From: Microbacterium sp. 4R-513
Lineage (GTDB): Bacteria > Actinomycetota > Actinomycetes > Actinomycetales > Microbacteriaceae
Assembly (NCBI RefSeq): GCF_011046485.1
Contig: NZ_CP049256.1
Location: forward strand, 372,001 to 436,000
Reading direction: 5' to 3'
Length of the DNA stretch: 64,000 nucleotides
Shown here: positions 1 to 64,000 of the stretch, in pieces
How positions within the stretch are numbered: the first letter of the stretch is position 1
How the letters are laid out: each line of letters begins with the position of its first letter
Notes under the pieces: generated by a model
The model's database searches: none
Told to the model about the DNA's origin: nothing
The model's input: the letters and a program-made list of their open reading frames with translations, nothing else
Made by a program: the position numbers and the translations under genes

Positions 1-203
1 GAGCCCGAGTCGCTCTTCTCGGCGAACCAGTCGGCGAGTTCGTCGGCGTCCGTCGCGGGGACATCGACGCCCGCCGCGTCGGCGAGCTCGACGATCGTCG
101 CGGGACGCACGCCCCCGTCGAGGTGGTCGTGCAGCGAGACCTTGGGGAGGCTGCGGATCGAGACGCCCTGAAGGACGGTGTCGCCATGCTGGTCGATGGG
201 CAT
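1..203 (-). CDS. add: Adenosine deaminase, N-terminal part (runs off window)
   Basis: Only the first 67 codons are inside the window; the rest lies beyond base 1. The segment LPKVSLHDHLDGG (residues 19-31) is the typical opening of adenosine/AMP deaminases, with H25 and H27 as the first metal ligands. The enzyme converts adenosine or deoxyadenosine to inosine in the cytoplasm. The ATG at 203-201 is preceded by a GAGGAG ribosome site about 6 nt upstream. It is the last visible gene of a nucleoside uptake and salvage operon, 59 nt after deoA. Confidence 0.85.
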   Translation of the reverse strand, partial: MPIDQHGDTVLQGVSIRSLPKVSLHDHLDGGVRPATIVELADAAGVDVPATDADELADWFAEKSDSG

Positions 204-262
204 TCGCTGCTCCTCGTCGGTCTTTCTTGGGGAATGGATGCCGCGCCTCGGCGCAGCCGGGG

Positions 263-1549
263 TCAGGCGGTGATGCGCTCGAGAACCAGCGGGGCGGCGG
301 CCGGGGCCTCGGCGCCGATCTGCCACGCGCCGTCCAGTGCGGCGAGGGCGCGGTCGAACCGGCTGGCATCGTGCCCGAGCAGGGTGAACAGCGGCTGGCC
401 GGCGGTGATCCGATCGCCGGGCTTGACGTGGAGGTCGATGCCGGCCGCGTGGACGACGGGGTCTTCGGCCCGGGCGCGGCCCGCGCCGAGGCGCCACGCC
501 GCGACACCGAAGGGCAGCGCTTCGAGCCGCGTCACGTAGCCGTCGGCGTCGGCCGTGACGGTGTGGGTCTCGCGGGGCGCGGGGAGCTCGGCATCCGGGT
601 CGCCGTCCTGCGCGCGGATCATGTCGCGCCAGACGTCCATGGCACGCCCGTCTTTCAGGGCCGCCTCGACGTCGGCGTCCGGCTGCCCGGCGAGAGCGAG
701 CATCTCGCGCGCGAGCGCGACCGTCAGCTCGACGATGTCGGCGGGACCCCCGCCCGCGAGCACCTCGACCGACTCGCGAACCTCGTTGGCGTTGCCGATG
801 GCGAGGCCGAGCGGGGTGTTCATATCGGTGAGGAGCGCCGTCGTCGAGACTCCCGAGTCGGTGCCGAGCTCGACCATGGTGCGCGCGAGCTCGCGCGCCC
901 GCTCCACGTCCTTCATGAAGGCGCCGGAGCCGAACTTGACGTCGAGCACGAGCGAGTCGGTGCCCTCCGCGATCTTCTTCGACATGATGCTCGAGGCGAT
1001 GAGCGGGATCGCCTCGACCGTCCCGGTGACATCCCGCAGGGCGTAGAGCTTCTTATCGGCCGGCGCGAGCCCCGAGCCCGCGGCGCAGATGACAGCGCCG
1101 ACGTCGCGGAGCTGGTCGAAGAGCTCGTCGTTGGTGAGGGCGGCGGTCCAGCCGGGGATCGACTCGAGCTTGTCGAGCGTCCCGCCCGTGTGACCGAGCC
1201 CCCGGCCGGAGAGCTGCGGCACGGCGACGCCGAACGCCGCGACCAGAGGCGCGAGCGGCAGGGTGATCTTGTCGCCCACGCCACCGGTGGAGTGCTTGTC
1301 GACGGTCGGCTTTCCGAGGCCCGCGAAGCTCAGCCGCTCGCCGGATGCGATCATGGCGTCGGTCATGACCCGGATCTCGGCCCGCGTCATCCCGTTGAGG
1401 AGCACCGCCATCGCGAACGCCGACATCTGGGCGTCGGCGACGTAGCCCCGTGTGTAGGCGTCGACCATCCAGCGCAGCGCGTCCTCGGGGACCTCTCCCC
1501 CATCACGCTTGGCGCGGATCACATCGACGGCGTCGAATGCCTCGACCAT
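263..1549 (-). CDS. deoA: Thymidine phosphorylase
   Basis: Protein of 428 residues that phosphorolyses thymidine or deoxyuridine to the base and 2-deoxyribose-1-phosphate. The family signature SGRGLGHTGGTLDKLE lies at 114-129 and the phosphate-binding KHSTGGVGDK at 85-94, so the active site looks intact. I start it at the ATG overlapping the cdd stop codon (TGATG); longer readings upstream run through cdd in another frame. The tight coupling to cdd and the nucleoside transporter upstream points to one pyrimidine and purine nucleoside salvage operon. Confidence 0.95.
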   Translation of the reverse strand: MVEAFDAVDVIRAKRDGGEVPEDALRWMVDAYTRGYVADAQMSAFAMAVLLNGMTRAEIRVMTDAMIASGERLSFAGLGKPTVDKHSTGGVGDKITLPLAPLVAAFGVAVPQLSGRGLGHTGGTLDKLESIPGWTAALTNDELFDQLRDVGAVICAAGSGLAPADKKLYALRDVTGTVEAIPLIASSIMSKKIAEGTDSLVLDVKFGSGAFMKDVERARELARTMVELGTDSGVSTTALLTDMNTPLGLAIGNANEVRESVEVLAGGGPADIVELTVALAREMLALAGQPDADVEAALKDGRAMDVWRDMIRAQDGDPDAELPAPRETHTVTADADGYVTRLEALPFGVAAWRLGAGRARAEDPVVHAAGIDLHVKPGDRITAGQPLFTLLGHDASRFDRALAALDGAWQIGAEAPAAAPLVLERITA

Positions 1550-1950
1550 CAGCGTGCGGCCTCTTCGAGGTCGCGCGGGCCGAAGGCATCCGGCAGCACC
1601 TCGTCGATCGTGCGGATGCCCGAGACCGTCTCGAGCAGCATGCCCGGGAGGGCGTGCTCGTAGAGCAGCTGCCGGCAGCGGCCGCAGGGCATGATCGTCT
1701 GGCCGTCGTTGTTCACGCAGACGAAGGCCACCAGCTGCCCTCCACCCGACATGTGCAGCTCGGAGACGAGTCCGCACTCGGCGCACAGCGTCACGCCGTA
1801 GGAGGCGTTCTCGACGTTGCAGCCCTGCACGATGCGTCCGTCGGACACGAGAGCGGCAGCACCCACGCGATAGCGGGAGTACGGCGCATACGCGCGCTGC
1901 ATCGCCTCGGTTGCGGCTGCTCTGAGCTCGTCCCAGTCGATGTCGGTCAC
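1549..1950 (-). CDS. cdd: Cytidine deaminase
   Basis: A 133-residue homotetrameric-type cytidine deaminase. It has the zinc-site motif C56-A-E58 (E58 is the proton shuttle) and P88-C89-G-R-C92, the normal zinc ligands of this short class. It deaminates cytidine and deoxycytidine to uridine and deoxyuridine, the latter a substrate for the adjacent deoA. The length is normal for the family. It begins 9 nt after the second permease gene and overlaps deoA by one base, so it is very probably translated from the same transcript. Confidence 0.95.
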   Translation of the reverse strand: MTDIDWDELRAAATEAMQRAYAPYSRYRVGAAALVSDGRIVQGCNVENASYGVTLCAECGLVSELHMSGGGQLVAFVCVNNDGQTIMPCGRCRQLLYEHALPGMLLETVSGIRTIDEVLPDAFGPRDLEEAAR

Positions 1951-1959
1951 GAGATCACA

Positions 1960-3255
1960 TCACCCCTTGATGTATGGCTTGCCGTCGGCCGCGGGAGCGC
2001 GGGACTTTCCGACGACCCCCGCCACGACGAAGATCGTGACGAGGTACGGAAGCATGAGCATGAACTCGCTGGGCACCGGGGAGCCGATGACGCTCAGCGT
2101 GTTCTGCAGGTTCGAGGCGAAGCCGAACAGCAGCGCTGCGAGGGTCGCCTTGATCGGGTCCCACTGGCCGAAGATGACTGCGGCGAGCGCGATGAAGCCG
2201 GCGCCGGCCGTCATGTCCTTGTTGAACGCGATGCCGTTGCCGATCGTGAAGACCGTGCCGCCGAGCCCCACGATGGCTCCGGCGAGGAGCACGTTCCAGA
2301 ACCGCGTGGAGTTCACCTTGATGCCGACCGTGTCGGCGGCCTGCGGGTGCTCGCCGACCGCGCGGAGGCGCAGACCCCAGCGCGTGTGGAACATCCCGAC
2401 GTACACCAGCGCGACGGCGACGTACATGATGTAGACGATGATGGTCTGCCGGAAGAGCAGCGGCCCGATGACCGGGATCTCGCTGAGCAGCGGAATCGGG
2501 ATGCGGTCGAACCGCACGGGCGTGTTGAGCACGGCGGCGTTCGGCTGCAGCACCTGCGAGAACAGGAACCCGGTGAGGCCCAGCACGAGGACGTTGAGGA
2601 CGACACCGACGATGACCTGGTCCACGAGGTACTTGATCGCGAAGGCCGCCAGCACGGCCGCGACCAGCACACCCGCGACCATCGCCGCGAGGAGACCCAG
2701 GAAGGGCTGCTTCGTGAGCGATGAGATCACGGCGGCCGTGAAGGCACCCGCGAGGAGCTGCCCCTCGATCGCGATGTTCACCACACCCGCGCGCTCGCCG
2801 ATGACTCCGCCGAGCGCGCCGTAGATGAGCGGCACCGCGAGGGCGAGCGAACCCGCCAGCAGGCCCGGCACGGGGATCGTCGCTCCCGAGGCCGCCCACG
2901 TGAGGAATCCCACGACGAACACCACGATGTAGACGATCACGACCCAGAGGGGCGACCGGCCGCCCGCGCGCACGAAGTACGCGGAGGCCAGCGTCAGGAG
3001 CGCGAGGAGGACGAAGCAGACCCACACCGTCGGTCCGACCGGCACCTGCAGGTCGGGGAGCTGGATGAGATCGGCCTGCGTCGAGAGGCGGAACGTCGTG
3101 GTGCCCCCGCGGGGCGCGAACAGCATCAGCAGTGCGTAGAGCACCGTGAAGACGGTCAGGGCGATCGGCGTCTTCCAGCTGCGCACGACCGTCTTCTCGA
3201 CGGCGAGCGGCGTCTCGGGCATGAGTCCGGCGGTGGGGAGGTGCGGCGCGGTCAC
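1960..3255 (-). CDS. Nucleoside ABC transporter permease (YufQ/NupQ-like)
   Basis: A 431-residue polytopic membrane protein of the BPD_transp_2 permease family. After a short cytoplasmic N-terminus there are about ten hydrophobic helices. The segment GGVIGERAGVVNIAIEGQLL (around 165-185) is the hallmark of these permeases, where an EG motif contacts the ATPase. With its partner permease it forms the membrane channel of a BMP-dependent nucleoside importer. Its ATG overlaps the stop of the preceding permease (ATGA), showing translational coupling. The substrate is inferred from the cdd-deoA-add genes downstream. Confidence 0.88.
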   Translation of the reverse strand: MTAPHLPTAGLMPETPLAVEKTVVRSWKTPIALTVFTVLYALLMLFAPRGGTTTFRLSTQADLIQLPDLQVPVGPTVWVCFVLLALLTLASAYFVRAGGRSPLWVVIVYIVVFVVGFLTWAASGATIPVPGLLAGSLALAVPLIYGALGGVIGERAGVVNIAIEGQLLAGAFTAAVISSLTKQPFLGLLAAMVAGVLVAAVLAAFAIKYLVDQVIVGVVLNVLVLGLTGFLFSQVLQPNAAVLNTPVRFDRIPIPLLSEIPVIGPLLFRQTIIVYIMYVAVALVYVGMFHTRWGLRLRAVGEHPQAADTVGIKVNSTRFWNVLLAGAIVGLGGTVFTIGNGIAFNKDMTAGAGFIALAAVIFGQWDPIKATLAALLFGFASNLQNTLSVIGSPVPSEFMLMLPYLVTIFVVAGVVGKSRAPAADGKPYIKG

Positions 3256-4556
3256 TTGGCGACCCCCTCGATCTGTGCGCCCTGCGCGACCTCGGCCTTG
3301 AGCGCCTTCTTCCGAGCCCTCTCGGCGCGACGCCGGTCACGCTCCGGCGAGGGCAGGAAGAAGATGGTCCGCACCAGCGGCGGCGCGGCGATGAACAGGA
3401 CGATGAGCGACTGCACGACCGTGACGATCTCGATCGGGATCTGCTGGCCCGCCTGCATCGCGAACCCGCCGGCCTTGAACGCGCCGAAGAGGATGCCGGC
3501 GGCGAAGGTTCCCCACGGCGTCGAGCGCCCGAGGAGTGCGACCGTGATCGCGTCGAAGCCGATCCCGGCATCGATGCCGGCGGTGAACCCTGTGGTGATC
3601 GTCCCCAGAACCTGGTTGACGCCCGCGAGGCCGACGAGCGCGCCCGAGATGAGCATGCCGTAGACGTACATGTTGCGGACGTTGATGCCGGCCACCCGCG
3701 CCGCGCTCGGGTTCTCGCCCACGGCCCGGAACTGGAAGCCGAGGCTCGACTTGTTGAGGATCCACCACACCAGCACGGTCGCGCCGATCACGAGGATGAA
3801 GCCGAAGTGCAGATTGTACTGCGGCCCGAGCAGATCGAAGAAGACGGCCGTGTCCTTCATGGCCGGCGTCTTGGGGTTGCTGGACCCGGGCGCCTGCAGA
3901 AGGCCCGGGGTGCGCAGCATCCACGAGATCAGGTAGAAGGCGACGTAGTTGAGCATGATCGTGACGATCACCTCGTGCGCGCCCGTGCGTGCCTTGAGGA
4001 AGCCCGCGATGCCGGCCCACAGCGCACCCGCGATGAGCCCGGCGATGAGAGCGACGATCATGTGGATGCCCCACGGCAGGTCGAGCGAGAACGCCACCCA
4101 CCCGGCGGCCGCCGACGCCATGAGCATCTGGCCGCGTCCACCGATGTTGAACATGCCGATGCGGAACGCCAGCGCCACGCCGAGACCCGCCGCGATGAGC
4201 GGGGTCGCGAACGTCAGGGTTTCGGTGAGGGGTCGGATGGCGCGAGCGAAGGTCGGTGCGCCGAAGTTGTAGATCGACCCCTGGAAGAGGGCGATGTACG
4301 CACCCGAGACCGACTGCCAGATGGCGACGAACGTGTCGCCGGGGCGGGCGAAGAAGTAGACGGATGCCGCCTGCACGTCCTCGTCGGTCGCGGCGATCAT
4401 GATGCCGCCGACGATGAGGGCGAGCACGACGGCGAGCACCGAGATGATCGCGTTGCCCTGCGTGATCCGCAGGAACGTGTCGTGCCACTTCGATGGCTGC
4501 GGCGCCTCGGGCTGAGGCTGGCGAGGCGCCTGCGCCGGCGCTGTCGAGGTGGTCAC
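3252..4556 (-). CDS. Nucleoside ABC transporter permease (YufP/NupP-like)
   Basis: A 434-residue permease of the BPD_transp_2 family with a Pro-rich cytoplasmic N-terminus (about 25 residues) and around ten membrane helices. The FRIGMFNIGGRGQMLMAS segment near residue 130 is the counterpart of the family's EG-loop region. The C-terminus is a basic tail rich in Arg and Lys. The start codon is GTG, overlapping the ATPase stop as GTGA, so the three transport genes are coupled. It pairs with the next gene to form a heterodimeric membrane channel. Confidence 0.88.
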   Translation of the reverse strand: MTTSTAPAQAPRQPQPEAPQPSKWHDTFLRITQGNAIISVLAVVLALIVGGIMIAATDEDVQAASVYFFARPGDTFVAIWQSVSGAYIALFQGSIYNFGAPTFARAIRPLTETLTFATPLIAAGLGVALAFRIGMFNIGGRGQMLMASAAAGWVAFSLDLPWGIHMIVALIAGLIAGALWAGIAGFLKARTGAHEVIVTIMLNYVAFYLISWMLRTPGLLQAPGSSNPKTPAMKDTAVFFDLLGPQYNLHFGFILVIGATVLVWWILNKSSLGFQFRAVGENPSAARVAGINVRNMYVYGMLISGALVGLAGVNQVLGTITTGFTAGIDAGIGFDAITVALLGRSTPWGTFAAGILFGAFKAGGFAMQAGQQIPIEIVTVVQSLIVLFIAAPPLVRTIFFLPSPERDRRRAERARKKALKAEVAQGAQIEGVAK

Positions 4557-6073
4557 GCGGCGGCCCCTTCCGACTCGGGCGCGACGCCGGCCATCATGAG
4601 GCCGAGGACGTCGCGCGGGGTGTTGCCGGGCACGATCCCGACGATCTTGCCGCGGTACATCACCATGATGCGGTCGGCGAGGGCCGTGACCTCGTCGAGC
4701 TCGGTGGAGACGACGACGACGGGGATGCCGGCATCCCGCGTCTCCACGATGCGCTTGTGGATGAACTCGATCGAGCCGACATCCACACCGCGCGTGGGCT
4801 GGGCGGCGACGAGGAGCGACAGGTCGCGGCTCAGCTCCCGCGCGAGGACGACCTTCTGCTGGTTGCCGCCGGAGAGCGACCCGACGGGGGTGTCGATCCC
4901 AGGGGCGCGGACGTCGAACTCGGTGAACTTCTCCTTCGCGAACTCCTCGAGCGCGCGCTTCTGGACGTTCCCGCCCTTGACGAAGGGTGCGCCGTTCGCG
5001 CGGTCGAGCATGAGGTTCTCGGCGATCGTGAAGGCACCCACGAGGCCGTCCTCGTTGCGGTCCTCGGGTACGAAGCCGACGCCCTGATCGAGGATGTGTC
5101 GCACGGTCCGGCCGACGAGCTCCTCGCCGTTGAGCCGCACCGAACCGCGCACCTGGGGCTGGAGGCCCACGAGCGCCTCGGTCAGCTCGGTCTGTCCGTT
5201 GCCCTGCACGCCGGCGACGGCGAGCACCTCTCCCCCGCGCACCTCGAAGCTCACGTCGTTCACGACGAGCTGACCGATCGTGTCGATGACGCTGAGGCCC
5301 TCGACGACGAGCTCGGGCTCGCCGAGGTTCGGCGCGTCCTTCTGGACCGTCAGCTGCACGGACCGGCCGACCATCATCGACGCGAGCTCGGCGTTGGACG
5401 CCGTCGGCGACGCCTCGCCGACGACCTTGCCGAGCCGGATCACGGTGATGCGGTCGGCGACCTCGCGCACCTCGCGCAGCTTGTGCGTGATGAAGACGAT
5501 GGATGCCCCGGCCTCTCTGAGCTGGCGCATGATGCCCATGAGCTCGTCGGTCTCCTGCGGCGTCAGCACGGCGGTCGGCTCGTCGAACACGAGCACCTTC
5601 GCGTCGCGCGAGAGCGCCTTGATGATCTCGACGCGCTGCTGCACGCCCACCGGCAGGTCTTCGACGATCGCGTCCGGGTCGACGTCGAACCCGAACCGCG
5701 CCGAGATCTCGCGCACGCGTTCCCGCGCCGCCTCGAGGTCGAGGAGACCCGCGGCGCGCGTCGACTCGTGCCCCAGCATGACGTTCTCGGCGACCGTGAA
5801 GACGGGGACGAGCATGAAGTGCTGGTGCACCATCCCGATGCCGGCGCGCATCGCGTCGCCGGGACCTCGGAAGGCCTGGACGTGGTCGTCGAGCAGGATG
5901 ACGCCGTCGTCAGCCTGGTACAACCCGTACAGCACGTTCATGAGCGTGGACTTGCCTGCGCCGTTCTCGCCGAGGAGACAGTGGATCTCCCCCGGCTCGA
6001 CCACGAGGTCGATGTGGTCGTTCGCGACGAGACTGCCGAATCTCTTCGTGATTCCGCGGAGCTCGAGCTTCAT
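4553..6073 (-). CDS. Nucleoside ABC transporter ATP-binding protein, double NBD (YufO/NupO-like)
   Basis: A 506-residue protein with two fused nucleotide-binding domains, as in sugar and nucleoside importers (RbsA/YufO type). The first domain has Walker A GENGAGKS at 35-42 and a divergent signature LPVGVQQRVEI; the second has a normal LSGGNQQKV signature but a divergent P-loop. This asymmetry is usual for the family. I take the ATG at 6073 because a TAGGAT box (6086-6081) stands 7 nt upstream, a leaderless-type promoter, and because similarity begins at once (MKLELRGITKRFG). A longer upstream reading has no family support. Confidence 0.9.
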   Translation of the reverse strand: MKLELRGITKRFGSLVANDHIDLVVEPGEIHCLLGENGAGKSTLMNVLYGLYQADDGVILLDDHVQAFRGPGDAMRAGIGMVHQHFMLVPVFTVAENVMLGHESTRAAGLLDLEAARERVREISARFGFDVDPDAIVEDLPVGVQQRVEIIKALSRDAKVLVFDEPTAVLTPQETDELMGIMRQLREAGASIVFITHKLREVREVADRITVIRLGKVVGEASPTASNAELASMMVGRSVQLTVQKDAPNLGEPELVVEGLSVIDTIGQLVVNDVSFEVRGGEVLAVAGVQGNGQTELTEALVGLQPQVRGSVRLNGEELVGRTVRHILDQGVGFVPEDRNEDGLVGAFTIAENLMLDRANGAPFVKGGNVQKRALEEFAKEKFTEFDVRAPGIDTPVGSLSGGNQQKVVLARELSRDLSLLVAAQPTRGVDVGSIEFIHKRIVETRDAGIPVVVVSTELDEVTALADRIMVMYRGKIVGIVPGNTPRDVLGLMMAGVAPESEGAAA

Positions 6074-6138
6074 GGTGCCGATCCTAGTGAGCGGGGTGCA
6101 TGGGAGGTGAGGGTATCCGCAACGCGCGCCGCGGAGAC

Positions 6139-6200
6139 GGGGCCGCGCGCGGCGGCCCCGGAGACGACTGTGGGGAGGCCGGCATGCCGGCCTCCCCACA
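6139..6200 (-). terminator. Two consecutive hairpins between the lipoprotein and ABC genes
   Basis: Bases 6169-6200 form a perfect 32-bp palindrome with arms TGTGGGGAGGCCGGC. It starts 11 nt after the stop of the BMP lipoprotein gene. Bases 6139-6159 form a second hairpin (arms GGGGCCGC and GCGGCCCC, 5-nt loop). No U-run follows on the minus strand. The pair probably attenuates or stabilises the lipoprotein message so that the binding protein is made in excess of the transporter. Confidence 0.7.
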
Positions 6201-6211
6201 GGGAGAGTGGA

Positions 6212-7315
6212 TCAGCCCGCGAGGTACGAGTTGACCTTGATCGAGCCGTCGATGATGCCGGCCTTGATCGTGTCGAGCTGCTTCTGCAGGTCGGGCGAGA
6301 CCTTGCTCTCGAAGTCGTGGAACGGGGCCAGGCCCACGCCCTCGTTCTCGAGCGTGCCGACGAACTTCTCGCTGTTGAAGTTGCCCTGGCCCGCCTCGGT
6401 GACGGCCTCTTCGACACCCACGTCGATCAGCTTGCGGATCGAGGTGAGGAGCAGGTCCGCGACGCTCGGGTCGGTCTCGAACACGTCGGCGTCCACGCCG
6501 AGGAGGGCGATGTCACGCCCCGACGAGCGGATGACCGACGCGGCGCTCTGGTAGATCGGGCCGCCGACGGGGAGCAGCACGTCGACGCCCTGGTCGACGA
6601 TGCCCTGGGCAGCGTTGATCGCGTCCTGGTTCGCCTCGAAGCCACCCGTGAAGACCCCGTCGGTGCCGTCCCAGCCGATGACCTGGACGCTGTCGCCGTT
6701 CTCCTGGTTCCAGTAGTCGACGCCCTGCTTGAAGCCGTCCATGAAGATGGTGACGGTCGGGAAGTTCATGCCGCCGAAGGTGCCGACCTTCTTGGCCTGG
6801 GAGTACGACGCCGCCGCGTAGCCGCCGAGGAATGCCGCCTGAGCCGTGTCGAAGACGATCGGCTTGATGTTCGAGGCATCCGTCTTGCCGTCGAAGTCGG
6901 TGTCGACGATGTCGTCGATCGACACGAAGTCGATGTCGGGGTTCGCCTGGGCCGCCTCGGACGCGGCCGACGCGAGCGCGAAGCCGACCGTGATAATCAT
7001 GGTGCAGTTCTGGTCGACGAGGCTCGTGATGTTCGGCGCGTAGTCCGACTCGGAGCTCGACTCGACGGCGATGGGCTCGACACCGAGCTCCTCGGCCGCC
7101 TTCTGGAGGCCCTCGTAGCCGAGCTGGTTGAAGGACTTGTCGTCGAAGCCGCCGGCGTCGGAGACCATGCACGGCTTGAAGCCGTCGACGGCGCCGCCGC
7201 TGGCCTCGCCCGTGGACTCGGACTCTTCGGGTGCGGACGCGCAGCCAGCAAGGGCGACGAAGAGGCTCGCGGCGACCAGGCCGCCGAGCACTCGCTTTCG
7301 GGTAGAAGTGGTCAA
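6212..7315 (-). CDS. BMP-family nucleoside-binding lipoprotein
   Basis: A 367-residue extracellular binding protein of the BMP/PnrA family, which delivers nucleosides to the ABC transporter encoded downstream. The N-terminus is a lipoprotein signal peptide with lipobox LAGC (C25), followed by a Ser/Glu-rich linker and then the conserved start DAGGFDDKSFNQ. I prefer the TTG start at 7315: GGAGG lies about 5 nt before it, and this gives a compact signal peptide. The alternative GTG at 7327 adds four residues and lacks a ribosome site. A strong hairpin follows the gene. Confidence 0.9.
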   Translation of the reverse strand: MTTSTRKRVLGGLVAASLFVALAGCASAPEESESTGEASGGAVDGFKPCMVSDAGGFDDKSFNQLGYEGLQKAAEELGVEPIAVESSSESDYAPNITSLVDQNCTMIITVGFALASAASEAAQANPDIDFVSIDDIVDTDFDGKTDASNIKPIVFDTAQAAFLGGYAAASYSQAKKVGTFGGMNFPTVTIFMDGFKQGVDYWNQENGDSVQVIGWDGTDGVFTGGFEANQDAINAAQGIVDQGVDVLLPVGGPIYQSAASVIRSSGRDIALLGVDADVFETDPSVADLLLTSIRKLIDVGVEEAVTEAGQGNFNSEKFVGTLENEGVGLAPFHDFESKVSPDLQKQLDTIKAGIIDGSIKVNSYLAG

Positions 7316-7437
7316 CTCTGCCTCCACGGAAGAAGACCCGCGGACCTCGCGGGTGCATCAGAAGAAGTTACCCAGTGTGACCGGGCAGTTGCATGCTCAG
7401 CACCCCTGTGCGAGCGAATGGTTACAAAGACGCAACA

Positions 7438-7467
7438 CGCGCGGAACCGGATGCCGCATTCCGCGCG
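7438..7467 (-). terminator. Probable terminator of the manC gene
   Basis: Nine-base arms CGCGCGGAA and TTCCGCGCG with a 12-nt loop that contains the GGATGCC word. It lies 11 nt after the manC stop codon. Read on the minus strand it is followed by TGTTGCGTCTTTG, only weakly U-rich. Confidence 0.55.
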
Positions 7468-7478
7468 ACTGCGGCTCA

Positions 7479-8594
7479 TCAGAGCACTTCGCTGCGCCCG
7501 TTCACCTTGAGCGCGTCGACCACGCCCTTGACCCGCTGCGCGTGCTCGCTGGTCGTCACGAGGAGCGCGTCGGGGGTGTCGACGACGACGATGTCCTTGA
7601 CGCCGATGAGGCTGATGACGCGATTGGTCTGGCTCACCACGATCCCGCTCGACGCATCGGCGAGGATGCGCGCGTTCTGCCCGAGGATCGCCAGGTCGTT
7701 GCCGCGGCCGTGGCTGTTGAGCTTGGCGAGGCTCGCGAAGTCGCCGATGTCGTCCCAGTCGAAGTGCCCGGGGATGACGGCCAGCTTGCCGCGTGCGGCG
7801 GCGGGCTCGGCGACGGCGTAGTCGATCGCGATCTTCTTGAGGCTCGGCCACACGCGGTCGACGACCGGTCCGCGGGCGTCGCGGTCGTCCCACGCCTCGG
7901 CGAGCTCCATGAGGCCCGAGTGGAGCTCGGGCTCGCTCTGCGCGAGCTCGGCGAGCAGGACGTCGGCGCGCGTGATGAACATGCCCGCGTTCCAGAGGTA
8001 GGAGCGGTCGGCGAAGTAGGCCTTCGCGGTCTCGAGGTCGGGCTTCTCGACGAAGCGCTCGACGAGCGCCGCCTCAGGCGCCCCGTCGATGACGAGCTCG
8101 CCCGCCTTCTTGATGTAGCCGAAGCCGACGGAGGGCTCGACCGGAGGGATGCCGATCGTGCAGATGTAGCCTTCGCGCGCCGTCGCCACCGCTTGGCGCA
8201 CGGCCCAGTCGAAGACCTGCGTGCCGCGGATGACGTGGTCGGCCGCGAACGATCCGATGATGACGTCGGGCTCGCGCCGCGACAGGATCGCCGCAGCGAG
8301 GCCGATGGCGGCGGAGGAGTCGCGGGGCTCGGACTCGAGGAAGACGTTCTTGTCGGGCACTCCTGGGAGCTCCCGCTCGACGGCGGCCCGGTGGGCTCGG
8401 CCCGTCACGACGGCGATCCGATCGGCGCCGGCGAGGGGCTCCAGCCGGTCCCACGTGTCCCGCAGCAGCGTCTGTCCCGACCCCGTCAGGTCGTGCAGGA
8501 ACTTCGGCGCGTCGGCGCGCGAGAGCGGCCACAGCCTGCTGCCGATGCCTCCGGCGGGGATGACGGCGTAGAAGTCCTCGATGGGGTCGACCAT
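7479..8594 (-). CDS. manC: Mannose-1-phosphate guanylyltransferase
   Basis: A 371-residue nucleotidyltransferase that makes GDP-mannose from mannose-1-phosphate and GTP, used for cell-wall glycans, lipoglycans and protein mannosylation. The signature GGIGSRLWPLSR is at 15-26, followed by PKF at 30-32, and later ESEPRDSSAAI. It is shorter than the bifunctional ManC/RfbM proteins and lacks their C-terminal isomerase domain, which is normal for actinobacteria. The ATG is preceded by TAGCCT 7 nt upstream (8607-8602), a leaderless-type start. It is divergent from the sdh operon. Confidence 0.9.
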   Translation of the reverse strand: MVDPIEDFYAVIPAGGIGSRLWPLSRADAPKFLHDLTGSGQTLLRDTWDRLEPLAGADRIAVVTGRAHRAAVERELPGVPDKNVFLESEPRDSSAAIGLAAAILSRREPDVIIGSFAADHVIRGTQVFDWAVRQAVATAREGYICTIGIPPVEPSVGFGYIKKAGELVIDGAPEAALVERFVEKPDLETAKAYFADRSYLWNAGMFITRADVLLAELAQSEPELHSGLMELAEAWDDRDARGPVVDRVWPSLKKIAIDYAVAEPAAARGKLAVIPGHFDWDDIGDFASLAKLNSHGRGNDLAILGQNARILADASSGIVVSQTNRVISLIGVKDIVVVDTPDALLVTTSEHAQRVKGVVDALKVNGRSEVL

Positions 8595-8710
8595 GCGGTC
8601 AAGGCTACCCAGGGGCGTTGCGCGGGGATGTCGGGCAGTTGTCCGGGGCGTGAAGACGGATGCTGCGGCATCCGCACCCCGCGGTCGGGAACGTCGCGCA
8701 CGCCCCGCAT

Positions 8711-8773
8711 TATCTCGACGTCGAGATAGTAAGGCAGGCCTAATCCCCCCTGTTCACAGGACGGGAATAGGAT
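8711..8773 (+). promoter_or_regulatory. Control region of the sdh operon: 18-bp palindrome, possible iron box and -10
   Basis: Bases 8711-8728 are a perfect 18-bp palindrome, TATCTCGACGTCGAGATA, a likely repressor site. Immediately after it, TAAGGCAGGCCTAA (about 8730-8743) is a partial match to DtxR/IdeR iron boxes. A TAGGAT -10 candidate is at 8768-8773, giving a leader of about 85 nt before sdhC. The regulator identities are inference; the palindrome is plainly visible. Confidence 0.55.
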
Positions 8774-8862
8774 GTGGGGGCGCCCGCGTGACGCAGGGGA
8801 GCCATCCCCGAGGGGCAGAGATCCGCCCCCGCACACAGTGTTCGAGTCAGGGAGGACGGCCC

Positions 8863-9297
8863 GTGTCAGCACCAGCACGCGTCACACCGTCGGTCGCCGA
8901 GACCACATCGAGAGTGCCGCGCGGCACCCTCTACCGCGGACGCGAGGGGATGTGGTCGTGGGTCCTCCACCGCATCACCGGCGTCGCCATCTTCTTCTTC
9001 CTCCTCGTGCACGTGCTCGACACGGCGCTGATCCGGGTCTCGCCCGAGGCGTACGACGCCGTCATCGGCACGTACAAGAACCCGATCATGGGCCTCGGAG
9101 AAGTCGTTCTCGTCGCGGCGATCGCGTACCACGCCTTCAACGGCCTGCGCATCATCGCGGTCGACCTGTGGCCGTGGGCCACGCGCATGCAGCGTCAGCT
9201 GTGGTGGGGCGTGCTCGGCATCTGGGCCGTCACGATGCTCGGCTTCGCGCCGCGCCACCTCATGAACGTCTTCGCCTCGACGGGAGGGGGCCACTGA
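8863..9297 (+). CDS. sdhC: Succinate dehydrogenase cytochrome b subunit
   Basis: A 144-residue membrane anchor of succinate:quinone oxidoreductase (complex II). It has three transmembrane helices (about 36-56, 76-98 and 110-132). H36 in LHRITG and H90 in AYHAFNGLRI are in the usual positions for quinone or heme contacts. The GTG start is set by GGGAGG at 8850-8855, 7 nt upstream. It is first in sdhCDAB, and its stop overlaps the sdhD start. Confidence 0.93.
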   Translation: MSAPARVTPSVAETTSRVPRGTLYRGREGMWSWVLHRITGVAIFFFLLVHVLDTALIRVSPEAYDAVIGTYKNPIMGLGEVVLVAAIAYHAFNGLRIIAVDLWPWATRMQRQLWWGVLGIWAVTMLGFAPRHLMNVFASTGGGH

Positions 9298-9752
9298 TGA
9301 CCGCCGCCATCGCAGACCCGCGCTCCCCCGTCGTCCGCACGCGGCGCAGGGGTCCGAACCTCGAGAAGTGGGGCTGGATCTACATGCGCGCCTCCGGCGT
9401 GCTGCTGGTCGTGCTGATCTTCGGCCACCTGTTCGTGAACCTCATGGTGGGCGAGGGCATCCATCAGATCGACTTCGCCTTCGTGGCGGGCAAGTACGCC
9501 ACGCCGTTCTGGCAGTGGTGGGACGTGCTGATGCTGTGGCTCGCGCTGATCCACGGCGCCAACGGCATGCGCACCATCGTCAACGACTACGTGACCCACA
9601 ACGGCGTCCGCCGCGTGCTCGTCTGGGCGCTGTGGCTCGCCGCCGCCTTCCTCATCCTCCTCGGCACCCTCGTGGTGTTCACCTTCGACCCCTGCATCGG
9701 CGTCACCGCGGACAGCTCCCTCTGGGAGATGTGCCAGAGCGTCGCGGGCTGA
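9297..9752 (+). CDS. sdhD: Succinate dehydrogenase hydrophobic membrane anchor subunit
   Basis: A 151-residue second membrane anchor of complex II with three hydrophobic helices. The segment [13 protein letters not shown] carries a histidine typical of heme ligation, and [17 protein letters not shown] matches the SdhD loop and helix. The ATG overlaps the sdhC stop (TGATG), so the two anchors are co-translated and should be made in equal amounts. The N-terminus is a basic cytoplasmic segment. Confidence 0.92.
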
Positions 9753-9792
9753 CGGTCGCCGCGAGTACGACAGAGACGAGAGCATCCTTTCC

Positions 9793-11619
9793 GTGAGCAC
9801 CCAGACCACCGACGGCGTCGTCAAGAACGGCGTCCACTACCACCAGTTCGACATCGTCATCGTGGGCGCCGGCGGAGCCGGGATGCGTGCCGCGATCGAA
9901 GCCGGCCCCGGCGCGAAGACCGCGGTCATCACGAAGCTCTACCCCACCCGCTCGCACACCGGTGCGGCGCAGGGCGGCATGGCGGCGGCCCTCGCGAACG
10001 TCGAAGAGGACTCGTGGGAGTGGCACACGTTCGACACGGTCAAGGGCGGCGACTACCTCGTCGACCAGGACGCCGCCGAGATCCTCGCGAAAGAGGCGAT
10101 CGACGCGGTCATCGACCTCGAGAACATGGGCCTGCCCTTCAACCGCACGCCCGAGGGCAAGATCGACCAGCGCCGCTTCGGCGGTCACACCGCCGATCAC
10201 GGCAAGACGCCCGTCCGCCGCGCGTGCTACGCCGCCGACCGCACGGGTCACATGATCCTCCAGACGCTGTTCCAGAACTGCGTCAAGCTGGGCATCAACT
10301 TCTTCAACGAGTTCTACGTCCTCGACCTGATCACGGTGAAGGATGCCGCGGGCAAGACCGAGGTCGCCGGCGTCGTGGCCTACGAGCTGGCCACGGGCGA
10401 CCTCCACGTCTTCCACTCCAAGGCCGTCATCTTCGCGACGGGCGGTTTCGGCAAGATATTCAAGACGACCTCCAACGCGCACACGCTCACGGGCGACGGC
10501 GTGGGAGTGGTGTGGCGCAAGGGCCTGCCGCTCGAGGACATGGAGTTCTTCCAGTTCCACCCGACCGGCCTCGCCGGACTCGGCATCCTGCTCACCGAGG
10601 GCGCCCGCGGTGAGGGCGCGATCCTGCGCAACGTCTCGGGCGAGCGCTTCATGGAGCGCTATGCGCCGACGATCAAAGACCTCGCGCCGCGCGACATCGT
10701 CAGCCGCTGCATGGTGCAGGAGGTCGCCGAGGGACGCGGCGCCGGCCCGCACCGCGACTACGTGCTGCTGGACTGCACGCACCTCGGCGCCGAGGTGCTC
10801 GAGACGAAGCTCCCCGACATCACGGAGTTCGCCCGCACCTACCTCGGTGTCGACCCGGTCGTCGAGCCGGTGCCGGTCATGCCGACGGCGCACTACGCGA
10901 TGGGCGGCATCCCCACCAACACGAACGCCGAGGTGCTGGCCGACAACACGACCGTCGTGCCCGGCCTCTATGCGGCCGGCGAGTGCGCGTGCGTCTCGGT
11001 GCACGGCTCGAACCGCCTGGGCACGAACTCGCTCCTGGACATCAACGTCTTCGGCAAGCGCGCCGGCCGGAATGCCGTCGAGTACGTCCAGACGGCCGAC
11101 TTCGTCGAGCTGCCCGACGACCCCGCGAAGGACGTCCGCGACATGCTCGAGGGGCTGCGCAACAACCCCGGCACCGAGCGCATCGCCGTCCTCCGCAAGA
11201 CGCTTCAGGACGAGATGGACCGCAAGGCGCAGGTCTTCCGCACCGACCAGTCGCTCTCGGAGGTCATGGACGTCATCGCCGACCTCCGCGACCGCTACCG
11301 CAACGTGCACGTCGACGACAAGGGCAAGCGCTACAACACCGATCTGCTGGAGGCTGTGGAACTGGGCTTCCTGCTGGACCTCGCCGAGGTCGTGGTCGTG
11401 ACCGCCCGCAACCGCAAAGAGAGCCGTGGCGGCCATATGCGCGACGACTACCCGCAGCGCGACGACGAGAACTACATGAAGCACACGATGGCCTACCTCT
11501 CGGGCGACGCCCACTCGTCGCACCCCGAGGACCACATCCGGCTCGACTGGAAGCCCGTCGTCTTCACGAAGAACGAGGCCGGCGAGTTGCGCTACCCGCC
11601 GTTGGAGAGGAAGTACTGA
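9793..11619 (+). CDS. sdhA: Succinate dehydrogenase flavoprotein subunit
   Basis: A 608-residue catalytic subunit that oxidises succinate to fumarate with covalently bound FAD. Visible are the dinucleotide fold GAGGAG (25-30), the flavinylation site S54-H55-T-G-A, the FQFHPTGL segment and [11 protein letters not shown] with the catalytic Arg, and near the C-terminus the [13 protein letters not shown] motif. The length is normal. The GTG start is 40 nt after sdhD. It sits at the cytoplasmic face with SdhB and feeds electrons to the membrane quinone. Confidence 0.97.
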
Positions 11620-11621
11620 CG

Positions 11622-12422
11622 ATGGCGACGTCCGCGACCGACATCATCGAGCGCACCGACGCCGACGCTCCGGCGGAGGCGCAGTCCGCTGCCGACGACA
11701 CCGGCATCCAGTCCTTCATCATCACCTTCATCATCCGGCGCTTCGATCCCGAGGTCGACGAAGAGCCGCGCTGGGTCGACTACGACGTCGAGCTCTACTC
11801 GACGGACCGCGTTCTCGACGCACTGCACAAGATCAAGTGGGAGGTCGACGGCTCGCTGTCGTTCCGCCGCTCGTGCGCGCACGGAATCTGCGGATCGGAC
11901 GCGATGCGCATCAACGGCCGCAACCGGCTCGCGTGCAAGACGCTCATCAAGGACCTCGACATCTCGCAGCCGATCTACGTCGAGGCGATCAAGGGCCTGC
12001 CGCTCGAGAAGGACCTCATCGTCGACATGGAGCCGTTCTTCGCGTCGTACCGCGAAGTGCAGCCGTTCCTCATCGCGAACTCGAAGCCCGAGCCGGGCAA
12101 GGAGCGCATCCAGTCGATCGTCGACCGCGAGGTCTTCGACGACACCACGAAGTGCATCCTGTGCGCCGCGTGCACGTCGTCGTGCCCCGTGTTCTGGACC
12201 GACGGCCAGTACTTCGGGCCCGCCGCGATCGTCAATGCACACCGCTTCATCTTCGACTCGCGCGACGACGCCGCCGCCGTCCGCCTCGACATCCTCAACG
12301 ACAAGGAGGGCGTGTGGCGCTGCCGCACGACCTTCAACTGCACCGAGGCGTGCCCGCGCGGCATCGAGGTCACCAAGGCGATCGCCGACGTCAAGCAGGC
12401 GGTCCTGCGCGGCAAGCGCTGA
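11622..12422 (+). CDS. sdhB: Succinate dehydrogenase iron-sulfur subunit
   Basis: A 266-residue subunit carrying electrons from FAD to the quinone. The [2Fe-2S] motif is C85-AHGI-C90 with D93 in the third position (as in some other SdhB proteins) and C105. The [4Fe-4S] and [3Fe-4S] motifs are CILCAACTSSCPVF and CRTTFNCTEACPRG. An acidic extension of about 30 residues precedes the conserved core. It starts 2 nt after the sdhA stop and ends the operon. Confidence 0.96.
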   Translation: MATSATDIIERTDADAPAEAQSAADDTGIQSFIITFIIRRFDPEVDEEPRWVDYDVELYSTDRVLDALHKIKWEVDGSLSFRRSCAHGICGSDAMRINGRNRLACKTLIKDLDISQPIYVEAIKGLPLEKDLIVDMEPFFASYREVQPFLIANSKPEPGKERIQSIVDREVFDDTTKCILCAACTSSCPVFWTDGQYFGPAAIVNAHRFIFDSRDDAAAVRLDILNDKEGVWRCRTTFNCTEACPRGIEVTKAIADVKQAVLRGKR

Positions 12423-12435
12423 CAGGCGATCCGAC

Positions 12436-12511
12436 GACGGATGCCGCGCTCCCGCGGCCGCTTCGCGGGTGCGACCCGTCGCGGGTGAGGCGCGGTGCCG
12501 AGGCATCCGTC
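12436..12511 (+). terminator. Inverted repeats after sdhB
   Basis: Arms GACGGATGCC (12436-12445) and GGCATCCGTC (12502-12511) enclose an inner hairpin, CCCGCG (12451-12456) with CGCGGG (12464-12469). It lies 13 nt after sdhB and probably ends the sdh transcript, although no U-run is seen. The outer arms use the GGATGCC word that recurs throughout the window. Confidence 0.5.
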
Positions 12512-12530
12512 CCTCGCTAGTCTGTCCAGC

Positions 12531-13805
12531 GTGACCGCCTCGCCCCCGAGCTCCGCCGCGTCTCGCGACGCGCCGGGCAAGCGCGATGCGGCCGCGAAGG
12601 CCAAGGAGGAGGAGCAGGCCCTCCGCGAGCGCTGGGACCAGACCCAGACGAACCTGCGGCAGCGGTTCGACCGCCCGATCTCGCGCGCCACGGAGCTGAC
12701 CCAGGCCACCCTCGCCTGGTTCCCGGTGAGGGTGTGGCGGCACTTCCTGCAGACGAACGGCTTCCTCCTCGGGGCGGGCGTGAGCTACCAGGCGCTCTTC
12801 GCGGTGTTCGCGGCGATCTACGTCGCCTTCGCCGGCATCGGGCTGTGGCTCGGCGGCAGCGAGCAGGCGGTTCAGGCGCTGATCAACGTCATCAACAGCT
12901 ACATCCCGAACCTCATCAGCGACGAGGGCGGCATCGTCACGCCCGCGCAGGTGCAAGCCGTCGCGACCGAGAGCACCGGGGTGCTCGGGATCACCGGCGT
13001 CATCGCCCTCGGCGCCCTCATCTGGACCGCGATCGGCTTCGTCACGTACTCACGGCGGGCCGTGCGCGACATCTTCGAGCTCCCGTACGACCACCGCTCC
13101 TACGTCCTCCTCAAGGCGCGCGACCTGCTCGCCGCGTTCATCTTCGGGATCGCCCTCGTCGTCGGCGCGGGCCTCAGCACGATGAGCACGTGGGCGATCA
13201 CCCTCATCTTCGGATGGCTCGGACTCGACGCGTCGTCGGGGATCGCCTCGTCGCTGCGCATCGGCTCGCTCGTCGTGTCGTTCATCATCATCTCGTCGGC
13301 GCTGGCGGCGCTGTTCCGCTTCCTCACGGGGGCGACGCTGCAGTGGCGACGCATCTGGCCCGGCTCGCTCCTCGGCGGCGCCGCCGTCACGGTCGTGCTC
13401 CTCGGCGCCGGCCTGCTGGTCAGCTACACGCCGTCCAATCCCCTGCTCGCGACGTTCGCGATCTTCGTCGGACTGCTTCTGTGGTTCAAGATCGTCGGCA
13501 TCATCATGCTCGTCGCGGCCGCGTGGATCGCGACATCAGCCGGCGACCGCAATGTCCCGCTCCTCGAGCCCTCCGAGGCCGACAAGCTCGCCGCCGAGCA
13601 TCGGGCGCTCGTCGTCGCGGCGCACGTGCGCCTGCGCACGGCCCAGGAGTCCCGCGCGCACGCGCCGTGGTACGGCATCTGGGCGGCGGACCGGGCCCTG
13701 CGGCAGGCCGAGCAGGAGCTCGCCGAGGTCGAGGCATCCGCTCCCCCGCCGCCGAGCGCGAACGGGCAGCGCCCCCGCCCGAAGAACGTCGGGAGCCGCA
13801 AGTAG
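12531..13805 (+). CDS. YihY/BrkB (UPF0761) family inner-membrane protein
   Basis: A 424-residue membrane protein with six predicted helices between about 70 and 330 and long charged, Ala-rich N- and C-terminal cytoplasmic tails. The segment LGAGVSYQALFAVF is characteristic of the YihY/BrkB family. The family's molecular function is not settled; despite old annotations it is not ribonuclease BN. I chose the GTG at 12531, 7 nt after a TAGTCT box (12518-12523), over an upstream ATG with no ribosome site. Its stop codon TAG is part of the -10 box of the next gene. Confidence 0.8.
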   Translation: MTASPPSSAASRDAPGKRDAAAKAKEEEQALRERWDQTQTNLRQRFDRPISRATELTQATLAWFPVRVWRHFLQTNGFLLGAGVSYQALFAVFAAIYVAFAGIGLWLGGSEQAVQALINVINSYIPNLISDEGGIVTPAQVQAVATESTGVLGITGVIALGALIWTAIGFVTYSRRAVRDIFELPYDHRSYVLLKARDLLAAFIFGIALVVGAGLSTMSTWAITLIFGWLGLDASSGIASSLRIGSLVVSFIIISSALAALFRFLTGATLQWRRIWPGSLLGGAAVTVVLLGAGLLVSYTPSNPLLATFAIFVGLLLWFKIVGIIMLVAAAWIATSAGDRNVPLLEPSEADKLAAEHRALVVAAHVRLRTAQESRAHAPWYGIWAADRALRQAEQELAEVEASAPPPPSANGQRPRPKNVGSRK

Positions 13806-13815
13806 GCTTGCCGTC

Positions 13816-14667
13816 GTGCCACGCCGCGTCCGCATCGCCTCCGTCAACGTCAACGGCATCCGCGCCGCCGCCCGCAAGGGGATGATCCCCTGGCTCGAGC
13901 AGGCGGACGTCGACATCCTCGCCCTGCAGGAGGTGCGTGCCACGGTCGACGACCTCGCCGCGTCGCTCCCCGGCTGGCAGCTCGTCAACGACGAGGCACT
14001 GGCGAAGGGTCGCGCCGGGGTCGCGATCGCCTCTCGCACCGACTCGGTCGATGTCCGCCGGGTGCTGAGCGACGACGAGACGCTCGACTCCGCGGGCCGG
14101 TGGATCGAGGCCGACTTCGACGTCGACGGCGAGCTGCTGACCGTCGTGAGCGCGTACGTGCCGACGGGCGAGGCCGAGACGCCTCGGCAGGACGCGAAGT
14201 GGGCCTTCCTCGACGCGATGGAGAGACGGATGCCGCTGCTCGCCGCCGAGCGGCCGCTCAGCCTCATCATGGGCGACCTCAACGTCGGCCACCGCGAATT
14301 CGACATCCGCAACTGGAAGGGCAACGTCAAGAAGGCCGGCTTCCTCCCCCGCGAGCGCGCCTACTTCGACCGGTTCCTCGGGCCCCTCGGGTCGGAGGTC
14401 ACGGGCGTCGACGGATCGGTCGGCCCGGGGCTCGGGTGGGTCGACATCGGACGGACGTTCGCCGGCGAGGTCGACGGCCCGTACACATGGTGGTCCAGCC
14501 GCGGCAAGGCGTTCGACAACGACACCGGCTGGCGCATCGACTACCACCTCGCCACCCCCGACCTCGCGGCCCGGGTGGGCGACTACCGCGTCGTCCGGGC
14601 GCCGTCGTGGGACACGCGGTGGAGCGATCACGCCCCGGTCGTCGCCGACTACGCTTTCGGCGCCTGA
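13816..14667 (+). CDS. xth: Exodeoxyribonuclease III / AP endonuclease
   Basis: A 283-residue enzyme of the EEP nuclease fold that incises DNA at abasic sites and degrades 3' ends. Motifs in order are IASVNVNGIR at the N-terminus, LALQEVR with the metal-binding Glu, SAYVPTG, MGDLNVGHREFD, and the C-terminal WRIDYHLA and SDHAPV with the catalytic His. The GTG start follows a TAGGCT box by 7 nt (13803-13808), the box overlapping the stop of the previous gene. This suggests a leaderless transcript independent of the upstream gene. Confidence 0.92.
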   Translation: MPRRVRIASVNVNGIRAAARKGMIPWLEQADVDILALQEVRATVDDLAASLPGWQLVNDEALAKGRAGVAIASRTDSVDVRRVLSDDETLDSAGRWIEADFDVDGELLTVVSAYVPTGEAETPRQDAKWAFLDAMERRMPLLAAERPLSLIMGDLNVGHREFDIRNWKGNVKKAGFLPRERAYFDRFLGPLGSEVTGVDGSVGPGLGWVDIGRTFAGEVDGPYTWWSSRGKAFDNDTGWRIDYHLATPDLAARVGDYRVVRAPSWDTRWSDHAPVVADYAFGA

Positions 14668-14717
14668 CGCCCCCGAGCCCGCGGGACGGGGCATCCGTCC
14701 TTCGCGAATAGGATTGA

Positions 14718-15724
<1,007 letters not shown>

Positions 15725-15725
<1 letters not shown>

Positions 15726-16288
15726 TGGAACCCGTCACTCTGCGCACCGAGCGCCTCGAGCTGTCTCTCCCCGTCGAGGCCGATGTCGACGCCGTCTTCG
15801 AGGCGTGCCAGGACCCCGCGATCCGGCGGTACACCACTGTGCCATCGCCGTACGAGCGTCGCCACGCCGAGGACTTCATCGGGCGCGTGGCGAAGAACTG
15901 GGCCGAAGACACCGAGCAGACGTGGGCGATCCGCGACGGCGACGCGCTCGCCGGCATGATCGGCCTCTACCGGCAGGGCGCGGGCGCGGCCGAGCTCGGC
16001 TACTGGATGGCCCCCGCGGCGCGGCAAAGGGGCTTCGGCACCGAGGCATCCCGAGCCGTCGTGGACTGGGCCTTCTCACCCGAAGGACTCGCCCTGCAGC
16101 GCATCGAGTGGCGCGCGGTGGTCGGCAACATCGGCTCGGCGCGCATCGCGCGCGCCCTCGGCTTCCGGTACGAGGGGACGCTCCGTCAGGCGCTGCGCAA
16201 CGGCTCGGGCCAGCGCGACGACGGCTGGGTCGCGGGACTCCTCGCGACCGACGACCGCCTGCCGCAGGACTGGCCCGTCCTCGGCTGA
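15725..16288 (+). CDS. GNAT-family N-acetyltransferase
   Basis: A 187-residue acetyltransferase of the RimJ/RimL type. The sequence opens with LRTERLEL, followed by the acetyl-CoA pyrophosphate-binding region AARQRGFGTEASRAV, then RIEWRAVVGNIGSARIARALGF. The family acetylates N-terminal amines or small molecules; the substrate here is unknown. The ATG overlaps the trpS stop (TGATG). Many actinobacteria have similar genes, so the coupling to trpS need not mean a shared function. Confidence 0.85.
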
Positions 16289-16365
16289 GCCCCGTTCGCT
16301 TGTGGCGCGAGACCGGGCGGTTCCCGACGGGGCCGCGCGTCGGCGCGCCATGCCAGGATGGGCGC

Positions 16366-17238
16366 ATGCCCGAGATGCCAGAGGTGCAAGGGCTCGTCGA
16401 CTTCCTCCGAGGTCGTCTGACGGGCCTCGAGTTCACGCGCGTCACGGTCGCGAACATCGCGGCGCTCAAGACGTACGACCCACCGGTCCATGCCCTCCAC
16501 GGAGCCGAGATCACCGGCGTCGAGCGCCACGGGAAGTTCCTCGACATCGCGACGAAGGGGACGGATGCCTCGCCCCACCTCGTCTTCCACCTGGCCAAGG
16601 CCGGCTGGCTCCGGTTCTACGAACAGCTGCCGACCACCCTCATCAGGCCGGGCAAGACCCCGATCGCACTCCGGGTCGCGCTGAGCGACGGCTCCGGCTT
16701 CGACCTGACCGAGGCCGGCACGAAGAAGTCCCTCGCGGTGTACGTCGTGCGCGACCCGTCCGACGTTCCGGGCGTCGCCCGCCTCGGCCCCGATCCGCTC
16801 GATCCGTCGTTCGATCGAGATACGTTTGCGGGGCTGCTCGCCGGGCGGCGGACCCAGATCAAGGGCGTCCTGCGCGACCAGATGATCATCGCGGGCGTCG
16901 GCAACGCCTACTCCGACGAGATCCTGCATGCGGCGAAGATGTCGCCGTACGCCCTGGCGTCGAGCCTCGACGACGCCGACATCGACCGGCTCTTCACCGC
17001 GATGACCGCGACCCTCACCGAGGCGGTGGCCGAGGCATCCGGGAAGCCGCCCGCGGAGCTCAAGGACGCCAAGCGGCGCGGGATGCAGGTGCACGGCCGT
17101 CGCGGTGAGGCGTGCCCGGTGTGCGGAGACACGGTGCGCAGCGTCTTCTTCGCCGACAACTCGCTGGAGTACTGCCCGACGTGTCAGACGGGCGGCAAGA
17201 TCCTCGCCGACCGGCGGCTGTCGCGGCTGCTCAAGTAG
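16366..17238 (+). CDS. Fpg/Nei family DNA glycosylase
   Basis: A 290-residue base-excision repair enzyme. The N-terminus MPEMPEVQ supplies the catalytic Pro2-Glu3 and matches the MPELPEVE start of the family, which fixes the start codon. The helix-two-turn-helix segment contains AGVGNAYSDEILH, and the C-terminal zinc finger is CPVC...CPTC. It could be Fpg (8-oxoguanine) or an actinobacterial Nei paralogue (oxidised pyrimidines); I cannot decide from the sequence. CAGGAT at 16354-16359 precedes the ATG by 6 nt. Confidence 0.88.
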   Translation: MPEMPEVQGLVDFLRGRLTGLEFTRVTVANIAALKTYDPPVHALHGAEITGVERHGKFLDIATKGTDASPHLVFHLAKAGWLRFYEQLPTTLIRPGKTPIALRVALSDGSGFDLTEAGTKKSLAVYVVRDPSDVPGVARLGPDPLDPSFDRDTFAGLLAGRRTQIKGVLRDQMIIAGVGNAYSDEILHAAKMSPYALASSLDDADIDRLFTAMTATLTEAVAEASGKPPAELKDAKRRGMQVHGRRGEACPVCGDTVRSVFFADNSLEYCPTCQTGGKILADRRLSRLLK

Positions 17239-17253
17239 GGCGCGACTCCGGGG

Positions 17254-18771
17254 TCAGTCCTCGACGTCGGCGTCGACCCAGTCGAGCGACTTCGACACGG
17301 CCTTCTGCCACAGACGGTAGCGGCGCTCGCGCTCGTCCTCTTCCATCCGCGGCTCGAAGCGCACGTCCTCCTTCCAGTGCGCGCGCAGCTCGTCGCGGCC
17401 TTTCCACAGCCCGGTCGCGAGGCCTGCGGCGTACGCGGCGCCGAGCGCGGTCGTCTCGATCACCTGGGGACGGACGACCGGGATGCCGAGGATGTCGGCC
17501 TGGAACTGCATGAGCAGCGCGTCGCGCGTCATCCCTCCGTCCACGCGCAGCTCGTCGAGCGTGCGGTCCGTGTCGCCGACGACCGCCTCGATGACGTCGC
17601 GAGTCTGGAACGCTGTCGACTCGAGCGCCGCGCGCGCGATGTGCGCACGGTTGACGAAGCGCGTGAGGCCGACGAGCGCGCCGCGCGCGTCGGGCCGCCA
17701 GTACGGCGCGAACAGGCCCGAGAAGGCCGGCACGAAGTGCGCGCCCCCGTTGTCGTCGACCGTGGCCGCGAGGGTCTCGACGTCTTCGGACCGCTCGATG
17801 ATGCCGAGGTTGTCGCGCAGCCACTGCACGAGCGAGCCGGTGACGGCGATCGAGCCCTCCAGCGCGTAGCGCGCGGGCTCGTCGCCGCACCGGTAGGCGA
17901 CGGTCGTGATGAGCCCGTGCTTCGAGCGCACGATCTCGGTGCCGGTGTTCACGAGGAGGAAATTGCCCGTGCCGTAGGTGTTCTTCGACTCGCCCGTGTC
18001 GAAGGCGGCCTGGCCGAAGGTCGCCGCCTGCTGGTCGCCGAGGATCCCCGCGATCGGTGCACCGCTCGCGACACCCGGGAGCTGCGTCTCGCTCAGGACC
18101 TCGGATGACGACCGGATCTCGGGCATCATGGCGCGCGGGATGCCCCACACCTCGAGCAGCTCATCCGACCAGTCGAGCGTCTGCAGGTCCATGAGGAGGG
18201 TGCGGCTCGCGTTCGTGACGTCGGTCACGTGGATGCCGCCGCGGATGCCGCCCGAGAGGTTCCAGACGACCCAGGTGTCGGGCGTGCCGAACACCACGTC
18301 GCCGCGCTCGGCGGCCTCGCGCGCACCGGCGACGTTGTCGAGGATCCACGCGATCTTGGACGCCGAGAAGTACGTCGCAAGCGGGAGGCCCGTCGTCTCG
18401 GCGAAGCGGTCGCTGCCGCCCTCGGCCGCGAGCGCGTCGATCCGGCCCTGCGTGCGGGTGTCCTGCCACACGATCGCATTCGAGATCGGCCGGCCGGTGC
18501 GCCGGTCCCACACGATGGCCGTCTCGCGCTGGTTGGTGACGCCGATGCCGACGAGGTCGCCGGCGCCGAGGCGCGCCCGTGAAAGGGCCGACGACATGAC
18601 CCATTCCGTGTTCGTCCAGATCTCGACGGGATCGTGCTCGACCCAGCCCGCGCGCGGCAGGATCTGCGCGTGCTCGTGCTGCGCGACCGAGACGATCGCG
18701 CCCTGGGCGTCGAAGACGATCGCCCGGGTCGATGTTGTTCCTTGATCGATCGCCAGGACGTGGTCGGCCAC
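17254..18771 (-). CDS. glpK: Glycerol kinase
   Basis: A 505-residue FGGY kinase that phosphorylates glycerol to sn-glycerol-3-phosphate. The phosphate-binding DQGTTSTRA is at 9-17, and the FGGY signature regions include the [10 protein letters not shown] and [12 protein letters not shown] segments. The length is normal. The GTG start has GGAGGC just upstream. It follows glpD with a 56-nt gap on the same strand, so both steps of glycerol catabolism are probably one transcription unit. It converges with the glycosylase gene with only 15 nt between them. Confidence 0.95.
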
Positions 18772-18827
18772 GGCGCCTCCTCTTCATCGAGAAGCCCGCC
18801 CGGTGCCCGGGCACGGCTGCGGTCAGG

Positions 18828-20588
18828 CTATCGCTCGGCGGGGACCGACGATCGGGATGCGTCGCCGGTCGCGGCATCCGATCGCCCGCCCTGCCAGCTG
18901 GGGTCCGCGGCGTGCACGCGCACGAGCGCCCGCTCGACCTCGTCCTGGCGCTTGCGCGCACTCCAGCCGAGGACGGGAGCGATGGCCTCGGCGATCTCGG
19001 CGGCGGACTCGGCGGTGACGGCACCGACGAAGGCGAGGCTGGTCCGACGCAGCAGGATGTCGTCGAGGTGCACGACGGCCTCGGTGCGGGCCAGGTGGCG
19101 GAGCTCGGCCGTGCTGTAGTCCGGCGCGGACTTCAGGGGCCGGTCGTCGTCATCGTCGGCGATCGCCTCGATCACATCGGCGGCGATCGTACCGTAGCGG
19201 TCGAGCAGCGTGGCCGCACGCTCGACTCCGAAGCCGCCCTCGTGGGCCGCGAGCCACTGGCGACGCGCCGCTTCGCTCGTCGGATAGCCGCGGCCGCCCC
19301 CGATCGGGAGCCCCTTGGTCGAACGGACGCGCGCCCGGGACAGCACAGCGAGCACGTGGTCGGCGAGACGCTCGCCGGAGGCGCGGAACGTCGTCCACTT
19401 GCCGCCCACGAGGCTCAGCACTGTCGTGCCCGGCGCACCCTCGAGCGGCGCCGACTCGATGCGGTAGTCGCGCGACACGAATCCGGCCGCCACATCGCCG
19501 TGACCCGGCAGCGGCCGGACGCCCGAGAAGCGGTAGACGATCTGCGAGCGGTCGACCGCGATGTCGGGAAGCACCTGTCCGACGAGGTCGATGAAGTAGT
19601 CGACCTCCTCCTCCGTGCACACGATGGGGTCGGCCATGTCGTGCTCGAGGTCGGTCGTGCCGACGAGCACCCGGCCCTTGAGCGGGTAGATGAGCACGAT
19701 GCGGCCGTCGCTGCCCTCGAAGAAGAGCTCGCGGCCGGCGGTCGCCTCGAGGAGCTCCGGGTGGTCGAGCACGATGTGCGAGCCCTTCGTGCCGCCCATG
19801 TACGACGTGGCGTGGCCGATGGCCGTGTTCGTGATGTCGGTCCACGGGCCCGACGCATTGACGACGACGGATGCCGAGAACGGCGTCTCGTCGCCGGTCT
19901 CGAGGTCGCGCAGCACGATGCGGCCATCGTCCACGCCGACCGCCGCCGTGTAGTTCGCGGCGCGGGCTCTGCCCCGTCCGGCCGTCAGCGCATCGCGCAG
20001 CACGTCGAGGGCGAGCCGCTCGGGATCGTGGAGCGAGGCATCCCAGTACGTCGCGGTGTACTTGACCTTCGGGTTCAGGCGCGGCAGGGCGACGAGCGAC
20101 TTCTTTCGCCCGTGGAAGGAGTGGGCGGGCACGCGGCCGCCGTTGCGCGAGAACGAGTCGTAGATGACGAGCCCGATCTTGATGAGCATGGCGCCGCGCT
20201 CGCGCGGCTTGCCGCCGCCGTGGCGGAGGAAGCGGAGGGGGGCGCTGAGGACGCCGGAGAAGGTGCTGTAGATCGGGATCGTCGTCTGGAGCGGGCTCAC
20301 ATAGTGCGGCGCGATGCGGAGCAGGCCGTTGCGCTCGGTCACGGCCTCGTGGACGAGCCGGAATTCGCCGTTCTCGAGGTAGCGGATGCCGCCGTGGATC
20401 ATGTGAGACGAGGCCGCCGACGCGCCGCTCACGAAGTCGCCGCGCTCGACCAGGGCGACGTCCACCCCCTGCAGGGCGAGCTCGCGGAATGTCGCGAGGC
20501 CGTTGATCCCGCCGCCGATGATCAGCACGTCGGCGTGGGGCCGCTCCGCGAGGGCACCCGCTCCCCGCTTCGAACTCGACGCCGTCAT
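18828..20588 (-). CDS. glpD: Glycerol-3-phosphate dehydrogenase (FAD-dependent)
   Basis: A 586-residue membrane-associated flavoprotein that oxidises glycerol-3-phosphate to dihydroxyacetone phosphate and passes electrons to quinone. The FAD-binding GGGINGLA begins at residue 25, followed by the GlpD/GlpA segment GASAASSHMIHGGIRYLE. The C-terminal DAO_C domain extends to about residue 560. The ATG is preceded by GGAGG with 7 nt spacing. It is the first gene of the glpDK unit and divergent from a SorC-type regulator, a likely controller. Confidence 0.94.
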   Translation of the reverse strand: MTASSSKRGAGALAERPHADVLIIGGGINGLATFRELALQGVDVALVERGDFVSGASAASSHMIHGGIRYLENGEFRLVHEAVTERNGLLRIAPHYVSPLQTTIPIYSTFSGVLSAPLRFLRHGGGKPRERGAMLIKIGLVIYDSFSRNGGRVPAHSFHGRKKSLVALPRLNPKVKYTATYWDASLHDPERLALDVLRDALTAGRGRARAANYTAAVGVDDGRIVLRDLETGDETPFSASVVVNASGPWTDITNTAIGHATSYMGGTKGSHIVLDHPELLEATAGRELFFEGSDGRIVLIYPLKGRVLVGTTDLEHDMADPIVCTEEEVDYFIDLVGQVLPDIAVDRSQIVYRFSGVRPLPGHGDVAAGFVSRDYRIESAPLEGAPGTTVLSLVGGKWTTFRASGERLADHVLAVLSRARVRSTKGLPIGGGRGYPTSEAARRQWLAAHEGGFGVERAATLLDRYGTIAADVIEAIADDDDDRPLKSAPDYSTAELRHLARTEAVVHLDDILLRRTSLAFVGAVTAESAAEIAEAIAPVLGWSARKRQDEVERALVRVHAADPSWQGGRSDAATGDASRSSVPAER

Positions 20589-20654
20589 GGCACTGCCTCC
20601 TGTCGCGTGGACGTGCCTCCATCATGACATCGCTGGACGGTCTTGCAGCCCTTC

Positions 20655-20672
20655 TGCACATACGTGCAGGAT
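20655..20672 (+). promoter_or_regulatory. Candidate operator and -10 of the SorC-type regulator
   Basis: TGCACATACGTGCA (20655-20668) is an imperfect palindrome with TGCAC/GTGCA arms. It overlaps a CAGGAT -10 box (20667-20672) that stands 6 nt before the regulator's ATG. The site sits in the divergent glpD/regulator gap, so it could serve autoregulation and glp control. Confidence 0.45.
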
Positions 20673-20678
20673 GAGCGC

Positions 20679-21638
20679 ATGGAGCAGCTCACCGATGCCG
20701 CGACGATCGCGCGGGCGCTCACCGCGGCCCACCTGTATTACGTGCAGGACCGCACCATGGAGGCCATCGCACAGGAGCTCGGGACCTCCCGGTCGACGGT
20801 GTCGCGCCTTCTCACGTCGGCCCGCGCGACCGGCATCGTCGACATCCGCATCCGGTCTCCCTTCGCCGCCCCCCAGCGGCTCGAAGAGCGCCTCGCGGAG
20901 CGGTTCGGCGTCGCGGCGCAGGTCGTTCCCGTGCCCGACGACGCCAGCGAGGTCGACCGCCTCCAGCGGGTGGCGATCGCGGCCGGTCACGCGCTCCTCG
21001 AACTGCTCCACGACGACATGACGGTGGGGGTCGCCTGGGGATCGACGACCGACGCCGTGAGCAGACATCTCGTGCCGAAGGCGGTGCGGGGCACGACATT
21101 CGTGCAGCTGAACGGGTCGGGCAACACCCACACGACGGGACTCCTCTACGCGAGCGAGATCCTGAGCCGCTTCGCGGCGGCCTACGGCGGCAGCGCCCAG
21201 CAGTTCCCCGTTCCGGCCTTCTTCGACGACCCCCGCACGCGCGAGGCGATGTGGCGCGAGCGCAGCACGCGGCGCATCCTCGACATGCAGGCCGACATGG
21301 ACCTCGTCCTGTTCAGCACCGGCTCCGCGGGCTCGCGGGTGCCGAGCCACGTCTACAGCGGCGGCTACCTGGAGTCGGCGGAGCTCGAGCAGCTGGCCGA
21401 CGAAGGGGTCGTCGGTGACATCGCGACGGTGTTCTTCCGGGCGGACGGCTCGAGCGACGGCATCACGCTGAACGATCGTGCGACCGGACCGAGCCTGGAC
21501 CTGCTGCGCCGGGTTCCCCGGCGCCTGTGCATCGTCTCCGGCGTCTCGAAGCTCGCGAGCCTGCGGGGCGCCCTCGCGGCGCAGACCGCGACCGATCTCG
21601 TGCTCGACGAGGCGACCGCCCGGGCCCTCCTGGAGTAG
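20679..21638 (+). CDS. SorC/DeoR-type sugar-binding transcriptional regulator
   Basis: A 319-residue regulator with an N-terminal helix-turn-helix (TMEAIAQELGTSRSTVSRLL, about 25-44) and a C-terminal SorC sugar-binding domain with the VGVAWGSTTDAV segment. Family members sense phosphorylated sugars or polyols. Since it is divergent from glpD-glpK, glycerol-3-phosphate or a related sugar phosphate is a reasonable guess at the effector, not a demonstrated one. I begin at the ATG 6 nt after a CAGGAT box rather than at an upstream ATG lacking one. Confidence 0.85.
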   Translation: MEQLTDAATIARALTAAHLYYVQDRTMEAIAQELGTSRSTVSRLLTSARATGIVDIRIRSPFAAPQRLEERLAERFGVAAQVVPVPDDASEVDRLQRVAIAAGHALLELLHDDMTVGVAWGSTTDAVSRHLVPKAVRGTTFVQLNGSGNTHTTGLLYASEILSRFAAAYGGSAQQFPVPAFFDDPRTREAMWRERSTRRILDMQADMDLVLFSTGSAGSRVPSHVYSGGYLESAELEQLADEGVVGDIATVFFRADGSSDGITLNDRATGPSLDLLRRVPRRLCIVSGVSKLASLRGALAAQTATDLVLDEATARALLE

Positions 21639-21718
21639 GCCGACCGGTGCCCTCCGAGTCGTTCCATGTCAAGGAATGAATCGTCGTGCGGCACGTTTAC
21701 TACACTCGAGAGCATCGA

Positions 21719-21873
21719 CGTGCTCCGGGGTCGGTGAGAATCCGAACCGGCGGTGACAGTCCGCGAGCCGAGGCATCCGTCCTTTCCGGGAAGGATGCCG
21801 AAGCCGATCCGGTGGAATTCCGGGACCGACGGTGATGCAGCGCAGGCTGCGAGTCCGGATGGGAGGCAGCACG
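21719..21873 (+). ncRNA. FMN riboswitch (RFN element)
   Basis: The conserved blocks are present in order: GGTCGGTGAGAATCCGAACC, GGCGGTGACAGTCCGCGAGCC, a variable stem, GATCCGGTGGAATTCCGG, ACCGACGGT and AGTCCGGATGGGAGGCAGCA. The closing helix P1 is CGTGCT (21719-21724) with AGCACG (21868-21873). The variable stem is built from GGCATCC and GGATGCC. Downstream, AGCGGC (21874-21879) pairs with GCCGCT (21888-21893), while P1's 3' strand can pair with CGTGC at 21884-21888, so alternative folds exist before the ribD start at 21942. A TACACT -10 candidate is at 21701-21706. Confidence 0.95.
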
Positions 21874-21941
21874 AGCGGCGCAAGCGTGCCGCTGCTTCCC
21901 CTTGCCCCGGCGCTGTCGCGAGGCAGGAAGACGGATAAGAA

Positions 21942-23012
21942 GTGGCGAACGACGCGGAACGCGATGCCATGCGGCACGCGCTGACGCTGGCCCTCAACGG
22001 ACCCCGCGGAGTCAACCCGCAGGTGGGCGCCGTACTGCTGTCGCCGGACGGCCGCGTGCTCGCCGAGGGGTGGCACCGCGGTGCGAGCACTCCGCACGCC
22101 GAGGTCGACGCCCTCTCCAAGCTCGCACCCGGTGCGGCGCGCGGAGCGACGGCGATCGTGACGCTCGAGCCCTGCAACCACACGGGACGCACGGGGCCGT
22201 GCGCCGAGGCGCTCATCGCCGCCGGCATCGGTCGCGTCGTGTACTCGATCGCCGATCCTGGCGACCACTCGTCCGGTGGCGCGGACCGCCTGCGCGCGGC
22301 CGGCGTCGACGTCGAGGCGGGGCTCTTCGCCGATGAGGCCACTGCGCTCCTCGACTCCTGGCTCACGGTGCAGCGCCTCGGACGCCCCCACGTGACCGTC
22401 AAGTGGGCCCAGAGCCTCGACGGGCGGGCGGCGGCCTCCGACGGCACGAGCCAGTGGATCACCGGGCCCGCGGCCCGCGCGGACGTGCACCGCCGGCGCG
22501 CCCTGGCCGACGCGATCGTCGCCGGGACGGGGACCGTTCTGGCGGACGATCCGGCGCTGACGGCTCGGGATGCCTCGGGCGCACTGCTCGGGCATCAGCC
22601 CACCCCCGTCGTGCTCGGCGTCCGGCCGGTGCCCGACGACGCGGCCGTGCGGCGGCATCCCCTCCCCCTTCTGCAGTACCGTGGCGACGACCTGGGCGCC
22701 GTCCTCGCGGATCTGCGCCAGCGCGGGGTGCAGCGGGTGTTCGTCGAGGGCGGCCCGACCGTCGCGAGCGCATTCCTGCGCGCGGGCCTCGTCGACGAGC
22801 TGCTCGCCTACGTCGCGCCAGTGCTTCTCGGAGGAGATCGGCTCGCGCTCACCGACATCGGCGTCAAGACCATCGGCGACGCGCGGCGGCTGGACGTGGC
22901 ATCCGTCGACCGGCTCGGCGACGACCTGCTGATCGTCGCGCGCCCGCGACCGAGCGAGGCCGTGACGGTGCCCGCCGGCGCTGTTCACGAAGACGAAGAA
23001 GGAGACGCCTGA
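21942..23012 (+). CDS. ribD: Bifunctional riboflavin deaminase/reductase
   Basis: A 356-residue fusion catalysing deamination and then side-chain reduction of the pyrimidine intermediate of riboflavin synthesis. The N-terminal deaminase has zinc motif H52-A-E54 and EPC78...GPC87; the C-terminal RibD_C reductase begins near residue 140 (VTVKWAQSLDGR) and contains FVEGGPTVASAFL. The GTG start is downstream of the FMN riboswitch and has only a weak purine-rich ribosome site, which suits riboswitch control of initiation. It is the first gene of the rib operon. Confidence 0.94.
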   Translation: MANDAERDAMRHALTLALNGPRGVNPQVGAVLLSPDGRVLAEGWHRGASTPHAEVDALSKLAPGAARGATAIVTLEPCNHTGRTGPCAEALIAAGIGRVVYSIADPGDHSSGGADRLRAAGVDVEAGLFADEATALLDSWLTVQRLGRPHVTVKWAQSLDGRAAASDGTSQWITGPAARADVHRRRALADAIVAGTGTVLADDPALTARDASGALLGHQPTPVVLGVRPVPDDAAVRRHPLPLLQYRGDDLGAVLADLRQRGVQRVFVEGGPTVASAFLRAGLVDELLAYVAPVLLGGDRLALTDIGVKTIGDARRLDVASVDRLGDDLLIVARPRPSEAVTVPAGAVHEDEEGDA

Positions 23013-23686
23013 TGTTCACGGGAATCGTCGAAGAGATCGGCGAGGTCACCGCGGTCGAGCCCTCGGGCGACGGGGTGCGGCTCACCGTCCGGGCGCCGCA
23101 GGCCGTCTCGGATGCCGCGCACGGCGACTCGATCTCGATCAGCGGAGTGTGCCTCACGGTGGTCGACCAGGGTGAGGACTGGTTCACCGCCGACGTGATG
23201 AAGCAGACGCTCGACATGTCCACACTCGCCGAGGTCGGCCCTGGGCTCGCCGTCAACGTCGAGCGTGCGACCCGCGCGCACGGCCGGCTGGGCGGACACA
23301 TCGTGCAGGGGCACATCGACGGCACCGGCGAGGTGCTCGAAGTGCGCCGGGGCGAGCAGTGGCGCGTCCTGCGCATCTCGCTCGCCGCCGACCACGCGCC
23401 GCTCGTCGTCGACAAGGGCTCGATCGCCGTTGACGGCGTGTCGCTCACGGTGAGCGCGGTCAGCGGCGCCGGTTCGCCCACCCAGTGGTTCGAGGTCTCG
23501 CTGATCCCCGAGACCCTCGAGGCGACGACCCTCGGCGCACGGCGCGCAGGTGACGTCGTCAACCTCGAGACCGACATCCTGGCCCGTCACGTGCAGCGGC
23601 TGCTGGCTTTCACCTCTCCCGCAGCCGCCCAGGCCGCCGACTCCCCCGCGGCCCTCGCCGCATCCACGGAAGGAGGCTCGCGATGA
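23012..23686 (+). CDS. ribE: Riboflavin synthase, alpha chain
   Basis: A 224-residue enzyme that dismutates two 6,7-dimethyl-8-ribityllumazine molecules to riboflavin. It begins MFTGIVEE, and the two lumazine-binding repeats are visible: SISGVCLTV in the first and GHIVQGHIDGTG with VDGVSLTV in the second. An Ala-rich tail of about 25 residues follows the conserved core. The ATG overlaps the ribD stop (TGATG), and the gene overlaps ribBA by 4 nt, so the whole operon is translationally coupled. Confidence 0.94.
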   Translation: MFTGIVEEIGEVTAVEPSGDGVRLTVRAPQAVSDAAHGDSISISGVCLTVVDQGEDWFTADVMKQTLDMSTLAEVGPGLAVNVERATRAHGRLGGHIVQGHIDGTGEVLEVRRGEQWRVLRISLAADHAPLVVDKGSIAVDGVSLTVSAVSGAGSPTQWFEVSLIPETLEATTLGARRAGDVVNLETDILARHVQRLLAFTSPAAAQAADSPAALAASTEGGSR

Positions 23687-24975
23687 GCCTTGCCACGATC
23701 CCCGACGCCCTGGAAGCGCTGCGCGCCGGGCGCCCGATCATCGTCGCCGACGATGAGAACCGCGAGAACGAGGGCGACGTCGTGCTCTCGGCGGAGCTCG
23801 CGACGCCCGAGTGGGTCGCGTGGACCGTGCGGTGGTCGAGCGGCTTCATCTGCGCGCCCATGCCCGCCGAGTGGGCCGACCGCCTCGACCTTCCTCCGAT
23901 GGTCGCGGTGAACGAGGACGCCCGTGGCACCGCCTACACCGTGAGCGTCGACGCGGCCGACCGCGTCTCGACCGGCATCAGCGCCGCCGATCGCGCGCAC
24001 ACGCTGAACGTCCTCGCCGACCCCTCGTCGACGCCGACGAGCGTCATCCGCCCCGGGCACATCCTGCCGCTGCGGGCCGTCGACGGCGGTGTGCGCGAGC
24101 GCGGCGGCCACACCGAGGCGGCCGTCGAGCTGATGCGCCTGGCGGGCCTCAAGCCCGTCGGTGCGATCGCCGAGGTCGTCGCGGAAGACGGATCGATGAT
24201 GCGCCTGCCCGGACTCATCGAACTCGGCGAGCGCGACGGAGTGCCCGTCATCACGATCGAGCAGCTCGTCGCCTATCTCGAGGAGAACGAGCCGCTCCAG
24301 GCATCCGCTCCGACGGCGCACAAGCGCCGGGTGAGTCTGCGCGCCGAGGCCCACGTCCCGACCGCGCACGGCAGCTTCCGCTTCCTCGCGTACAAGGACC
24401 GCATCACCGGCACCGACCACATCGCGGTCGTCTCCGGGGAGATCACCGACGGCGCGCCGCTCGTGCGCGTGCACTCGGAGTGCCTGACGGGCGAGGCGTT
24501 CGGCTCGCTCAAGTGCGAGTGCGGTCCGCAGCTCGAAGCCGCCCTCGACGCCATCGAACAGGACGGCGGAGTCGTCGTCTACATGCGCGGCCACGAGGGC
24601 CGGGGCATCGGGCTCATCAACAAGCTCCGCGCCTACAGCCTGCAGGAGCGGGGTCTCGACACGGTCGACGCCAACCTCGCGCTGGGCCTTCCGGCCGACG
24701 CACGCGACTACGCGGCCGCGGCCGGCATCCTCGCCGACCTCGGCATCGAGAAGGTGCGTCTGCTGACCAACAACTCGGACAAGGTCAAGCAGCTGCGCGA
24801 GCTGGGTCTCGACATCGTCGAGCAGGTCCCGCTCCTCGTGGGCGTCGGCCCGAACAACCACCAGTACCTCGAGACGAAGCGCGACCGGATGGGTCACATC
24901 ATCGACGAGCAGGAGCTCGCCGACGCCCTCGCCGAGATGAAGGAGTCCCACGTGAGCGGAGGGGCCGGCGCATGA
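23683..24975 (+). CDS. ribBA: DHBP synthase / GTP cyclohydrolase II
   Basis: A 430-residue bifunctional enzyme supplying both precursors of lumazine. The N-terminal RibB domain has the acidic DDENRENEGD loop (23-32) and RPGHILPL; the RibA domain begins near residue 205. It contains HSECLTGEAFGSLKCECG, with the zinc cysteines, and RGHEGRGIGL. Both active sites look complete. The ATG lies inside the ribE stop (ATGA), and the stop overlaps ribH. Confidence 0.95.
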   Translation: MSLATIPDALEALRAGRPIIVADDENRENEGDVVLSAELATPEWVAWTVRWSSGFICAPMPAEWADRLDLPPMVAVNEDARGTAYTVSVDAADRVSTGISAADRAHTLNVLADPSSTPTSVIRPGHILPLRAVDGGVRERGGHTEAAVELMRLAGLKPVGAIAEVVAEDGSMMRLPGLIELGERDGVPVITIEQLVAYLEENEPLQASAPTAHKRRVSLRAEAHVPTAHGSFRFLAYKDRITGTDHIAVVSGEITDGAPLVRVHSECLTGEAFGSLKCECGPQLEAALDAIEQDGGVVVYMRGHEGRGIGLINKLRAYSLQERGLDTVDANLALGLPADARDYAAAAGILADLGIEKVRLLTNNSDKVKQLRELGLDIVEQVPLLVGVGPNNHQYLETKRDRMGHIIDEQELADALAEMKESHVSGGAGA

Positions 24976-25469
24976 GCGGCAAGGGAGCGCCGATCGTCGG
25001 CGGGAGCGACGCGACAGGGCTCGAGATCGTCGTCATCGCGGGAACGTGGCACGACGTCATCACCGACGGCCTGATCGCCGGCGCGCAGCGCACGCTCGAT
25101 GCCGCCAACGCGTCGTGGCAGCTCGTGCGCGTTCCGGGGTCGTTCGAGCTGCCGGTGGCCGCGAAGGCGGCACTGGATGCCGGTGCCGACGCCGTGGTGG
25201 CGCTCGGCGTCATCATCCGCGGCGGCACGCCGCACTTCGACTTCGTGTCGAACGCGGCGACGGACGGTCTGACGCGGGTCGCCATCGACACAGGCAAGCC
25301 CGTGGGATTCGGGGTTCTCACCCTCGACGACGAGCAGCAGGGCATCGACCGCGCGGGTCTGCCCGGGTCGAAGGAGGACAAGGGCGCCGAGGCCGCGGAT
25401 GCCGCGATCCGCACGGCTCTCGTACTCCGCGAGCTGCGCGAGTCCCGCCGTCGGCCGGCCGGGTTCTGA
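24972..25469 (+). CDS. ribH: 6,7-dimethyl-8-ribityllumazine synthase
   Basis: A 165-residue lumazine synthase, the penultimate step of riboflavin formation. VPGSFELPVAAKAAL and GVIIRGGTPHFDFVSNAA carry the phosphate and substrate contacts, including the catalytic His in TPHFDFV. The C-terminal segment GAEAADAAIRTALVLREL is typical. The ATG overlaps the ribBA stop by 4 nt and closes the riboswitch-controlled operon. Confidence 0.95.
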   Translation: MSGKGAPIVGGSDATGLEIVVIAGTWHDVITDGLIAGAQRTLDAANASWQLVRVPGSFELPVAAKAALDAGADAVVALGVIIRGGTPHFDFVSNAATDGLTRVAIDTGKPVGFGVLTLDDEQQGIDRAGLPGSKEDKGAEAADAAIRTALVLRELRESRRRPAGF

Positions 25470-25539
25470 TCGCTCGCGGTCGAGACATCCCCGCGCCTCG
25501 GCCACCAACCTTCAGTAGTACATAAGGTACTCTGGCGGC

Positions 25540-25893
25540 ATGGAGATCCTTCGCCACGTCGTCCTGCTCGTCCACCTCGTCGGCTTCGCGATCCTCTTCG
25601 GAGCGTGGGTCGTCGAACTCGTCAACCGTCGCCGGCAGGTCACCCGCCTGATGGAATGGGGTCTGGCCATCGCGGGTGTCGCCGGCCTCGCCCTCGCCGC
25701 TCCGTGGGGCATCGACTACGACCTCAACTACGTCAAGATCGGCACCAAGCTCGTCATCCTGCTCGTCATCGGAGCCCTCCTCGGCATCGGCATGGGCCGC
25801 CAGAAGAAGACCGGCTCGGTGCCGGCCGGCATCTTCTGGTCGATCGGCATCCTGACGCTCGTCAATGCGGGCATCGCGGTGCTCTGGCGCTGA
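25540..25893 (+). CDS. Small membrane protein, four helices
   Basis: A 117-residue protein of four hydrophobic helices (about 5-25, 38-58, 63-83 and 93-113) separated by short basic loops such as NRRRQ and GRQKK. I do not recognise a catalytic motif. It resembles small DUF2269-type or Fe-S-annotated membrane proteins of actinobacteria, but this is weak. TACTCT at 25528-25533 followed by 6 nt and ATG gives a leaderless-type start, so it need not depend on the rib promoter. A strong terminator follows. Confidence 0.7.
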   Translation: MEILRHVVLLVHLVGFAILFGAWVVELVNRRRQVTRLMEWGLAIAGVAGLALAAPWGIDYDLNYVKIGTKLVILLVIGALLGIGMGRQKKTGSVPAGIFWSIGILTLVNAGIAVLWR

Positions 25894-25917
25894 GCTCCGC
25901 AGCTCACACGTCGTAAC

Positions 25918-25951
25918 GAAGGCGGGTCCGATCGGACCCGCCTTCCGTTTT
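25918..25951 (+). terminator. Intrinsic terminator
   Basis: A perfect 28-bp palindrome at 25918-25945 (arm GAAGGCGGGTCCGA) is followed by CGTTTT. This is the best-formed intrinsic terminator in the window and ends the small membrane protein transcript, or rib read-through. Confidence 0.9.
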
Positions 25952-26101
25952 GCGCCGGTAAGCTCGGAGACCGTGTGCCGGCGAATCCGCCGACACCCCG
26001 GTGACCCAGCGACGAGCCGCCCGCTGCGACACCCCTGCTCCGGGCGCGCGCCACCGGCGCGTCCCATGAGGACGACACCCCGTTCTCTCGACAGGTTCCT
26101 C

Positions 26102-27583
26102 ATGTCTTCCACCGCAACTTCCCCATCCCGCACGGCTGCGCCTGCCAACCCCCGCTCGCGTGTCATCACCGCCAGCCTCGTCGGCACCACGATCGAGTTC
26201 TACGACTTCTACGCGTACGCGACGGCGGCCGTCCTGGTCTTCCCGATCCTCTTCTTCCCCACCGGGAACGACACCACGGCACTGCTCGCCTCGTTCGGCG
26301 TCTTCGGTGCGGCCATGGTCGCGCGCCCCCTCGGCGCGATCGTGTTCGGCCACTTCGGCGACCGCTTCGGCCGCAAGGCGACGCTCGTGGCATCCCTTCT
26401 CACGATGGGGATCGCGACGTTCCTCATCGGCTGCCTCCCCACCTACAACGACATCGGCTGGTGGGCGGCCTTCCTCCTGCTCATCCTGCGACTCGCGCAG
26501 GGCTTCGCGCTCGGCGGGGAGTGGTCGGGGGCGGCACTCGTCGCGACCGAGAACGCCCCTCGCGGAAAGCGCGCCTGGTACGGCACGTTCCCGCAGCTCG
26601 GGGCTCCCCTCGGCTTCATCATCGCGAACGGGGTCTTCCTCGCGATCAACTTCCTGCTCCCCCACCCGGACGGCGGTGCCCAGCGCTCCGAGGCATTCCT
26701 CGCCTGGGGCTGGCGCGTGCCGTTCCTGTTCTCGGCCGTCATGGTGATCATCGGCCTCTGGGTGCGCCTGCGGCTCGTGGAATCCGAGACGTTCGCGAAG
26801 GCGGAGCAGAAGGGCGCGATCCGCAAGTTCCCGCTCGCCGTGGTCATCCGTCACCACTGGAAGGAGCTGATCCTCGGCACCTTCATCATGCTGGCGACCT
26901 ACGTGCTCTTCTACCTGATGACGAACTTCACCCTGTCGTACGGCACGAAGGCGGCGAGCGTCGACGTCGCGGCTGCGGCTGCGGCGGCGCAGGCGGAGGC
27001 CGCCGGCAAGACCTTCGATGCGACGGCGTTCGCGGCGCAGTTCTATCCCGGACTCGGCTTCGGCTACACCGACTTCGTCATCATGCAGATCATCGGCGTG
27101 GTGTTCTTCGGCATCTTCACGCTGCTGTCGGGACCCATCGCCGACGCGATCGGCCGCCGCAAGCTCCTCATCTGGGTGACGGTCCTCATCATCGTCTTCG
27201 GCCTCACGTTCAACCTCTTCCTGCTGCCGCAGGCGGACCCGAAGTTCACGGGCGCGATGGTGCAGGCGTTCCTCGTGTTCGGGTTCATGCTCATGGGCGC
27301 GACGTTCGGGCCGATGGGCGCCGTGCTGCCCGAGCTCTTCCCGACGAACGTCCGCTACTCCGGCTCGGCGATCTCGTACAACGTCTCGTCGATCCTCGGT
27401 GCCGCGCTGGCGCCGATCGTCGCTGTGGCGCTGTGGGCCGCGACGGGCGGTTCGCCGTGGCTTGTCGGCCTCTACCTGTCGGCCATGGCGGTCCTCACCC
27501 TCATCGCGCTCCTCTTCTCCAAGGAGACGAAGGACATCGACTACGACGACAACATCGGCGTCGGGGTGACCGGCTCGCTCTGA
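26102..27583 (+). CDS. MHS-family (metabolite:H+ symporter) MFS transporter
   Basis: A 493-residue, twelve-helix transporter of the MHS branch of the major facilitator superfamily. VGTTIEFYDFYAYATAA in helix 1, the loop GHFGDRFGRKATL between helices 2 and 3, and GGEWSGAAL in helix 5 are typical of it. Family members import dicarboxylates, shikimate, proline-betaine or similar acids by proton symport; the substrate is unknown here. An Ala-rich insertion of about 30 residues lies in a central loop. The start chosen begins MSSTATSPS; the reading frame stays open upstream, as discussed among the findings. Confidence 0.85.
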   Translation: MSSTATSPSRTAAPANPRSRVITASLVGTTIEFYDFYAYATAAVLVFPILFFPTGNDTTALLASFGVFGAAMVARPLGAIVFGHFGDRFGRKATLVASLLTMGIATFLIGCLPTYNDIGWWAAFLLLILRLAQGFALGGEWSGAALVATENAPRGKRAWYGTFPQLGAPLGFIIANGVFLAINFLLPHPDGGAQRSEAFLAWGWRVPFLFSAVMVIIGLWVRLRLVESETFAKAEQKGAIRKFPLAVVIRHHWKELILGTFIMLATYVLFYLMTNFTLSYGTKAASVDVAAAAAAAQAEAAGKTFDATAFAAQFYPGLGFGYTDFVIMQIIGVVFFGIFTLLSGPIADAIGRRKLLIWVTVLIIVFGLTFNLFLLPQADPKFTGAMVQAFLVFGFMLMGATFGPMGAVLPELFPTNVRYSGSAISYNVSSILGAALAPIVAVALWAATGGSPWLVGLYLSAMAVLTLIALLFSKETKDIDYDDNIGVGVTGSL

Positions 27584-27595
27584 CCCGATCCGCCG

Positions 27596-27641
27596 AGAGT
27601 GGATGCCGCGGCCCCGGTCGCGGCATCCACTCTTCTCGTTT
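27596..27641 (+). terminator. Intrinsic terminator after the MHS transporter
   Basis: Fifteen-base arms AGAGTGGATGCCGCG and CGCGGCATCCACTCT with an 8-nt loop, followed by TCTCGTTT. It lies 12 nt after the stop and is built around the GGATGCC/GGCATCC word. Confidence 0.85.
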
Positions 27642-27737
27642 CGGGCGGTGTCACAGATCGCAACCTGGAACGTGCCCTTCGTCCGATGCGGAATAGCCTG
27701 AGGCGGCGCCCGCCGGGGGCGCGGCGAGGAGCGAGGG

Positions 27738-28859
27738 ATGGGCACGGAAGCCGCGGCGGGGCCGGTGATCCTGGACTGGTTCCTGCCCCTGACGGGCGAT
27801 TCCCGCACCAACCTCGCACTGGGCAGTGCGACGGACAACAACCCGGCCCGGATGAACGCGGCATCCCGACGGCCGACACTCGACTACATCGCGCAGATCG
27901 CGCGCGCAGCCGAGTACCTCGACTACGAGGCGGTGCTCGTGCCCACCGGCGGCGGGAACGAGGAGAGCTGGACGATCACGACCGCCCTCACGCAGCACAC
28001 CCGACGGCTCGAATATCTCGTCGCCGTGCGGCCGGGGCTCGTCTCGCCGACGCTTCAGGCTCAGATCACGACGACCTTCCAGAGCGTGAGCGACGGCCGC
28101 CTGCGCATCAACGTCGTCGCGGGCGGCGAGGATGCCGAGCAGCGACGCTTCGGCGACCGGATCGGCCACGACGGGCGCTATGCGCGGGCCGCCGAGTACC
28201 TCACGATCCTCATGCGCCTGTGGACCGGCGAGCGCACGAGCTTCCGCGGTGACTTCTTCGACATCGAGGACGCGTACGTCTCCCCGATCGCGCGCGTACC
28301 CGAGATCTACCTCGGAGGGTCTTCGGATGCCGCGATCGACGTCGCGGCCGAGCACGCCGACGTCTACCTGACGTGGGGCGAGCCGCCCGCCCAGGCCGGG
28401 GAGAAGATCCGGCGCGTCGCCGAGCGGGCCGCGGATCACGGGCGAGCGCTGCGCTACGGCATCCGTCTGCACACGATCGCACGACCGACGTCGGACGAGG
28501 CGTGGCGCATCGCCGACGGCCTGGTTTCGGGTCTGGATCCGTCCGTCGTCGCCGAGCGGCGCGCGGCCTTCGCGCGCTCAGGTTCCGTCGGACAGCAGCG
28601 TCAGTTCGCCCTGACGAACGGCGGCACGACCCGCGCCGATCTCGAGATCCACCCGGGCCTGTGGGCCGGCGCATCGCTCGTGCGGGGCGGCGCCGGCACC
28701 GCGCTCGTCGGAAGCTACGCCGAGGTCGCCGCCCTGATTGCGGAGTACCGGTCCGTCGGCTTCACGGAGTTCGTGCTGTCCGGGTACCCGCACCTCGAGG
28801 AGGCGTACTGGTTCGCCGAGGGAGTGCGCCCCGAGCTCGCACGCCGCGGCCTGCTCTGA
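27738..28859 (+). CDS. LLM-class flavin-dependent monooxygenase (SsuD-like)
   Basis: A 373-residue bacterial luciferase-like monooxygenase. It opens with ILDWFLPLTGDSR and contains RRLEYLVAVRPGLVSP and DGRLRINVVAGGEDAEQRRFGD, closely resembling alkanesulfonate monooxygenases that use FMNH2 and oxygen to release sulfite. No ssu transporter or flavin reductase gene adjoins it, so the substrate is uncertain; other LLM enzymes share these segments. The ATG has GAGGAGCGAGGG just upstream. It lies between two strong hairpins and is probably monocistronic. Confidence 0.82.
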   Translation: MGTEAAAGPVILDWFLPLTGDSRTNLALGSATDNNPARMNAASRRPTLDYIAQIARAAEYLDYEAVLVPTGGGNEESWTITTALTQHTRRLEYLVAVRPGLVSPTLQAQITTTFQSVSDGRLRINVVAGGEDAEQRRFGDRIGHDGRYARAAEYLTILMRLWTGERTSFRGDFFDIEDAYVSPIARVPEIYLGGSSDAAIDVAAEHADVYLTWGEPPAQAGEKIRRVAERAADHGRALRYGIRLHTIARPTSDEAWRIADGLVSGLDPSVVAERRAAFARSGSVGQQRQFALTNGGTTRADLEIHPGLWAGASLVRGGAGTALVGSYAEVAALIAEYRSVGFTEFVLSGYPHLEEAYWFAEGVRPELARRGLL

Positions 28860-28930
28860 CCCGCTGCGCAGGTAGGGGATCTTGCGCCCGATGCTCGCCC
28901 GCGGCGATCTGCCCTCTCCCGCCGATGGAG

Positions 28931-28995
28931 GGAGGGGAACGTGCGAGCGGAGGGCGTTTCGGCCGGAAACGCCCTCCGCTCGTCGGTTCCCCTCC
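28931..28995. terminator. Very long hairpin between convergent genes
   Basis: The inner stem is 17 bp: CGAGCGGAGGGCGTTTC (28944-28960) with its exact complement at 28966-28982 and a 5-nt loop. After a 3x3 mismatch it continues with 10 bp, GGAGGGGAAC (28931-28940) and GTTCCCCTCC (28986-28995). It lies between convergent transcription units and may be a bidirectional terminator, but its length is unusual. Confidence 0.7.
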
Positions 28996-29066
28996 GCCCG
29001 CCGGCGGCTGATGCGCTCGCGCGCGGTTCCAGCCGGCGCGGCAGTTGCTGTGCCCCGACCCGGAGG

Positions 29067-29234
29067 TCAGGGGTGGCTGAGCGCAGGCTCGTCGGGCAGG
29101 TCGCCTGCGCCGCCGGATGACTCGGCCTTCGCGGCGTCTTCCTTCACCTCGTCGCTCACGGCGTCCGTGGGAGGGGCGTCGTCGGCCTGGGCATCCTCCG
29201 AGTGATGGGTGTGCGGCTTGTTCGTGTCGGACAT
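29067..29234 (-). CDS. Small acidic, His-containing protein (55 aa)
   Basis: A 55-residue protein starting MSDTNKPHTHHSEDAQAD, rich in Asp, Glu, Ala and Pro, with a HTHH cluster near the N-terminus. It has no hydrophobic helix and is probably disordered. AGGAGG is placed 6 nt before the ATG, the best ribosome site in this stretch, which supports real translation despite the small size. It resembles in style the 56-residue protein at 55995-56165. Function unknown; metal binding by the His cluster is only a suggestion. Confidence 0.65.
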   Translation of the reverse strand: MSDTNKPHTHHSEDAQADDAPPTDAVSDEVKEDAAKAESSGGAGDLPDEPALSHP

Positions 29235-29354
29235 GGAGCCTCCTCGATCTTTCCTCGACTCTCGCCCGAGGCGGGCGGAGCGAGAAGCGGGTTGACAGTG
29301 CGACCCTCCGGCCCGAGGAACCCGGGCCCGGCCCGGCTTCGATAGCCTGGCGCT

Positions 29355-29618
29355 GTGAGACGGGGACGAGCAGCGATCACCGCTCTGCTCATCGTCTCCG
29401 CGCTTGCGGCGACCACCGGCGTCCTCATGGCTCTGGTCGTCGAGTCGCAGGCGTCCTTCGGCTACTACGCCTACCAGCCACTGGCCGATGCGGTCTTCAC
29501 GCCCGGCCTCGGTCTCTGGCCGGCGACCGTCTGGTGGCTCCTTGTCGCCGGAGTCGGACTGCTCGGGGTCGGCTTCTCGACGGGGTGGCTCATCGCCGTG
29601 CGGCGCCGCGGCGCCTGA
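29355..29618 (+). CDS. Small membrane protein, two helices
   Basis: An 87-residue protein with two hydrophobic helices (about 6-30 and 56-80) and a short extracellular loop rich in Tyr and Pro. The C-terminus is basic (AVRRRGA), suggesting both ends in the cytoplasm. TAGCCT at 29343-29348 followed by 6 nt and GTG is a leaderless-type start. I do not recognise the family. It converges with the ABC exporter operon, ending 14 nt from it. Confidence 0.65.
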   Translation: MRRGRAAITALLIVSALAATTGVLMALVVESQASFGYYAYQPLADAVFTPGLGLWPATVWWLLVAGVGLLGVGFSTGWLIAVRRRGA

Positions 29619-29632
29619 CCGCAACGATTCCG

Positions 29633-30460
29633 TCAGTCGAGGAAGAGGGCGCGGAGCCGCTTCGTCGTGAAGATGAGGCCGACGACGATCATGACGACGA
29701 AGTACAGAAGGTGCCAGCCCATGTCGGGGCTCATGACCCCCGTCGTGAGGCCGCGGATCAGCTCGACCGCATGCCACAGCGGGAAGGCCATGACGATCGT
29801 CTGCACCCACTCGGGGTAGACCGTGATCGGGTACAGCGTCGCCGAGAAGAGGAACATCGGCAGCAGCACGAAGTTGATCCAGTCCATCTGCTGGAACGTC
29901 TTCATGTAGCTCGTGACGGCCATCCCCAGCGCCGCGAAGCCGAACGCGATGAGCAGCACCGCCGGGATGGCGAGGATCGCCGTCCAGGCGAGGTTGAGCC
30001 CGAGGATCTGCATGATGATCAGGAAGCCGGTGGCGTAGAGCAGACCGCGCAGCAGCGCGTAGAGGATCTCGCCCAGAGCGACGTCGAGCGGACCGAGCGA
30101 GGTCGCGAGCATGCCCTCGTAGAGCTTGCCGTAGTTGAGCTTGAAGAACACGTTCCACGTCGAGTCGTAGATGGCGCCGTTCATCGCCGACACGGCGAGG
30201 AGCGCGGGCGCGATGAACGCCGCATACGGGACTTCGACACCGGCGGACGTCTCGACGTCGCCGATGATCGATCCGAGGCCGATGCCCATCGATGCGAGGT
30301 AGAAGACGGGCTCGAAGAAGCCCGAGAACACGACGATCCAGCTCGACGAGCGCGCGGCGATGAGTCCGCGCTGCACGACCGCGAAGGGGTTGCCGGCCCA
30401 CAGGGCGCGTACGCTCCCCCGGCGGGGTGGGGCATCCGTCGTCGTCGACACTGCGGTCAT
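29633..30460 (-). CDS. ABC-2 type exporter permease (second)
   Basis: A 275-residue ABC-2 membrane protein with six helices, related to NodJ/DrrB-type exporters. After a polar N-terminus of about 30 residues the segment FEPVFYLASMGIGLGSIIG begins the membrane domain, and the C-terminal half has MFLFSATLYPITVYPEW, the typical ABC-2 signature region. The ATG overlaps the preceding permease stop (ATGA). The two permeases share this layout and probably form a heterodimer served by the ATPase upstream. The exported substrate (drug, glycolipid or polysaccharide) is unknown. Confidence 0.87.
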   Translation of the reverse strand: MTAVSTTTDAPPRRGSVRALWAGNPFAVVQRGLIAARSSSWIVVFSGFFEPVFYLASMGIGLGSIIGDVETSAGVEVPYAAFIAPALLAVSAMNGAIYDSTWNVFFKLNYGKLYEGMLATSLGPLDVALGEILYALLRGLLYATGFLIIMQILGLNLAWTAILAIPAVLLIAFGFAALGMAVTSYMKTFQQMDWINFVLLPMFLFSATLYPITVYPEWVQTIVMAFPLWHAVELIRGLTTGVMSPDMGWHLLYFVVMIVVGLIFTTKRLRALFLD

Positions 30461-31383
30461 TTCGCGAGCCTGTTCGTGAAGACGCGTCGGCCGATGAGGA
30501 AGCCGCCGACGGCGAGCGCGAGGAGGTAGAGGAGATTGACCCAGACGAGCGGCGACGAGAGGTCGCCGTAGGTCGCGGCGCGACCGAGCTCGGATGCGTG
30601 CCAGAGCGGTGAGATCCAGCCGATCCACTGCAGCCACAGCGGCAGGTTGGTCAGGGGGTAGAACGTGCCCGAGAACAGGAACATCGGCATGAAGATGAAG
30701 CGCTGCACGAGGGCGAACTGGCCCTTGTCGTCTTCGATCGACGCGGCGTACGCCATGAGCGGGATGCCGAACGACAGACCGGCGAGCACGCCGATCGGCA
30801 TCATCAGCCAGGCGGTGCCGGGATTCGTCTCGCCGGGATAGAGCCACGCGAAGAAGATCCAGATGAAGAAGTAGTAGAGGACGACCGTGACGGCCATGCG
30901 TGCCGCCGCTCCCGCGACGACTCCCCCGGCGATCTGCGGCGAGCCGATCGGCGAGGCGTTGAAGCCGTAGAAGTAGCGCCGCCACTTGAATCCCGCCATG
31001 ACGGGGTAGGTGAACTCCTCGGATGCCACCGCGATCGCGGCCGTCATGAGCAGCGCGGGCGCGACGAAGACGAGGTACGGGACCTCCCGCCCGTCGACCT
31101 CGATGGGCGCCTGGATGAGGGCCGCGAGACCCACCGCGAGTCCGAGCAGGTAGAGGATCGGCTGGCCGAGCGCGTTGACGATGATGGTCCAGCCGTAGGC
31201 CCGCATCGCGCGCACCATGTGCTCGGTGACGTAGAGCGTGCCGCGGCGGCGGGGCTTGCGGCCCCACTCCATCGCCTCGGCTCGAAGCTCGTCGAGCGAG
31301 GGCTGCGTGCGGGTGGCGGATGCCTCGCCCCCAGGCATCCGTGATACCTCGCCGGGTTCGCGAGCCGGTTGCGGGCCGCTCAT
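30457..31383 (-). CDS. ABC-2 type exporter permease (first)
   Basis: A 308-residue ABC-2 permease with a polar N-terminus of about 60 residues and six helices. FMPMFLFSGTFYPLTNLPLW near residue 225 is the ABC-2 signature and closely parallels the second permease, showing that the two arose by duplication. The start overlaps the ATPase stop (ATGA). The three genes read ATPase-permease-permease with 4-nt overlaps, as in NodI/NodJ-like and DrrAB-like exporters. Confidence 0.87.
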   Translation of the reverse strand: MSGPQPAREPGEVSRMPGGEASATRTQPSLDELRAEAMEWGRKPRRRGTLYVTEHMVRAMRAYGWTIIVNALGQPILYLLGLAVGLAALIQAPIEVDGREVPYLVFVAPALLMTAAIAVASEEFTYPVMAGFKWRRYFYGFNASPIGSPQIAGGVVAGAAARMAVTVVLYYFFIWIFFAWLYPGETNPGTAWLMMPIGVLAGLSFGIPLMAYAASIEDDKGQFALVQRFIFMPMFLFSGTFYPLTNLPLWLQWIGWISPLWHASELGRAATYGDLSSPLVWVNLLYLLALAVGGFLIGRRVFTNRLAK

Positions 31384-32321
31384 TCGATCAGCGACCTTCC
31401 GGTCAGGCGCAGGAAGACGTCTTCGAGGCTCGACCGGCGCACGAGCGAGGTGAGCGGCTCGAGGCCGTGGTGGCTGATGCGCTCGAGCGCGGCCTCGCCG
31501 TCGTCGGTGTAAATGAGGATGCGGTCGGGCAGCACCTCGACGCGGTCGCCGATGCCCTCGAGCTGCGCGGCGACCTGCTGATTGCGGTCGGAGCCGAAGC
31601 GCACCTCGAGCACCTCGCGGCTGGAGTGCTGGCGGATGAGCGACGCGGGGGTGCCCTCGGCCATGATGCGCCCCTTGTCGACGACGATGAGGCGGTCGCA
31701 CAGCTGCTCGGCCTCGTCCATGTAGTGCGTCGTGAGCACGAGCGTCGTGCCGCGCTCCTTGAGGCGGAAGAGGCGGTCCCACAGCACGTGGCGGGCTTGC
31801 GGGTCGAGACCTGTCGTCGGCTCGTCGAGGAGCAGGATGCGGGGGTCGTTGATGAGCCCGCGCGCGATGGTCAGACGGCGCTTCATGCCGCCCGAGAGCT
31901 GGTCGACCTTGCTCTTGGCCTTGTCTTCGAGCGCGGCGAAGGCGAGGAGCTCGTCGGCCTTCTCGTGGCACACCTTGGCCGGGAGCCCGAAGTAGCGGCC
32001 GTAGATGAAGAGGTTCTCGCGAGCGTTGAGCTCGCCGTCCAGGTTGTCCTGCTGCGGCACGACGCCGAGGCGGGAGCGGATCTCGGGCCCGTACTGATCG
32101 GGATCGAGACCGAGGATCGTGAGGTCGCCGCTCGTGCGCGTCGAGACCGCGCCGATCATCTTCATCGTCGTGGACTTGCCGGCGCCGTTCGGGCCCAGGA
32201 GACCGAACGACTCGCCCGGTGCGACCTCGAAGGACAGGCCGTCCACCGCGAGGAAGTCGGGCTTGCCCTTGACCTTGTAGGCCTTGACGAGGTTGCGGGC
32301 GTCGATGACAGGGGCGGGCAC
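31380..32321 (-). CDS. ABC-2 type exporter ATP-binding protein (NodI/DrrA-like)
   Basis: A 313-residue ATPase. Walker A is GPNGAGKST near 44-52, the signature LSGGMKRRLTIARGL, Walker B ILLLDEPTTGLD, and the switch His is in LTTHYMDEAEQ. The C-terminal 80 residues form the extra domain found in DrrA/NodI proteins. The GTG start has TAGGGT (32333-32328) exactly 6 nt upstream, a leaderless-type promoter driving the whole three-gene operon. It is divergent from the MetE-like gene. Confidence 0.9.
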   Translation of the reverse strand: MPAPVIDARNLVKAYKVKGKPDFLAVDGLSFEVAPGESFGLLGPNGAGKSTTMKMIGAVSTRTSGDLTILGLDPDQYGPEIRSRLGVVPQQDNLDGELNARENLFIYGRYFGLPAKVCHEKADELLAFAALEDKAKSKVDQLSGGMKRRLTIARGLINDPRILLLDEPTTGLDPQARHVLWDRLFRLKERGTTLVLTTHYMDEAEQLCDRLIVVDKGRIMAEGTPASLIRQHSSREVLEVRFGSDRNQQVAAQLEGIGDRVEVLPDRILIYTDDGEAALERISHHGLEPLTSLVRRSSLEDVFLRLTGRSLIE

Positions 32322-32424
32322 CGAACAACCCTAACGCCGGGGCCCGACACCGCCCCCGGCCGGACGGTGACGACATGTGACGCTCCTCTGGGCGCGGGCG
32401 GTCGGCTGTGACTACGATCGCCGG

Positions 32425-33564
32425 GTGACTCACTCCGCCTCGACTTCCGTCCGCCAGCGCGCCCCCTTCCGGGCCGACATCGTCGGGAGCTTCCTGCGAC
32501 CCGTCGGCGTCGCCGAGGCGCGGCACGAGCACGCCGAGGGCGACCTCTCGACCGCCGCACTGCGCTCCGTCGAGGACGACGCGATCGCCGACCTCGTCGC
32601 GAAGGAGAAGGCCGCCGGACTCGAGCTCGCGACCGACGGCGAGTTCCGGCGCTCCTGGTGGCACTTCGACTTCTTCGGCTTCCTCGAGGGTGTCGAGATC
32701 GTCGAGCTCGATCACGGTATCCAGTTCCAGGGGGTCCAGACCAAGCCCCGCGGAGTGCACGTCTCAGGCCCCATCCGCTTCCCGGCGGACCACCCCTTCC
32801 TCGCGCACTTCCGCTTCCTCAAGGAGCGGGCCGAGGCCGCAGGCGTGACGCCGAAGTTCACCATCCCCGCTCCGACGGTCCTGGACTTCCGGGTCGAGCC
32901 GGGCCACATCGACCCCGTCGCCTACCCCGGCGGCCACCCCGCGATCACCGACGACCTGGTCCAGGCGTACCGCGACGCGTGGCAGGCGTTCTACGACGCC
33001 GGCGCCCGCTACCTGCAGTTCGACGACACGGCATGGGCCTACCTGTGCAGCGAGGTCGAGCTCGAGAAGGCCCGCGAGCGCGGCATCGACACCGACGGCA
33101 TCGCCGAGCGCTACGCGACGCTGCTCAACCGCATCCTCGAAGGCAAGCCCGACGACCTGGTCATCACGACGCACGTCTGTCGCGGCAACTTCCGCTCCAC
33201 CTGGATCTCTTCGGGCGGCTATGAGCCCGTTGCCGAGCAGCTCCTCGGCAACACCGCGTACGACGGCTACTTCCTCGAGTACGACAGCGAGCGCGCCGGC
33301 GGCTTCGAGCCCCTCCGCTTCCTCCCCGAGGGCGACAAGATCGTCGTGCTCGGCCTCATCACGACCAAGAGCGGCGAGCTGGAGGACCCGGAGGTCGTCA
33401 AGCAGCGCATAGAGGAGGCGTCCCACTTCGCGCCCCTCGAGCAGTTGGCGCTGAGCCCGCAGTGCGGCTTCGCCTCGACCGAGGAGGGCAACCTCCTCAC
33501 CGAGGACGAGCAGTGGGCGAAGATCAGGTCGGTCGTCGAGATCGCGGCGGACGTCTGGAAGTAG
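32425..33564 (+). CDS. MetE-like methyltransferase (YxjG/YxjH type, catalytic domain only)
   Basis: A 379-residue protein matching only the C-terminal catalytic barrel of cobalamin-independent methionine synthase. RADIVGSFLRP at the start, LATDGEFRRSWW, LQFDDTAWAY, THVCRGN and LSPQCGFAST carry the zinc His/Cys ligands and the substrate loop. Such short proteins transfer a methyl group to homocysteine from folates or other donors. TACGAT at 32413-32418 followed by 6 nt and GTG fixes the start. It adjoins a cluster with three tetrahydrofolate-dependent O-demethylases, whose 5-methyl-tetrahydrofolate product could be its donor (inference). It ends 4 nt from the convergent dioxygenase. Confidence 0.85.
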   Translation: MTHSASTSVRQRAPFRADIVGSFLRPVGVAEARHEHAEGDLSTAALRSVEDDAIADLVAKEKAAGLELATDGEFRRSWWHFDFFGFLEGVEIVELDHGIQFQGVQTKPRGVHVSGPIRFPADHPFLAHFRFLKERAEAAGVTPKFTIPAPTVLDFRVEPGHIDPVAYPGGHPAITDDLVQAYRDAWQAFYDAGARYLQFDDTAWAYLCSEVELEKARERGIDTDGIAERYATLLNRILEGKPDDLVITTHVCRGNFRSTWISSGGYEPVAEQLLGNTAYDGYFLEYDSERAGGFEPLRFLPEGDKIVVLGLITTKSGELEDPEVVKQRIEEASHFAPLEQLALSPQCGFASTEEGNLLTEDEQWAKIRSVVEIAADVWK

Positions 33565-33568
33565 TCGC

Positions 33569-34519
33569 TCAGACCAGCGGGGTGCCGTGGGTGTGGAAGG
33601 TCTCGATGGTCTTCATGCCCCACGCCTGACCCTTCTTGCGCTCCTGCTCGGACCACTCCACGACCGGCTGGTCGGGGTCGAGCAGCAGGCGGGCGCCGGC
33701 GTTGGCGAACTCGATCCGGTTGCCGCCTGGCTCCCATACGTAGAGGAAGAACGTCTGGTTGATGGCGTGCTTGTGCGGGCCCGACTCGATGTGGATGCCG
33801 TTCTCCAGGAAGATGTCGGCGGCCTTGAGGATGTCCTCACGCGTGTCGGGAGCGAACGCGATGTGATGCAGGCGGTTGCCGTGCTTGGTCCAGTCGTCCG
33901 AGTAGACGACGTCGTAGGACTTCAGCGAGAAGTGGAACCACCACGCCGCGAATCTCCCCGAGTCGAGGCGGATGCGCTCGGACTCGCGCATGCCCAGCGC
34001 GCGAGCGAGGAATTCGCCGTTGGCCTCGACATCCTTCGCCAGGTAGTTGATGTGGTCGAGACGCCGAGCGTTGACTCCGCGGCCGGGAAACGCGGATGCC
34101 TGGTTCTTCAGGGCAGGGCGGTCCTCGTCGGATGCCTCGTACCGCTCGGTCTCGTAGTAGATCGCCATCGCGTGCCCGTCCGGGTCGCGGAAGGCGTACG
34201 TCGGACCCGTGCCGACCTCGCCGTCGACCCAGCCGTCCCCGAGGCCCATCGCATCGATCGCGGCGACGCGGCGCTGGAGGGCTTCCTGCGATGAAGCGCG
34301 GAACGAGGTGCGGCCGACGCCCGCGGCATCCGATGCCGTGAGCTTGATCGTGTAGAGCTCGTACTCGTCCCACGTGCGCAGGAACACCGAGTCGCCCGCC
34401 TCGGCGACGACCCGCATCGCGAGGAGGTCGCGGAAGAACCACAGGCTCTTGTCGAACTCGGGGGTGAGCAGTTCGACGTTCGCGAGATGCGCGACGTCGA
34501 AGGCGGTGGAGTCGGTCAT
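33569..34519 (-). CDS. Type I (VOC-family) extradiol ring-cleavage dioxygenase
   Basis: A 316-residue two-domain vicinal oxygen chelate protein. The C-terminal domain has metal ligands H156 (LDHIN), H218 or H219 (RLHHIAF) and E270 (NRIEF), with catalytic-type H251 and Y260. The stretch from H251 to E270 satisfies the extradiol dioxygenase signature (His, seven residues, hydrophobic-Tyr, then EPGGNRIE), so it should be an active Fe(II) enzyme. It is last in an operon for 4-oxalomesaconate catabolism, where a gallate or 3-O-methylgallate dioxygenase is expected. The known ones that I am aware of are LigB-type, so the substrate is inferred from context. AGAGGA precedes the ATG. Confidence 0.85.
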   Translation of the reverse strand: MTDSTAFDVAHLANVELLTPEFDKSLWFFRDLLAMRVVAEAGDSVFLRTWDEYELYTIKLTASDAAGVGRTSFRASSQEALQRRVAAIDAMGLGDGWVDGEVGTGPTYAFRDPDGHAMAIYYETERYEASDEDRPALKNQASAFPGRGVNARRLDHINYLAKDVEANGEFLARALGMRESERIRLDSGRFAAWWFHFSLKSYDVVYSDDWTKHGNRLHHIAFAPDTREDILKAADIFLENGIHIESGPHKHAINQTFFLYVWEPGGNRIEFANAGARLLLDPDQPVVEWSEQERKKGQAWGMKTIETFHTHGTPLV

Positions 34520-34551
34520 GATGTCCTCTCTGACGTGACGGGATCGGCCGA

Positions 34552-35637
34552 TCAGGCGCGCGGGAACACGAGCCCGTCGAAGAGCTTGCGAGCGGTGCGG
34601 ATCGAGGTCGACGTTCCGGTCCACGCGCCGTCGTCGGCTTTGCCGACGCGCACGAGCGCGGGGAACGACCCGGACGGGTGCTCAACCTCGATCGGTCCCT
34701 CGGCGGGCAGGCGCGCGAACTCGGAGCCCACGGCATCCGGGATGCTGATCCCCGCCGCGACCGAGGCCGCCATGAGCACGCCGACCGACGGGTGGACCCG
34801 AGACGGGATGAAGGCGCGCGTCGAGATCGCACCGCCGTTGCGGGCCGGCGAGAGGAGGAACATCTTCGGCACGGTCTGCGTCGTGACGTCGCCGAGGCCC
34901 ATGAGCTTGCCGGCGGTGAGGCGCACGGCCTCGATCTGCGATCGCAGGTCGGCCCTCGACTCGAGCTCGGCGGGACTCTCGTCACCGGTGACGCCGAAGT
35001 CCTCCGCGCGGAGGAGCACGACGGGCATGCCGTTGTCGACGAGCGTTGCGGCGTGGCCGGCGATCTCGTCGACGACGTGACCCGTGGGCAGCAGGGGGCG
35101 ACCACCCGACGACATCTCGAGCTCGATGCGGGCGGCGGTGCCGGGCACGCCGTCGATGGCCTGCTCTCCCGCGTAGTCCGGGCGGCCGCCGGGCGTCGGG
35201 AAGGCGGAGGTCGCGACATCCCCGGTGTTCACGAGCCGGATGCGCACCGACGTGTGGTCGCCGCCGGCGGGCACGAGGCCGCGTTCGACGGCGAAAGGGC
35301 CGATGCCCGCGAGCAGGTTGCCGCACGTCTGCGCGTCGCTCACGACCGGCTCGTCGACGACGACCTGCAGGAAGAGGTAGTCGACGTCGATGCCGGGCTC
35401 GGACGACGGCGAGACGATGGCGACCTTGCTCGTGAGCGGATGAGCGCCGCCGACCCCGTCGATCTGCTTCGGGTCCGGGCTGCCCATGATCCGGAGCAGA
35501 AGATCGTCGCGCACGGCCCGATCGGCCGGCACGTCGTCGGCTACGAAGTAGGCGCCCTTCGACGTTCCGCCGCGCATGAGCATGCAGCGGATGCCGTCTC
35601 GCACGGCGCCGGCCAGATCGAAGTCAGCGGCCGCCAT
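34552..35637 (-). CDS. galD: 4-oxalomesaconate tautomerase (PrpF family)
   Basis: A 361-residue PrpF-family isomerase. IRCMLMRGGTSKGAYF at 16-31 holds the catalytic Lys region, and DAQTCGNLLAGIGPFA the catalytic Cys region. PrpF relatives include aconitate isomerase, GalD and LigU. In this operon, beside the hydratase and aldolase of the same pathway, tautomerisation of 4-oxalomesaconate (the ring-fission product of gallate) is the best reading. It overlaps the aldolase gene by 14 nt and is followed after 32 nt by the dioxygenase. Confidence 0.82.
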   Translation of the reverse strand: MAAADFDLAGAVRDGIRCMLMRGGTSKGAYFVADDVPADRAVRDDLLLRIMGSPDPKQIDGVGGAHPLTSKVAIVSPSSEPGIDVDYLFLQVVVDEPVVSDAQTCGNLLAGIGPFAVERGLVPAGGDHTSVRIRLVNTGDVATSAFPTPGGRPDYAGEQAIDGVPGTAARIELEMSSGGRPLLPTGHVVDEIAGHAATLVDNGMPVVLLRAEDFGVTGDESPAELESRADLRSQIEAVRLTAGKLMGLGDVTTQTVPKMFLLSPARNGGAISTRAFIPSRVHPSVGVLMAASVAAGISIPDAVGSEFARLPAEGPIEVEHPSGSFPALVRVGKADDGAWTGTSTSIRTARKLFDGLVFPRA

Positions 35638-36337
35638 CGTCGTACTCCGCCTGCGTCACATAGGTCACGCCGAGGTCGGCGAGCGTCTGGCGCAGGCCCT
35701 TCCGGTCGAGGCTGAGCTGCGCGCCCGATCCGTAGGCGTCGCGGTCGGCGGCCTCCTTCTCGACCCGGGCATCGGCAGCCGCCAGCGCGTCGGCAGCCTC
35801 GAAGCGCGGCACGACGACGACCCCGTCGTCGTCGGCGATCACGACATCGCCGGGACGCACGGTCGCGCCGGCCACGACGATCGGCACGTTGACCGAGCCG
35901 GCTGTCGCCTTGACGGTGCCCTGAGCGTGGACGGCGCTCGACCACACCGGGAATCCCATTGCACGGAGGTCCGCGACATCCCGGACTCCGGTCGTCGTCA
36001 CGAGACCTCGCACGCCCCGTGCCTTCAGGGCGGTGGCGAAGAGGTCGCCGAACGCGCCGTCGCTCGACGTCGACGTCGTCGCGATGACGAGCACGTCGCC
36101 TTCCCGGCACTGCTCGATCGCCGCGTGGATCATGAGGTTGTCGCCGGGCCACGAGAGGATCGTGACGGCCGACCCCGCGATGCGCGCGCCGTCCTGGATG
36201 GGACGGATGCCGGGGCCGACCAGCCCCGTCCGGCCCATCGCCTCGTGCACGGTCGCGACGCCGTGGACGGCGAGTGCGTCGACGACCGCGGCATCCGCTC
36301 GGGCGATGTCGGTGACGATGACGGGGCGTGCCGTCAT
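35624..36337 (-). CDS. galC: 4-carboxy-4-hydroxy-2-oxoadipate aldolase / oxaloacetate decarboxylase
   Basis: A 237-residue class II pyruvate aldolase of the HMG/CHA aldolase (RraA-like) family. It cleaves 4-carboxy-4-hydroxy-2-oxoadipate to pyruvate and oxaloacetate, the last step of gallate and of protocatechuate 4,5-cleavage catabolism, and usually decarboxylates oxaloacetate too. GDVLVIATTSTSSDGAFGDL and ARGVRGLVTTTGVRDVADL contain the conserved Gly-Asp and Arg-Asp residues that bind metal and substrate. The ATG at 36337 overlaps the hydratase stop (ATGA). Confidence 0.88.
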   Translation of the reverse strand: MTARPVIVTDIARADAAVVDALAVHGVATVHEAMGRTGLVGPGIRPIQDGARIAGSAVTILSWPGDNLMIHAAIEQCREGDVLVIATTSTSSDGAFGDLFATALKARGVRGLVTTTGVRDVADLRAMGFPVWSSAVHAQGTVKATAGSVNVPIVVAGATVRPGDVVIADDDGVVVVPRFEAADALAAADARVEKEAADRDAYGSGAQLSLDRKGLRQTLADLGVTYVTQAEYDDGGR

Positions 36338-37089
36338 TCGAGCACGCCCGTCACCTGCGGGAAGTAGCGCATGTACGCCTCGCCCATCGTCTCGTGCGGC
36401 AGGCCGAGGTTGGGGCCCGCATTGCGCTTGACCTGCACGCCGCGGCGGATCGCCAGGTCGGTGTAGTACGACCACATGTGCTTCTGCGCGGGCAGGCACT
36501 CCATCGCGGCGCGCTTGCGCGGGAAGGCGTCGGTGATGTCGAGGAGGACGTTGGGCTTGAAGTCGCTCTGCTCGGGCTGGTGCGGCTCGAAGAAGAAGAC
36601 CGGCGGAGCGCCGATGATGTCGTCCTTGCCGGGGAACGAGCCGTCCGAGTTGGCCACCCCGATCGCTTGGGCGAGAACTCGCGCCTGCAGCGCCATGCGC
36701 GCCGCCGCCGGATGGTCGCCGTTGTACGGGTCGGCGAGCGGGTGGGTCAGCACGACCGTGGGCTGCACGCGCCGATAGACGTCGACGAGCTTCGCCACGG
36801 CATCCTCCGACTCCACGAGCGGGTAGTCGCCGAGGTCGAGGAACTCGATCTCCGCTCCCAGAGCGGATGCCGCGGCAGACGCCTCCTCGCGGCGGATCGC
36901 CTTGATCTCATCGAGGGTCTTGCCCTGCAGCCACTGGCTCGCCGACTCGCCGCGCTCCCCGTACGACAGGCATACGACGACCGCCCGCTCCCCGCGCATC
37001 GTGGCCGCGGCGATCGCTCCGCCGGCACGCCACACGAAGTCGCCCGCATGAGCGCTCACGACCAGCATCGTGGACCCGTTGTCGGCCAT
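36334..37089 (-). CDS. galB: 4-oxalomesaconate hydratase (PIG-L deacetylase fold)
   Basis: A 251-residue LmbE/PIG-L superfamily protein. The usual metal motif HPDD is here H14-A-G-D17 (SAHAGDFVWRAGG), and the second cluster is THPLADPYNGDHPAA. This altered motif and the location beside the aldolase and tautomerase fit the zinc hydratase GalB rather than a sugar deacetylase. It hydrates 4-oxalomesaconate to 4-carboxy-4-hydroxy-2-oxoadipate. The start is at 37089, with AAGGAG 5 nt upstream. It is first in a four-gene operon running to the dioxygenase. Confidence 0.85.
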   Translation of the reverse strand: MADNGSTMLVVSAHAGDFVWRAGGAIAAATMRGERAVVVCLSYGERGESASQWLQGKTLDEIKAIRREEASAAASALGAEIEFLDLGDYPLVESEDAVAKLVDVYRRVQPTVVLTHPLADPYNGDHPAAARMALQARVLAQAIGVANSDGSFPGKDDIIGAPPVFFFEPHQPEQSDFKPNVLLDITDAFPRKRAAMECLPAQKHMWSYYTDLAIRRGVQVKRNAGPNLGLPHETMGEAYMRYFPQVTGVLE

Positions 37090-37187
37090 CGTGCTCCTTC
37101 GAAGCTCGGCCGCCCGCACGCGGGCGAACAGCCGCCGTCGGCGTCGATCGGCGACAACGCCAGCGAATCACACCCTGGCATATTGGT

Positions 37188-37209
37188 CAAGATTATGTTT
37201 ACAATCTTG
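37188..37209. promoter_or_regulatory. Palindromic operator between galB and the first O-demethylase gene
   Basis: CAAGATT and AATCTTG are perfect 7-bp inverted arms with an 8-nt AT-rich spacer, in the 208-bp gap between divergent catabolic operons. TTTACA at 37198-37203 could be a -35 for the rightward genes (TACCTC at 37220-37225 as -10). CAATCTTG recurs upstream of the GntR/aldehyde dehydrogenase pair and CAATCT before the liv operon. Regulator not known. Confidence 0.6.
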
Positions 37210-37234
37210 GCGACCGGCATACCTCTGGACATAG

Positions 37235-38701
<1,467 letters not shown>

Positions 38702-38739
38702 CCCTGGCCCGGCACCCACCCGAACGAAGGAGTTCCCCG

Positions 38740-40098
38740 ATGTCCGAATCGGCCGCCGACGCCATCGCGCGTGCAGGCAGTCCCGTCGAGCTGCTGCGCA
38801 ACGCGCAGGCCCGACCGACCATCTTCCCCGTGACGCCGGAGTTCACGAACTGGCGTTCCGAGCAGCTGTCGTGGCGCACGAGCGTCGCGCTGCTGGACCA
38901 GTCGCACCACATGACGGACCTCTTCATCTCGGGTCCCGACGCGCTCCGGCTGCTGCGCGACACCGGCGTGAACAGCTTCGAGAACTTCGCGGTCGACCGC
39001 GCGAAGCAGTTCGTCGCGGTCAATCGCGAGGGCTACCTCATCGGCGACGCGATCCTCTTCCACCTCGAGGAGGACGTGTTCGACCTCGTGGGCTGGTTCA
39101 TGGTGCTCGATTGGGTGCAGTACATCGGCGAGTCGGGTGACTACGACGTCACCTTCGAGCGCGATGCGAACTCGCTCATGCGCGAAGCCGGCGTGCCACC
39201 GAAGCTCTACCGCTACGAACTGCAGGGACCGCACGCCCTCGCGCTCATGGAGAAGCTCACCGGAGCGCCGGTGCCTCCGACGAAGTTCTTCCACATGGCC
39301 ACGTTCACGATCGACGGGACCGAGGTGCGCTCGCTCCGCCACGGCATGGCCGGCCAGCCGGGCTTCGAGCTCTTCGGACCGTGGGAGGAGGGCGAACGGG
39401 TCCGGAACGCGATCCTGGCGGCGGGAGAGGAGTTCGGCCTCGTGCTCGTGGGCGCCAAGGCGTACTCGTCGGCCAACCTCGAGTCGGCGTGGGTGCCGTC
39501 CCCGCTGCCCGCCATCTTCACGGGCGAGGGCTCGGCCGACTACCTCGCGTGGCTGCCGGCGAACCGGGTCGGCTCGCTGGCCGGGAGCTTCACGTCCGAC
39601 GACATCGAGGACTACTACCTCACGCCCTACGACCTCGGCTATGGCCGCAGCGTCGCCTTCGATCACGACTTCATCGGCCGCGCGGCCCTCGAACGGCATT
39701 CCGCCGCCGAGCAGCGTCAGAAGGTCACCCTGGTGTGGAAACCGGAGGATGTCGCGGCCGCGCAGCGCTCGCTCTACGAGCCCGGCATCCCGGCGAAGTA
39801 CATCGACTTTCCGAAGGCCCGCTACGGCGTCTATCAGGTGGACCGCGTCCTGGTCGACGGCGCCGACGTGGGCATCTCGCACGACGCCGGCTACATCACC
39901 GGCGAGCAGGTGTTCGCCTCCCTCGCCAGCCTCGATGCGGCCCATGCCGAACCTGGGACGGAGGTCGTCGTCCTCTGGGGCGAGGAGCCGAATTCCACCA
40001 AGCCCGCCGTCGAGCCGCACCGGCAGATCGAGATCCGCGCAACGGTCTATCCGGCTCCCTACTCGGCGTTCGCCCGCGAGAACTACCGCAAGAACTGA
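38740..40098 (+). CDS. Tetrahydrofolate-dependent aromatic O-demethylase (LigM/DesA-like), paralogue B
   Basis: A 452-residue paralogue of the preceding gene with the same layout: FTNWRSEQLSWRTSVALLDQ, D53-Q-S-H-H-M58, [37 protein letters not shown] and a C-terminal barrel. Its opening AIARAGSPVELLRN is almost the same as that of paralogue C at 44618-46000, so B and C are the closer pair. AAGGAG lies 7 nt before the ATG. It is followed by an IclR gene. Two sequential demethylations, as from syringate through 3-O-methylgallate to gallate, could explain having several copies. Confidence 0.82.
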   Translation: MSESAADAIARAGSPVELLRNAQARPTIFPVTPEFTNWRSEQLSWRTSVALLDQSHHMTDLFISGPDALRLLRDTGVNSFENFAVDRAKQFVAVNREGYLIGDAILFHLEEDVFDLVGWFMVLDWVQYIGESGDYDVTFERDANSLMREAGVPPKLYRYELQGPHALALMEKLTGAPVPPTKFFHMATFTIDGTEVRSLRHGMAGQPGFELFGPWEEGERVRNAILAAGEEFGLVLVGAKAYSSANLESAWVPSPLPAIFTGEGSADYLAWLPANRVGSLAGSFTSDDIEDYYLTPYDLGYGRSVAFDHDFIGRAALERHSAAEQRQKVTLVWKPEDVAAAQRSLYEPGIPAKYIDFPKARYGVYQVDRVLVDGADVGISHDAGYITGEQVFASLASLDAAHAEPGTEVVVLWGEEPNSTKPAVEPHRQIEIRATVYPAPYSAFARENYRKN

Positions 40099-40111
40099 CT
40101 CACGTGAGGGG

Positions 40112-40131
40112 ACGGATGCCGCGGCATCCGT
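40112..40131. repeat. Perfect 20-bp palindrome of the GGATGCC word
   Basis: ACGGATGCCGCGGCATCCGT lies between demethylase B and the IclR gene. It can form a hairpin acting as a weak terminator or mRNA-processing site between the two cistrons. The ribosome site of the IclR gene (AGGGAGG) follows. Confidence 0.6.
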
Positions 40132-40153
40132 CGCCTCCACAGGGAGGTCTGCG

Positions 40154-41035
40154 ATGGCCCACGGCTCGGACGGCGAGTCGGTCCTGCATCGTCATCTGCG
40201 CGTGCTCGAGGCCTTCGACATCCTGCGGCCGTTCCTCACGCTGGGCGAGATCGCCGACGCGACGAGACTGCCGGTGTCGACGACCCACCGTCTCGTCGCC
40301 GAACTCGAGCGCGAGGGACTGCTCGAGCGCACGCCCGAGCGCACGTATCGGCTCGGCATCCGTCTCTGGGAGTTCGCGTCGCGCACGCCCGGCGCCGTGG
40401 GACTGCGCGAACTCGCCCGCCCATCGCTCGAGGTGGTCCACTCGCGGATACGGCAGCACACGCAGCTGGGCGTGCTGAGCGACTGCGACGTACTCTTCAT
40501 CGAGCGGCTCTCGACGCGCGAGGCCGTCGTGAACGCCACGGTGATCGGCGGCCGCGTTCCGCTTCCGGTCAGCTCGAGCGGACTCGTGCTGCTCGCGCAC
40601 GCCGGGCGCGGGGTGATCGACGAGGTGATCGCCGCCGGCTGGCCCCGGTACACGGCAGCGACGATCCGCGACGCCGACGAGCTGCGGGCGCGGCTGCGGC
40701 GTGTGCGCGCCGACGGATTCGCCGTCACGGATGGACACGTGCACCGGGAGGCGCGGGGCATCGCGGTGCCGATCGTGGGATCTCGTGGCGCGGTCCACGC
40801 GGCGCTGGGCGTGGTCGTGCCCAATGACCGTTCCTCGCCGCTGCCGACCGTGGAGCTCCTGACCGTCGCGTCCGCGCAGATCTCGCGTGCTCTGCGTGAC
40901 GCGTACCCCTTCAGTCGACCCGAGGGGATGCCGCGGCCGAGGCATGCCGTGCGCCCTCTGGCAGATGGCGCTCGCCGATCTCGGGATGTGCTCACGCCGC
41001 CCGAAGCCCCGGCATCCCGCATGACCCGAGGGTGA
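40154..41035 (+). CDS. IclR-family transcriptional regulator (first copy)
   Basis: A 293-residue regulator with an N-terminal winged helix (LTLGEIADATRLPVSTTHRL, about 28-47) and a C-terminal IclR effector domain. It starts MAHGSDGESVLHRHLRVL, nearly the same as the second IclR copy at 43666-44541 (MARGSDGESVLHKHLRVL), and they remain alike through the whole protein. Regulators of this family often control aromatic acid catabolism by sensing an aromatic acid (PcaU, PobR). The C-terminal 50 residues are Pro/Arg-rich and not conserved with the other copy. Confidence 0.9.
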   Translation: MAHGSDGESVLHRHLRVLEAFDILRPFLTLGEIADATRLPVSTTHRLVAELEREGLLERTPERTYRLGIRLWEFASRTPGAVGLRELARPSLEVVHSRIRQHTQLGVLSDCDVLFIERLSTREAVVNATVIGGRVPLPVSSSGLVLLAHAGRGVIDEVIAAGWPRYTAATIRDADELRARLRRVRADGFAVTDGHVHREARGIAVPIVGSRGAVHAALGVVVPNDRSSPLPTVELLTVASAQISRALRDAYPFSRPEGMPRPRHAVRPLADGARRSRDVLTPPEAPASRMTRG

Positions 41036-41044
41036 ACCGCGAAA

Positions 41045-41071
41045 GCCCGGGCACCGCGTGGGTGCCCGGGC
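41045..41071. terminator. Bidirectional terminator
   Basis: Arms GCCCGGGCACC (41045-41055) and GGTGCCCGGGC (41061-41071) with a 5-nt loop, between the convergent IclR and tannase genes. GAAA precedes it, giving a short U-run on the minus strand. Confidence 0.85.
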
Positions 41072-41092
41072 CTCACGTTCCTGGCGAGCGGG

Positions 41093-42712
41093 TCAGTTCG
41101 TGACGCAGGTGTACGAGCTCGCCTGGTCGACGGAGCCGGAGCCGACATACTTCGGCCACGACGGGAACTCGCACATCGGCCGGGTGCGGTTCGCCCCCGG
41201 GTTGCCGTCACTGGCGACGAGGCCCGACGGGGCGACGCCGTTCTCGACCCAGTCGACGATCGCACTGAGACCGTCGTACTGCGCGAGGAAGCGACCCTGC
41301 CCGTGACCCCATCCCGGCACCTCGTAGAACCTCAGGAACCGGCTCAGGCGCTTGCCGAACTCATCCTGCAGCGACGCGTAGTAGAGCTCGGTGTTGTGCG
41401 GCGTGATGAAGTCGTCGATCGTCCCGTGCGTCATGATGATCTTGCCGCCGTGGGCGCGGAACTGGTTGAGCGAGACGTCGGTGACGTCCATGATCTCGCC
41501 CACCTCCTGCACGCGGTCGGCATAGTCGAGCGGGTCGACGGTGTACGGGTCGAATCCCGGGGGGTTGCCCGCGACGCCGTAGCGCATCGTCGCATCGAAC
41601 ACCTGGAACTGCAGCCCCTGCGACAGCGGCCCGGTCCCGAAGCCCGCGAAGCCCTGGTAGAGGGCGCCTTCGAACAATGCGCTCTTCGCGAAGATCGAGT
41701 TGCCCTCGATGTCGATGCCGAGGTCGTAGTCGGTCGTGATCTTGATCGCGGCCTCGATCTCGACCTCCGAGAGGCATGTGTCGACCGCTGCCGGGTCCAC
41801 GCCCGCGGGGCAGGCGAGAGTGCGCACGTCGAAGGCCTCGTCGCAGCCCTTCACGTTGCTGATGAGACCGTCGGTGACCCCGTCAAGCGGGTCGCACGTC
41901 GCATAGACGGCATTCGTGATCGTGGCCGTCTCGGCGGAGTTGAGGTGACCGGCACCCCCCTCCAGCAGCAGTGCGTCGCGGAAGTTGACGGCGCCGACAT
42001 GCATCATCGTGACGTTGTACGCCGGGTAGTTGGCGATGACGCCGTCGTAGTCCTTCGGGTAGCGAGCCGCAGCATCGAGTGCCTCGTGCCCGCCCTGCGA
42101 GCCGCCGATGAAGTACGACCACTTCGGGTCGACGCCGTAGGCCGCATCGATCACGGCGTAGGCGGCGTCGTGCGCCTTCTTGACCGACCACTGTCCGTAG
42201 TTCAGGAACAGCTCCTCATCCAGTTGGAACCGGCCGTCGAAACCGGGACCGCCCTGATGTCCCCCGTCCGAACCGAGGGTCACCCAGCCCTGCGAGAGGG
42301 CGGTGGGCGAGCCGTTGGGCTGCGCGGTGTAGAGACCCGTGGCGGTGACGAGCGAGCCGTCGAAGCCGCCGCCGCCGAACTGCAGCGTTCGACCGTTCCA
42401 CGCCCCGGGCAGGTTCACGCGGAACTGCATGTCCTGCGGCGCGGTGACCGCGTGGATCCAGCCGGTGACCGCGCAGAAGTTCCCTGCCGCATCCCACACG
42501 GCGGTGTCGATGTCTGCGCCGTTCGTGGGAAGCCCGATCGCCTTGGCGGGGATCGTGAGGTCGGCGAGGGGTGCACACTGTGCCGCCGTGAGCGCAGGCG
42601 CGCCACCGCGGGACGGCGGGGCCGCCGAGGCCGACGCGGCCCCCGCGGTGACGAAGAGGGCCGCTGCGATGCCGATCGACACCACTGTCAGCCGTCTGAA
42701 CCCTGATTTCAT
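41093..42712 (-). CDS. Secreted tannase / feruloyl esterase family hydrolase
   Basis: A 539-residue alpha/beta hydrolase of the tannase and feruloyl esterase family. Residues 1-30 form a Sec signal peptide (basic start, hydrophobic core, ASASA cleavage region). The nucleophile elbow is GGSQGG with S205; the catalytic His is probably in VPGWGHGQG, and CDPLDGVTDGLI matches the family's calcium-binding region. Members release gallic or hydroxycinnamic acids from esters. Inside a gallate-type catabolic cluster it probably supplies the acid substrate outside the cell. The start follows GAAGGAG by 6 nt. Cysteines are plentiful, as in secreted homologues. Confidence 0.87.
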   Translation of the reverse strand: MKSGFRRLTVVSIGIAAALFVTAGAASASAAPPSRGGAPALTAAQCAPLADLTIPAKAIGLPTNGADIDTAVWDAAGNFCAVTGWIHAVTAPQDMQFRVNLPGAWNGRTLQFGGGGFDGSLVTATGLYTAQPNGSPTALSQGWVTLGSDGGHQGGPGFDGRFQLDEELFLNYGQWSVKKAHDAAYAVIDAAYGVDPKWSYFIGGSQGGHEALDAAARYPKDYDGVIANYPAYNVTMMHVGAVNFRDALLLEGGAGHLNSAETATITNAVYATCDPLDGVTDGLISNVKGCDEAFDVRTLACPAGVDPAAVDTCLSEVEIEAAIKITTDYDLGIDIEGNSIFAKSALFEGALYQGFAGFGTGPLSQGLQFQVFDATMRYGVAGNPPGFDPYTVDPLDYADRVQEVGEIMDVTDVSLNQFRAHGGKIIMTHGTIDDFITPHNTELYYASLQDEFGKRLSRFLRFYEVPGWGHGQGRFLAQYDGLSAIVDWVENGVAPSGLVASDGNPGANRTRPMCEFPSWPKYVGSGSVDQASSYTCVTN

Positions 42713-42876
42713 CGACGCTCCTTCGCGTTGTGACTCACCGCCCTCGTTGCGGCGGACGCGACGATGCCAGGTCGCGGGCCCCGCTTCAACGCCGTTTCCG
42801 CCCAATGCGGCTTGTCATTGCAAGGCGTCCTGTCGGCGGGTATTGTGCGCGGCCGGGGGGATCGAGCTCCTCGGCC

Positions 42877-43653
42877 CTACCCCTCGTCCTGTGCCACGAG
42901 ACGCTCGAACCACGCGAGCGTCGCCCGCGTCATGTCGGTCGGCTGACCCGTCGACTCGAGCGCCGCGAGCGCATCGCGCATCTCGTGCTCCCGCCGGACG
43001 GCGTGGCGGTGCGAGCCGGCGATGAGTCGGTCGACGAGGTCGGCTCCGTCGGGCCCGAGCTCTGCCGCGATCTGTGCGCGGAGCCACGCGTCGGCGCCGA
43101 CCGCCCGTGCCGCCGCATCGGCCTCGAGCACGAGCGCGGCAAGACCCTTCATGAAGACGCTGCGCAGCAGTCGCAGCCGGGCGGCTTCACCGGCCTCGCC
43201 GTCGACGACCGTGATCGGCACCCCGAACGACCGCAGGCGCTCCGCCAGGACAGTCGCCCCCGCGCCGCTCGCGAGAAGCGGCGTGCGATGTGCGGCGCGG
43301 ACGACGGGCGCCAGCACCGCGACATCGGCCATGGCGATGCCTTGGTCCGCGGCGAGCGCGGCGACCTCGAGCTTGATCTCGGGCGAGGCGGTGTTCAGGT
43401 CGGCGTAGACGGCGGCCGGATCCGCCAGCGGCAGGGCGTCGCGGGCGACGGATGCCGCGGCCGCGCCGCCGACCAGACTCACGACGACGCCCGCGCCGGC
43501 GAGTGTCTCGCCGAGGTCGTCGAGCTGACGCACGTCCGGGTCGCCCAGCCGGTGGTGCGGGTCGTAGCCCCGCACCTCGGCGCCCTCCGACAGCAGTCCG
43601 CGGGCATAGAGCCGCCCCGCCTCGCCGAGGCCGAGGATCGCGATCGTCGTCAT
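42877..43653 (-). CDS. NAD(P)-binding dehydrogenase with DUF1932 domain
   Basis: A 258-residue protein with an N-terminal Rossmann fold (IAILGLGEAGRLYARGLL, 4-21) of the 6-phosphogluconate or 3-hydroxyisobutyrate dehydrogenase type and a C-terminal helical DUF1932 domain containing RLLRSVFMKGLAALVLEAD. The lysine in SVFMKG is in the position of the catalytic Lys of beta-hydroxyacid dehydrogenases. The substrate is unknown. It is 12 nt after the second IclR gene and lies between the two demethylase-IclR modules, so a hydroxyacid of the aromatic pathway is a fair guess. Confidence 0.8.
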   Translation of the reverse strand: MTTIAILGLGEAGRLYARGLLSEGAEVRGYDPHHRLGDPDVRQLDDLGETLAGAGVVVSLVGGAAAASVARDALPLADPAAVYADLNTASPEIKLEVAALAADQGIAMADVAVLAPVVRAAHRTPLLASGAGATVLAERLRSFGVPITVVDGEAGEAARLRLLRSVFMKGLAALVLEADAAARAVGADAWLRAQIAAELGPDGADLVDRLIAGSHRHAVRREHEMRDALAALESTGQPTDMTRATLAWFERLVAQDEG

Positions 43654-43665
43654 CGAGTGCTCACC

Positions 43666-44541
43666 CTAGCCGCCGCTCGTCGGCCACGGCGTGGCGTCGA
43701 GCGACGCGAAGTAGTCGAGCGAGCGCTGCGAGCCGGTGATGAGGGCGCGGATGCCGCGGCCGTCGTGCGTCGCCGCGGCGCCGTCGGGGAGGTAGGCCTC
43801 CTCCAGCGCCCGGGTGATCCCGGCCGCGGCCACGGTGAGCAGCTCGATCGCGGGCTGCGGCGACGACCCGTCGTTGGCGACGACCACGCCGATCGCGGCA
43901 TAGACGGCGCCGTGCGGCCCGAGCACGGGCACGGCGATACCGCTGGACTCGGCGTGGATCTGCCCGTTCGTGATGGCGAATCCGTCGGCTCGCACATGCC
44001 GCAGCCTGTCGCGCAGTGCGTCGCGCCGGATCGTCTCGGCCGTGTACGCCGGCCACCCGGCGGCGATCACCTCGTCGACGAGTCCGGGAGCGGCGTGCGC
44101 GAGCAGGACGAGCCCGCTCGAGCTCACGGGCAGCGGAGTTCGACCCCCGATCAGCGTGAGGTTCAGCACGGCGTCGCGCGTCGACATCCTTTCGATGAAG
44201 AGCACGTCGCGACCGCTCAGCACTCCCAGCTGCGTGTGCTGCCGTACTCGCGCGTGCACGGCGCCGAGCCACGGTCGCGCGAGCTCCCGCAGACCGAGGG
44301 CGCCCGGCGTCCGCGACGCGAACTCCCACAGGCGCACGCCGAGCCGATACGTGCGGTCGGGCATGCGCTCGAGCAGCCCCTCGCGCTCGAGCTCGGCGAC
44401 GAGACGGTGCGCGGTCGAGAGGGCCAGGCCCGAGGCATCCGCGATCTCGGTCAGGGTGAGGAAGGGGCGCAGGGTGTCGAAGGCCTGCAGTACCCGCAGA
44501 TGCTTGTGCAGGACGGATTCGCCGTCCGATCCCCGCGCCAT
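43666..44541 (-). CDS. IclR-family transcriptional regulator (second copy)
   Basis: A 291-residue paralogue of the IclR gene at 40154-41035. The winged helix is LTLTEIADASGLALSTAHRL, and the effector domain has QHTQLGVLSGRDVLFIERMS, which matches the other copy (QHTQLGVLSDCDVLFIERLS) at most positions. GGGGAGG precedes the ATG. A 15-bp inverted repeat with TTCCG/CGGAA arms lies 37 nt upstream, a typical size for an IclR operator. It may regulate itself and the neighbouring demethylase C. Confidence 0.9.
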   Translation of the reverse strand: MARGSDGESVLHKHLRVLQAFDTLRPFLTLTEIADASGLALSTAHRLVAELEREGLLERMPDRTYRLGVRLWEFASRTPGALGLRELARPWLGAVHARVRQHTQLGVLSGRDVLFIERMSTRDAVLNLTLIGGRTPLPVSSSGLVLLAHAAPGLVDEVIAAGWPAYTAETIRRDALRDRLRHVRADGFAITNGQIHAESSGIAVPVLGPHGAVYAAIGVVVANDGSSPQPAIELLTVAAAGITRALEEAYLPDGAAATHDGRGIRALITGSQRSLDYFASLDATPWPTSGG

Positions 44542-44577
44542 GGGCGACCTCCCCTCGTCGGCGCCATGCTAACCGGA

Positions 44578-44592
44578 TTCCGTTCAGCGGAA
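44578..44592. promoter_or_regulatory. Candidate IclR operator upstream of the second iclR copy
   Basis: TTCCGTTCAGCGGAA has perfect TTCCG/CGGAA arms and a 5-nt centre. It is just upstream of a TAGCAT -10 candidate for the iclR gene. A near-copy, TTCCGTTCAACAGAA, occurs before demethylase C. Confidence 0.55.
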
Positions 44593-44617
44593 CCGGGGTC
44601 GCACGGATGCCTCGGGT

Positions 44618-46000
44618 CTAGGCCGGGACCGAGGCGTCTGCCCGATACACCGTCCGTGCCCACTCGTGGTACGGAGCGGGAGCCACGGTGGCGCGGATCC
44701 GCACCTGGCGGTGGTCGGCGTCGACGGAGTCCTTGCGCGAGATGGGGTCCTCACCCCAGACGACCTCGACCTCGTCGCCATCGGCGATGTCGGTGTCGAG
44801 CGTCGCGAGCGACATGTAGAGCTGGTCGTAGGCGATGTACCCGGCATCGGTGGAGATGCCGACGCGGCGGTCGCCCTGGACGACCTCGTCCATCTGGTAG
44901 AGGCCGTACCGCGCCTTCGGGAAGTCCAGGAACTTCGCCGGCGTACCGGGCTCGAGCTGCGAGCGGACGACGGCCGCGACATCCTCCGCGTTCCACAGCA
45001 GCGTGACCTTGCGGCGCCTCTGGTTCTCGGCGTGCTTCTCGAGAGCCGCCCGACCGTGGAAGTCGTGGTCGAAGCGCACGGACTTGCCGAGCCCGATGTC
45101 GTAGGGGGTCATGTAGAACTCGTGGATGTCCTCGGAGTACAGCGACCCGCCGATCGATCCCGCGCGCGCGGCCGGCAGCCACTCGCGGTACTCGGCGAAG
45201 TCCTCGTCGAAGATCGCCGGGAAGGGCGTGGGCACCCAGCCGGATTCGAGCGGCGTGGCCGAGTAGGCCTTGGCGCCTACGCGACGGATGCCGAACTCGC
45301 CCCCCGCGTCGAGGATGGCCTCGAGCACCACGTCGCTGTCCTCCCACGGTCCGAAGAACTCGAAGCCGGGCTGCCCCGCCATGCCGTGGCGGAGCGCCTT
45401 GACGTTCCTGCCGGCGATCGTGAAGTCGGCGATGTGGAAGAACTTGACCTCGGGCACGGGTCCGCTGAAAAGCTTCTCCATGACCTGATTGGCGTGCGGG
45501 CCCTGCAGCTCGTACCGGTAGAACGTCGGCGGGCCCTGGCGCATGTGAGAGTTCGCCTCGAGGCGGTGGTGCACGTCCTTGCCTGCCGCCTCGGCCTTCT
45601 CGGCGTTGTACCGCACCCAGTCGATGAGGATGTGGTGGCCGATCAGCACGAGTCCCTCGGGACCCTCCGCGTTGTAGAAGAGGATGCCGTCGCCGATCAG
45701 GTAGCCGTCCTGGTTGACCGAGATCAGCTGCTTGGCGACTCCCGGCCGGAACGTGCCGAAGGTGTTCGGCGAGATGCTCTCCAGCATGGGAAGAAGGTCG
45801 GCGCCGTGGAGGAACAGCTGGGTCATATGGTGCGACTGGTCCATGAGCGCCACGCTCGTGTTCCAGGCGCGCTGCTCGTCGCGCCAGTTCGTGAACTCGG
45901 GCGCGACCGGAAAGGTGAACGCCGGCCAGTTCTGGTTGCGCAGCAGCTCCACGGGGCTGCCCGCGCGGGCGATCGCTTCTGCGAGAGATTCAGACGTCAT
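44618..46000 (-). CDS. Tetrahydrofolate-dependent aromatic O-demethylase (LigM/DesA-like), paralogue C
   Basis: A 460-residue third member of the GcvT-like demethylase set. AIARAGSPVELLRN near the N-terminus is the same as in paralogue B, then DQSHHM, YRYELQGPHANQVMEKL, RHGMAGQPGFEFFGPWE and SEDIHEFYMTPYDIGLG. It carries small changes from B in the folate-domain loops (for example an insertion near EKAEAAGKDVHHR), so the substrate may differ. It is followed by an IclR gene, the same order as B, but on the opposite strand. A candidate IclR operator lies about 65 nt upstream. Confidence 0.82.
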   Translation of the reverse strand: MTSESLAEAIARAGSPVELLRNQNWPAFTFPVAPEFTNWRDEQRAWNTSVALMDQSHHMTQLFLHGADLLPMLESISPNTFGTFRPGVAKQLISVNQDGYLIGDGILFYNAEGPEGLVLIGHHILIDWVRYNAEKAEAAGKDVHHRLEANSHMRQGPPTFYRYELQGPHANQVMEKLFSGPVPEVKFFHIADFTIAGRNVKALRHGMAGQPGFEFFGPWEDSDVVLEAILDAGGEFGIRRVGAKAYSATPLESGWVPTPFPAIFDEDFAEYREWLPAARAGSIGGSLYSEDIHEFYMTPYDIGLGKSVRFDHDFHGRAALEKHAENQRRRKVTLLWNAEDVAAVVRSQLEPGTPAKFLDFPKARYGLYQMDEVVQGDRRVGISTDAGYIAYDQLYMSLATLDTDIADGDEVEVVWGEDPISRKDSVDADHRQVRIRATVAPAPYHEWARTVYRADASVPA

Positions 46001-46065
46001 CGTCGGCCTTCCTGTCGGGTGATGACGGCCACGCTACGAACCTCCTCGACGACGAGAAGCGTCGC

Positions 46066-46080
46066 TTCCGTTCAACAGAA
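46066..46080. promoter_or_regulatory. Candidate IclR operator upstream of demethylase C
   Basis: TTCCGTTCAACAGAA differs at two positions from the site before the iclR gene. It lies about 30 nt upstream of a TAGCGT -10 candidate (near 46036-46031) on the minus strand, a location that suits activation or -35 occlusion. Confidence 0.5.
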
Positions 46081-46190
46081 TGGATGCCTCGTCGGGAAGG
46101 CGGCCGGCGGGACGATGAATCGGCGGGCAGGGATGCACCGGGCACCCGGTCACGATTCGGAAACGCGTCGCGGGAATCACGCCAAAATCG

Positions 46191-46219
46191 TTGACAATCT
46201 GAGCGCAGATCCGTACCGT
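46191..46219 (+). promoter_or_regulatory. Sigma-70-type promoter of the liv-type transporter operon
   Basis: A consensus -35 TTGACA (46191-46196), a 17-bp spacer and -10 TACCGT (46214-46219). The -35 overlaps CAATCT, a motif also found upstream of two other units of the island. The expected leader before livG is about 70 nt. Confidence 0.7.
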
Positions 46220-46296
46220 CCCATTCACGGGGACAGGTCGTCCTGTCGACCCGACCCGTGCCCGAGCCAGACGACGCGACGACGCGAAGGGTGAGC

Positions 46297-47079
46297 ATGG
46301 CCGCTCAGCTGACACTCCAGGATGTGAGCCTGCAGTTCGGTGGCATCAAGGTGCTGCAGGATGTGTCGTTCACGGTCGAGCCGGGGCAGATCTTCGGGCT
46401 CGTCGGCCCCAACGGCGCAGGCAAGACGTCGCTGTTCAACTGCATCAGCGGTCACTACAAGCCCACGGCCGGTTCGATCCGCATCGACGACGCCGAGGTC
46501 AGCGGCTCCCGCCCCGCGACGCTCGCCCAGCACGGTCTGGCCCGCACGTTCCAGCACCCGGCCCTCCAGCTGCACTCGACGGTGCTCGAGAACGTCCTGC
46601 TGGGCGCGCACACGCGGCTTCCCGGCGGTGCCGGCGAGTGGTCGCTGCGGCTTCCCCGCACGTCCCGTTCGGAACGGGCGCTGCGCGACGAGGCACTGCG
46701 CCTCCTCGAACGCAACGGCCTCGGCTGGGCGGCCAACCTGCCCGCCGACGAGCTGTCGCACGGCCTCCACAAGGGGATCGAGCTCTGTCGCGCGCTGCTC
46801 ATGAAGCCGCGGCTCCTCCTGCTCGACGAGCCGGCCGCCGGTCTCCCCCATACCGAGGTCGAGCAGCTGATCGACACCGTCCGCCGCCTGCGGGCGGACG
46901 ACGACATCACCGTCGTGATCGTGGAGCACCACATGGGACTCATCGCCGCGCTCACCGACCGCGTCGTCGTGCTCGACCACGGCCGCAAGCTGATGGAGGG
47001 CAGCGCCGCCGAGGCGCAGTCCGACGCGCGCGTCATCGAGGCCTACATCGGGAAGGATGCCGCGGATGACGCTGCTTGA
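46297..47079 (+). CDS. livG: Branched-chain-type ABC importer ATPase (LivG-like)
   Basis: A 260-residue ATPase. Walker A is GPNGAGKTS, and RTFQHPALQLHSTVLENVLLG is typical of LivG. Walker B is LLLLDEPAAGL, followed by the switch His in VEHHMG. The signature is unusual, LSHGLHKGIELCRAL, where LivG normally has a YGQQ or SGGQ form. I start at the ATG 6 nt after AAGGG; a GTG two codons earlier and another further up are alternatives. LivFGHMK-type systems also carry aromatic acids, which fits the genes around it. Confidence 0.88.
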   Translation: MAAQLTLQDVSLQFGGIKVLQDVSFTVEPGQIFGLVGPNGAGKTSLFNCISGHYKPTAGSIRIDDAEVSGSRPATLAQHGLARTFQHPALQLHSTVLENVLLGAHTRLPGGAGEWSLRLPRTSRSERALRDEALRLLERNGLGWAANLPADELSHGLHKGIELCRALLMKPRLLLLDEPAAGLPHTEVEQLIDTVRRLRADDDITVVIVEHHMGLIAALTDRVVVLDHGRKLMEGSAAEAQSDARVIEAYIGKDAADDAA

Positions 47080-47776
47080 GCTCACCGACGTCACGGCGTT
47101 CTACGGGCCGGTCCAGGTGCTCGACACCGTGTCGCTGAGCGTGCCCGACGGAGGGGCCGTCGGCATCCTGGGTGCGAACGGAGCGGGCAAGACGACGACG
47201 CTCCGCGCGATCAGCGGCACCGTTCGGGCAGGCGGGTCGATCAAGTTCGACGGCAAGGACATCCGGGGCCTCCGACCCGATCAGGTCGCCGGGCTCGGCA
47301 TCGCCCACGTCCCCGAGGGACGGGGAACCCTCGGCGACCTCACGGTGCGCGAGAACCTCCGCGTCGGCGCGTACAAACGCAAGGACCGCAAGGGGATCGC
47401 CGCCGACATCGACTACTGCCTCGATCTCTTCCCGCAGCTCCAGGAGCGCATCAAGTCCAACGCCTCCGCTCTATCGGGCGGCGAACAGCAGATGCTGGCG
47501 GTCGCCCGGGCGTTCATGGCCAAGCCCCGGCTCCTGCTTCTCGACGAGGCATCCCTCGGTCTCGCGCCGAGCACCGCGCGGAACGTCTACGACTCGATCC
47601 GCCGGCTGCGCGTCGAGTCCGGCATCGCGATGCTCATCGTGGAGCAGAACGCCAACCTCGCGTTCACGCTCGTCGACTCGGCGACGGTGCTCGAGACGGG
47701 CCGCAACGTCCTCACGGGCTCTTCGGCCGAGCTCAAGGGCATGGACGAGATCCGCCGCGCGTACCTGGGAGGCTGA
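47066..47776 (+). CDS. livF: Branched-chain-type ABC importer ATPase (LivF-like)
   Basis: A 236-residue ATPase with Walker A GANGAGKTT, the LivF-typical HVPEGRGTLGDLTVRENL, a normal signature ALSGGEQQMLAVARA and Walker B LLLLDEASLGLAP. It overlaps livG by 14 nt. The chosen ATG has GGAAGG nine bases upstream; an ATG three codons earlier (47057) would be too close to that site. It is the partner of LivG in driving import through LivHM. Confidence 0.9.
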   Translation: MTLLELTDVTAFYGPVQVLDTVSLSVPDGGAVGILGANGAGKTTTLRAISGTVRAGGSIKFDGKDIRGLRPDQVAGLGIAHVPEGRGTLGDLTVRENLRVGAYKRKDRKGIAADIDYCLDLFPQLQERIKSNASALSGGEQQMLAVARAFMAKPRLLLLDEASLGLAPSTARNVYDSIRRLRVESGIAMLIVEQNANLAFTLVDSATVLETGRNVLTGSSAELKGMDEIRRAYLGG

Positions 47777-47779
47777 CCG

Positions 47780-48661
47780 GTGGGGACCTTCATCCAGCTC
47801 GTCATCGACGGCCTCTCGACCGGCTCGATCTATGCCGCGCTCGCCCTCGCGATCGTGCTCGTCAACCAGGCGACGGGCCTGATCAACTTCGCGCAGGGCG
47901 GCATGGCCGTGCTCTCGGCCTACATCGCCTGGCAGCTCACGGCCTGGAGCGTGCCACTCATCCTCGCGATCCTGATCTCCATCGCCGTCTCGTTCGTCAT
48001 CGGCGCGATCGTCGAGCGCTTCCTCATCCGCAAGTTCGAGGGAGGCGACCCCGACACGGCCGTCGTCGTGACGATCGGCCTGCTGACCCTCATCACCGGC
48101 ATCTGCGCCTGGATCTGGTCGTACAACAACAGGCTCTTCCCCTCGCTGTTCCCGCTCGAGACGATCAACATCGCGGGCGCCGTGATCAGCGTGCGGTCGC
48201 TCGGCACCATCCTCGTGATCGTGGCGATCATGGTGCTGCTGCAGCTCCTGTTCATCGGCACGAAGCTCGGACTCGCCCTGCGAGCCGTCGCCATCAACCC
48301 TCAGTCGGCGGCGTTCTCCGGAATGCCCGTCGGACGGCTGCTCATGATCGGCTGGGGACTCGCCGCCGGACTCGGGGCCGTCGCGGGAGCGCTCGTGGCT
48401 CCGCAGCTGACGCTGACCCCCAACATGATGGACGGCGCCCTGGTCTACGCCCTCGCCGCCGTCATCATCGGGGGGCTCACGAGTCCCATCGGCGTGGTCA
48501 TCGCCGCGTGGCTCATCGGCGTCCTCGAGAACCTCGCCGCCGTCTACGTGCCCTTCATCGGACACGACCTGAAGATCGCGGTGCCCTTCATCATGATCTT
48601 CGTCGTGCTCATCCTGAGACCCCAGGGCCTGTTCGGCCGGAAAGCGGTGGTGCGCGTCTGA
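47780..48661 (+). CDS. livH: Branched-chain-type ABC importer permease (LivH-like)
   Basis: A 293-residue permease with eight hydrophobic helices. QATGLINFAQGGMAVLSAYIA near the N-terminus is the family hallmark (N-F-A-Q-G), and ALRAVAINPQSAAFSGMPV is the ATPase-contacting EAA-like loop. The GTG start follows GGGAGG by 6 nt. The gene ends in TGATG overlap with livM, so the two permeases are made together. Confidence 0.9.
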   Translation: MGTFIQLVIDGLSTGSIYAALALAIVLVNQATGLINFAQGGMAVLSAYIAWQLTAWSVPLILAILISIAVSFVIGAIVERFLIRKFEGGDPDTAVVVTIGLLTLITGICAWIWSYNNRLFPSLFPLETINIAGAVISVRSLGTILVIVAIMVLLQLLFIGTKLGLALRAVAINPQSAAFSGMPVGRLLMIGWGLAAGLGAVAGALVAPQLTLTPNMMDGALVYALAAVIIGGLTSPIGVVIAAWLIGVLENLAAVYVPFIGHDLKIAVPFIMIFVVLILRPQGLFGRKAVVRV

Positions 48662-49671
48662 TGTCCACCGCCACCGCCTTCCTGCAGAAGCCCTGGGTCC
48701 GCTGGGCCGGCATCGCGCTCATCGTGGTGCTCGCCGTCGTCCTCCCCCTCGTGCTCCCCGAATTCGCCAACACCACGATCGCGCGCATCGGCGTCTTCGC
48801 AGTCGCGGTCCTCGGCCTCAACGTCGTCATGGGCTACACGGGCCAGGTGTCGCTCGGCCAGATCTTCTTCCTCGGGCTCGGCGCGTACGTGACGGCCTAC
48901 GGCGTCGAGCAGGACTGGAACATCGTCCTGGTCTTCCTGCTCGCGTGCATCGTCCCGGCCGTCGTCGGCCTGCTCGTCGCTCTCGCGGCGGCCCGCCTGG
49001 GCGGCCTGGCGATCGCGATGGTCACCATTGCGCTGCCCATCGTCGGCGTCCCACTGGCCAAGCGCCTGTCCGACTTCACGGGCGGGTCGCAGGGCATCTC
49101 GGCACGATTCACGGATGCCCCGGACTGGAGCGGCCTGTACGACGACCAGTGGCAGCTCTACATCGTCCTGCTGATCGCCGGAATCTCGTTCCTGCTGACG
49201 CGCAACCTCGTGCGGGGCAAGTACGGCCGCGCCTTCGCGATCGTGAAGGGCAACGAGGCCGTCGCCTCCTCGATGGGCATCTCCCCCTACCGCTACAAGG
49301 TGCTCGCCTTCACGGTGGCTTCACTCCTCGGCGGTGTGAGCGGCTTCCTCTACATGGTCGTCATCCAGTACACGTCGCCCGAGACGCTGAACTTCGGCCA
49401 CTCCATCACCCTCGTCGCCGCGATGGTCATCGGGGGCGCCGGAAGCATCATCGGCTCGCTGCTCGGTGGCGCGTACTACGTGCTCACCCCGCAGCTCACG
49501 AACCTCATCGACCCGGGTCTCACGGCCGTGCTCCAGGGCGCGATCCTCCTCGTCGTGCTCTTCGTCCTCCCGGGCGGGCTCGTGTCGCTCCCGAGGCTCT
49601 GGCGCCGTCGACGCAACGGCCCCTCCACCCACCCACCCACAGAGTCACAAGAGAGAAGGCAGGACACATGA
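48661..49671 (+). CDS. livM: Branched-chain-type ABC importer permease (LivM-like)
   Basis: A 336-residue permease with about nine helices. LNVVMGYTGQVSLGQIFFLG is the LivM hallmark, and AIVKGNEAVASSMGISPYRYK is the cytoplasmic coupling loop. The C-terminus is a basic tail (LWRRRRN) followed by a short polar extension through which the gene reaches the binding-protein start. Its stop overlaps that start as ATGA. Confidence 0.9.
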   Translation: MSTATAFLQKPWVRWAGIALIVVLAVVLPLVLPEFANTTIARIGVFAVAVLGLNVVMGYTGQVSLGQIFFLGLGAYVTAYGVEQDWNIVLVFLLACIVPAVVGLLVALAAARLGGLAIAMVTIALPIVGVPLAKRLSDFTGGSQGISARFTDAPDWSGLYDDQWQLYIVLLIAGISFLLTRNLVRGKYGRAFAIVKGNEAVASSMGISPYRYKVLAFTVASLLGGVSGFLYMVVIQYTSPETLNFGHSITLVAAMVIGGAGSIIGSLLGGAYYVLTPQLTNLIDPGLTAVLQGAILLVVLFVLPGGLVSLPRLWRRRRNGPSTHPPTESQERRQDT

Positions 49672-50936
49672 TCACCCACCGCACCAAGATGCGGGCTGTG
49701 TCGGTCGTCGCGGGCCTGGGCATCGTCGCCCTCCTCGCCGCCGGATGCGCCCGCGGCGGCGACAGCGGAAGCCCCAGCGAGAGCGGCGGCCCCGCCGCTG
49801 CCAGCCCGGGCATCACCGACGACACGATCACGCTCGGCATCACGACTCCCCTGTCGGGTCCGACCGCCGGCCCCGGCACCTGCACAGTCGCGGGCATCAC
49901 CGCCTACTTCGGCGCGAAGAACGCCGACGGAGGCGTGGAGTTCGGCGACGGCAAGACCCGCAAGGTCGAGATCAAGTCGCTCGACGACACGTACGACCCG
50001 CAGAAGGCGGCCGCGAACTTCGACCAGCTGAAGGACAGCGTCTTCGCGATGACGGCCGGGCTCGGCACGCCCACCAACCGCGCCTGGCGCGAGGCCGCGA
50101 TCGCCGACGAGGTCCCCCAGGCCCTCATCATGACGGGTGACCCGATCTTCAGCGATCAGAAGGAGAGCCCCTGGTCGCTCGGCTTCGTGCCGATCTACCA
50201 AAACGAGGGCGAGGCGTTCGGCAAGCTGCTCGCGTCGTCGGGCGACGACCACAAGGTCGCCATCCTGTCGCAGAACGACGACTACGGCGAGGGCTACGTC
50301 GAGGGCTTCAAGAAGGCCATCGAGGGCGCAGACAACATCGAGGTCGTCAAGGAGCTGACGTACGAGGCGACCGACACCAACGTCGACGCGCAGCTCACCG
50401 AGCTTGCGGGCTCCGGCGCCGACGTGTTCTTCAACGCGATGTCGATCACGCCTCTCGTGATCTCGTCGCTGCAGAAGACGCAGGAGCTCGGCTGGCTGCC
50501 CAGCTGGTTCCTTCCGTCGAACACCTCGAGCCCCAGCGCGATCCTCGAGCCCGGTGGCGCCTCGGCCTTCCCCGGCGTCTACACCGTCGCCTTCGCCCAG
50601 TCGGCGGCGGCGCCGACCTTCGCAGACAGCGAGGACGGCAAGACGTTCCTCGAGGGTCTCAAGCAGTACGCGGACTACCCGGACACTCCGGCCTTCCCGC
50701 ACTGCGTCTGGTCGTACCAGGTGGGCGCGACGCTCGACCAGGTCTTCCAGAAGATGACCGAGCCGACGCGCGAGGACTTCATGAAGGAGCTCCGCTCCAT
50801 CAAGGACTACGTCGCTCCGCTCATGCTCGAAGGCTCGAGCGTCAACACGACCGAGGACGGCCAGCCCGCCGTCTCGACCGTGCAGGTGCAGAAGTACAAC
50901 GGCAAGGGGTACGCGCCGGCCCAGGAATGGGGCTGA
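49668..50936 (+). CDS. Branched-chain-type ABC importer substrate-binding lipoprotein
   Basis: A 422-residue type I periplasmic-fold binding protein (Peripla_BP_6). The signal peptide ends in lipobox LAAGC, followed by a Gly/Ser linker, then ITDDTITLGITTPLSGPTAG, the standard start of the family. VAILSQNDDYGEGYVEGFK marks the second lobe. Related proteins bind amino acids, urea or aromatic acids; an aromatic carboxylate is favoured here by the genes around it. It is last in the five-gene transporter operon, in contrast to the usual first position of livK. Confidence 0.88.
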   Translation: MITHRTKMRAVSVVAGLGIVALLAAGCARGGDSGSPSESGGPAAASPGITDDTITLGITTPLSGPTAGPGTCTVAGITAYFGAKNADGGVEFGDGKTRKVEIKSLDDTYDPQKAAANFDQLKDSVFAMTAGLGTPTNRAWREAAIADEVPQALIMTGDPIFSDQKESPWSLGFVPIYQNEGEAFGKLLASSGDDHKVAILSQNDDYGEGYVEGFKKAIEGADNIEVVKELTYEATDTNVDAQLTELAGSGADVFFNAMSITPLVISSLQKTQELGWLPSWFLPSNTSSPSAILEPGGASAFPGVYTVAFAQSAAAPTFADSEDGKTFLEGLKQYADYPDTPAFPHCVWSYQVGATLDQVFQKMTEPTREDFMKELRSIKDYVAPLMLEGSSVNTTEDGQPAVSTVQVQKYNGKGYAPAQEWG

Positions 50937-50953
50937 TCCAGCTCTGACGTGAG

Positions 50954-50980
50954 GGGGCGGTCCGCGACGCGGGCCGCCCC
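50954..50980 (+). terminator. Terminator of the transporter operon
   Basis: GGGGCGG (50954-50960) pairs with CCGCCCC (50974-50980), continuing inward with one wobble pair and CCGC/GCGG. It is followed by TTCCC and lies 17 nt after the stop. Confidence 0.75.
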
Positions 50981-50997
50981 TTCCCATGTCGCCCCCC

Positions 50998-51028
50998 GGT
51001 CGTTGAGCGAGCGAAGCGAGACGAAACG
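50998..51028. repeat. Candidate dispersed intergenic repeat
   Basis: The segment reads GGTCGTTGAGCGAGCGAAGC and then GAGACGAAACG. It has an internally repetitive GAGCGAGCGAAGCGAG core, no coding frame, and lies between convergent units. I recall similar elements scattered between genes in Microbacteriaceae, but only one copy is in this window, so the repeat status rests on memory. Confidence 0.4.
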
Positions 51029-51058
51029 CGCCGCGCCGACGAGGACCGCTTCCCCCGG

Positions 51059-51721
51059 TCAGTCCATCCCGCGCAGCACGTCGACGATGCCGCTGAGGTG
51101 AGCGCGGGTCGCGGCCTCGGCGGCATCGGGATCCCGCGAGAGGATCGCGTCGATGATCGCGATGTGCTCCGGCGCCGACTGCGCGGCCCGCCCCGGGTGG
51201 AATGCGAGCCGGAACTGGTGCCGGGCCGATTGCGCCCGCAGCCGCTCGAGCAGCTGTGTCGCGGTCCGGTGCCGGCTGAGCTCCCGGATCCGGCGGTCGA
51301 GCTCCTGATTCAGTCGCGAGTACTCGACGAGGTTGCCGGATGTCACGGCCGTGCCGATCGCGCCCCGCAGCGTCTGCAGCTCGTCGGCGTCGGCATCCGT
51401 CAGATTCTCCGCCGCCTTGCGGGCGCACAGCGTCTCGAGTCCGATGCGCACCTCGACGATCTCGACCGCCTCGTCGACGCTGATCGCGCGGACGCGGGCG
51501 CCGCGGTTCGGCACGCGCTCGACGAGTCCCTCGTTCGCCAGGTTGAGCAGCGCGGTGCGCACCGCGGCGCGGGAGGCGTCGTAACGCTCGCTCAGGTCCG
51601 CCTCGATGAGCCGCTGATGCGGTGCGAACTCGGCGCCGAGGATAGCCTCGCGGATCTGCTGGGTCAGGTCGGGGCGCGAGGTCGTGTCCTCGTCCACCTC
51701 CACGACGACGGTGTCGGTCAT
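51059..51721 (-). CDS. GntR-family regulator with FCD domain
   Basis: A 220-residue regulator. The N-terminal winged helix includes LIEADLSERYDASRAAVRTAL (about 38-58), and the C-terminal all-helical FCD domain begins near residue 88, with VRIGLETLCARKAAE, RLNQELDRRI and HIAIIDAILSRDPDAAEAATRAHL, whose His and Asp residues bind metal and ligand. It is divergent from the aldehyde dehydrogenase gene and so the first candidate for its control. The effector is probably an organic or aromatic acid, which is inference. Confidence 0.9.
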   Translation of the reverse strand: MTDTVVVEVDEDTTSRPDLTQQIREAILGAEFAPHQRLIEADLSERYDASRAAVRTALLNLANEGLVERVPNRGARVRAISVDEAVEIVEVRIGLETLCARKAAENLTDADADELQTLRGAIGTAVTSGNLVEYSRLNQELDRRIRELSRHRTATQLLERLRAQSARHQFRLAFHPGRAAQSAPEHIAIIDAILSRDPDAAEAATRAHLSGIVDVLRGMD

Positions 51722-52049
51722 CCCGCGGATCCCTTCGCGTCTGCCCTGCGGCCAACCCGGCGCGAGCCGATTCGCCGGAACTCCCGCAAAGAGACATCCC
51801 GGCCGTCGGCTGCGCTGCCGAGGGGCACGACGAAGAGTGCCCGGTCCCAGGCTAGCCGCCGTCTGAACATTGCATACGAAATTGGCGCGAGATTTCGCCG
51901 CAATCTTGTCAGGACGAGCGGCGCGAGGCAGGCTTTATTCAGGCGCATTCTTCTGCTGCGCGCGGCGGCTCGTCCGCCCCCTCAGACGGATGCCTCTCCC
52001 GACGCCGGTGCGCGCTCGACGCACCGGAGAACACAGAGAGGTGGTCGAG
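51722..52049. promoter_or_regulatory. Divergent control region, gntR and aldehyde dehydrogenase
   Basis: No gene is visible in these 328 bases. An AT-richer island at about 51867-51910 contains CATTGCATACGAAATTGG and CAATCTTGTC; the CAATCTTG octamer is shared with the palindrome before demethylase A. It is a likely GntR operator region. The bases just before 52050 hold AGAGAGG, the ribosome site of the dehydrogenase gene. Confidence 0.5.
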
Positions 52050-53600
52050 ATGACTGATGTGGAGAACGCGGTGGTGAGCACGAATGCCGCGGATGGCCGG
52101 TCGGACACGGTGGTGGGTTCGCCGGTGGGTTCGGGGGTGCGGACGGGGTTGTTCATCGGTGGGGAGGAGCGGTTCACGCCGGAGGTGCTGCGGATCGCGG
52201 ACCCGGGTAAGCCGGGCGTGGTGGTCGGTGAGGCGGCGTCGGCGTCGCCGGGTGATGTGTCGGACGCGGTCGCGGCGGCACGCTCGGCGTTCCCGGCGTG
52301 GGCGGCGTTGTCGGCGCAGGAGCGGGCCGGGATGATGGCGGACGCGATCGCGGGGATCGCGGAGGAGCGGGACGCGGATGCGGCGATCTTGTCGCAGGAG
52401 AACGGGAAGATCCGGTTCGAGTCCTGGGTGGATGCGCTGGTGTTCGAGATCCGGTGGGACCTGGCGCTGATGCTCGCCGACCAGGTCGACACCGGGCACA
52501 CCCTGCCGGTGGTGCCCGGCGCGATCCCGGTGTCCACCGAGGTGTCGTATCAGCCGCTCGGGGTGGTCACGGTGATCGTGCCGTTCAACTGGCCGATCGC
52601 GATCCTCGGCGCGGCGCTGCCGCATGCGCTGCTGGCGGGGAACACCGCGATCGTCAAGCCGCCGCCGTCGGCGCCGCTGGCGACCACCCGGGTGGTGCAG
52701 CGGGTCGCCGCCAAGCTCCCGCCGGGGGTGCTGAACGTCGTGACCGGCCGGGACGAGAACATGGCCGGGCTGATCACCGATGTCGACAAGGTGTGCTTCA
52801 CCGGGTCGGTGAACGGGGGCAAGCGGATCATGCAGATGGCGTCGCAGACCCTGACCCGGGTGACCCTGGAGCTCGGCGGGAACGACGCCGCGGTGATCCT
52901 GGACGACGCGATCCTGGACGACACCCACCTGGACCGCCTCTACGCGGCGATCTACGACACCACCGGGCAGATCTGCATGAACGCCAAACGCGTCTTCGTG
53001 CACCGCTCCCGCCTGAACGAGGTCGTCACCGGGCTGGAGCAGCGGCTGAACCAGGCGGTGATCGGGTACGGGCTGGACGAGGCGACCACGATGGGGCCGC
53101 TGCACCAAGCCGCGCAGAAAGCGTTCGTCGAAGACATCATCCAGGAAGCGAAGGATGCCGGCGCGGACGTCCGCGAATACGGCGAACTCCCCACCGGCGA
53201 CCTCGCCGGCGGGAACTTCCTCCGCCCCGCGATCATCGTCGACCCCGACCCGGGCCTGCGGGTGGTCACCCAGGAACAGTTCGGACCGGTCATCCCGATC
53301 CTCCCCTTCGATTCGGAAGACGACGCCGTCCGGCTCGCGAACGACACCTGGGGCGGCCTGTGCGGCTCCGTCTGGACCGCCTCGCCGGAATCCGCCACCC
53401 GGGTCGGGTCGCAGCTGGTCTGCGGCTACGTCTGGGTCAACGACCACGGCGCCACCCGCCTCGACCTGCGCGCCCCCTTCGGCGGCATGAAACAATCCGG
53501 CATCGGCCGCGAACAAGGCATCGAAGGCATCCGCGCCTTCCAAGACACCCGCGCCATCGCCACCATCGACCCCACCGCCCTCGCCCAAATGGCCCACTAG
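52050..53600 (+). CDS. Aldehyde dehydrogenase (aromatic aldehyde type)
   Basis: A 516-residue NAD(P)-dependent aldehyde dehydrogenase. VTVIVPFNWPI begins the cofactor fold, the general base Glu is in LELGGND (about 273), and the nucleophile Cys is in TGQICMNAKR (about 308). Substrate type cannot be read from the sequence; vanillin, syringaldehyde or benzaldehyde would suit the island. Codon use is odd: roughly the first 350 codons favour G-ending and GGT/GGG forms, whereas the last 165 favour C-ending forms with GAA and CAA. Neighbouring genes use neither pattern so strongly, which suggests transfer or a mosaic origin. Confidence 0.85.
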   Translation: MTDVENAVVSTNAADGRSDTVVGSPVGSGVRTGLFIGGEERFTPEVLRIADPGKPGVVVGEAASASPGDVSDAVAAARSAFPAWAALSAQERAGMMADAIAGIAEERDADAAILSQENGKIRFESWVDALVFEIRWDLALMLADQVDTGHTLPVVPGAIPVSTEVSYQPLGVVTVIVPFNWPIAILGAALPHALLAGNTAIVKPPPSAPLATTRVVQRVAAKLPPGVLNVVTGRDENMAGLITDVDKVCFTGSVNGGKRIMQMASQTLTRVTLELGGNDAAVILDDAILDDTHLDRLYAAIYDTTGQICMNAKRVFVHRSRLNEVVTGLEQRLNQAVIGYGLDEATTMGPLHQAAQKAFVEDIIQEAKDAGADVREYGELPTGDLAGGNFLRPAIIVDPDPGLRVVTQEQFGPVIPILPFDSEDDAVRLANDTWGGLCGSVWTASPESATRVGSQLVCGYVWVNDHGATRLDLRAPFGGMKQSGIGREQGIEGIRAFQDTRAIATIDPTALAQMAH

Positions 53601-53607
53601 GGGCGAC

Positions 53608-53635
53608 GGCCTCGCTGACTCGCGTCAGCGAGGCC
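53608..53635 (+). terminator. Hairpin after the aldehyde dehydrogenase
   Basis: Perfect 12-bp arms GGCCTCGCTGAC and GTCAGCGAGGCC with a TCGC loop, 7 nt after the stop codon. No U-run follows. Confidence 0.75.
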
Positions 53636-53680
53636 ACGCGGGATCTGCCGCGATCAGAATCAGCACAGCCTGTTCCAGCA

Positions 53681-53714
53681 GAAGGCCCGTCCCGGTACAC
53701 CGGGACGGGCCTTC
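53681..53714 (+). terminator. Second hairpin before the HTH gene
   Basis: Perfect 16-bp arms GAAGGCCCGTCCCGGT and ACCGGGACGGGCCTTC with only 2 nt between them. It insulates the following promoter. The 45 bases between the two hairpins hold nothing I recognise. Confidence 0.75.
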
Positions 53715-53725
53715 GTCACGCAAAC

Positions 53726-53770
53726 GTCAACTCAAGTTGACACCGCGAGATGCCGTCAACTAAGGTTGAC
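53726..53770 (+). promoter_or_regulatory. Promoter covered by two tandem palindromic operators
   Basis: Site 1 (53726-53741) is GTCAACTCAAGTTGAC, perfect arms; site 2 (53755-53770) is GTCAACTAAGGTTGAC, one mismatch. Their starts are 29 bp apart. Site 1 contains the -35 TTGACA (53737-53742) and site 2 the -10 TAAGGT (53761-53766), spaced 18 bp. The GTG of the HTH gene follows 8 nt later. This is an arrangement for tight repression, probably by the HTH protein itself. Confidence 0.75.
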
Positions 53771-53774
53771 ACCC

Positions 53775-53987
53775 GTGAGCGACGACATCCGCACCGCCAT
53801 CGGCGCAGCACAGGGCGGCGACCCGCTGCCCGAGCTGCGCCGCCTGCGGGCACTTCATGCCGAGCTCGCTCGCGCGGAAGCCGAGCAGGTCCGACTGGCG
53901 CGCGCCCAGGGGTACTCCTGGCTCGCCATCGCCGACGCCCTCGGCGTCAGCAAGCAGGCAGTTCACAAGAAGTACGGTCGAAGATAG
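53775..53987 (+). CDS. Minimal helix-turn-helix regulator (70 aa)
   Basis: A 70-residue protein consisting of a charged helix (PELRRLRALHAELARAEAEQ) and a C-terminal helix-turn-helix, YSWLAIADALGVSKQAVHKK, ending in a basic YGRR. No effector domain is present. The helical first half could dimerise. Two palindromic operators overlap its promoter, so autoregulation is likely. The ABC exporter gene starts 45 nt downstream and is probably co-transcribed. I do not know a characterised homologue. Confidence 0.8.
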   Translation: MSDDIRTAIGAAQGGDPLPELRRLRALHAELARAEAEQVRLARAQGYSWLAIADALGVSKQAVHKKYGRR

Positions 53988-54032
53988 GGCGTTCGCCCCA
54001 TCCCCCGAATGAGCACGGAACAGGGAACCCGC

Positions 54033-55976
54033 ATGTCCACCACGACGTCTCCCCGAGCCCGCCGCGGCCGGCGCGCACCTCAAGAGGGTCCGCGCGCGAG
54101 CCTCAAGCAGCTCCTCCCCTTCCTCTTCGAGCACAAGCGCGTCCTCATCATCGTCGCGATCCTGAGCATCGTCGGTGCCGCGGCCACCCTCGCGCAGCCG
54201 CTCTTCGTGGGAGTGCTGATCGGCCGCGTCGAGGCCAGCGAGCCGCTCGGCTACCTCGTGTGGGGCATCGTCGTGCTCGTGGTCATCGCGTCCCTCATCT
54301 CGGGGTACCAGCACTACCTCCTCCAGCGCACCGGCACAGCGGTCGTCTACTCCTCGCGCCGCAAGCTCATCGGCCGCATCCTGCACCTGCCGATCGGCGA
54401 GTTCGACGCGCGTCGCACCGGCGACCTCGTCTCGCGCGTCGGCACGGATACGACGCTCCTCTACGCCGTCCTCACGCAGGGTCTCGCCGACGCCGTCGGC
54501 AACTCCGTCGTCTTCATCGGCGCCCTGGTGGCGATGGCGCTGATCGATCCCGTCCTCCTGGGGCTCATCGTCGTCGTGATCGGCGCATCGATCGCCGTGG
54601 TCGGCGGGCTCAGCGGACGCATCCGCCGCGCGACCAAAGACCAGCAGGAGAAGGTCGGCGAGCTCGCCTCCGGCGTCGAGCGGGCCATCGGCTCGATCCG
54701 CACCGTCCGGGCGGCCGGCGCGAGCGACCGCGAGGAGCGGGCCCTCGCCGGACTCGCGGAAGAGACATACGACCAGGGTGTGCGCATCGCCAAGGTGTCC
54801 GCGCTCATCGTGCCGATCTCGAGCGTGGCCCTGCAGCTCTCGCTCCTCGTCGTGCTCGGCGTCGGCGGCCTGCGGGTGGCGTCCGGGGCCATCTCGGTCG
54901 CGGCACTCGTGACATTCGTCATGTTCCTCTTCATGCTGATCGCACCCCTCGGCACCTTCTTCGGCGCCATCACCTCCGTGAACCAGGCGCTCGGCGCGCT
55001 CGGGCGCATCCAGGAGATCCTCGACCTCCCGACCGAGACCGGGAAGGATGCCGAGATCGCGGCGACCGTCGTCGAGCGCGAGCCCGCGGCATCCGTCGTC
55101 GCACCCGCCGCCGCGATCGAGTTCCGCGACGTGCGCTTCCGCTATCCCGAGGCCGTCGTCGCCGCCCGGCGCAAGGCCGAAGACGCGGCCCTCGCAGCCC
55201 TCGACGACGCGCACGTCGACAAGTCCGTCGCCGACGATCTGCGCCGCCTCGCCGGGGGTGAAGGCGAGCCGTCGGCTCTCGAGACGGACGCCTCGACCGA
55301 AGTGCTGCGCGGAGTGTCGTTCTCGGTCCCGCAGGGGGCCCGCGTCGCGCTCGTCGGCCCGTCGGGTGCGGGCAAGAGCACGACCCTCGCGCTCATCGAG
55401 CGGTTCTACGACCCCACGTCCGGCGCGGTCCTCCTCGGCGGTGCGGACGTGCGCACGCTCGAGCGGGACGCGCTTCGCGCACAGCTCGGCTATGTCGAAC
55501 AGGATGCCCCGACGCTCGCCGGCACGATCGCCGAGAACCTTCGGCTGGCGTCGCCCGAGGCATCCGACGCGGACTGCGAGCACGTGCTGCGCGCCGTCAA
55601 CCTCGGCGAGGTGCTCGAGCGGAGCCCGCTCGGTGTCGACGCGCCCGTCGGCGAGAGCGGCGTGATGCTCTCGGGCGGTGAGCGCCAGCGCCTCGCGATC
55701 GCCCGCGCCCTGCTGGCCGCTCCCCCGATCCTCCTCCTCGATGAGTCCACCTCGTCGCTCGACGGCCTGAACGAGCAGCGGATGCGCGACGCGATCGACG
55801 CGGTGGCCACCGGTCGGACGCTCGTCGTGATCGCGCACCGCCTGTCGACCGTCGTCGACAGCGACCACATCGTCGTGATGGACCACGGTCGGGTGGTGGG
55901 TCAGGGCACGCACTCCGAGCTCGTCGAGACGACGCCCCTCTACCGCGACCTCGCGCGGCACCAGCTGCTCGTCTGA
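54033..55976 (+). CDS. ABC exporter, fused membrane and ATPase domains
   Basis: A 647-residue half-transporter of the multidrug/lipid exporter class: six membrane helices (about 45-310) and an ATPase domain with GPSGAGKST, LSGGERQRLAIARAL, ILLLDESTSSLD and the switch His in VIAHRLSTV. An insertion of about 50 mostly charged and Ala-rich residues (about 372-423) separates the RYPE strand from EVLRGVSF, where related proteins have only a few residues. The ATG at 54033 has AGGGAA 6 nt upstream; an ATG 24 nt earlier has no ribosome site. It probably works as a homodimer. Drug export is likely but unproven. Confidence 0.88.
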   Translation: MSTTTSPRARRGRRAPQEGPRASLKQLLPFLFEHKRVLIIVAILSIVGAAATLAQPLFVGVLIGRVEASEPLGYLVWGIVVLVVIASLISGYQHYLLQRTGTAVVYSSRRKLIGRILHLPIGEFDARRTGDLVSRVGTDTTLLYAVLTQGLADAVGNSVVFIGALVAMALIDPVLLGLIVVVIGASIAVVGGLSGRIRRATKDQQEKVGELASGVERAIGSIRTVRAAGASDREERALAGLAEETYDQGVRIAKVSALIVPISSVALQLSLLVVLGVGGLRVASGAISVAALVTFVMFLFMLIAPLGTFFGAITSVNQALGALGRIQEILDLPTETGKDAEIAATVVEREPAASVVAPAAAIEFRDVRFRYPEAVVAARRKAEDAALAALDDAHVDKSVADDLRRLAGGEGEPSALETDASTEVLRGVSFSVPQGARVALVGPSGAGKSTTLALIERFYDPTSGAVLLGGADVRTLERDALRAQLGYVEQDAPTLAGTIAENLRLASPEASDADCEHVLRAVNLGEVLERSPLGVDAPVGESGVMLSGGERQRLAIARALLAAPPILLLDESTSSLDGLNEQRMRDAIDAVATGRTLVVIAHRLSTVVDSDHIVVMDHGRVVGQGTHSELVETTPLYRDLARHQLLV

Positions 55977-55994
55977 GCGCGCCGCTGCCCGACG

Positions 55995-56165
55995 TCAGTC
56001 GTGATGCGCGCTGTGGTCCTCGACATCGGGCTCGGCCCGCAGGATGTCGGCGATCGCCTCCTCGGGGCGCGGCGCGATGGTTTCGTCCTCCTCGAGCTCG
56101 GGAACGCTCGGCTCACCCGGCTCGGGGACGTGGTCGTGGCCGACTGGCGCGTGGGTATCCGACAT
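55995..56165 (-). CDS. Small acidic, His-containing protein (56 aa)
   Basis: A 56-residue protein starting MSDTHAPVGHDHVPEPGEP and ending DVEDHSAHHD, rich in Glu, Pro and Asp, with histidines at both ends. GAGGAG lies 5 nt before the ATG, which supports expression. It resembles in composition the 55-residue protein at 29067-29234. No domain is recognised; it is probably disordered. Confidence 0.65.
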   Translation of the reverse strand: MSDTHAPVGHDHVPEPGEPSVPELEEDETIAPRPEEAIADILRAEPDVEDHSAHHD

Positions 56166-56256
56166 CTCTGCTCCTCGGGGTGATGTTCACAACGTACCTG
56201 CCGGTGCGGCCCGCGGTCTTGGATCCGGGCCGGCATGGACGTCCTATGCTGTCGCG

Positions 56257-56667
56257 GTGACCGAAGCATCGGATGACGGACCGTTCTACCACGGCACCAA
56301 GGCTGACCTCCGCGTCGGCGACCTGCTGACGCCGGGATTCCGCTCGAACTACCGGCCCGAGATCGTGATGAATCACATCTACTTCACGGCGCTGCGCGAC
56401 GGTGCCGGTCTCGCGGCCGAGCTCGCGCCTGGTGAGGATCCGCCCCGCGTCTACCTCGTCGAGCCGACCGGGCCTTTCGAGGACGACCCCAACGTGACCG
56501 ACAAGAAGTTCCCCGGCAATCCCACGCGGTCCTATCGCAGCACCGCCCCGCTGAAGATCATCGGCGAGTCGGACGACTGGACACGCCTCACACCCGACGC
56601 GCTCCAGACGTGGAGAGATCGGCTCGCGGCGCTCCGCGCGGATGAGCGAGGTCAGATCATCAACTGA
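56257..56667 (+). CDS. arr: NAD+-rifampin ADP-ribosyltransferase
   Basis: A 136-residue Arr enzyme, which inactivates rifamycins by ADP-ribosylation. FYHGTKADLRVGDLLTPGF, VMNHIYFTAL, RVYLVEPTGPFEDDPNVTDK and KFPGNPTRSYRS cover the whole conserved length, including the NAD-binding His and the acidic catalytic loop. TATGCT (56245-56250) followed by 6 nt and GTG is a leaderless-type start. Such genes are common in soil actinobacteria as chromosomal intrinsic resistance, so it need not be recently acquired. Confidence 0.95.
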   Translation: MTEASDDGPFYHGTKADLRVGDLLTPGFRSNYRPEIVMNHIYFTALRDGAGLAAELAPGEDPPRVYLVEPTGPFEDDPNVTDKKFPGNPTRSYRSTAPLKIIGESDDWTRLTPDALQTWRDRLAALRADERGQIIN

Positions 56668-56699
56668 GGTCGGCGCGTCCGTATCCTTGCGGCATGAAT

Positions 56700-56856
56700 A
56701 GACTACGTATAGAAGCGTGATAGAGTCCCTTCACGTAAACGTACTGGGTGCTCAGTCGACGGACCGACCGATTACCTGAGCGGTCCGGCGCGCAAAGGTG
56801 TGCATCGGGCGTGCCGCAGCGCGCCGCCGCGCTCCCGCACGTGAAAGGACGAATCG
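56700..56856 (+). promoter_or_regulatory. Promoter and leader of the DUF7882 gene
   Basis: An AT-richer stretch at 56700-56745, with CGTATAGAAGCGTGATAGAG, looks like a promoter; TAGAGT is a possible -10. The leader contains crossing inverted repeats: GCTCAG (56750-56755) with CTGAGC (56776-56781), and CGGACC (56760-56765) with GGTCCG (56782-56787). AAAGGA lies 8 nt before the ATG. No gene is seen in the rest. Confidence 0.45.
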
Positions 56857-57204
56857 ATGGGGACGATGTACTACGGTGGCGCCGAGGCGCCCATCCGTGT
56901 CCGAGACCGCGCGCTCGCCCACCTGAAGGTCGTCATGGCGACGAAGCTGCGGCGCAACGAGAGCTTCACACTGTCGTGGCAGCACGCCCCCGACGAACCT
57001 CGAGGACGCTCGACGATCTGGGTGCACCCCTCCATTCCGCTGCGCTTCACGTTCGACGACCCCGATCCCTGCGAGCTGAACCCGACGTGGATCGCCCAGC
57101 TCGCGAAGTCGGCGAACTCGTCGTCCGGCATCGCGTTCACCGAGGACGAGCCCGAATTCGACGAGCGGTCCCGCTCAGGACTCGTCGCGGCCGGACCGCT
57201 CTGA
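56857..57204 (+). CDS. DUF7882 family protein
   Basis: A 115-residue protein starting MGTMYYGGAEAPIRVRDRAL and containing LAHLKVVMATKLRRNESF and WVHPSIPLRFTFDD. This small family is frequent in Microbacteriaceae and is sometimes mislabelled as an ATP-dependent DNA ligase; no ligase motif is present. Function unknown. The last 30 bases overlap, tail to tail, the DyP peroxidase gene on the other strand. Both are well supported, so the overlap seems real. Confidence 0.85.
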   Translation: MGTMYYGGAEAPIRVRDRALAHLKVVMATKLRRNESFTLSWQHAPDEPRGRSTIWVHPSIPLRFTFDDPDPCELNPTWIAQLAKSANSSSGIAFTEDEPEFDERSRSGLVAAGPL

Positions 57205-58947
57205 CGCCGGTGCGGCGAGCACGGCCGTGACAGCCGAGATCCCCGGCGCGAAGAAGTAGCCGCCGCCGCTGGCGGTCACCCACTCGCGCTCCAGGACGAT
57301 GTCGCGCTCCCCGCCGTCACTCGCGTGGAGCCGGAGTCGGCGCTCGCGCTCCCCGTGCACGTTGCTCTGTCCGATGATCGGGTCGTGCCCGCCGGCGTTG
57401 GGCTGCACGGACGAGTTCGCCCATCGACGCATGACGAACTCGAACTGATCCTCGATCGAGGTCATGTACGCGGCGAAAAGGAGTCCCCTCTCCGTCGCGA
57501 CGAGGTCGGGCGACGGGTCGCGAACACCGGCGAGCGGGGGTCCGAACGGGATGCCTCGGCGGAGCATGAGTCGGAGGAACGTGTCGCCCGGCGCGCCGAA
57601 GTCCGTGCCGCTGTCCCGCGGATTGACCTTGCGGATGTGGCTCGACACGGGGCAGACGTCGCCGAACACGTCGGAGCGCGCTCGTGGATGCGCATCGCCG
57701 GCGTAGCCGGCTCCGCTCAGCTCCGCGCTCGGGGTCCAGCCCCTCGTATCGTCGTCGAACTGGAAGTGGTTGTGGGCGAACTCGTCGCCGGCCAGCGCGA
57801 GGTCGTCCGCTTCGGGCGCGCGCGAGACGGGGGCCCCGCTCGGCCAGCGGCCTACGAGCATCGACGCGAAGCGGACGGGGTCCGTGCCGTGCTCGCCCGC
57901 GGCGCGCGCGACGAAGTCCCAGAATGCCGGCACGTCCTGGTTCAGGCGGCGGAACACGAGGTACGAGCCGTTGCGCGCCCAGACGGGGAACGCTCCCGGC
58001 CCCTCGTCGGGAATGAGCGGATCGGCCGGATTCTGCCGCGGCCAGCCGGCGACGAACTGACCAGGCCACACGAGCGGCTGGCCGGGCTTGCCGAAGATCC
58101 GCGAGTGCGGATTGCGCGGATCGAGGTAGCGGGGGCTGATGTCCTCGCCGTCGTCCGTCGTCCCACGCACGCCGGGCTGCGAGACGCCGTCCTTGAATCC
58201 GAAGTGCTCGTGCCCGGCGAGGTTACCGGGCAGGTTTTCGCCGAGCTGGTCGAAGGCCAGGTCGACCCCGCGGACAGCGGCTTCGGAGATGACGACGGAT
58301 GCCGCGGCATCCAGTTCGTCCTTCTCATCGGCGGCGATGATCACGAGGAAGTCGGGCTCGGCATCGGGCCCTCCGATGCGCCAGCCGCCACTGTGCCCGG
58401 GCGCTCCGGCCGTCGCGGGATCGCCGAGGTACGTGGATCGCGCCGCCATGCCCTGACGGAATGCGCGGTCGCCCATTTCGGCGAGCGCCTGCTCACCGAG
58501 GAGCTTCAGCACTGCCGCCCGTGACAGCGCGAAGGCCGTCCAGATCGCCGTCTTGGACGGCTTCGAGCTCCCCGATTCGAGGCGCTCGCGCCGGAACTCG
58601 CGCCGGAAGTCGAGCACCTCCTGCATGCTCGACAGTCGTGGGGCCAGCCAGCGCAGCCACGCTCGAGCACCCTCGACCTCACTTGCGGTGAAGAAGAGGA
58701 ACCGCTGGTGGTCCTTGTTGAACCCGGGGATGACGTTGCCCTGGATGTCGGCAGTGGCAGCGGCGTCGAAGAGAGGCTCGCCGGGGGAGGCGGCATCCGT
58801 CGTCTTCTCAGCACCGGGCTCCTCGTCGCCCAGCAGCCCCGACGACGCGCGCTCGGCGGCGGACGGTGCGGGCAGCGTGATCCCCGACAAACGCTCGACC
58901 CCGACCGCACCGAGCCCCGCGAGCGCGCTCGCTCCCTCGCCCGTCAT
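57175..58947 (-). CDS. Dye-decolourising (DyP-type) heme peroxidase
   Basis: A 590-residue DyP. The GXXDG motif is HFGFKDGVSQP (about 250), with the distal Asp, and the proximal heme His is in SHIRKVNPRD (about 435). A low-complexity N-terminus of about 60 residues precedes DIQGNVIPGFNKDHQRF. I see no Tat signal and no clear encapsulin-targeting tail, so it should be cytoplasmic. Its length fits the longer classes of the family. DyPs oxidise dyes, Mn2+ and lignin-related phenols. Its start overlaps the upstream unknown gene as ATGA, so the two are coupled. Confidence 0.92.
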   Translation of the reverse strand: MTGEGASALAGLGAVGVERLSGITLPAPSAAERASSGLLGDEEPGAEKTTDAASPGEPLFDAAATADIQGNVIPGFNKDHQRFLFFTASEVEGARAWLRWLAPRLSSMQEVLDFRREFRRERLESGSSKPSKTAIWTAFALSRAAVLKLLGEQALAEMGDRAFRQGMAARSTYLGDPATAGAPGHSGGWRIGGPDAEPDFLVIIAADEKDELDAAASVVISEAAVRGVDLAFDQLGENLPGNLAGHEHFGFKDGVSQPGVRGTTDDGEDISPRYLDPRNPHSRIFGKPGQPLVWPGQFVAGWPRQNPADPLIPDEGPGAFPVWARNGSYLVFRRLNQDVPAFWDFVARAAGEHGTDPVRFASMLVGRWPSGAPVSRAPEADDLALAGDEFAHNHFQFDDDTRGWTPSAELSGAGYAGDAHPRARSDVFGDVCPVSSHIRKVNPRDSGTDFGAPGDTFLRLMLRRGIPFGPPLAGVRDPSPDLVATERGLLFAAYMTSIEDQFEFVMRRWANSSVQPNAGGHDPIIGQSNVHGERERRLRLHASDGGERDIVLEREWVTASGGGYFFAPGISAVTAVLAAPASERSGRDES

Positions 58948-59879
58948 GCTTCGCCTCCCGCGACGACGTGCGCCGACATCGTGATGTGCTCGGCGAGCTG
59001 CGCGCCGAACTCGATCGGGATGCCGCCGATGGCGATGTCGCCGACGAGGAAGCCCTCGTGCTCGGGCACGCGATACTCGACTCGCAGCGCGGCTCCCGGG
59101 ATGCCGCGGACGATGGTCCAGTAGTCGCCGACGAGACTTCCGTCGGGCTTCGTCCAGCCCGAGTCGTCCCAGCCGATCATGTAGACGCCAGGCGGGTTCG
59201 CGGCGGCGATGCGATGGCCTTGCCGCGAGATGGCCCAGAGGTCGAAGTTGATGCGCGCGTCGGCGCCGGTGGCGCGCGAGTAGGGCAGGGCGTCGTAGCC
59301 GTCATCGGCGTGGTGCGAGGGCTCGACCTCCTGCGAGACGCCGAGCAGGTCCCGCATCGAGTTGATCGGCATGACGTAGTGCACCGCCCCGTCGGTCGTG
59401 TTCCACCTGTTCAGCGGGTCGTACGCGTCGTCCGGGAACAGCTCCTCGCGCTTCACGTCAGGCGAGACGAGCCGCCGGTACAGGTCGAGCACGGCGTCCG
59501 GGTTCACGGACGCCAGGAGGCGCCAGTACTCCGGCGTCTCGGTCGTGAAGGTCACAGCCGAGACCTTGCCGTCCTTCCGCTCGACATGCCACTCGAGGTA
59601 CTCGATCTGGGCTGACCGCTCCTCCGACGCGATGTACGCGGCTCGCCGGTCGTCGCGGTGCTCCATCAGCAGCGGCCGCGAGAGCCCGGTCCACGTGATG
59701 GCCCGCGGCCTTCCGCCGACGACCTCGACAAGCGCCGGGTTCACGTAGGCCCCTCGACCGCTCACCTCCGTGCGCTCGGCGACGAGCGCGCTGACGATGT
59801 CGTGCCAGCCGTCGAGGAACGCGGCATCCCCGCCCACATCGTCGATACCGGCCGGCGGCGAGAACCGTACGAGTCCCAT
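58944..59879 (-). CDS. Unrecognised protein coupled to the DyP peroxidase
   Basis: A 311-residue soluble protein without signal peptide or membrane helix. Visible segments include GRGAYVNPALVEVVGGRPRA, IEYLEWHVERKDG, VSAVTFTTETPEYWRLLA and VYMIGWDDSGWTKPDGSLVG; Trp and Tyr are abundant. I do not recognise the family. TAGCTT (59891-59886) stands 6 nt before the ATG, so it begins a leaderless-type two-gene operon with the peroxidase. A role as substrate-binding or redox partner is possible but not shown. Confidence 0.8.
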   Translation of the reverse strand: MGLVRFSPPAGIDDVGGDAAFLDGWHDIVSALVAERTEVSGRGAYVNPALVEVVGGRPRAITWTGLSRPLLMEHRDDRRAAYIASEERSAQIEYLEWHVERKDGKVSAVTFTTETPEYWRLLASVNPDAVLDLYRRLVSPDVKREELFPDDAYDPLNRWNTTDGAVHYVMPINSMRDLLGVSQEVEPSHHADDGYDALPYSRATGADARINFDLWAISRQGHRIAAANPPGVYMIGWDDSGWTKPDGSLVGDYWTIVRGIPGAALRVEYRVPEHEGFLVGDIAIGGIPIEFGAQLAEHITMSAHVVAGGEA

Positions 59880-59986
59880 GCTCGGAAGCTAGCAGCGGTC
59901 GCGGGCCGATGCGATGAAGAGACGACGGATGCCGCGTGCTGTCAACCCCGCGCCGCCTGTCCGCTCCCCCACCTACCGTCGAGTGC

Positions 59987-60268
59987 ATGAGCGATGAGCA
60001 GAACACTCAGGGCGCGCCCGAGAACGCCGCGAGCGGAGGCCAGCCCCAGGCCTCCGACGAGGTCCTCGGCGCGACCGAGGAGACGGACAACCCCGCGGCG
60101 AAGGATCCGTCGGAGTGGGTCACTGGGGACGAGCCGATCACGGCCGCCCAGCGCAGCTACCTCGACACGCTGGCGCGGGAGGCCGGCGAGACGGTTCCCG
60201 CGAACCTCACGAAGGCAGAGGCCTCGGAGCACATCGAGCGGCTGCAGCAGAAGACCGGCCGCGGCTGA
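59987..60268 (+). CDS. DUF3072 domain protein
   Basis: A 93-residue protein: an acidic disordered half (MSDEQNTQGAPENA...) and a compact C-terminal DUF3072 domain with DPSEWVTGDEPITAAQRSYL and LTKAEASEHIERLQ. The domain is widespread in actinobacteria and of unknown function. TACCGT (59974-59979) lies 7 nt before the ATG, a leaderless-type start. It is a single gene convergent with pckG. Confidence 0.85.
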   Translation: MSDEQNTQGAPENAASGGQPQASDEVLGATEETDNPAAKDPSEWVTGDEPITAAQRSYLDTLAREAGETVPANLTKAEASEHIERLQQKTGRG

Positions 60269-60285
60269 CCGGCTCCCACCGAGAC

Positions 60286-60331
60286 GACGGATGCCTCGGC
60301 CCGCTGCACAGGGCGGGGCGAGGCATCCGTC
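60286..60331. terminator. Bidirectional terminator, DUF3072 gene and pckG
   Basis: Thirteen-base arms GACGGATGCCTCG (60286-60298) and CGAGGCATCCGTC (60319-60331), with a 20-nt GC-rich loop. It lies between convergent genes and is again built on the GGATGCC/GGCATCC word. Confidence 0.75.
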
Positions 60332-60352
60332 AGCGAATGGTCCGGACCGGGG

Positions 60353-62245
60353 TCAGGACTGCTGAGCCGCCTTCAGGCGGTAGCGGAGCGCCGCGAGCTC
60401 GGCCTGGAGCGCCGCCGGCACGCGGCCGCCGAACTCTGCGTAGAACTCCTCGGTGAGATCGGCTTCGCGGCTCCACGACACCGGGTCGATGGCGAACAGC
60501 TCGTCGAGGTCGGCCTGGGACACATCGGTGCCCTCGAGGTTGAGGTCCTCCGTGCGCGGCAGGCGCCCGATCGGGCTGTCGACGGCGGGCACCTGGCCCT
60601 CGACGCGACGGATGATCCAGTCGATGACGCGCGAGTTGTCGCCGAAGCCGGGCCACAGGAACCGGCCGTCGGAGCCCTTGCGGAACCAGTTGACCTGGAA
60701 CACCCGCGGGGCCCGGTCGAAGCGCAGCTTCTGGCCGATCTTGAGCCAGTGGCCGAAGTAGTCGGCCATGTTGTAGCCGCAGAAGGGCAGCATCGCGAAG
60801 GGGTCGCGGCGCAGCTCGCCGACGGTTCCCTCGGCGGCGGCGGTGCGCTCGGACGAGATGTTCGAGCCCATGAAGACGCCGTGCGTCCAGTCGGTCGCCT
60901 CGACGACGAGGGGCACGTTGGTCGCACGACGGCCCCCGAACAGGATGGCGTCGAGGGGAACGCCCTGCGGGGCATCCCAGTCGTCCGCGATCTGCGGGCA
61001 CTGCGCGGCGCTGACCGTGAAGCGGGAGTTCGGGTGCGCCGCCGGGCGACCGGCGGCCGGCGTCCAGGGCTTGCCCTCCCAGTCGATGAGCTCTGCCGGC
61101 GGCTCGTCGGTGAGGCCCTCCCACCAGACGTCGCCGTCGGGGCGCAGCGCGACGTTCGTGAAGATCGTGTTGCCCCACAGGGTCTCGACCGCCGTTACGT
61201 TCGTCGACTCGCCCGTGCCCGGCGCGACGCCGAAGAAGCCCGCCTCGGGGTTGATCGCCCAGAGGCGCCCGTCGTCACCGGGTCGGAGCCACGCGATGTC
61301 GTCGCCGAGCGTCTCGACGCGCCAGCCGGGGATCGTCGGGCGGAGCATCGCGAGGTTGGTCTTGCCGCACGCCGAGGGGAACGCGGCGGCGACGTGGTAC
61401 GCCTTCCCCTGGGGGTCGATCACCCGGATGAGGAGCATGTGCTCGGCGAGCCAGCCCTCGTCGCGGCCGATGACCGATGCGATGCGCAGGGCGAAGCACT
61501 TCTTCGCGAGGATCGCGTTGCCGCCGTAGCCCGAGCCGAACGACCAGACCTCGAGCGTGTCGGGGAAGTGCACGATGTACTTCTCGTCGTTACACGGCCA
61601 CGGGACATCCTGCTCGCCCGCTGCCAGAGGTGCGCCGACGGAGTGCACCGTCTTGACCCAGTGCGCCCCGGCGGCGATCTCGCGCACCACCGACGCTCCG
61701 ACGCGCGTCATGATGCCGATCGAGGTGACGGCGTAGGCGCTGTCGGTGATCTGCACGCCGATGTGCGACAGCGGACCGCCGACGGGTCCCATCGAGAACG
61801 GCACGACGTACATGGTCCGTCCGCGCATGCTGCCCTCGAAGAGCGGAGTGATCGTGGCGCGGATCTCGTCGGGCGCGATCCAGTTGTTCGTCGGGCCGGC
61901 GTCCTCCTCGTTCTCGGACGCGATGAAGGTCCGGCCCTCGGTGCGCGCGACGTCGCTGGGGTGCGAGCGTGCGAGGTACGAGCCCGGGCGCCACTCCGGG
62001 TTGAGCTTGATCAGCTTCCCCTCGTCGACCATCTCCCGCAGCAGCGCCTCGTTCTCGGCGCGCGAACCGTCGACCCAGTGGATGGCCGCCGGCTGTGTGA
62101 GGGCGGCGATCTCGTCGACCCAGTCGACGAGCGCCTTCAAGCCCTCGCCGGCGATCCGGGGGCGCGCGCCGAAGGCAGGAGCCGAGGGAGCGGGCGGGGC
62201 GGCGGACACGGGCGTGGGGCGAGTGAAGATGTCGGCGAGTGCCAT
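60353..62245 (-). CDS. pckG: Phosphoenolpyruvate carboxykinase (GTP)
   Basis: A 630-residue GTP-dependent PEPCK, which turns oxaloacetate into phosphoenolpyruvate for gluconeogenesis. The P-loop is [13 protein letters not shown], followed by the metal and substrate segment [14 protein letters not shown] and, downstream, RRPT-type contacts in [11 protein letters not shown]. The length matches the family after an Ala/Pro-rich N-terminus of about 30 residues. GGAGGAACC precedes the ATG. Divergent from a RamB-like regulator; oxaloacetate produced by the aromatic island would be a natural substrate. Confidence 0.97.
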
Positions 62246-62292
62246 GTCGAGGTTCCTCCCGGGGCGTCGGATGCGCTTCTGTGCTCTCTTCT

Positions 62293-62361
62293 ACTTTGCG
62301 ACCTTCCTGGAGAGGTTTCCACGCAATACAGTCGCAAGAACCTCAATTCTTTCTCTATGCT
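62293..62361. promoter_or_regulatory. pckG / ramB-like divergent control region with TTGCGAC repeats
   Basis: ACTTTGC (62293-62299) matches the core of the RamB site described in corynebacteria. TTGCGAC (62296-62302) and GTCGCAA (62331-62337) are inverted copies 28 bp apart. TATGCT (62356-62361) is the -10 of the regulator gene. Looping or co-binding by the regulator is plausible. Confidence 0.5.
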
Positions 62362-62367
62362 CAAGGA

Positions 62368-63804
62368 ATGCCTCCCACCTCTCTTGAGCTCACGACGTTG
62401 GGCCACCGCATCCGTCATCAGCGAATCTCACACGGTTTCACGCTCGATGAACTGGGCGAGAAGGTCGGCGTCGCGGGCAGCCAGCTGAGTCTCATCGAGA
62501 ACGGCAAGCGGGAGCCGAAGCTGTCACTACTGCAGGCGATCGCCCAGGTGACAGGCGTCGAGGTGGGCGACCTGCTGTCGAACGAGCCGCCCAATCGACG
62601 CGCCGCGCTGGAGATCGAGCTGGAACGTGCGCAATCGAGCTCGGTCTTCCGGCAGCTCGGCATCGCGCCCGTCAAGGTGACGAAAGGCATGAGCGACGAG
62701 ACCCTGGAGTCCATCCTCGGCCTGCACCGCGAGCTGCAGCGGCGCGAGCGGGAGGCGATCGCGACGCCCGAAGAGGCCCGCCGCGCGAACACCGACCTGC
62801 GCCTGCGCATGCGCGCACACGACAACTACCTCCCCGACATCGAGAAGCTCGCCGAGAAGCAGCTCAAATCCGCCGGCCACGTCTCGGGTGCCCTGACGCA
62901 CCGGACCGTGAGCATCATGGCGGAGCAGCTGGGCTTCGAGCTCATCTACGTCAACGACCTGCCGCACTCGGCGCGGTCGGTCACGGATCTCGAGAACGGC
63001 CGCATCTACCTGCCGCCCGCCTCGATCCCGGGCGGCCACGGCCTCCGGTCGATGGCGCTGCAGGCGATGGCGCACCGCCTGCTCGGCCACAAGCCGCCGA
63101 CCGACTACGGCGACTTCCTGCAGCAGCGCCTCGAGATCAACTACTTCGCGGCGTGCTGCCTCATGCCCGAGACGAACTCCGTCGCGTTCCTGCAGCAGGC
63201 GAAGAAGGACCGCAATCTCGCCGTCGAGGACTTCCGCGACGCCTTCGGTGTGACGCACGAGGCGGCCGGGATGCGCATGACGAATCTCCTCACCAAGCAT
63301 CTCGGCATCCCGCTGCACTTCCTCCGGGTCGACGGCTCGGGGGCGATCTCACGCGTCTACGAGAACGACGATCTGCCCGTGCCGATGGATGTGACGGGCT
63401 CCGTCGAGGGTCAGATCGTGTGCCGACGGTTCCTCGCCCGGTCGGCCTTCGAGGAGCAGAACCGTACCACCGAGCACTACCAGTACACCGACACCCCGGC
63501 CGGCACGTTCTGGTGCTCGACGCAGACCGGTACGACGTCGGCAGGCGAGTTCTCGATCACCGTCGGGGTGCCGTTCGACGACGCGAAGTGGTTCCGCGGT
63601 CGCGAGACGCAGAAGCGCGCGACGTCGCGGTGTCCCGACGAGTCGTGCTGCCGGCGTCCCTCGTCAGACGTCGCCGAGCGCTGGGAGGGCAAGGCGTGGC
63701 CCAGTGCTCGCGTACACATGCAGATGTTCTCGCCGCTTCCCCGCGGCGCCTTCCCGGGCGTCGACGACAACGAGGTCTACGCCTTCCTGGAGCGCCACGC
63801 CTGA
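62368..63804 (+). CDS. ramB: RamB-like transcriptional regulator (XRE HTH + IrrE/DUF2083)
   Basis: A 478-residue regulator with an XRE helix-turn-helix (LGEKVGVAGSQLSLIENGKR, about 28-47), a long middle region related to ImmA/IrrE peptidase-like domains, and a C-terminal short-chain-fatty-acid regulator domain. The cluster CPDESC near residue 425 may bind metal. Size and layout match RamB, which controls acetate and carbon metabolism genes in corynebacteria. TATGCT followed by 6 nt and ATG is a leaderless-type start. Being divergent from pckG suggests control of gluconeogenesis. Confidence 0.85.
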   Translation: MPPTSLELTTLGHRIRHQRISHGFTLDELGEKVGVAGSQLSLIENGKREPKLSLLQAIAQVTGVEVGDLLSNEPPNRRAALEIELERAQSSSVFRQLGIAPVKVTKGMSDETLESILGLHRELQRREREAIATPEEARRANTDLRLRMRAHDNYLPDIEKLAEKQLKSAGHVSGALTHRTVSIMAEQLGFELIYVNDLPHSARSVTDLENGRIYLPPASIPGGHGLRSMALQAMAHRLLGHKPPTDYGDFLQQRLEINYFAACCLMPETNSVAFLQQAKKDRNLAVEDFRDAFGVTHEAAGMRMTNLLTKHLGIPLHFLRVDGSGAISRVYENDDLPVPMDVTGSVEGQIVCRRFLARSAFEEQNRTTEHYQYTDTPAGTFWCSTQTGTTSAGEFSITVGVPFDDAKWFRGRETQKRATSRCPDESCCRRPSSDVAERWEGKAWPSARVHMQMFSPLPRGAFPGVDDNEVYAFLERHA

Positions 63805-63832
63805 CCCGCCCCGTCCTGGCCCCGCTCGCCTC

Positions 63833-63896
63833 GGCCCCTCTAGCCCTGGCCCCTCTCGCCCGAGCCCCTCTAGCCCTGCCTCTCTCGCCCGAGCCC
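63833..63896. repeat. Degenerate tandem repeat, about 15-bp period
   Basis: GCCCCTCTAGCCCTG and GCCCCTCTCGCCCGA alternate about twice, giving a 30-bp higher-order unit. It is C-rich, non-coding, and lies just after the RamB-like gene. It is too short and irregular for a CRISPR. Confidence 0.6.
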
Positions 63897-63974
63897 ACAC
63901 ATCCGCGCCCGAAACGCAGCATCCGCACGGTGTGGATGCGTGGTTGGGAGCACCGAAGTGTGGTCTCGGGGGCG

Positions 63975-64000
63975 TCAGCCGGTGATGAAGCGCTGTAGCG
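63975..64000 (-). CDS. Possible C-terminus of a gene entering from the right
   Basis: On the minus strand the last bases can be read LQRFITG followed by a stop (63977-63975). Only seven codons are visible, so this is a weak suggestion. Bases 63897-63974 show no feature. Confidence 0.25.

What the first reader, a model, noticed from the sequence alone, without database searches (positions are those of the whole stretch)
33569..34519. A type I (VOC) extradiol dioxygenase occupies the slot of gallate dioxygenase
Seen: a complete extradiol signature (H251 to E270, with Y260) in a protein ending an operon of hydratase, aldolase and tautomerase, all enzymes acting after ring opening of gallate. Known: gallate and 3-O-methylgallate dioxygenases that I know of (GalA, DesB, DesZ, LigAB) are type II LigB-family proteins. 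No LigB-like gene is in the window. Inference: this VOC enzyme opens the trihydroxylated (or methoxylated dihydroxylated) ring, a non-orthologous replacement.
Basis: partly seen in the sequence, partly recalled or inferred. Interest (0 to 1): 0.82.

Follow-up and report, generated by a model that had tools for sequence, protein, structure and literature searches.

The report
Unrelated enzyme likely opens gallate ring
A protein that databases call a catechol dioxygenase probably opens the ring of gallate, a building block of tannins and lignin breakdown, a job so far credited to an unrelated enzyme family, and the same gene arrangement recurs in distantly related bacteria.

Summary
Window 33569-34519(-) encodes a 316-aa type I (VOC) extradiol dioxygenase. 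It ends an operon of oxalomesaconate hydratase (GalB-like), CHA aldolase and oxalomesaconate tautomerase, near three LigM/DesA-type O-demethylase genes and a tannase-family gene. The single-contig genome has no LigB match and has protocatechuate 3,4-dioxygenase.

Comparative evidence favours gallate as substrate. Of 24 actinobacterial genomes with an oxalomesaconate tautomerase over cut-off, 16 have this VOC gene next door, 7 LigB, 1 neither, none both. The protocatechuate-route dehydrogenase LigC is in all 6 LigB-type genomes of the family draw and in none of the 9 VOC-type ones. A walnut Agrobacterium plasmid has hydratase-VOC-aldolase-tautomerase-tannase in a row. The VOC proteins form one clade with Tyr where homoprotocatechuate dioxygenase has His200, with rare exceptions. 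Similar clusters occur in Alpha- and Gammaproteobacteria, Deinococcota and a Bacteroidota MAG.

Against: no assay; the clade includes Bacillota proteins of unseen context; some loci lack the tautomerase; Roseomonas and one Microvirga carry LigB near VOC; protocatechuate 3,4-dioxygenase can attack gallate slightly. I judge gallate 4,5-cleavage most likely (0.72): a new variant of a known kind. Ten open-access searches listed no description.

The parts
33569..34519 (-). VOC (type I) extradiol dioxygenase, proposed gallate 4,5-dioxygenase; metal ligands H156, H219, E270; Tyr202 where homoprotocatechuate dioxygenase has His200
34552..35637 (-). 4-oxalomesaconate tautomerase (GalD-like, PrpF family)
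   Evidence: NF033377 447.4 bits, cut-off 440; best PDB 6p3j, named (4E)-oxalomesaconate Delta-isomerase
35624..36337 (-). 4-carboxy-4-hydroxy-2-oxoadipate aldolase (GalC/LigK-like)
   Evidence: NF006731 318.8 bits, cut-off 179; TIGR02798 292.2, below its cut-off 304.5
36334..37086 (-). 4-oxalomesaconate hydratase (GalB-like, PIG-L fold)
   Evidence: PF02585; best PDB 5cgz, named 4-oxalmesaconate hydratase, E 1.2e-76
37298..38701 (+). LigM-type tetrahydrofolate-dependent vanillate/3-O-methylgallate O-demethylase
   Evidence: NF047885 910 bits, cut-off 580; LigM structures 5x1i/5tl4, E 3e-213
38740..40098 (+). second LigM/DesA-type O-demethylase, candidate syringate O-demethylase
   Evidence: NF047633 578 bits, below cut-off 800; NF047885 527, below 580
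40154..41035 (+). IclR-type regulator
   Evidence: PF01614 and PF09339; PcaR/PcaU/PobR model 131 bits, below cut-off 284.75
41093..42712 (-). tannase/feruloyl esterase family protein, possible source of gallate
   Evidence: PF07519 349.5 bits
42877..43653 (-). DUF1932 NAD(P)-dependent oxidoreductase, companion gene of unknown role
   Evidence: PF09130 and PF03446
43666..44541 (-). second IclR-type regulator
   Evidence: PcaR/PcaU/PobR model 116 bits, below cut-off
44618..46000 (-). third LigM/DesA-type O-demethylase
   Evidence: PF01571; NF047633 486 bits, below cut-off 800
32431..33564 (+). short MetE-like methyltransferase, convergent with the VOC gene; role unexplained
   Evidence: NF005085 553 bits, cut-off 313

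Best explanation
The protein is a metal-dependent type I (VOC) extradiol dioxygenase that cleaves gallate between C4 and C5 to 4-oxalomesaconate. Proposed mechanism: Fe(II) or Mn(II) held by H156, H219 and E270 is chelated by two adjacent hydroxyls of gallate; O2 binds the metal, attacks the ring and opens it, giving the keto acid directly because both cleaved carbons carry hydroxyls. The tautomerase makes the enol, the PIG-L hydratase adds water and the aldolase gives pyruvate and oxaloacetate. Gallate comes from syringate and 3-O-methylgallate by the LigM/DesA-type demethylases, or from tannins by the tannase-family enzyme. Shown: fold, ligand residues, gene order, alternation with LigB, absence of LigC from the VOC-type genomes tested and of LigB from this genome. 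Inferred: substrate, cleavage position, metal, and any role of Tyr202.
For: (a) Operon with oxalomesaconate tautomerase, hydratase and CHA aldolase. (b) No LigB match in the whole genome; PcaHG present for protocatechuate, both subunits over cut-off. (c) Alternation: 149 Microbacteriaceae, 16 tautomerases over cut-off: 9 beside VOC, 6 beside LigB, 1 neither, 0 both; 296 Actinomycetota, 9 over cut-off: 8 VOC, 1 LigB (LigB there sought at E 1e-35 only). (d) LigC in 6 of 6 LigB-type genomes of the family draw (81-100% id, the query being one of the six), in 0 of 10 others. (e) 80 relative loci: 64 have at least one and 56 all three of GalB/GalC/GalD within 6 kb; LigB, LigC and LigI (at 45% identity or more) 0 of 80 within 10 kb. 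(f) Tannase after GalB-VOC-GalC-GalD on an Agrobacterium pAt plasmid. (g) LigM-MetF-PurU-VOC in Nitratireductor (MetF and PurU named by sight). (h) Two loci without a GalB match, L041 (contig cut) and L044, have a LigJ-type hydratase. (i) One clade with Tyr at position 202, support 100/99.
Against: No biochemistry. PcaHG, present here, converts gallate to PDC in other bacteria, weakly in ADP1 (PMC12481942, passages), so another gallate opener exists in principle. The nearest solved relative, 9wgj (Geobacillus), is called catechol 1,2-dioxygenase and also has Tyr202; the context of the Bacillota branch was not seen. 16 of 80 loci have no Gal gene within 6 kb; 13 of them are Microvirga, all 13 with a MetE match and 10 with a VanA-like match, and 4 of those 13 genomes have no tautomerase match. 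Five Actinomycetota loci have GalB, GalC, DUF6282 and DUF1932 beside VOC but no tautomerase. Roseomonas has LigB beside VOC; 5 of 6 Microvirga genomes searched hold LigB, in one (L050/G151) about 12 kb from VOC by coordinates. Thermus oshimai has a 4-hydroxybenzoate hydroxylase and an aldehyde dehydrogenase nearby, which suggests protocatechuate there. One GalB-GalC-linked VOC (L146) has His at 202. VOC enzymes usually cleave para-substituted catechols proximally (recalled), so distal gallate cleavage would be unusual.
Confidence: 0.72

Rival explanations
1. It cleaves 3-O-methylgallate rather than gallate, giving the methyl ester CHMOD or the lactone PDC, which is then hydrolysed to oxalomesaconate.
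For: DesA-like demethylases accompany it. In five read Actinomycetota loci a DUF6282 protein lies with VOC, GalB and GalC but no tautomerase, and in three of them (L142, L143, L145) a LigM2-like gene is near. In Roseomonas an alpha/beta hydrolase sits between LigB and VOC.
Against: The nearby LigM passes the 3-O-methylgallate O-demethylase model; LigI in 0 of 80 VOC loci within 10 kb; the confident tautomerase next door acts on oxalomesaconate; no DUF6282 match in the window.
Confidence: 0.1
2. It is a protocatechuate 4,5- (or 2,3-) dioxygenase.
For: The same downstream enzymes serve the protocatechuate 4,5 route; a Thermus oshimai relative lies near a 4-hydroxybenzoate 3-monooxygenase and an aldehyde dehydrogenase.
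Against: Protocatechuate cleavage gives a semialdehyde that needs LigC and LigI (pathway knowledge); LigC is absent from this genome and the other 8 VOC-type genomes tested, while all 6 LigB-type genomes have it. PcaHG is present here.
Confidence: 0.08
3. It is a catechol or alkylcatechol 2,3-dioxygenase, as annotated.
For: It scores 306 bits on the catechol 2,3-dioxygenase model, just under the cut-off of 320; many relatives are named so; closest folds are AphC and C23O.
Against: The neighbours are not those of a catechol meta pathway, whereas a His-type relative (Thermus thermophilus, 42%) lies near dmpG and acetaldehyde dehydrogenase. Residue 202 and the clade differ from C23O, AphC and MndD.
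Confidence: 0.06
4. It opens another trihydroxylated ring such as pyrogallol or hydroxyquinol, and gallate is handled otherwise.
For: Gallate can be decarboxylated to pyrogallol (recalled); the substrate is not assayed.
Against: A decarboxylated ring would not give the tricarboxylic intermediates that the tautomerase, hydratase and aldolase use (pathway knowledge).
Confidence: 0.04

Closest known systems
GalA / DesB gallate dioxygenases (type II, LigB superfamily)
   Same: Proposed reaction, and the same kind of downstream tautomerase, hydratase and aldolase
   Different: Unrelated family: no PF02900 match in this protein or genome
AphC (RHA1/EP4 alkylcatechol 2,3-dioxygenase, PDB 3lm4, 7q2a)
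   Different: Has His at the position of Tyr202; outside the clade
Homoprotocatechuate 2,3-dioxygenase (HPCD, MndD)
   Same: Metal ligands and the matches of N157, W192, H248 and Y257 are kept
   Different: His200 is Tyr202, Arg243 is Ser246, Arg293 is Gly297; about 27% identity; this genome has its own MndD-like protein, 81% identical over 296 residues
9wgj, Geobacillus 'Catechol 1,2-dioxygenase' (VOC sequence)
   Same: Nearest solved sequence (E 3e-106), also Tyr202, same supported clade
   Different: Genomic context and substrate not seen; the first branch of the clade as drawn
PcaA of Pseudarthrobacter phenanthrenivorans Sphe3 (type II)
   Same: Actinobacterial enzyme shown to convert gallate to oxalomesaconate, at 44% of its activity (PMC8431788, passages)
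   Different: Type II (LigB-type) protocatechuate 4,5-dioxygenase

Membership tests
Type I (VOC) extradiol dioxygenase | Two-domain VOC fold | tested here: met
Type I (VOC) extradiol dioxygenase | 2-His-1-Glu metal ligands | tested here: met
   H156, H219, E270 by alignment to MndD
Type I (VOC) extradiol dioxygenase | Second-sphere acid-base His (HPCD His200); role recalled, not taken here as obligatory for the superfamily | tested here: not met
   Tyr202; Tyr in 89 of 89 rows L001-L089 (L081 is the window's own gene) and 120 of 120 rows P0001-P0120, His in 21 of 21 rows L090-L110
Type I (VOC) extradiol dioxygenase | Ring cleavage with metal and O2 | not testable with these tools
   no assay
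Catechol 2,3-dioxygenase (TIGR03211) | Curated score cut-off | tested here: not met
   306 vs 320.2 bits
Homoprotocatechuate 2,3-dioxygenase HpaD (TIGR02295) | Curated score cut-off | tested here: not met
   177.7 vs 321.4 bits
LigB superfamily (GalA, DesB, LigAB) | PF02900 domain | tested here: not met
   No PF02900 in the protein or the genome
Gallate catabolic (gal) cluster | Tautomerase, hydratase and CHA aldolase beside the ring opener | tested here: met
Gallate catabolic (gal) cluster | Gallate dioxygenase activity | not testable with these tools
   no assay
Protocatechuate 4,5-cleavage cluster | LigC dehydrogenase | tested here: not met
   best matches in own genome 24-32% over part of the query

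The most novel reading that the evidence does not exclude
A family of type I gallate dioxygenases, marked by Tyr in place of the catalytic His, spans Actinomycetota, Proteobacteria, Deinococcota and a Bacteroidota MAG, and in Actinomycetota accounts for most gallate-type ring opening instead of LigB. Many proteins named 'catechol 2,3-dioxygenase' would then be gallate dioxygenases, and a VOC enzyme would perform distal cleavage of a trihydroxylated ring.
Probability: 0.6. Interest if true: 0.72.

Novelty: new variant of a known kind. Interest (0 to 1): 0.6.

Why it matters
Gallate is central to the breakdown of tannins and syringyl lignin. In the passages I saw, AromaDeg (2014, PMC4250580) puts gallate dioxygenases in the LigB superfamily and names no gallate among the VOC substrates. 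If this VOC clade does the same reaction, pathway predictions that look for LigB miss gallate degraders, a set of 'catechol 2,3-dioxygenase' names is wrong, and the Tyr-for-His change gives a natural test of how extradiol enzymes control proton transfer and cleavage site. The enzyme is also a candidate part for lignin upgrading.

Tried and rejected
Considered and set aside: catechol 2,3-dioxygenase, protocatechuate dioxygenase, 3-O-methylgallate dioxygenase (see rivals). The idea that Tyr202 marks gallate activity was weakened: of 120 listed relatives of 9wgj, among them many Bacillota, 119 have Tyr with context unseen, and L146 has His in a GalB-GalC cluster. The idea that VOC and LigB exclude each other genome-wide failed: 16 of 26 genomes reached from VOC loci hold a LigB-family protein somewhere, as do two of the nine VOC-type Microbacteriaceae (G033, G040). 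The exclusion holds for the gene next to the tautomerase in the two actinobacterial draws.

Literature: ten searches of open-access PMC papers; none listed a VOC gallate dioxygenase. Most subscription papers and bioRxiv preprints are not held. I saw passages of PMC8671467, PMC12481942, PMC8431788, PMC9867520 and PMC4250580, and search listings for the rest. PMC8671467 reports a Bacillus VOC dioxygenase inactive on protocatechuate and pyrogallol; I did not test whether it belongs to this clade. The term 9wgj was in no paper.

The fold searches add only that this is an ordinary VOC extradiol fold; 9wgj was not in the rows shown. My gene caller is rough and sometimes picks the wrong strand, so counts come from tblastn.

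Full report
What is there. The ORF at 33569-34519(-) encodes 316 aa. Sequence and structure place it among type I (VOC) extradiol dioxygenases: PF00903, sub-cut-off scores to catechol 2,3-dioxygenase and HpaD models, an AlphaFold model with pTM 0.87 whose best matches are AphC, catechol 2,3-dioxygenases and homoprotocatechuate dioxygenase. Mapped on MndD/HPCD, the ligands H155, H214 and E267 are H156, H219 and E270, and N157, W192, H248 and Y257 are kept; His200 is Tyr202, Arg243 is Ser246 and Arg293 is Gly297 (the roles of these HPCD residues are recalled).

The operon. On the minus strand, from its last gene upstream: VOC, oxalomesaconate tautomerase (passes NF033377), CHA aldolase (passes NF006731) and a PIG-L protein whose best solved relative is an oxalomesaconate hydratase. 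Divergent from it lie a LigM-type O-demethylase that passes the vanillate/3-O-methylgallate model, a second DesA/LigM-like gene below both cut-offs and an IclR regulator; then a tannase-family gene, a DUF1932 oxidoreductase, another IclR-type gene and a third O-demethylase, a branched-chain ABC transporter (two of its genes checked; the rest by sight) and an aldehyde dehydrogenase family protein below all listed cut-offs. I read the island as syringyl-lignin and tannin catabolism passing through gallate.

Own genome. PF02900 (LigB) has no match in the 3.91-Mb single contig, with the control ringing in 4 of 14 genomes. PF00775 finds two adjacent genes, and both pass the protocatechuate 3,4-dioxygenase subunit models (333.7 vs 296.4 and 172.4 vs 126.25 bits). 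A protein 81% identical to MndD over 296 residues lies in L121, where one search also has a match at C1:450848, so homoprotocatechuate has its own candidate enzyme.

Alternation with LigB. In one draw of 149 Microbacteriaceae genomes, 16 have an oxalomesaconate tautomerase over cut-off. Nine have a VOC gene (57-100% identical) within 200 bp of it (G000, G012, G084, G016, G033, G132, G008, G040, G037), six have LigB within 2.5 kb (G106, G042, G117, G029, G076, G055), one has neither (G078), none has both. All nine VOC matches of 57% or more lie beside a tautomerase; none of the listed matches of 43% or less does. Two of the nine (G033, G040) hold a LigB protein elsewhere. In a draw of 296 Actinomycetota, 9 genomes have the tautomerase over cut-off: 8 beside VOC and 1 (G465) near LigB (LigB there sought at E 1e-35, so weaker LigB relatives are not excluded). 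G000 is in both draws, so there are 24 distinct genomes: 16 VOC, 7 LigB, 1 neither, 0 both.

Why gallate and not protocatechuate. I read 5 of the 7 LigB-type clusters (L115-L118, L150): all 5 carry LigC, and LigI and LigJ were found in 4, the protocatechuate 4,5 set. A LigC query taken from one of them finds 81-100% identical genes in 6 of 6 LigB-type genomes of the family draw, and in the other 10 (nine VOC-type and G078) only partial matches of at most 34% or one longer match of 24%. Protocatechuate cleavage gives an aldehyde that LigC oxidises; gallate cleavage gives the acid directly (pathway knowledge). The NMR study of PcaA (PMC8431788, passages) reports that its gallate product is oxalomesaconic acid in the keto form only, which fits a need for a tautomerase.

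Relatives. Of 106 stretches matched in one-genome-per-species contigs, 89 encode a relative and 80 were kept. Within 6 kb, 64 of 80 have at least one of GalB, GalC, GalD and 56 have all three; LigB, LigC and LigI (45% identity or more) are in 0 of 80 within 10 kb; a LigJ-type hydratase is in 2 (L041, L044). The 16 without any are 13 Microvirga plus L035, L038 and L058. Of those 13 Microvirga genomes, 9 hold the tautomerase over cut-off elsewhere and 4 show no match; the L035 and L058 genomes hold it over cut-off, L038 only below. The Bacteroidota member (L080, a 4-kb MAG contig with GalB, GalC and GalD matches) branches among proteobacterial rows and could be mis-binned.

Plasmids and the wider phylum. 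On plasmid records I opened 15 stretches, 14 Tyr-type and one His-type (Thermus thermophilus). One Tyr-type (Nonomuraea) is unannotated. Of the 13 annotated Tyr-type stretches, 11 show a PIG-L, CHA aldolase or oxalomesaconate tautomerase gene; Roseomonas (LigB, VanA/VanB-type genes) and Chimaeribacter do not. Agrobacterium tumefaciens 186 from walnut has PIG-L, VOC, aldolase, tautomerase and tannase in a row. In the phylum draw 15 genomes have VOC of 53% identity or more: 8 with the tautomerase over cut-off beside it and 7 without any tautomerase match; I read 5 of those 7 (L142-L146), and all 5 have GalB, GalC, DUF1932 and DUF6282 matches near VOC (Pfam confirms DUF6282 in L142, L143 and L146). 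DUF6282 has no match in the window.

Clade and residue 202. Tyr is present in 89 of 89 rows L001-L089 (L081 being the window's gene), 120 of 120 database rows and the window; His in 21 of 21 rows L090-L110 and in 4 of 5 PDB rows, the fifth being 9wgj with Tyr. These rows overlap in organisms. 9wgj matches a Geobacillus zalihae protein at 100%; of the 120 listed relatives of it, 119 have Tyr and P0210 has His. Of 23 VOC rows from later loci, 21 have Tyr; L146 and the Thermus thermophilus row have His. In a 56-row tree the 41 Tyr rows lie on one side of a branch with support 100/99 (L146 was not in it). PDB holds HPCD His200 variants (titles); I recall, without a call, work in which His200 changes alter HPCD's reaction, so Tyr here may matter for mechanism.

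Judgement. The ring-opening slot beside the gallate enzymes is filled by this VOC protein, and LigB is absent. Gallate 4,5-dioxygenase is the best explanation (0.72). Against it stand the lack of any assay, the unseen context of the Bacillota branch, loci without tautomerase, LigB beside VOC in Roseomonas and about 12 kb away in one Microvirga (L050/G151, by coordinates), the Thermus oshimai neighbourhood, and the weak activity of PcaHG on gallate reported for other bacteria (PMC12481942, passages). In the passages seen, AromaDeg (PMC4250580) lists gallate dioxygenases under LigB; ten full-text searches of open-access papers listed no VOC gallate dioxygenase, but most subscription literature was not searched. 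I rate it a new variant of a known kind.

Noticed in passing
window 32431-33564; L048-L052, L055, L056, L130: A short MetE-like methyltransferase (NF005085) recurs near the VOC gene in Microbacterium and Microvirga (29 of 80 loci within 10 kb), and a cobalamin-independent methionine synthase II family gene on a Pantoea plasmid, also where a Rieske VanA-like gene rather than a THF demethylase lies nearby. Its role is unexplained.
   Followed up: partly
window 42877-43653; L078, L127-L129, L131, L136, L142-L146: A DUF1932-type NAD(P)-dependent oxidoreductase is a frequent companion of VOC-GalB-GalC clusters, with no step for it in the gallate route that I know.
   Followed up: partly
L142-L146, L134, L114: A DUF6282 protein (57-90% identical to that of L142) accompanies GalB in all seven of these loci; five of them (L142-L146) lack the tautomerase, so it may replace it or hydrolyse a lactone. 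In G078 (L114) it stands with GalB and the tautomerase but no VOC or LigB match was found beside them.
   Followed up: partly
L127 (Roseomonas mucosa plasmid) 6046-8963: A small ORF, a class III (LigB-type) extradiol dioxygenase, an alpha/beta hydrolase and VOC lie in one run of genes, with VanA/VanB-type genes downstream: two unrelated extradiol enzymes together.
   Followed up: no
window 37298-46000: Three paralogous LigM/DesA-type O-demethylases; two (38740-40098, 44618-46000) fall below both curated cut-offs and may have other methoxylated substrates.
   Followed up: partly
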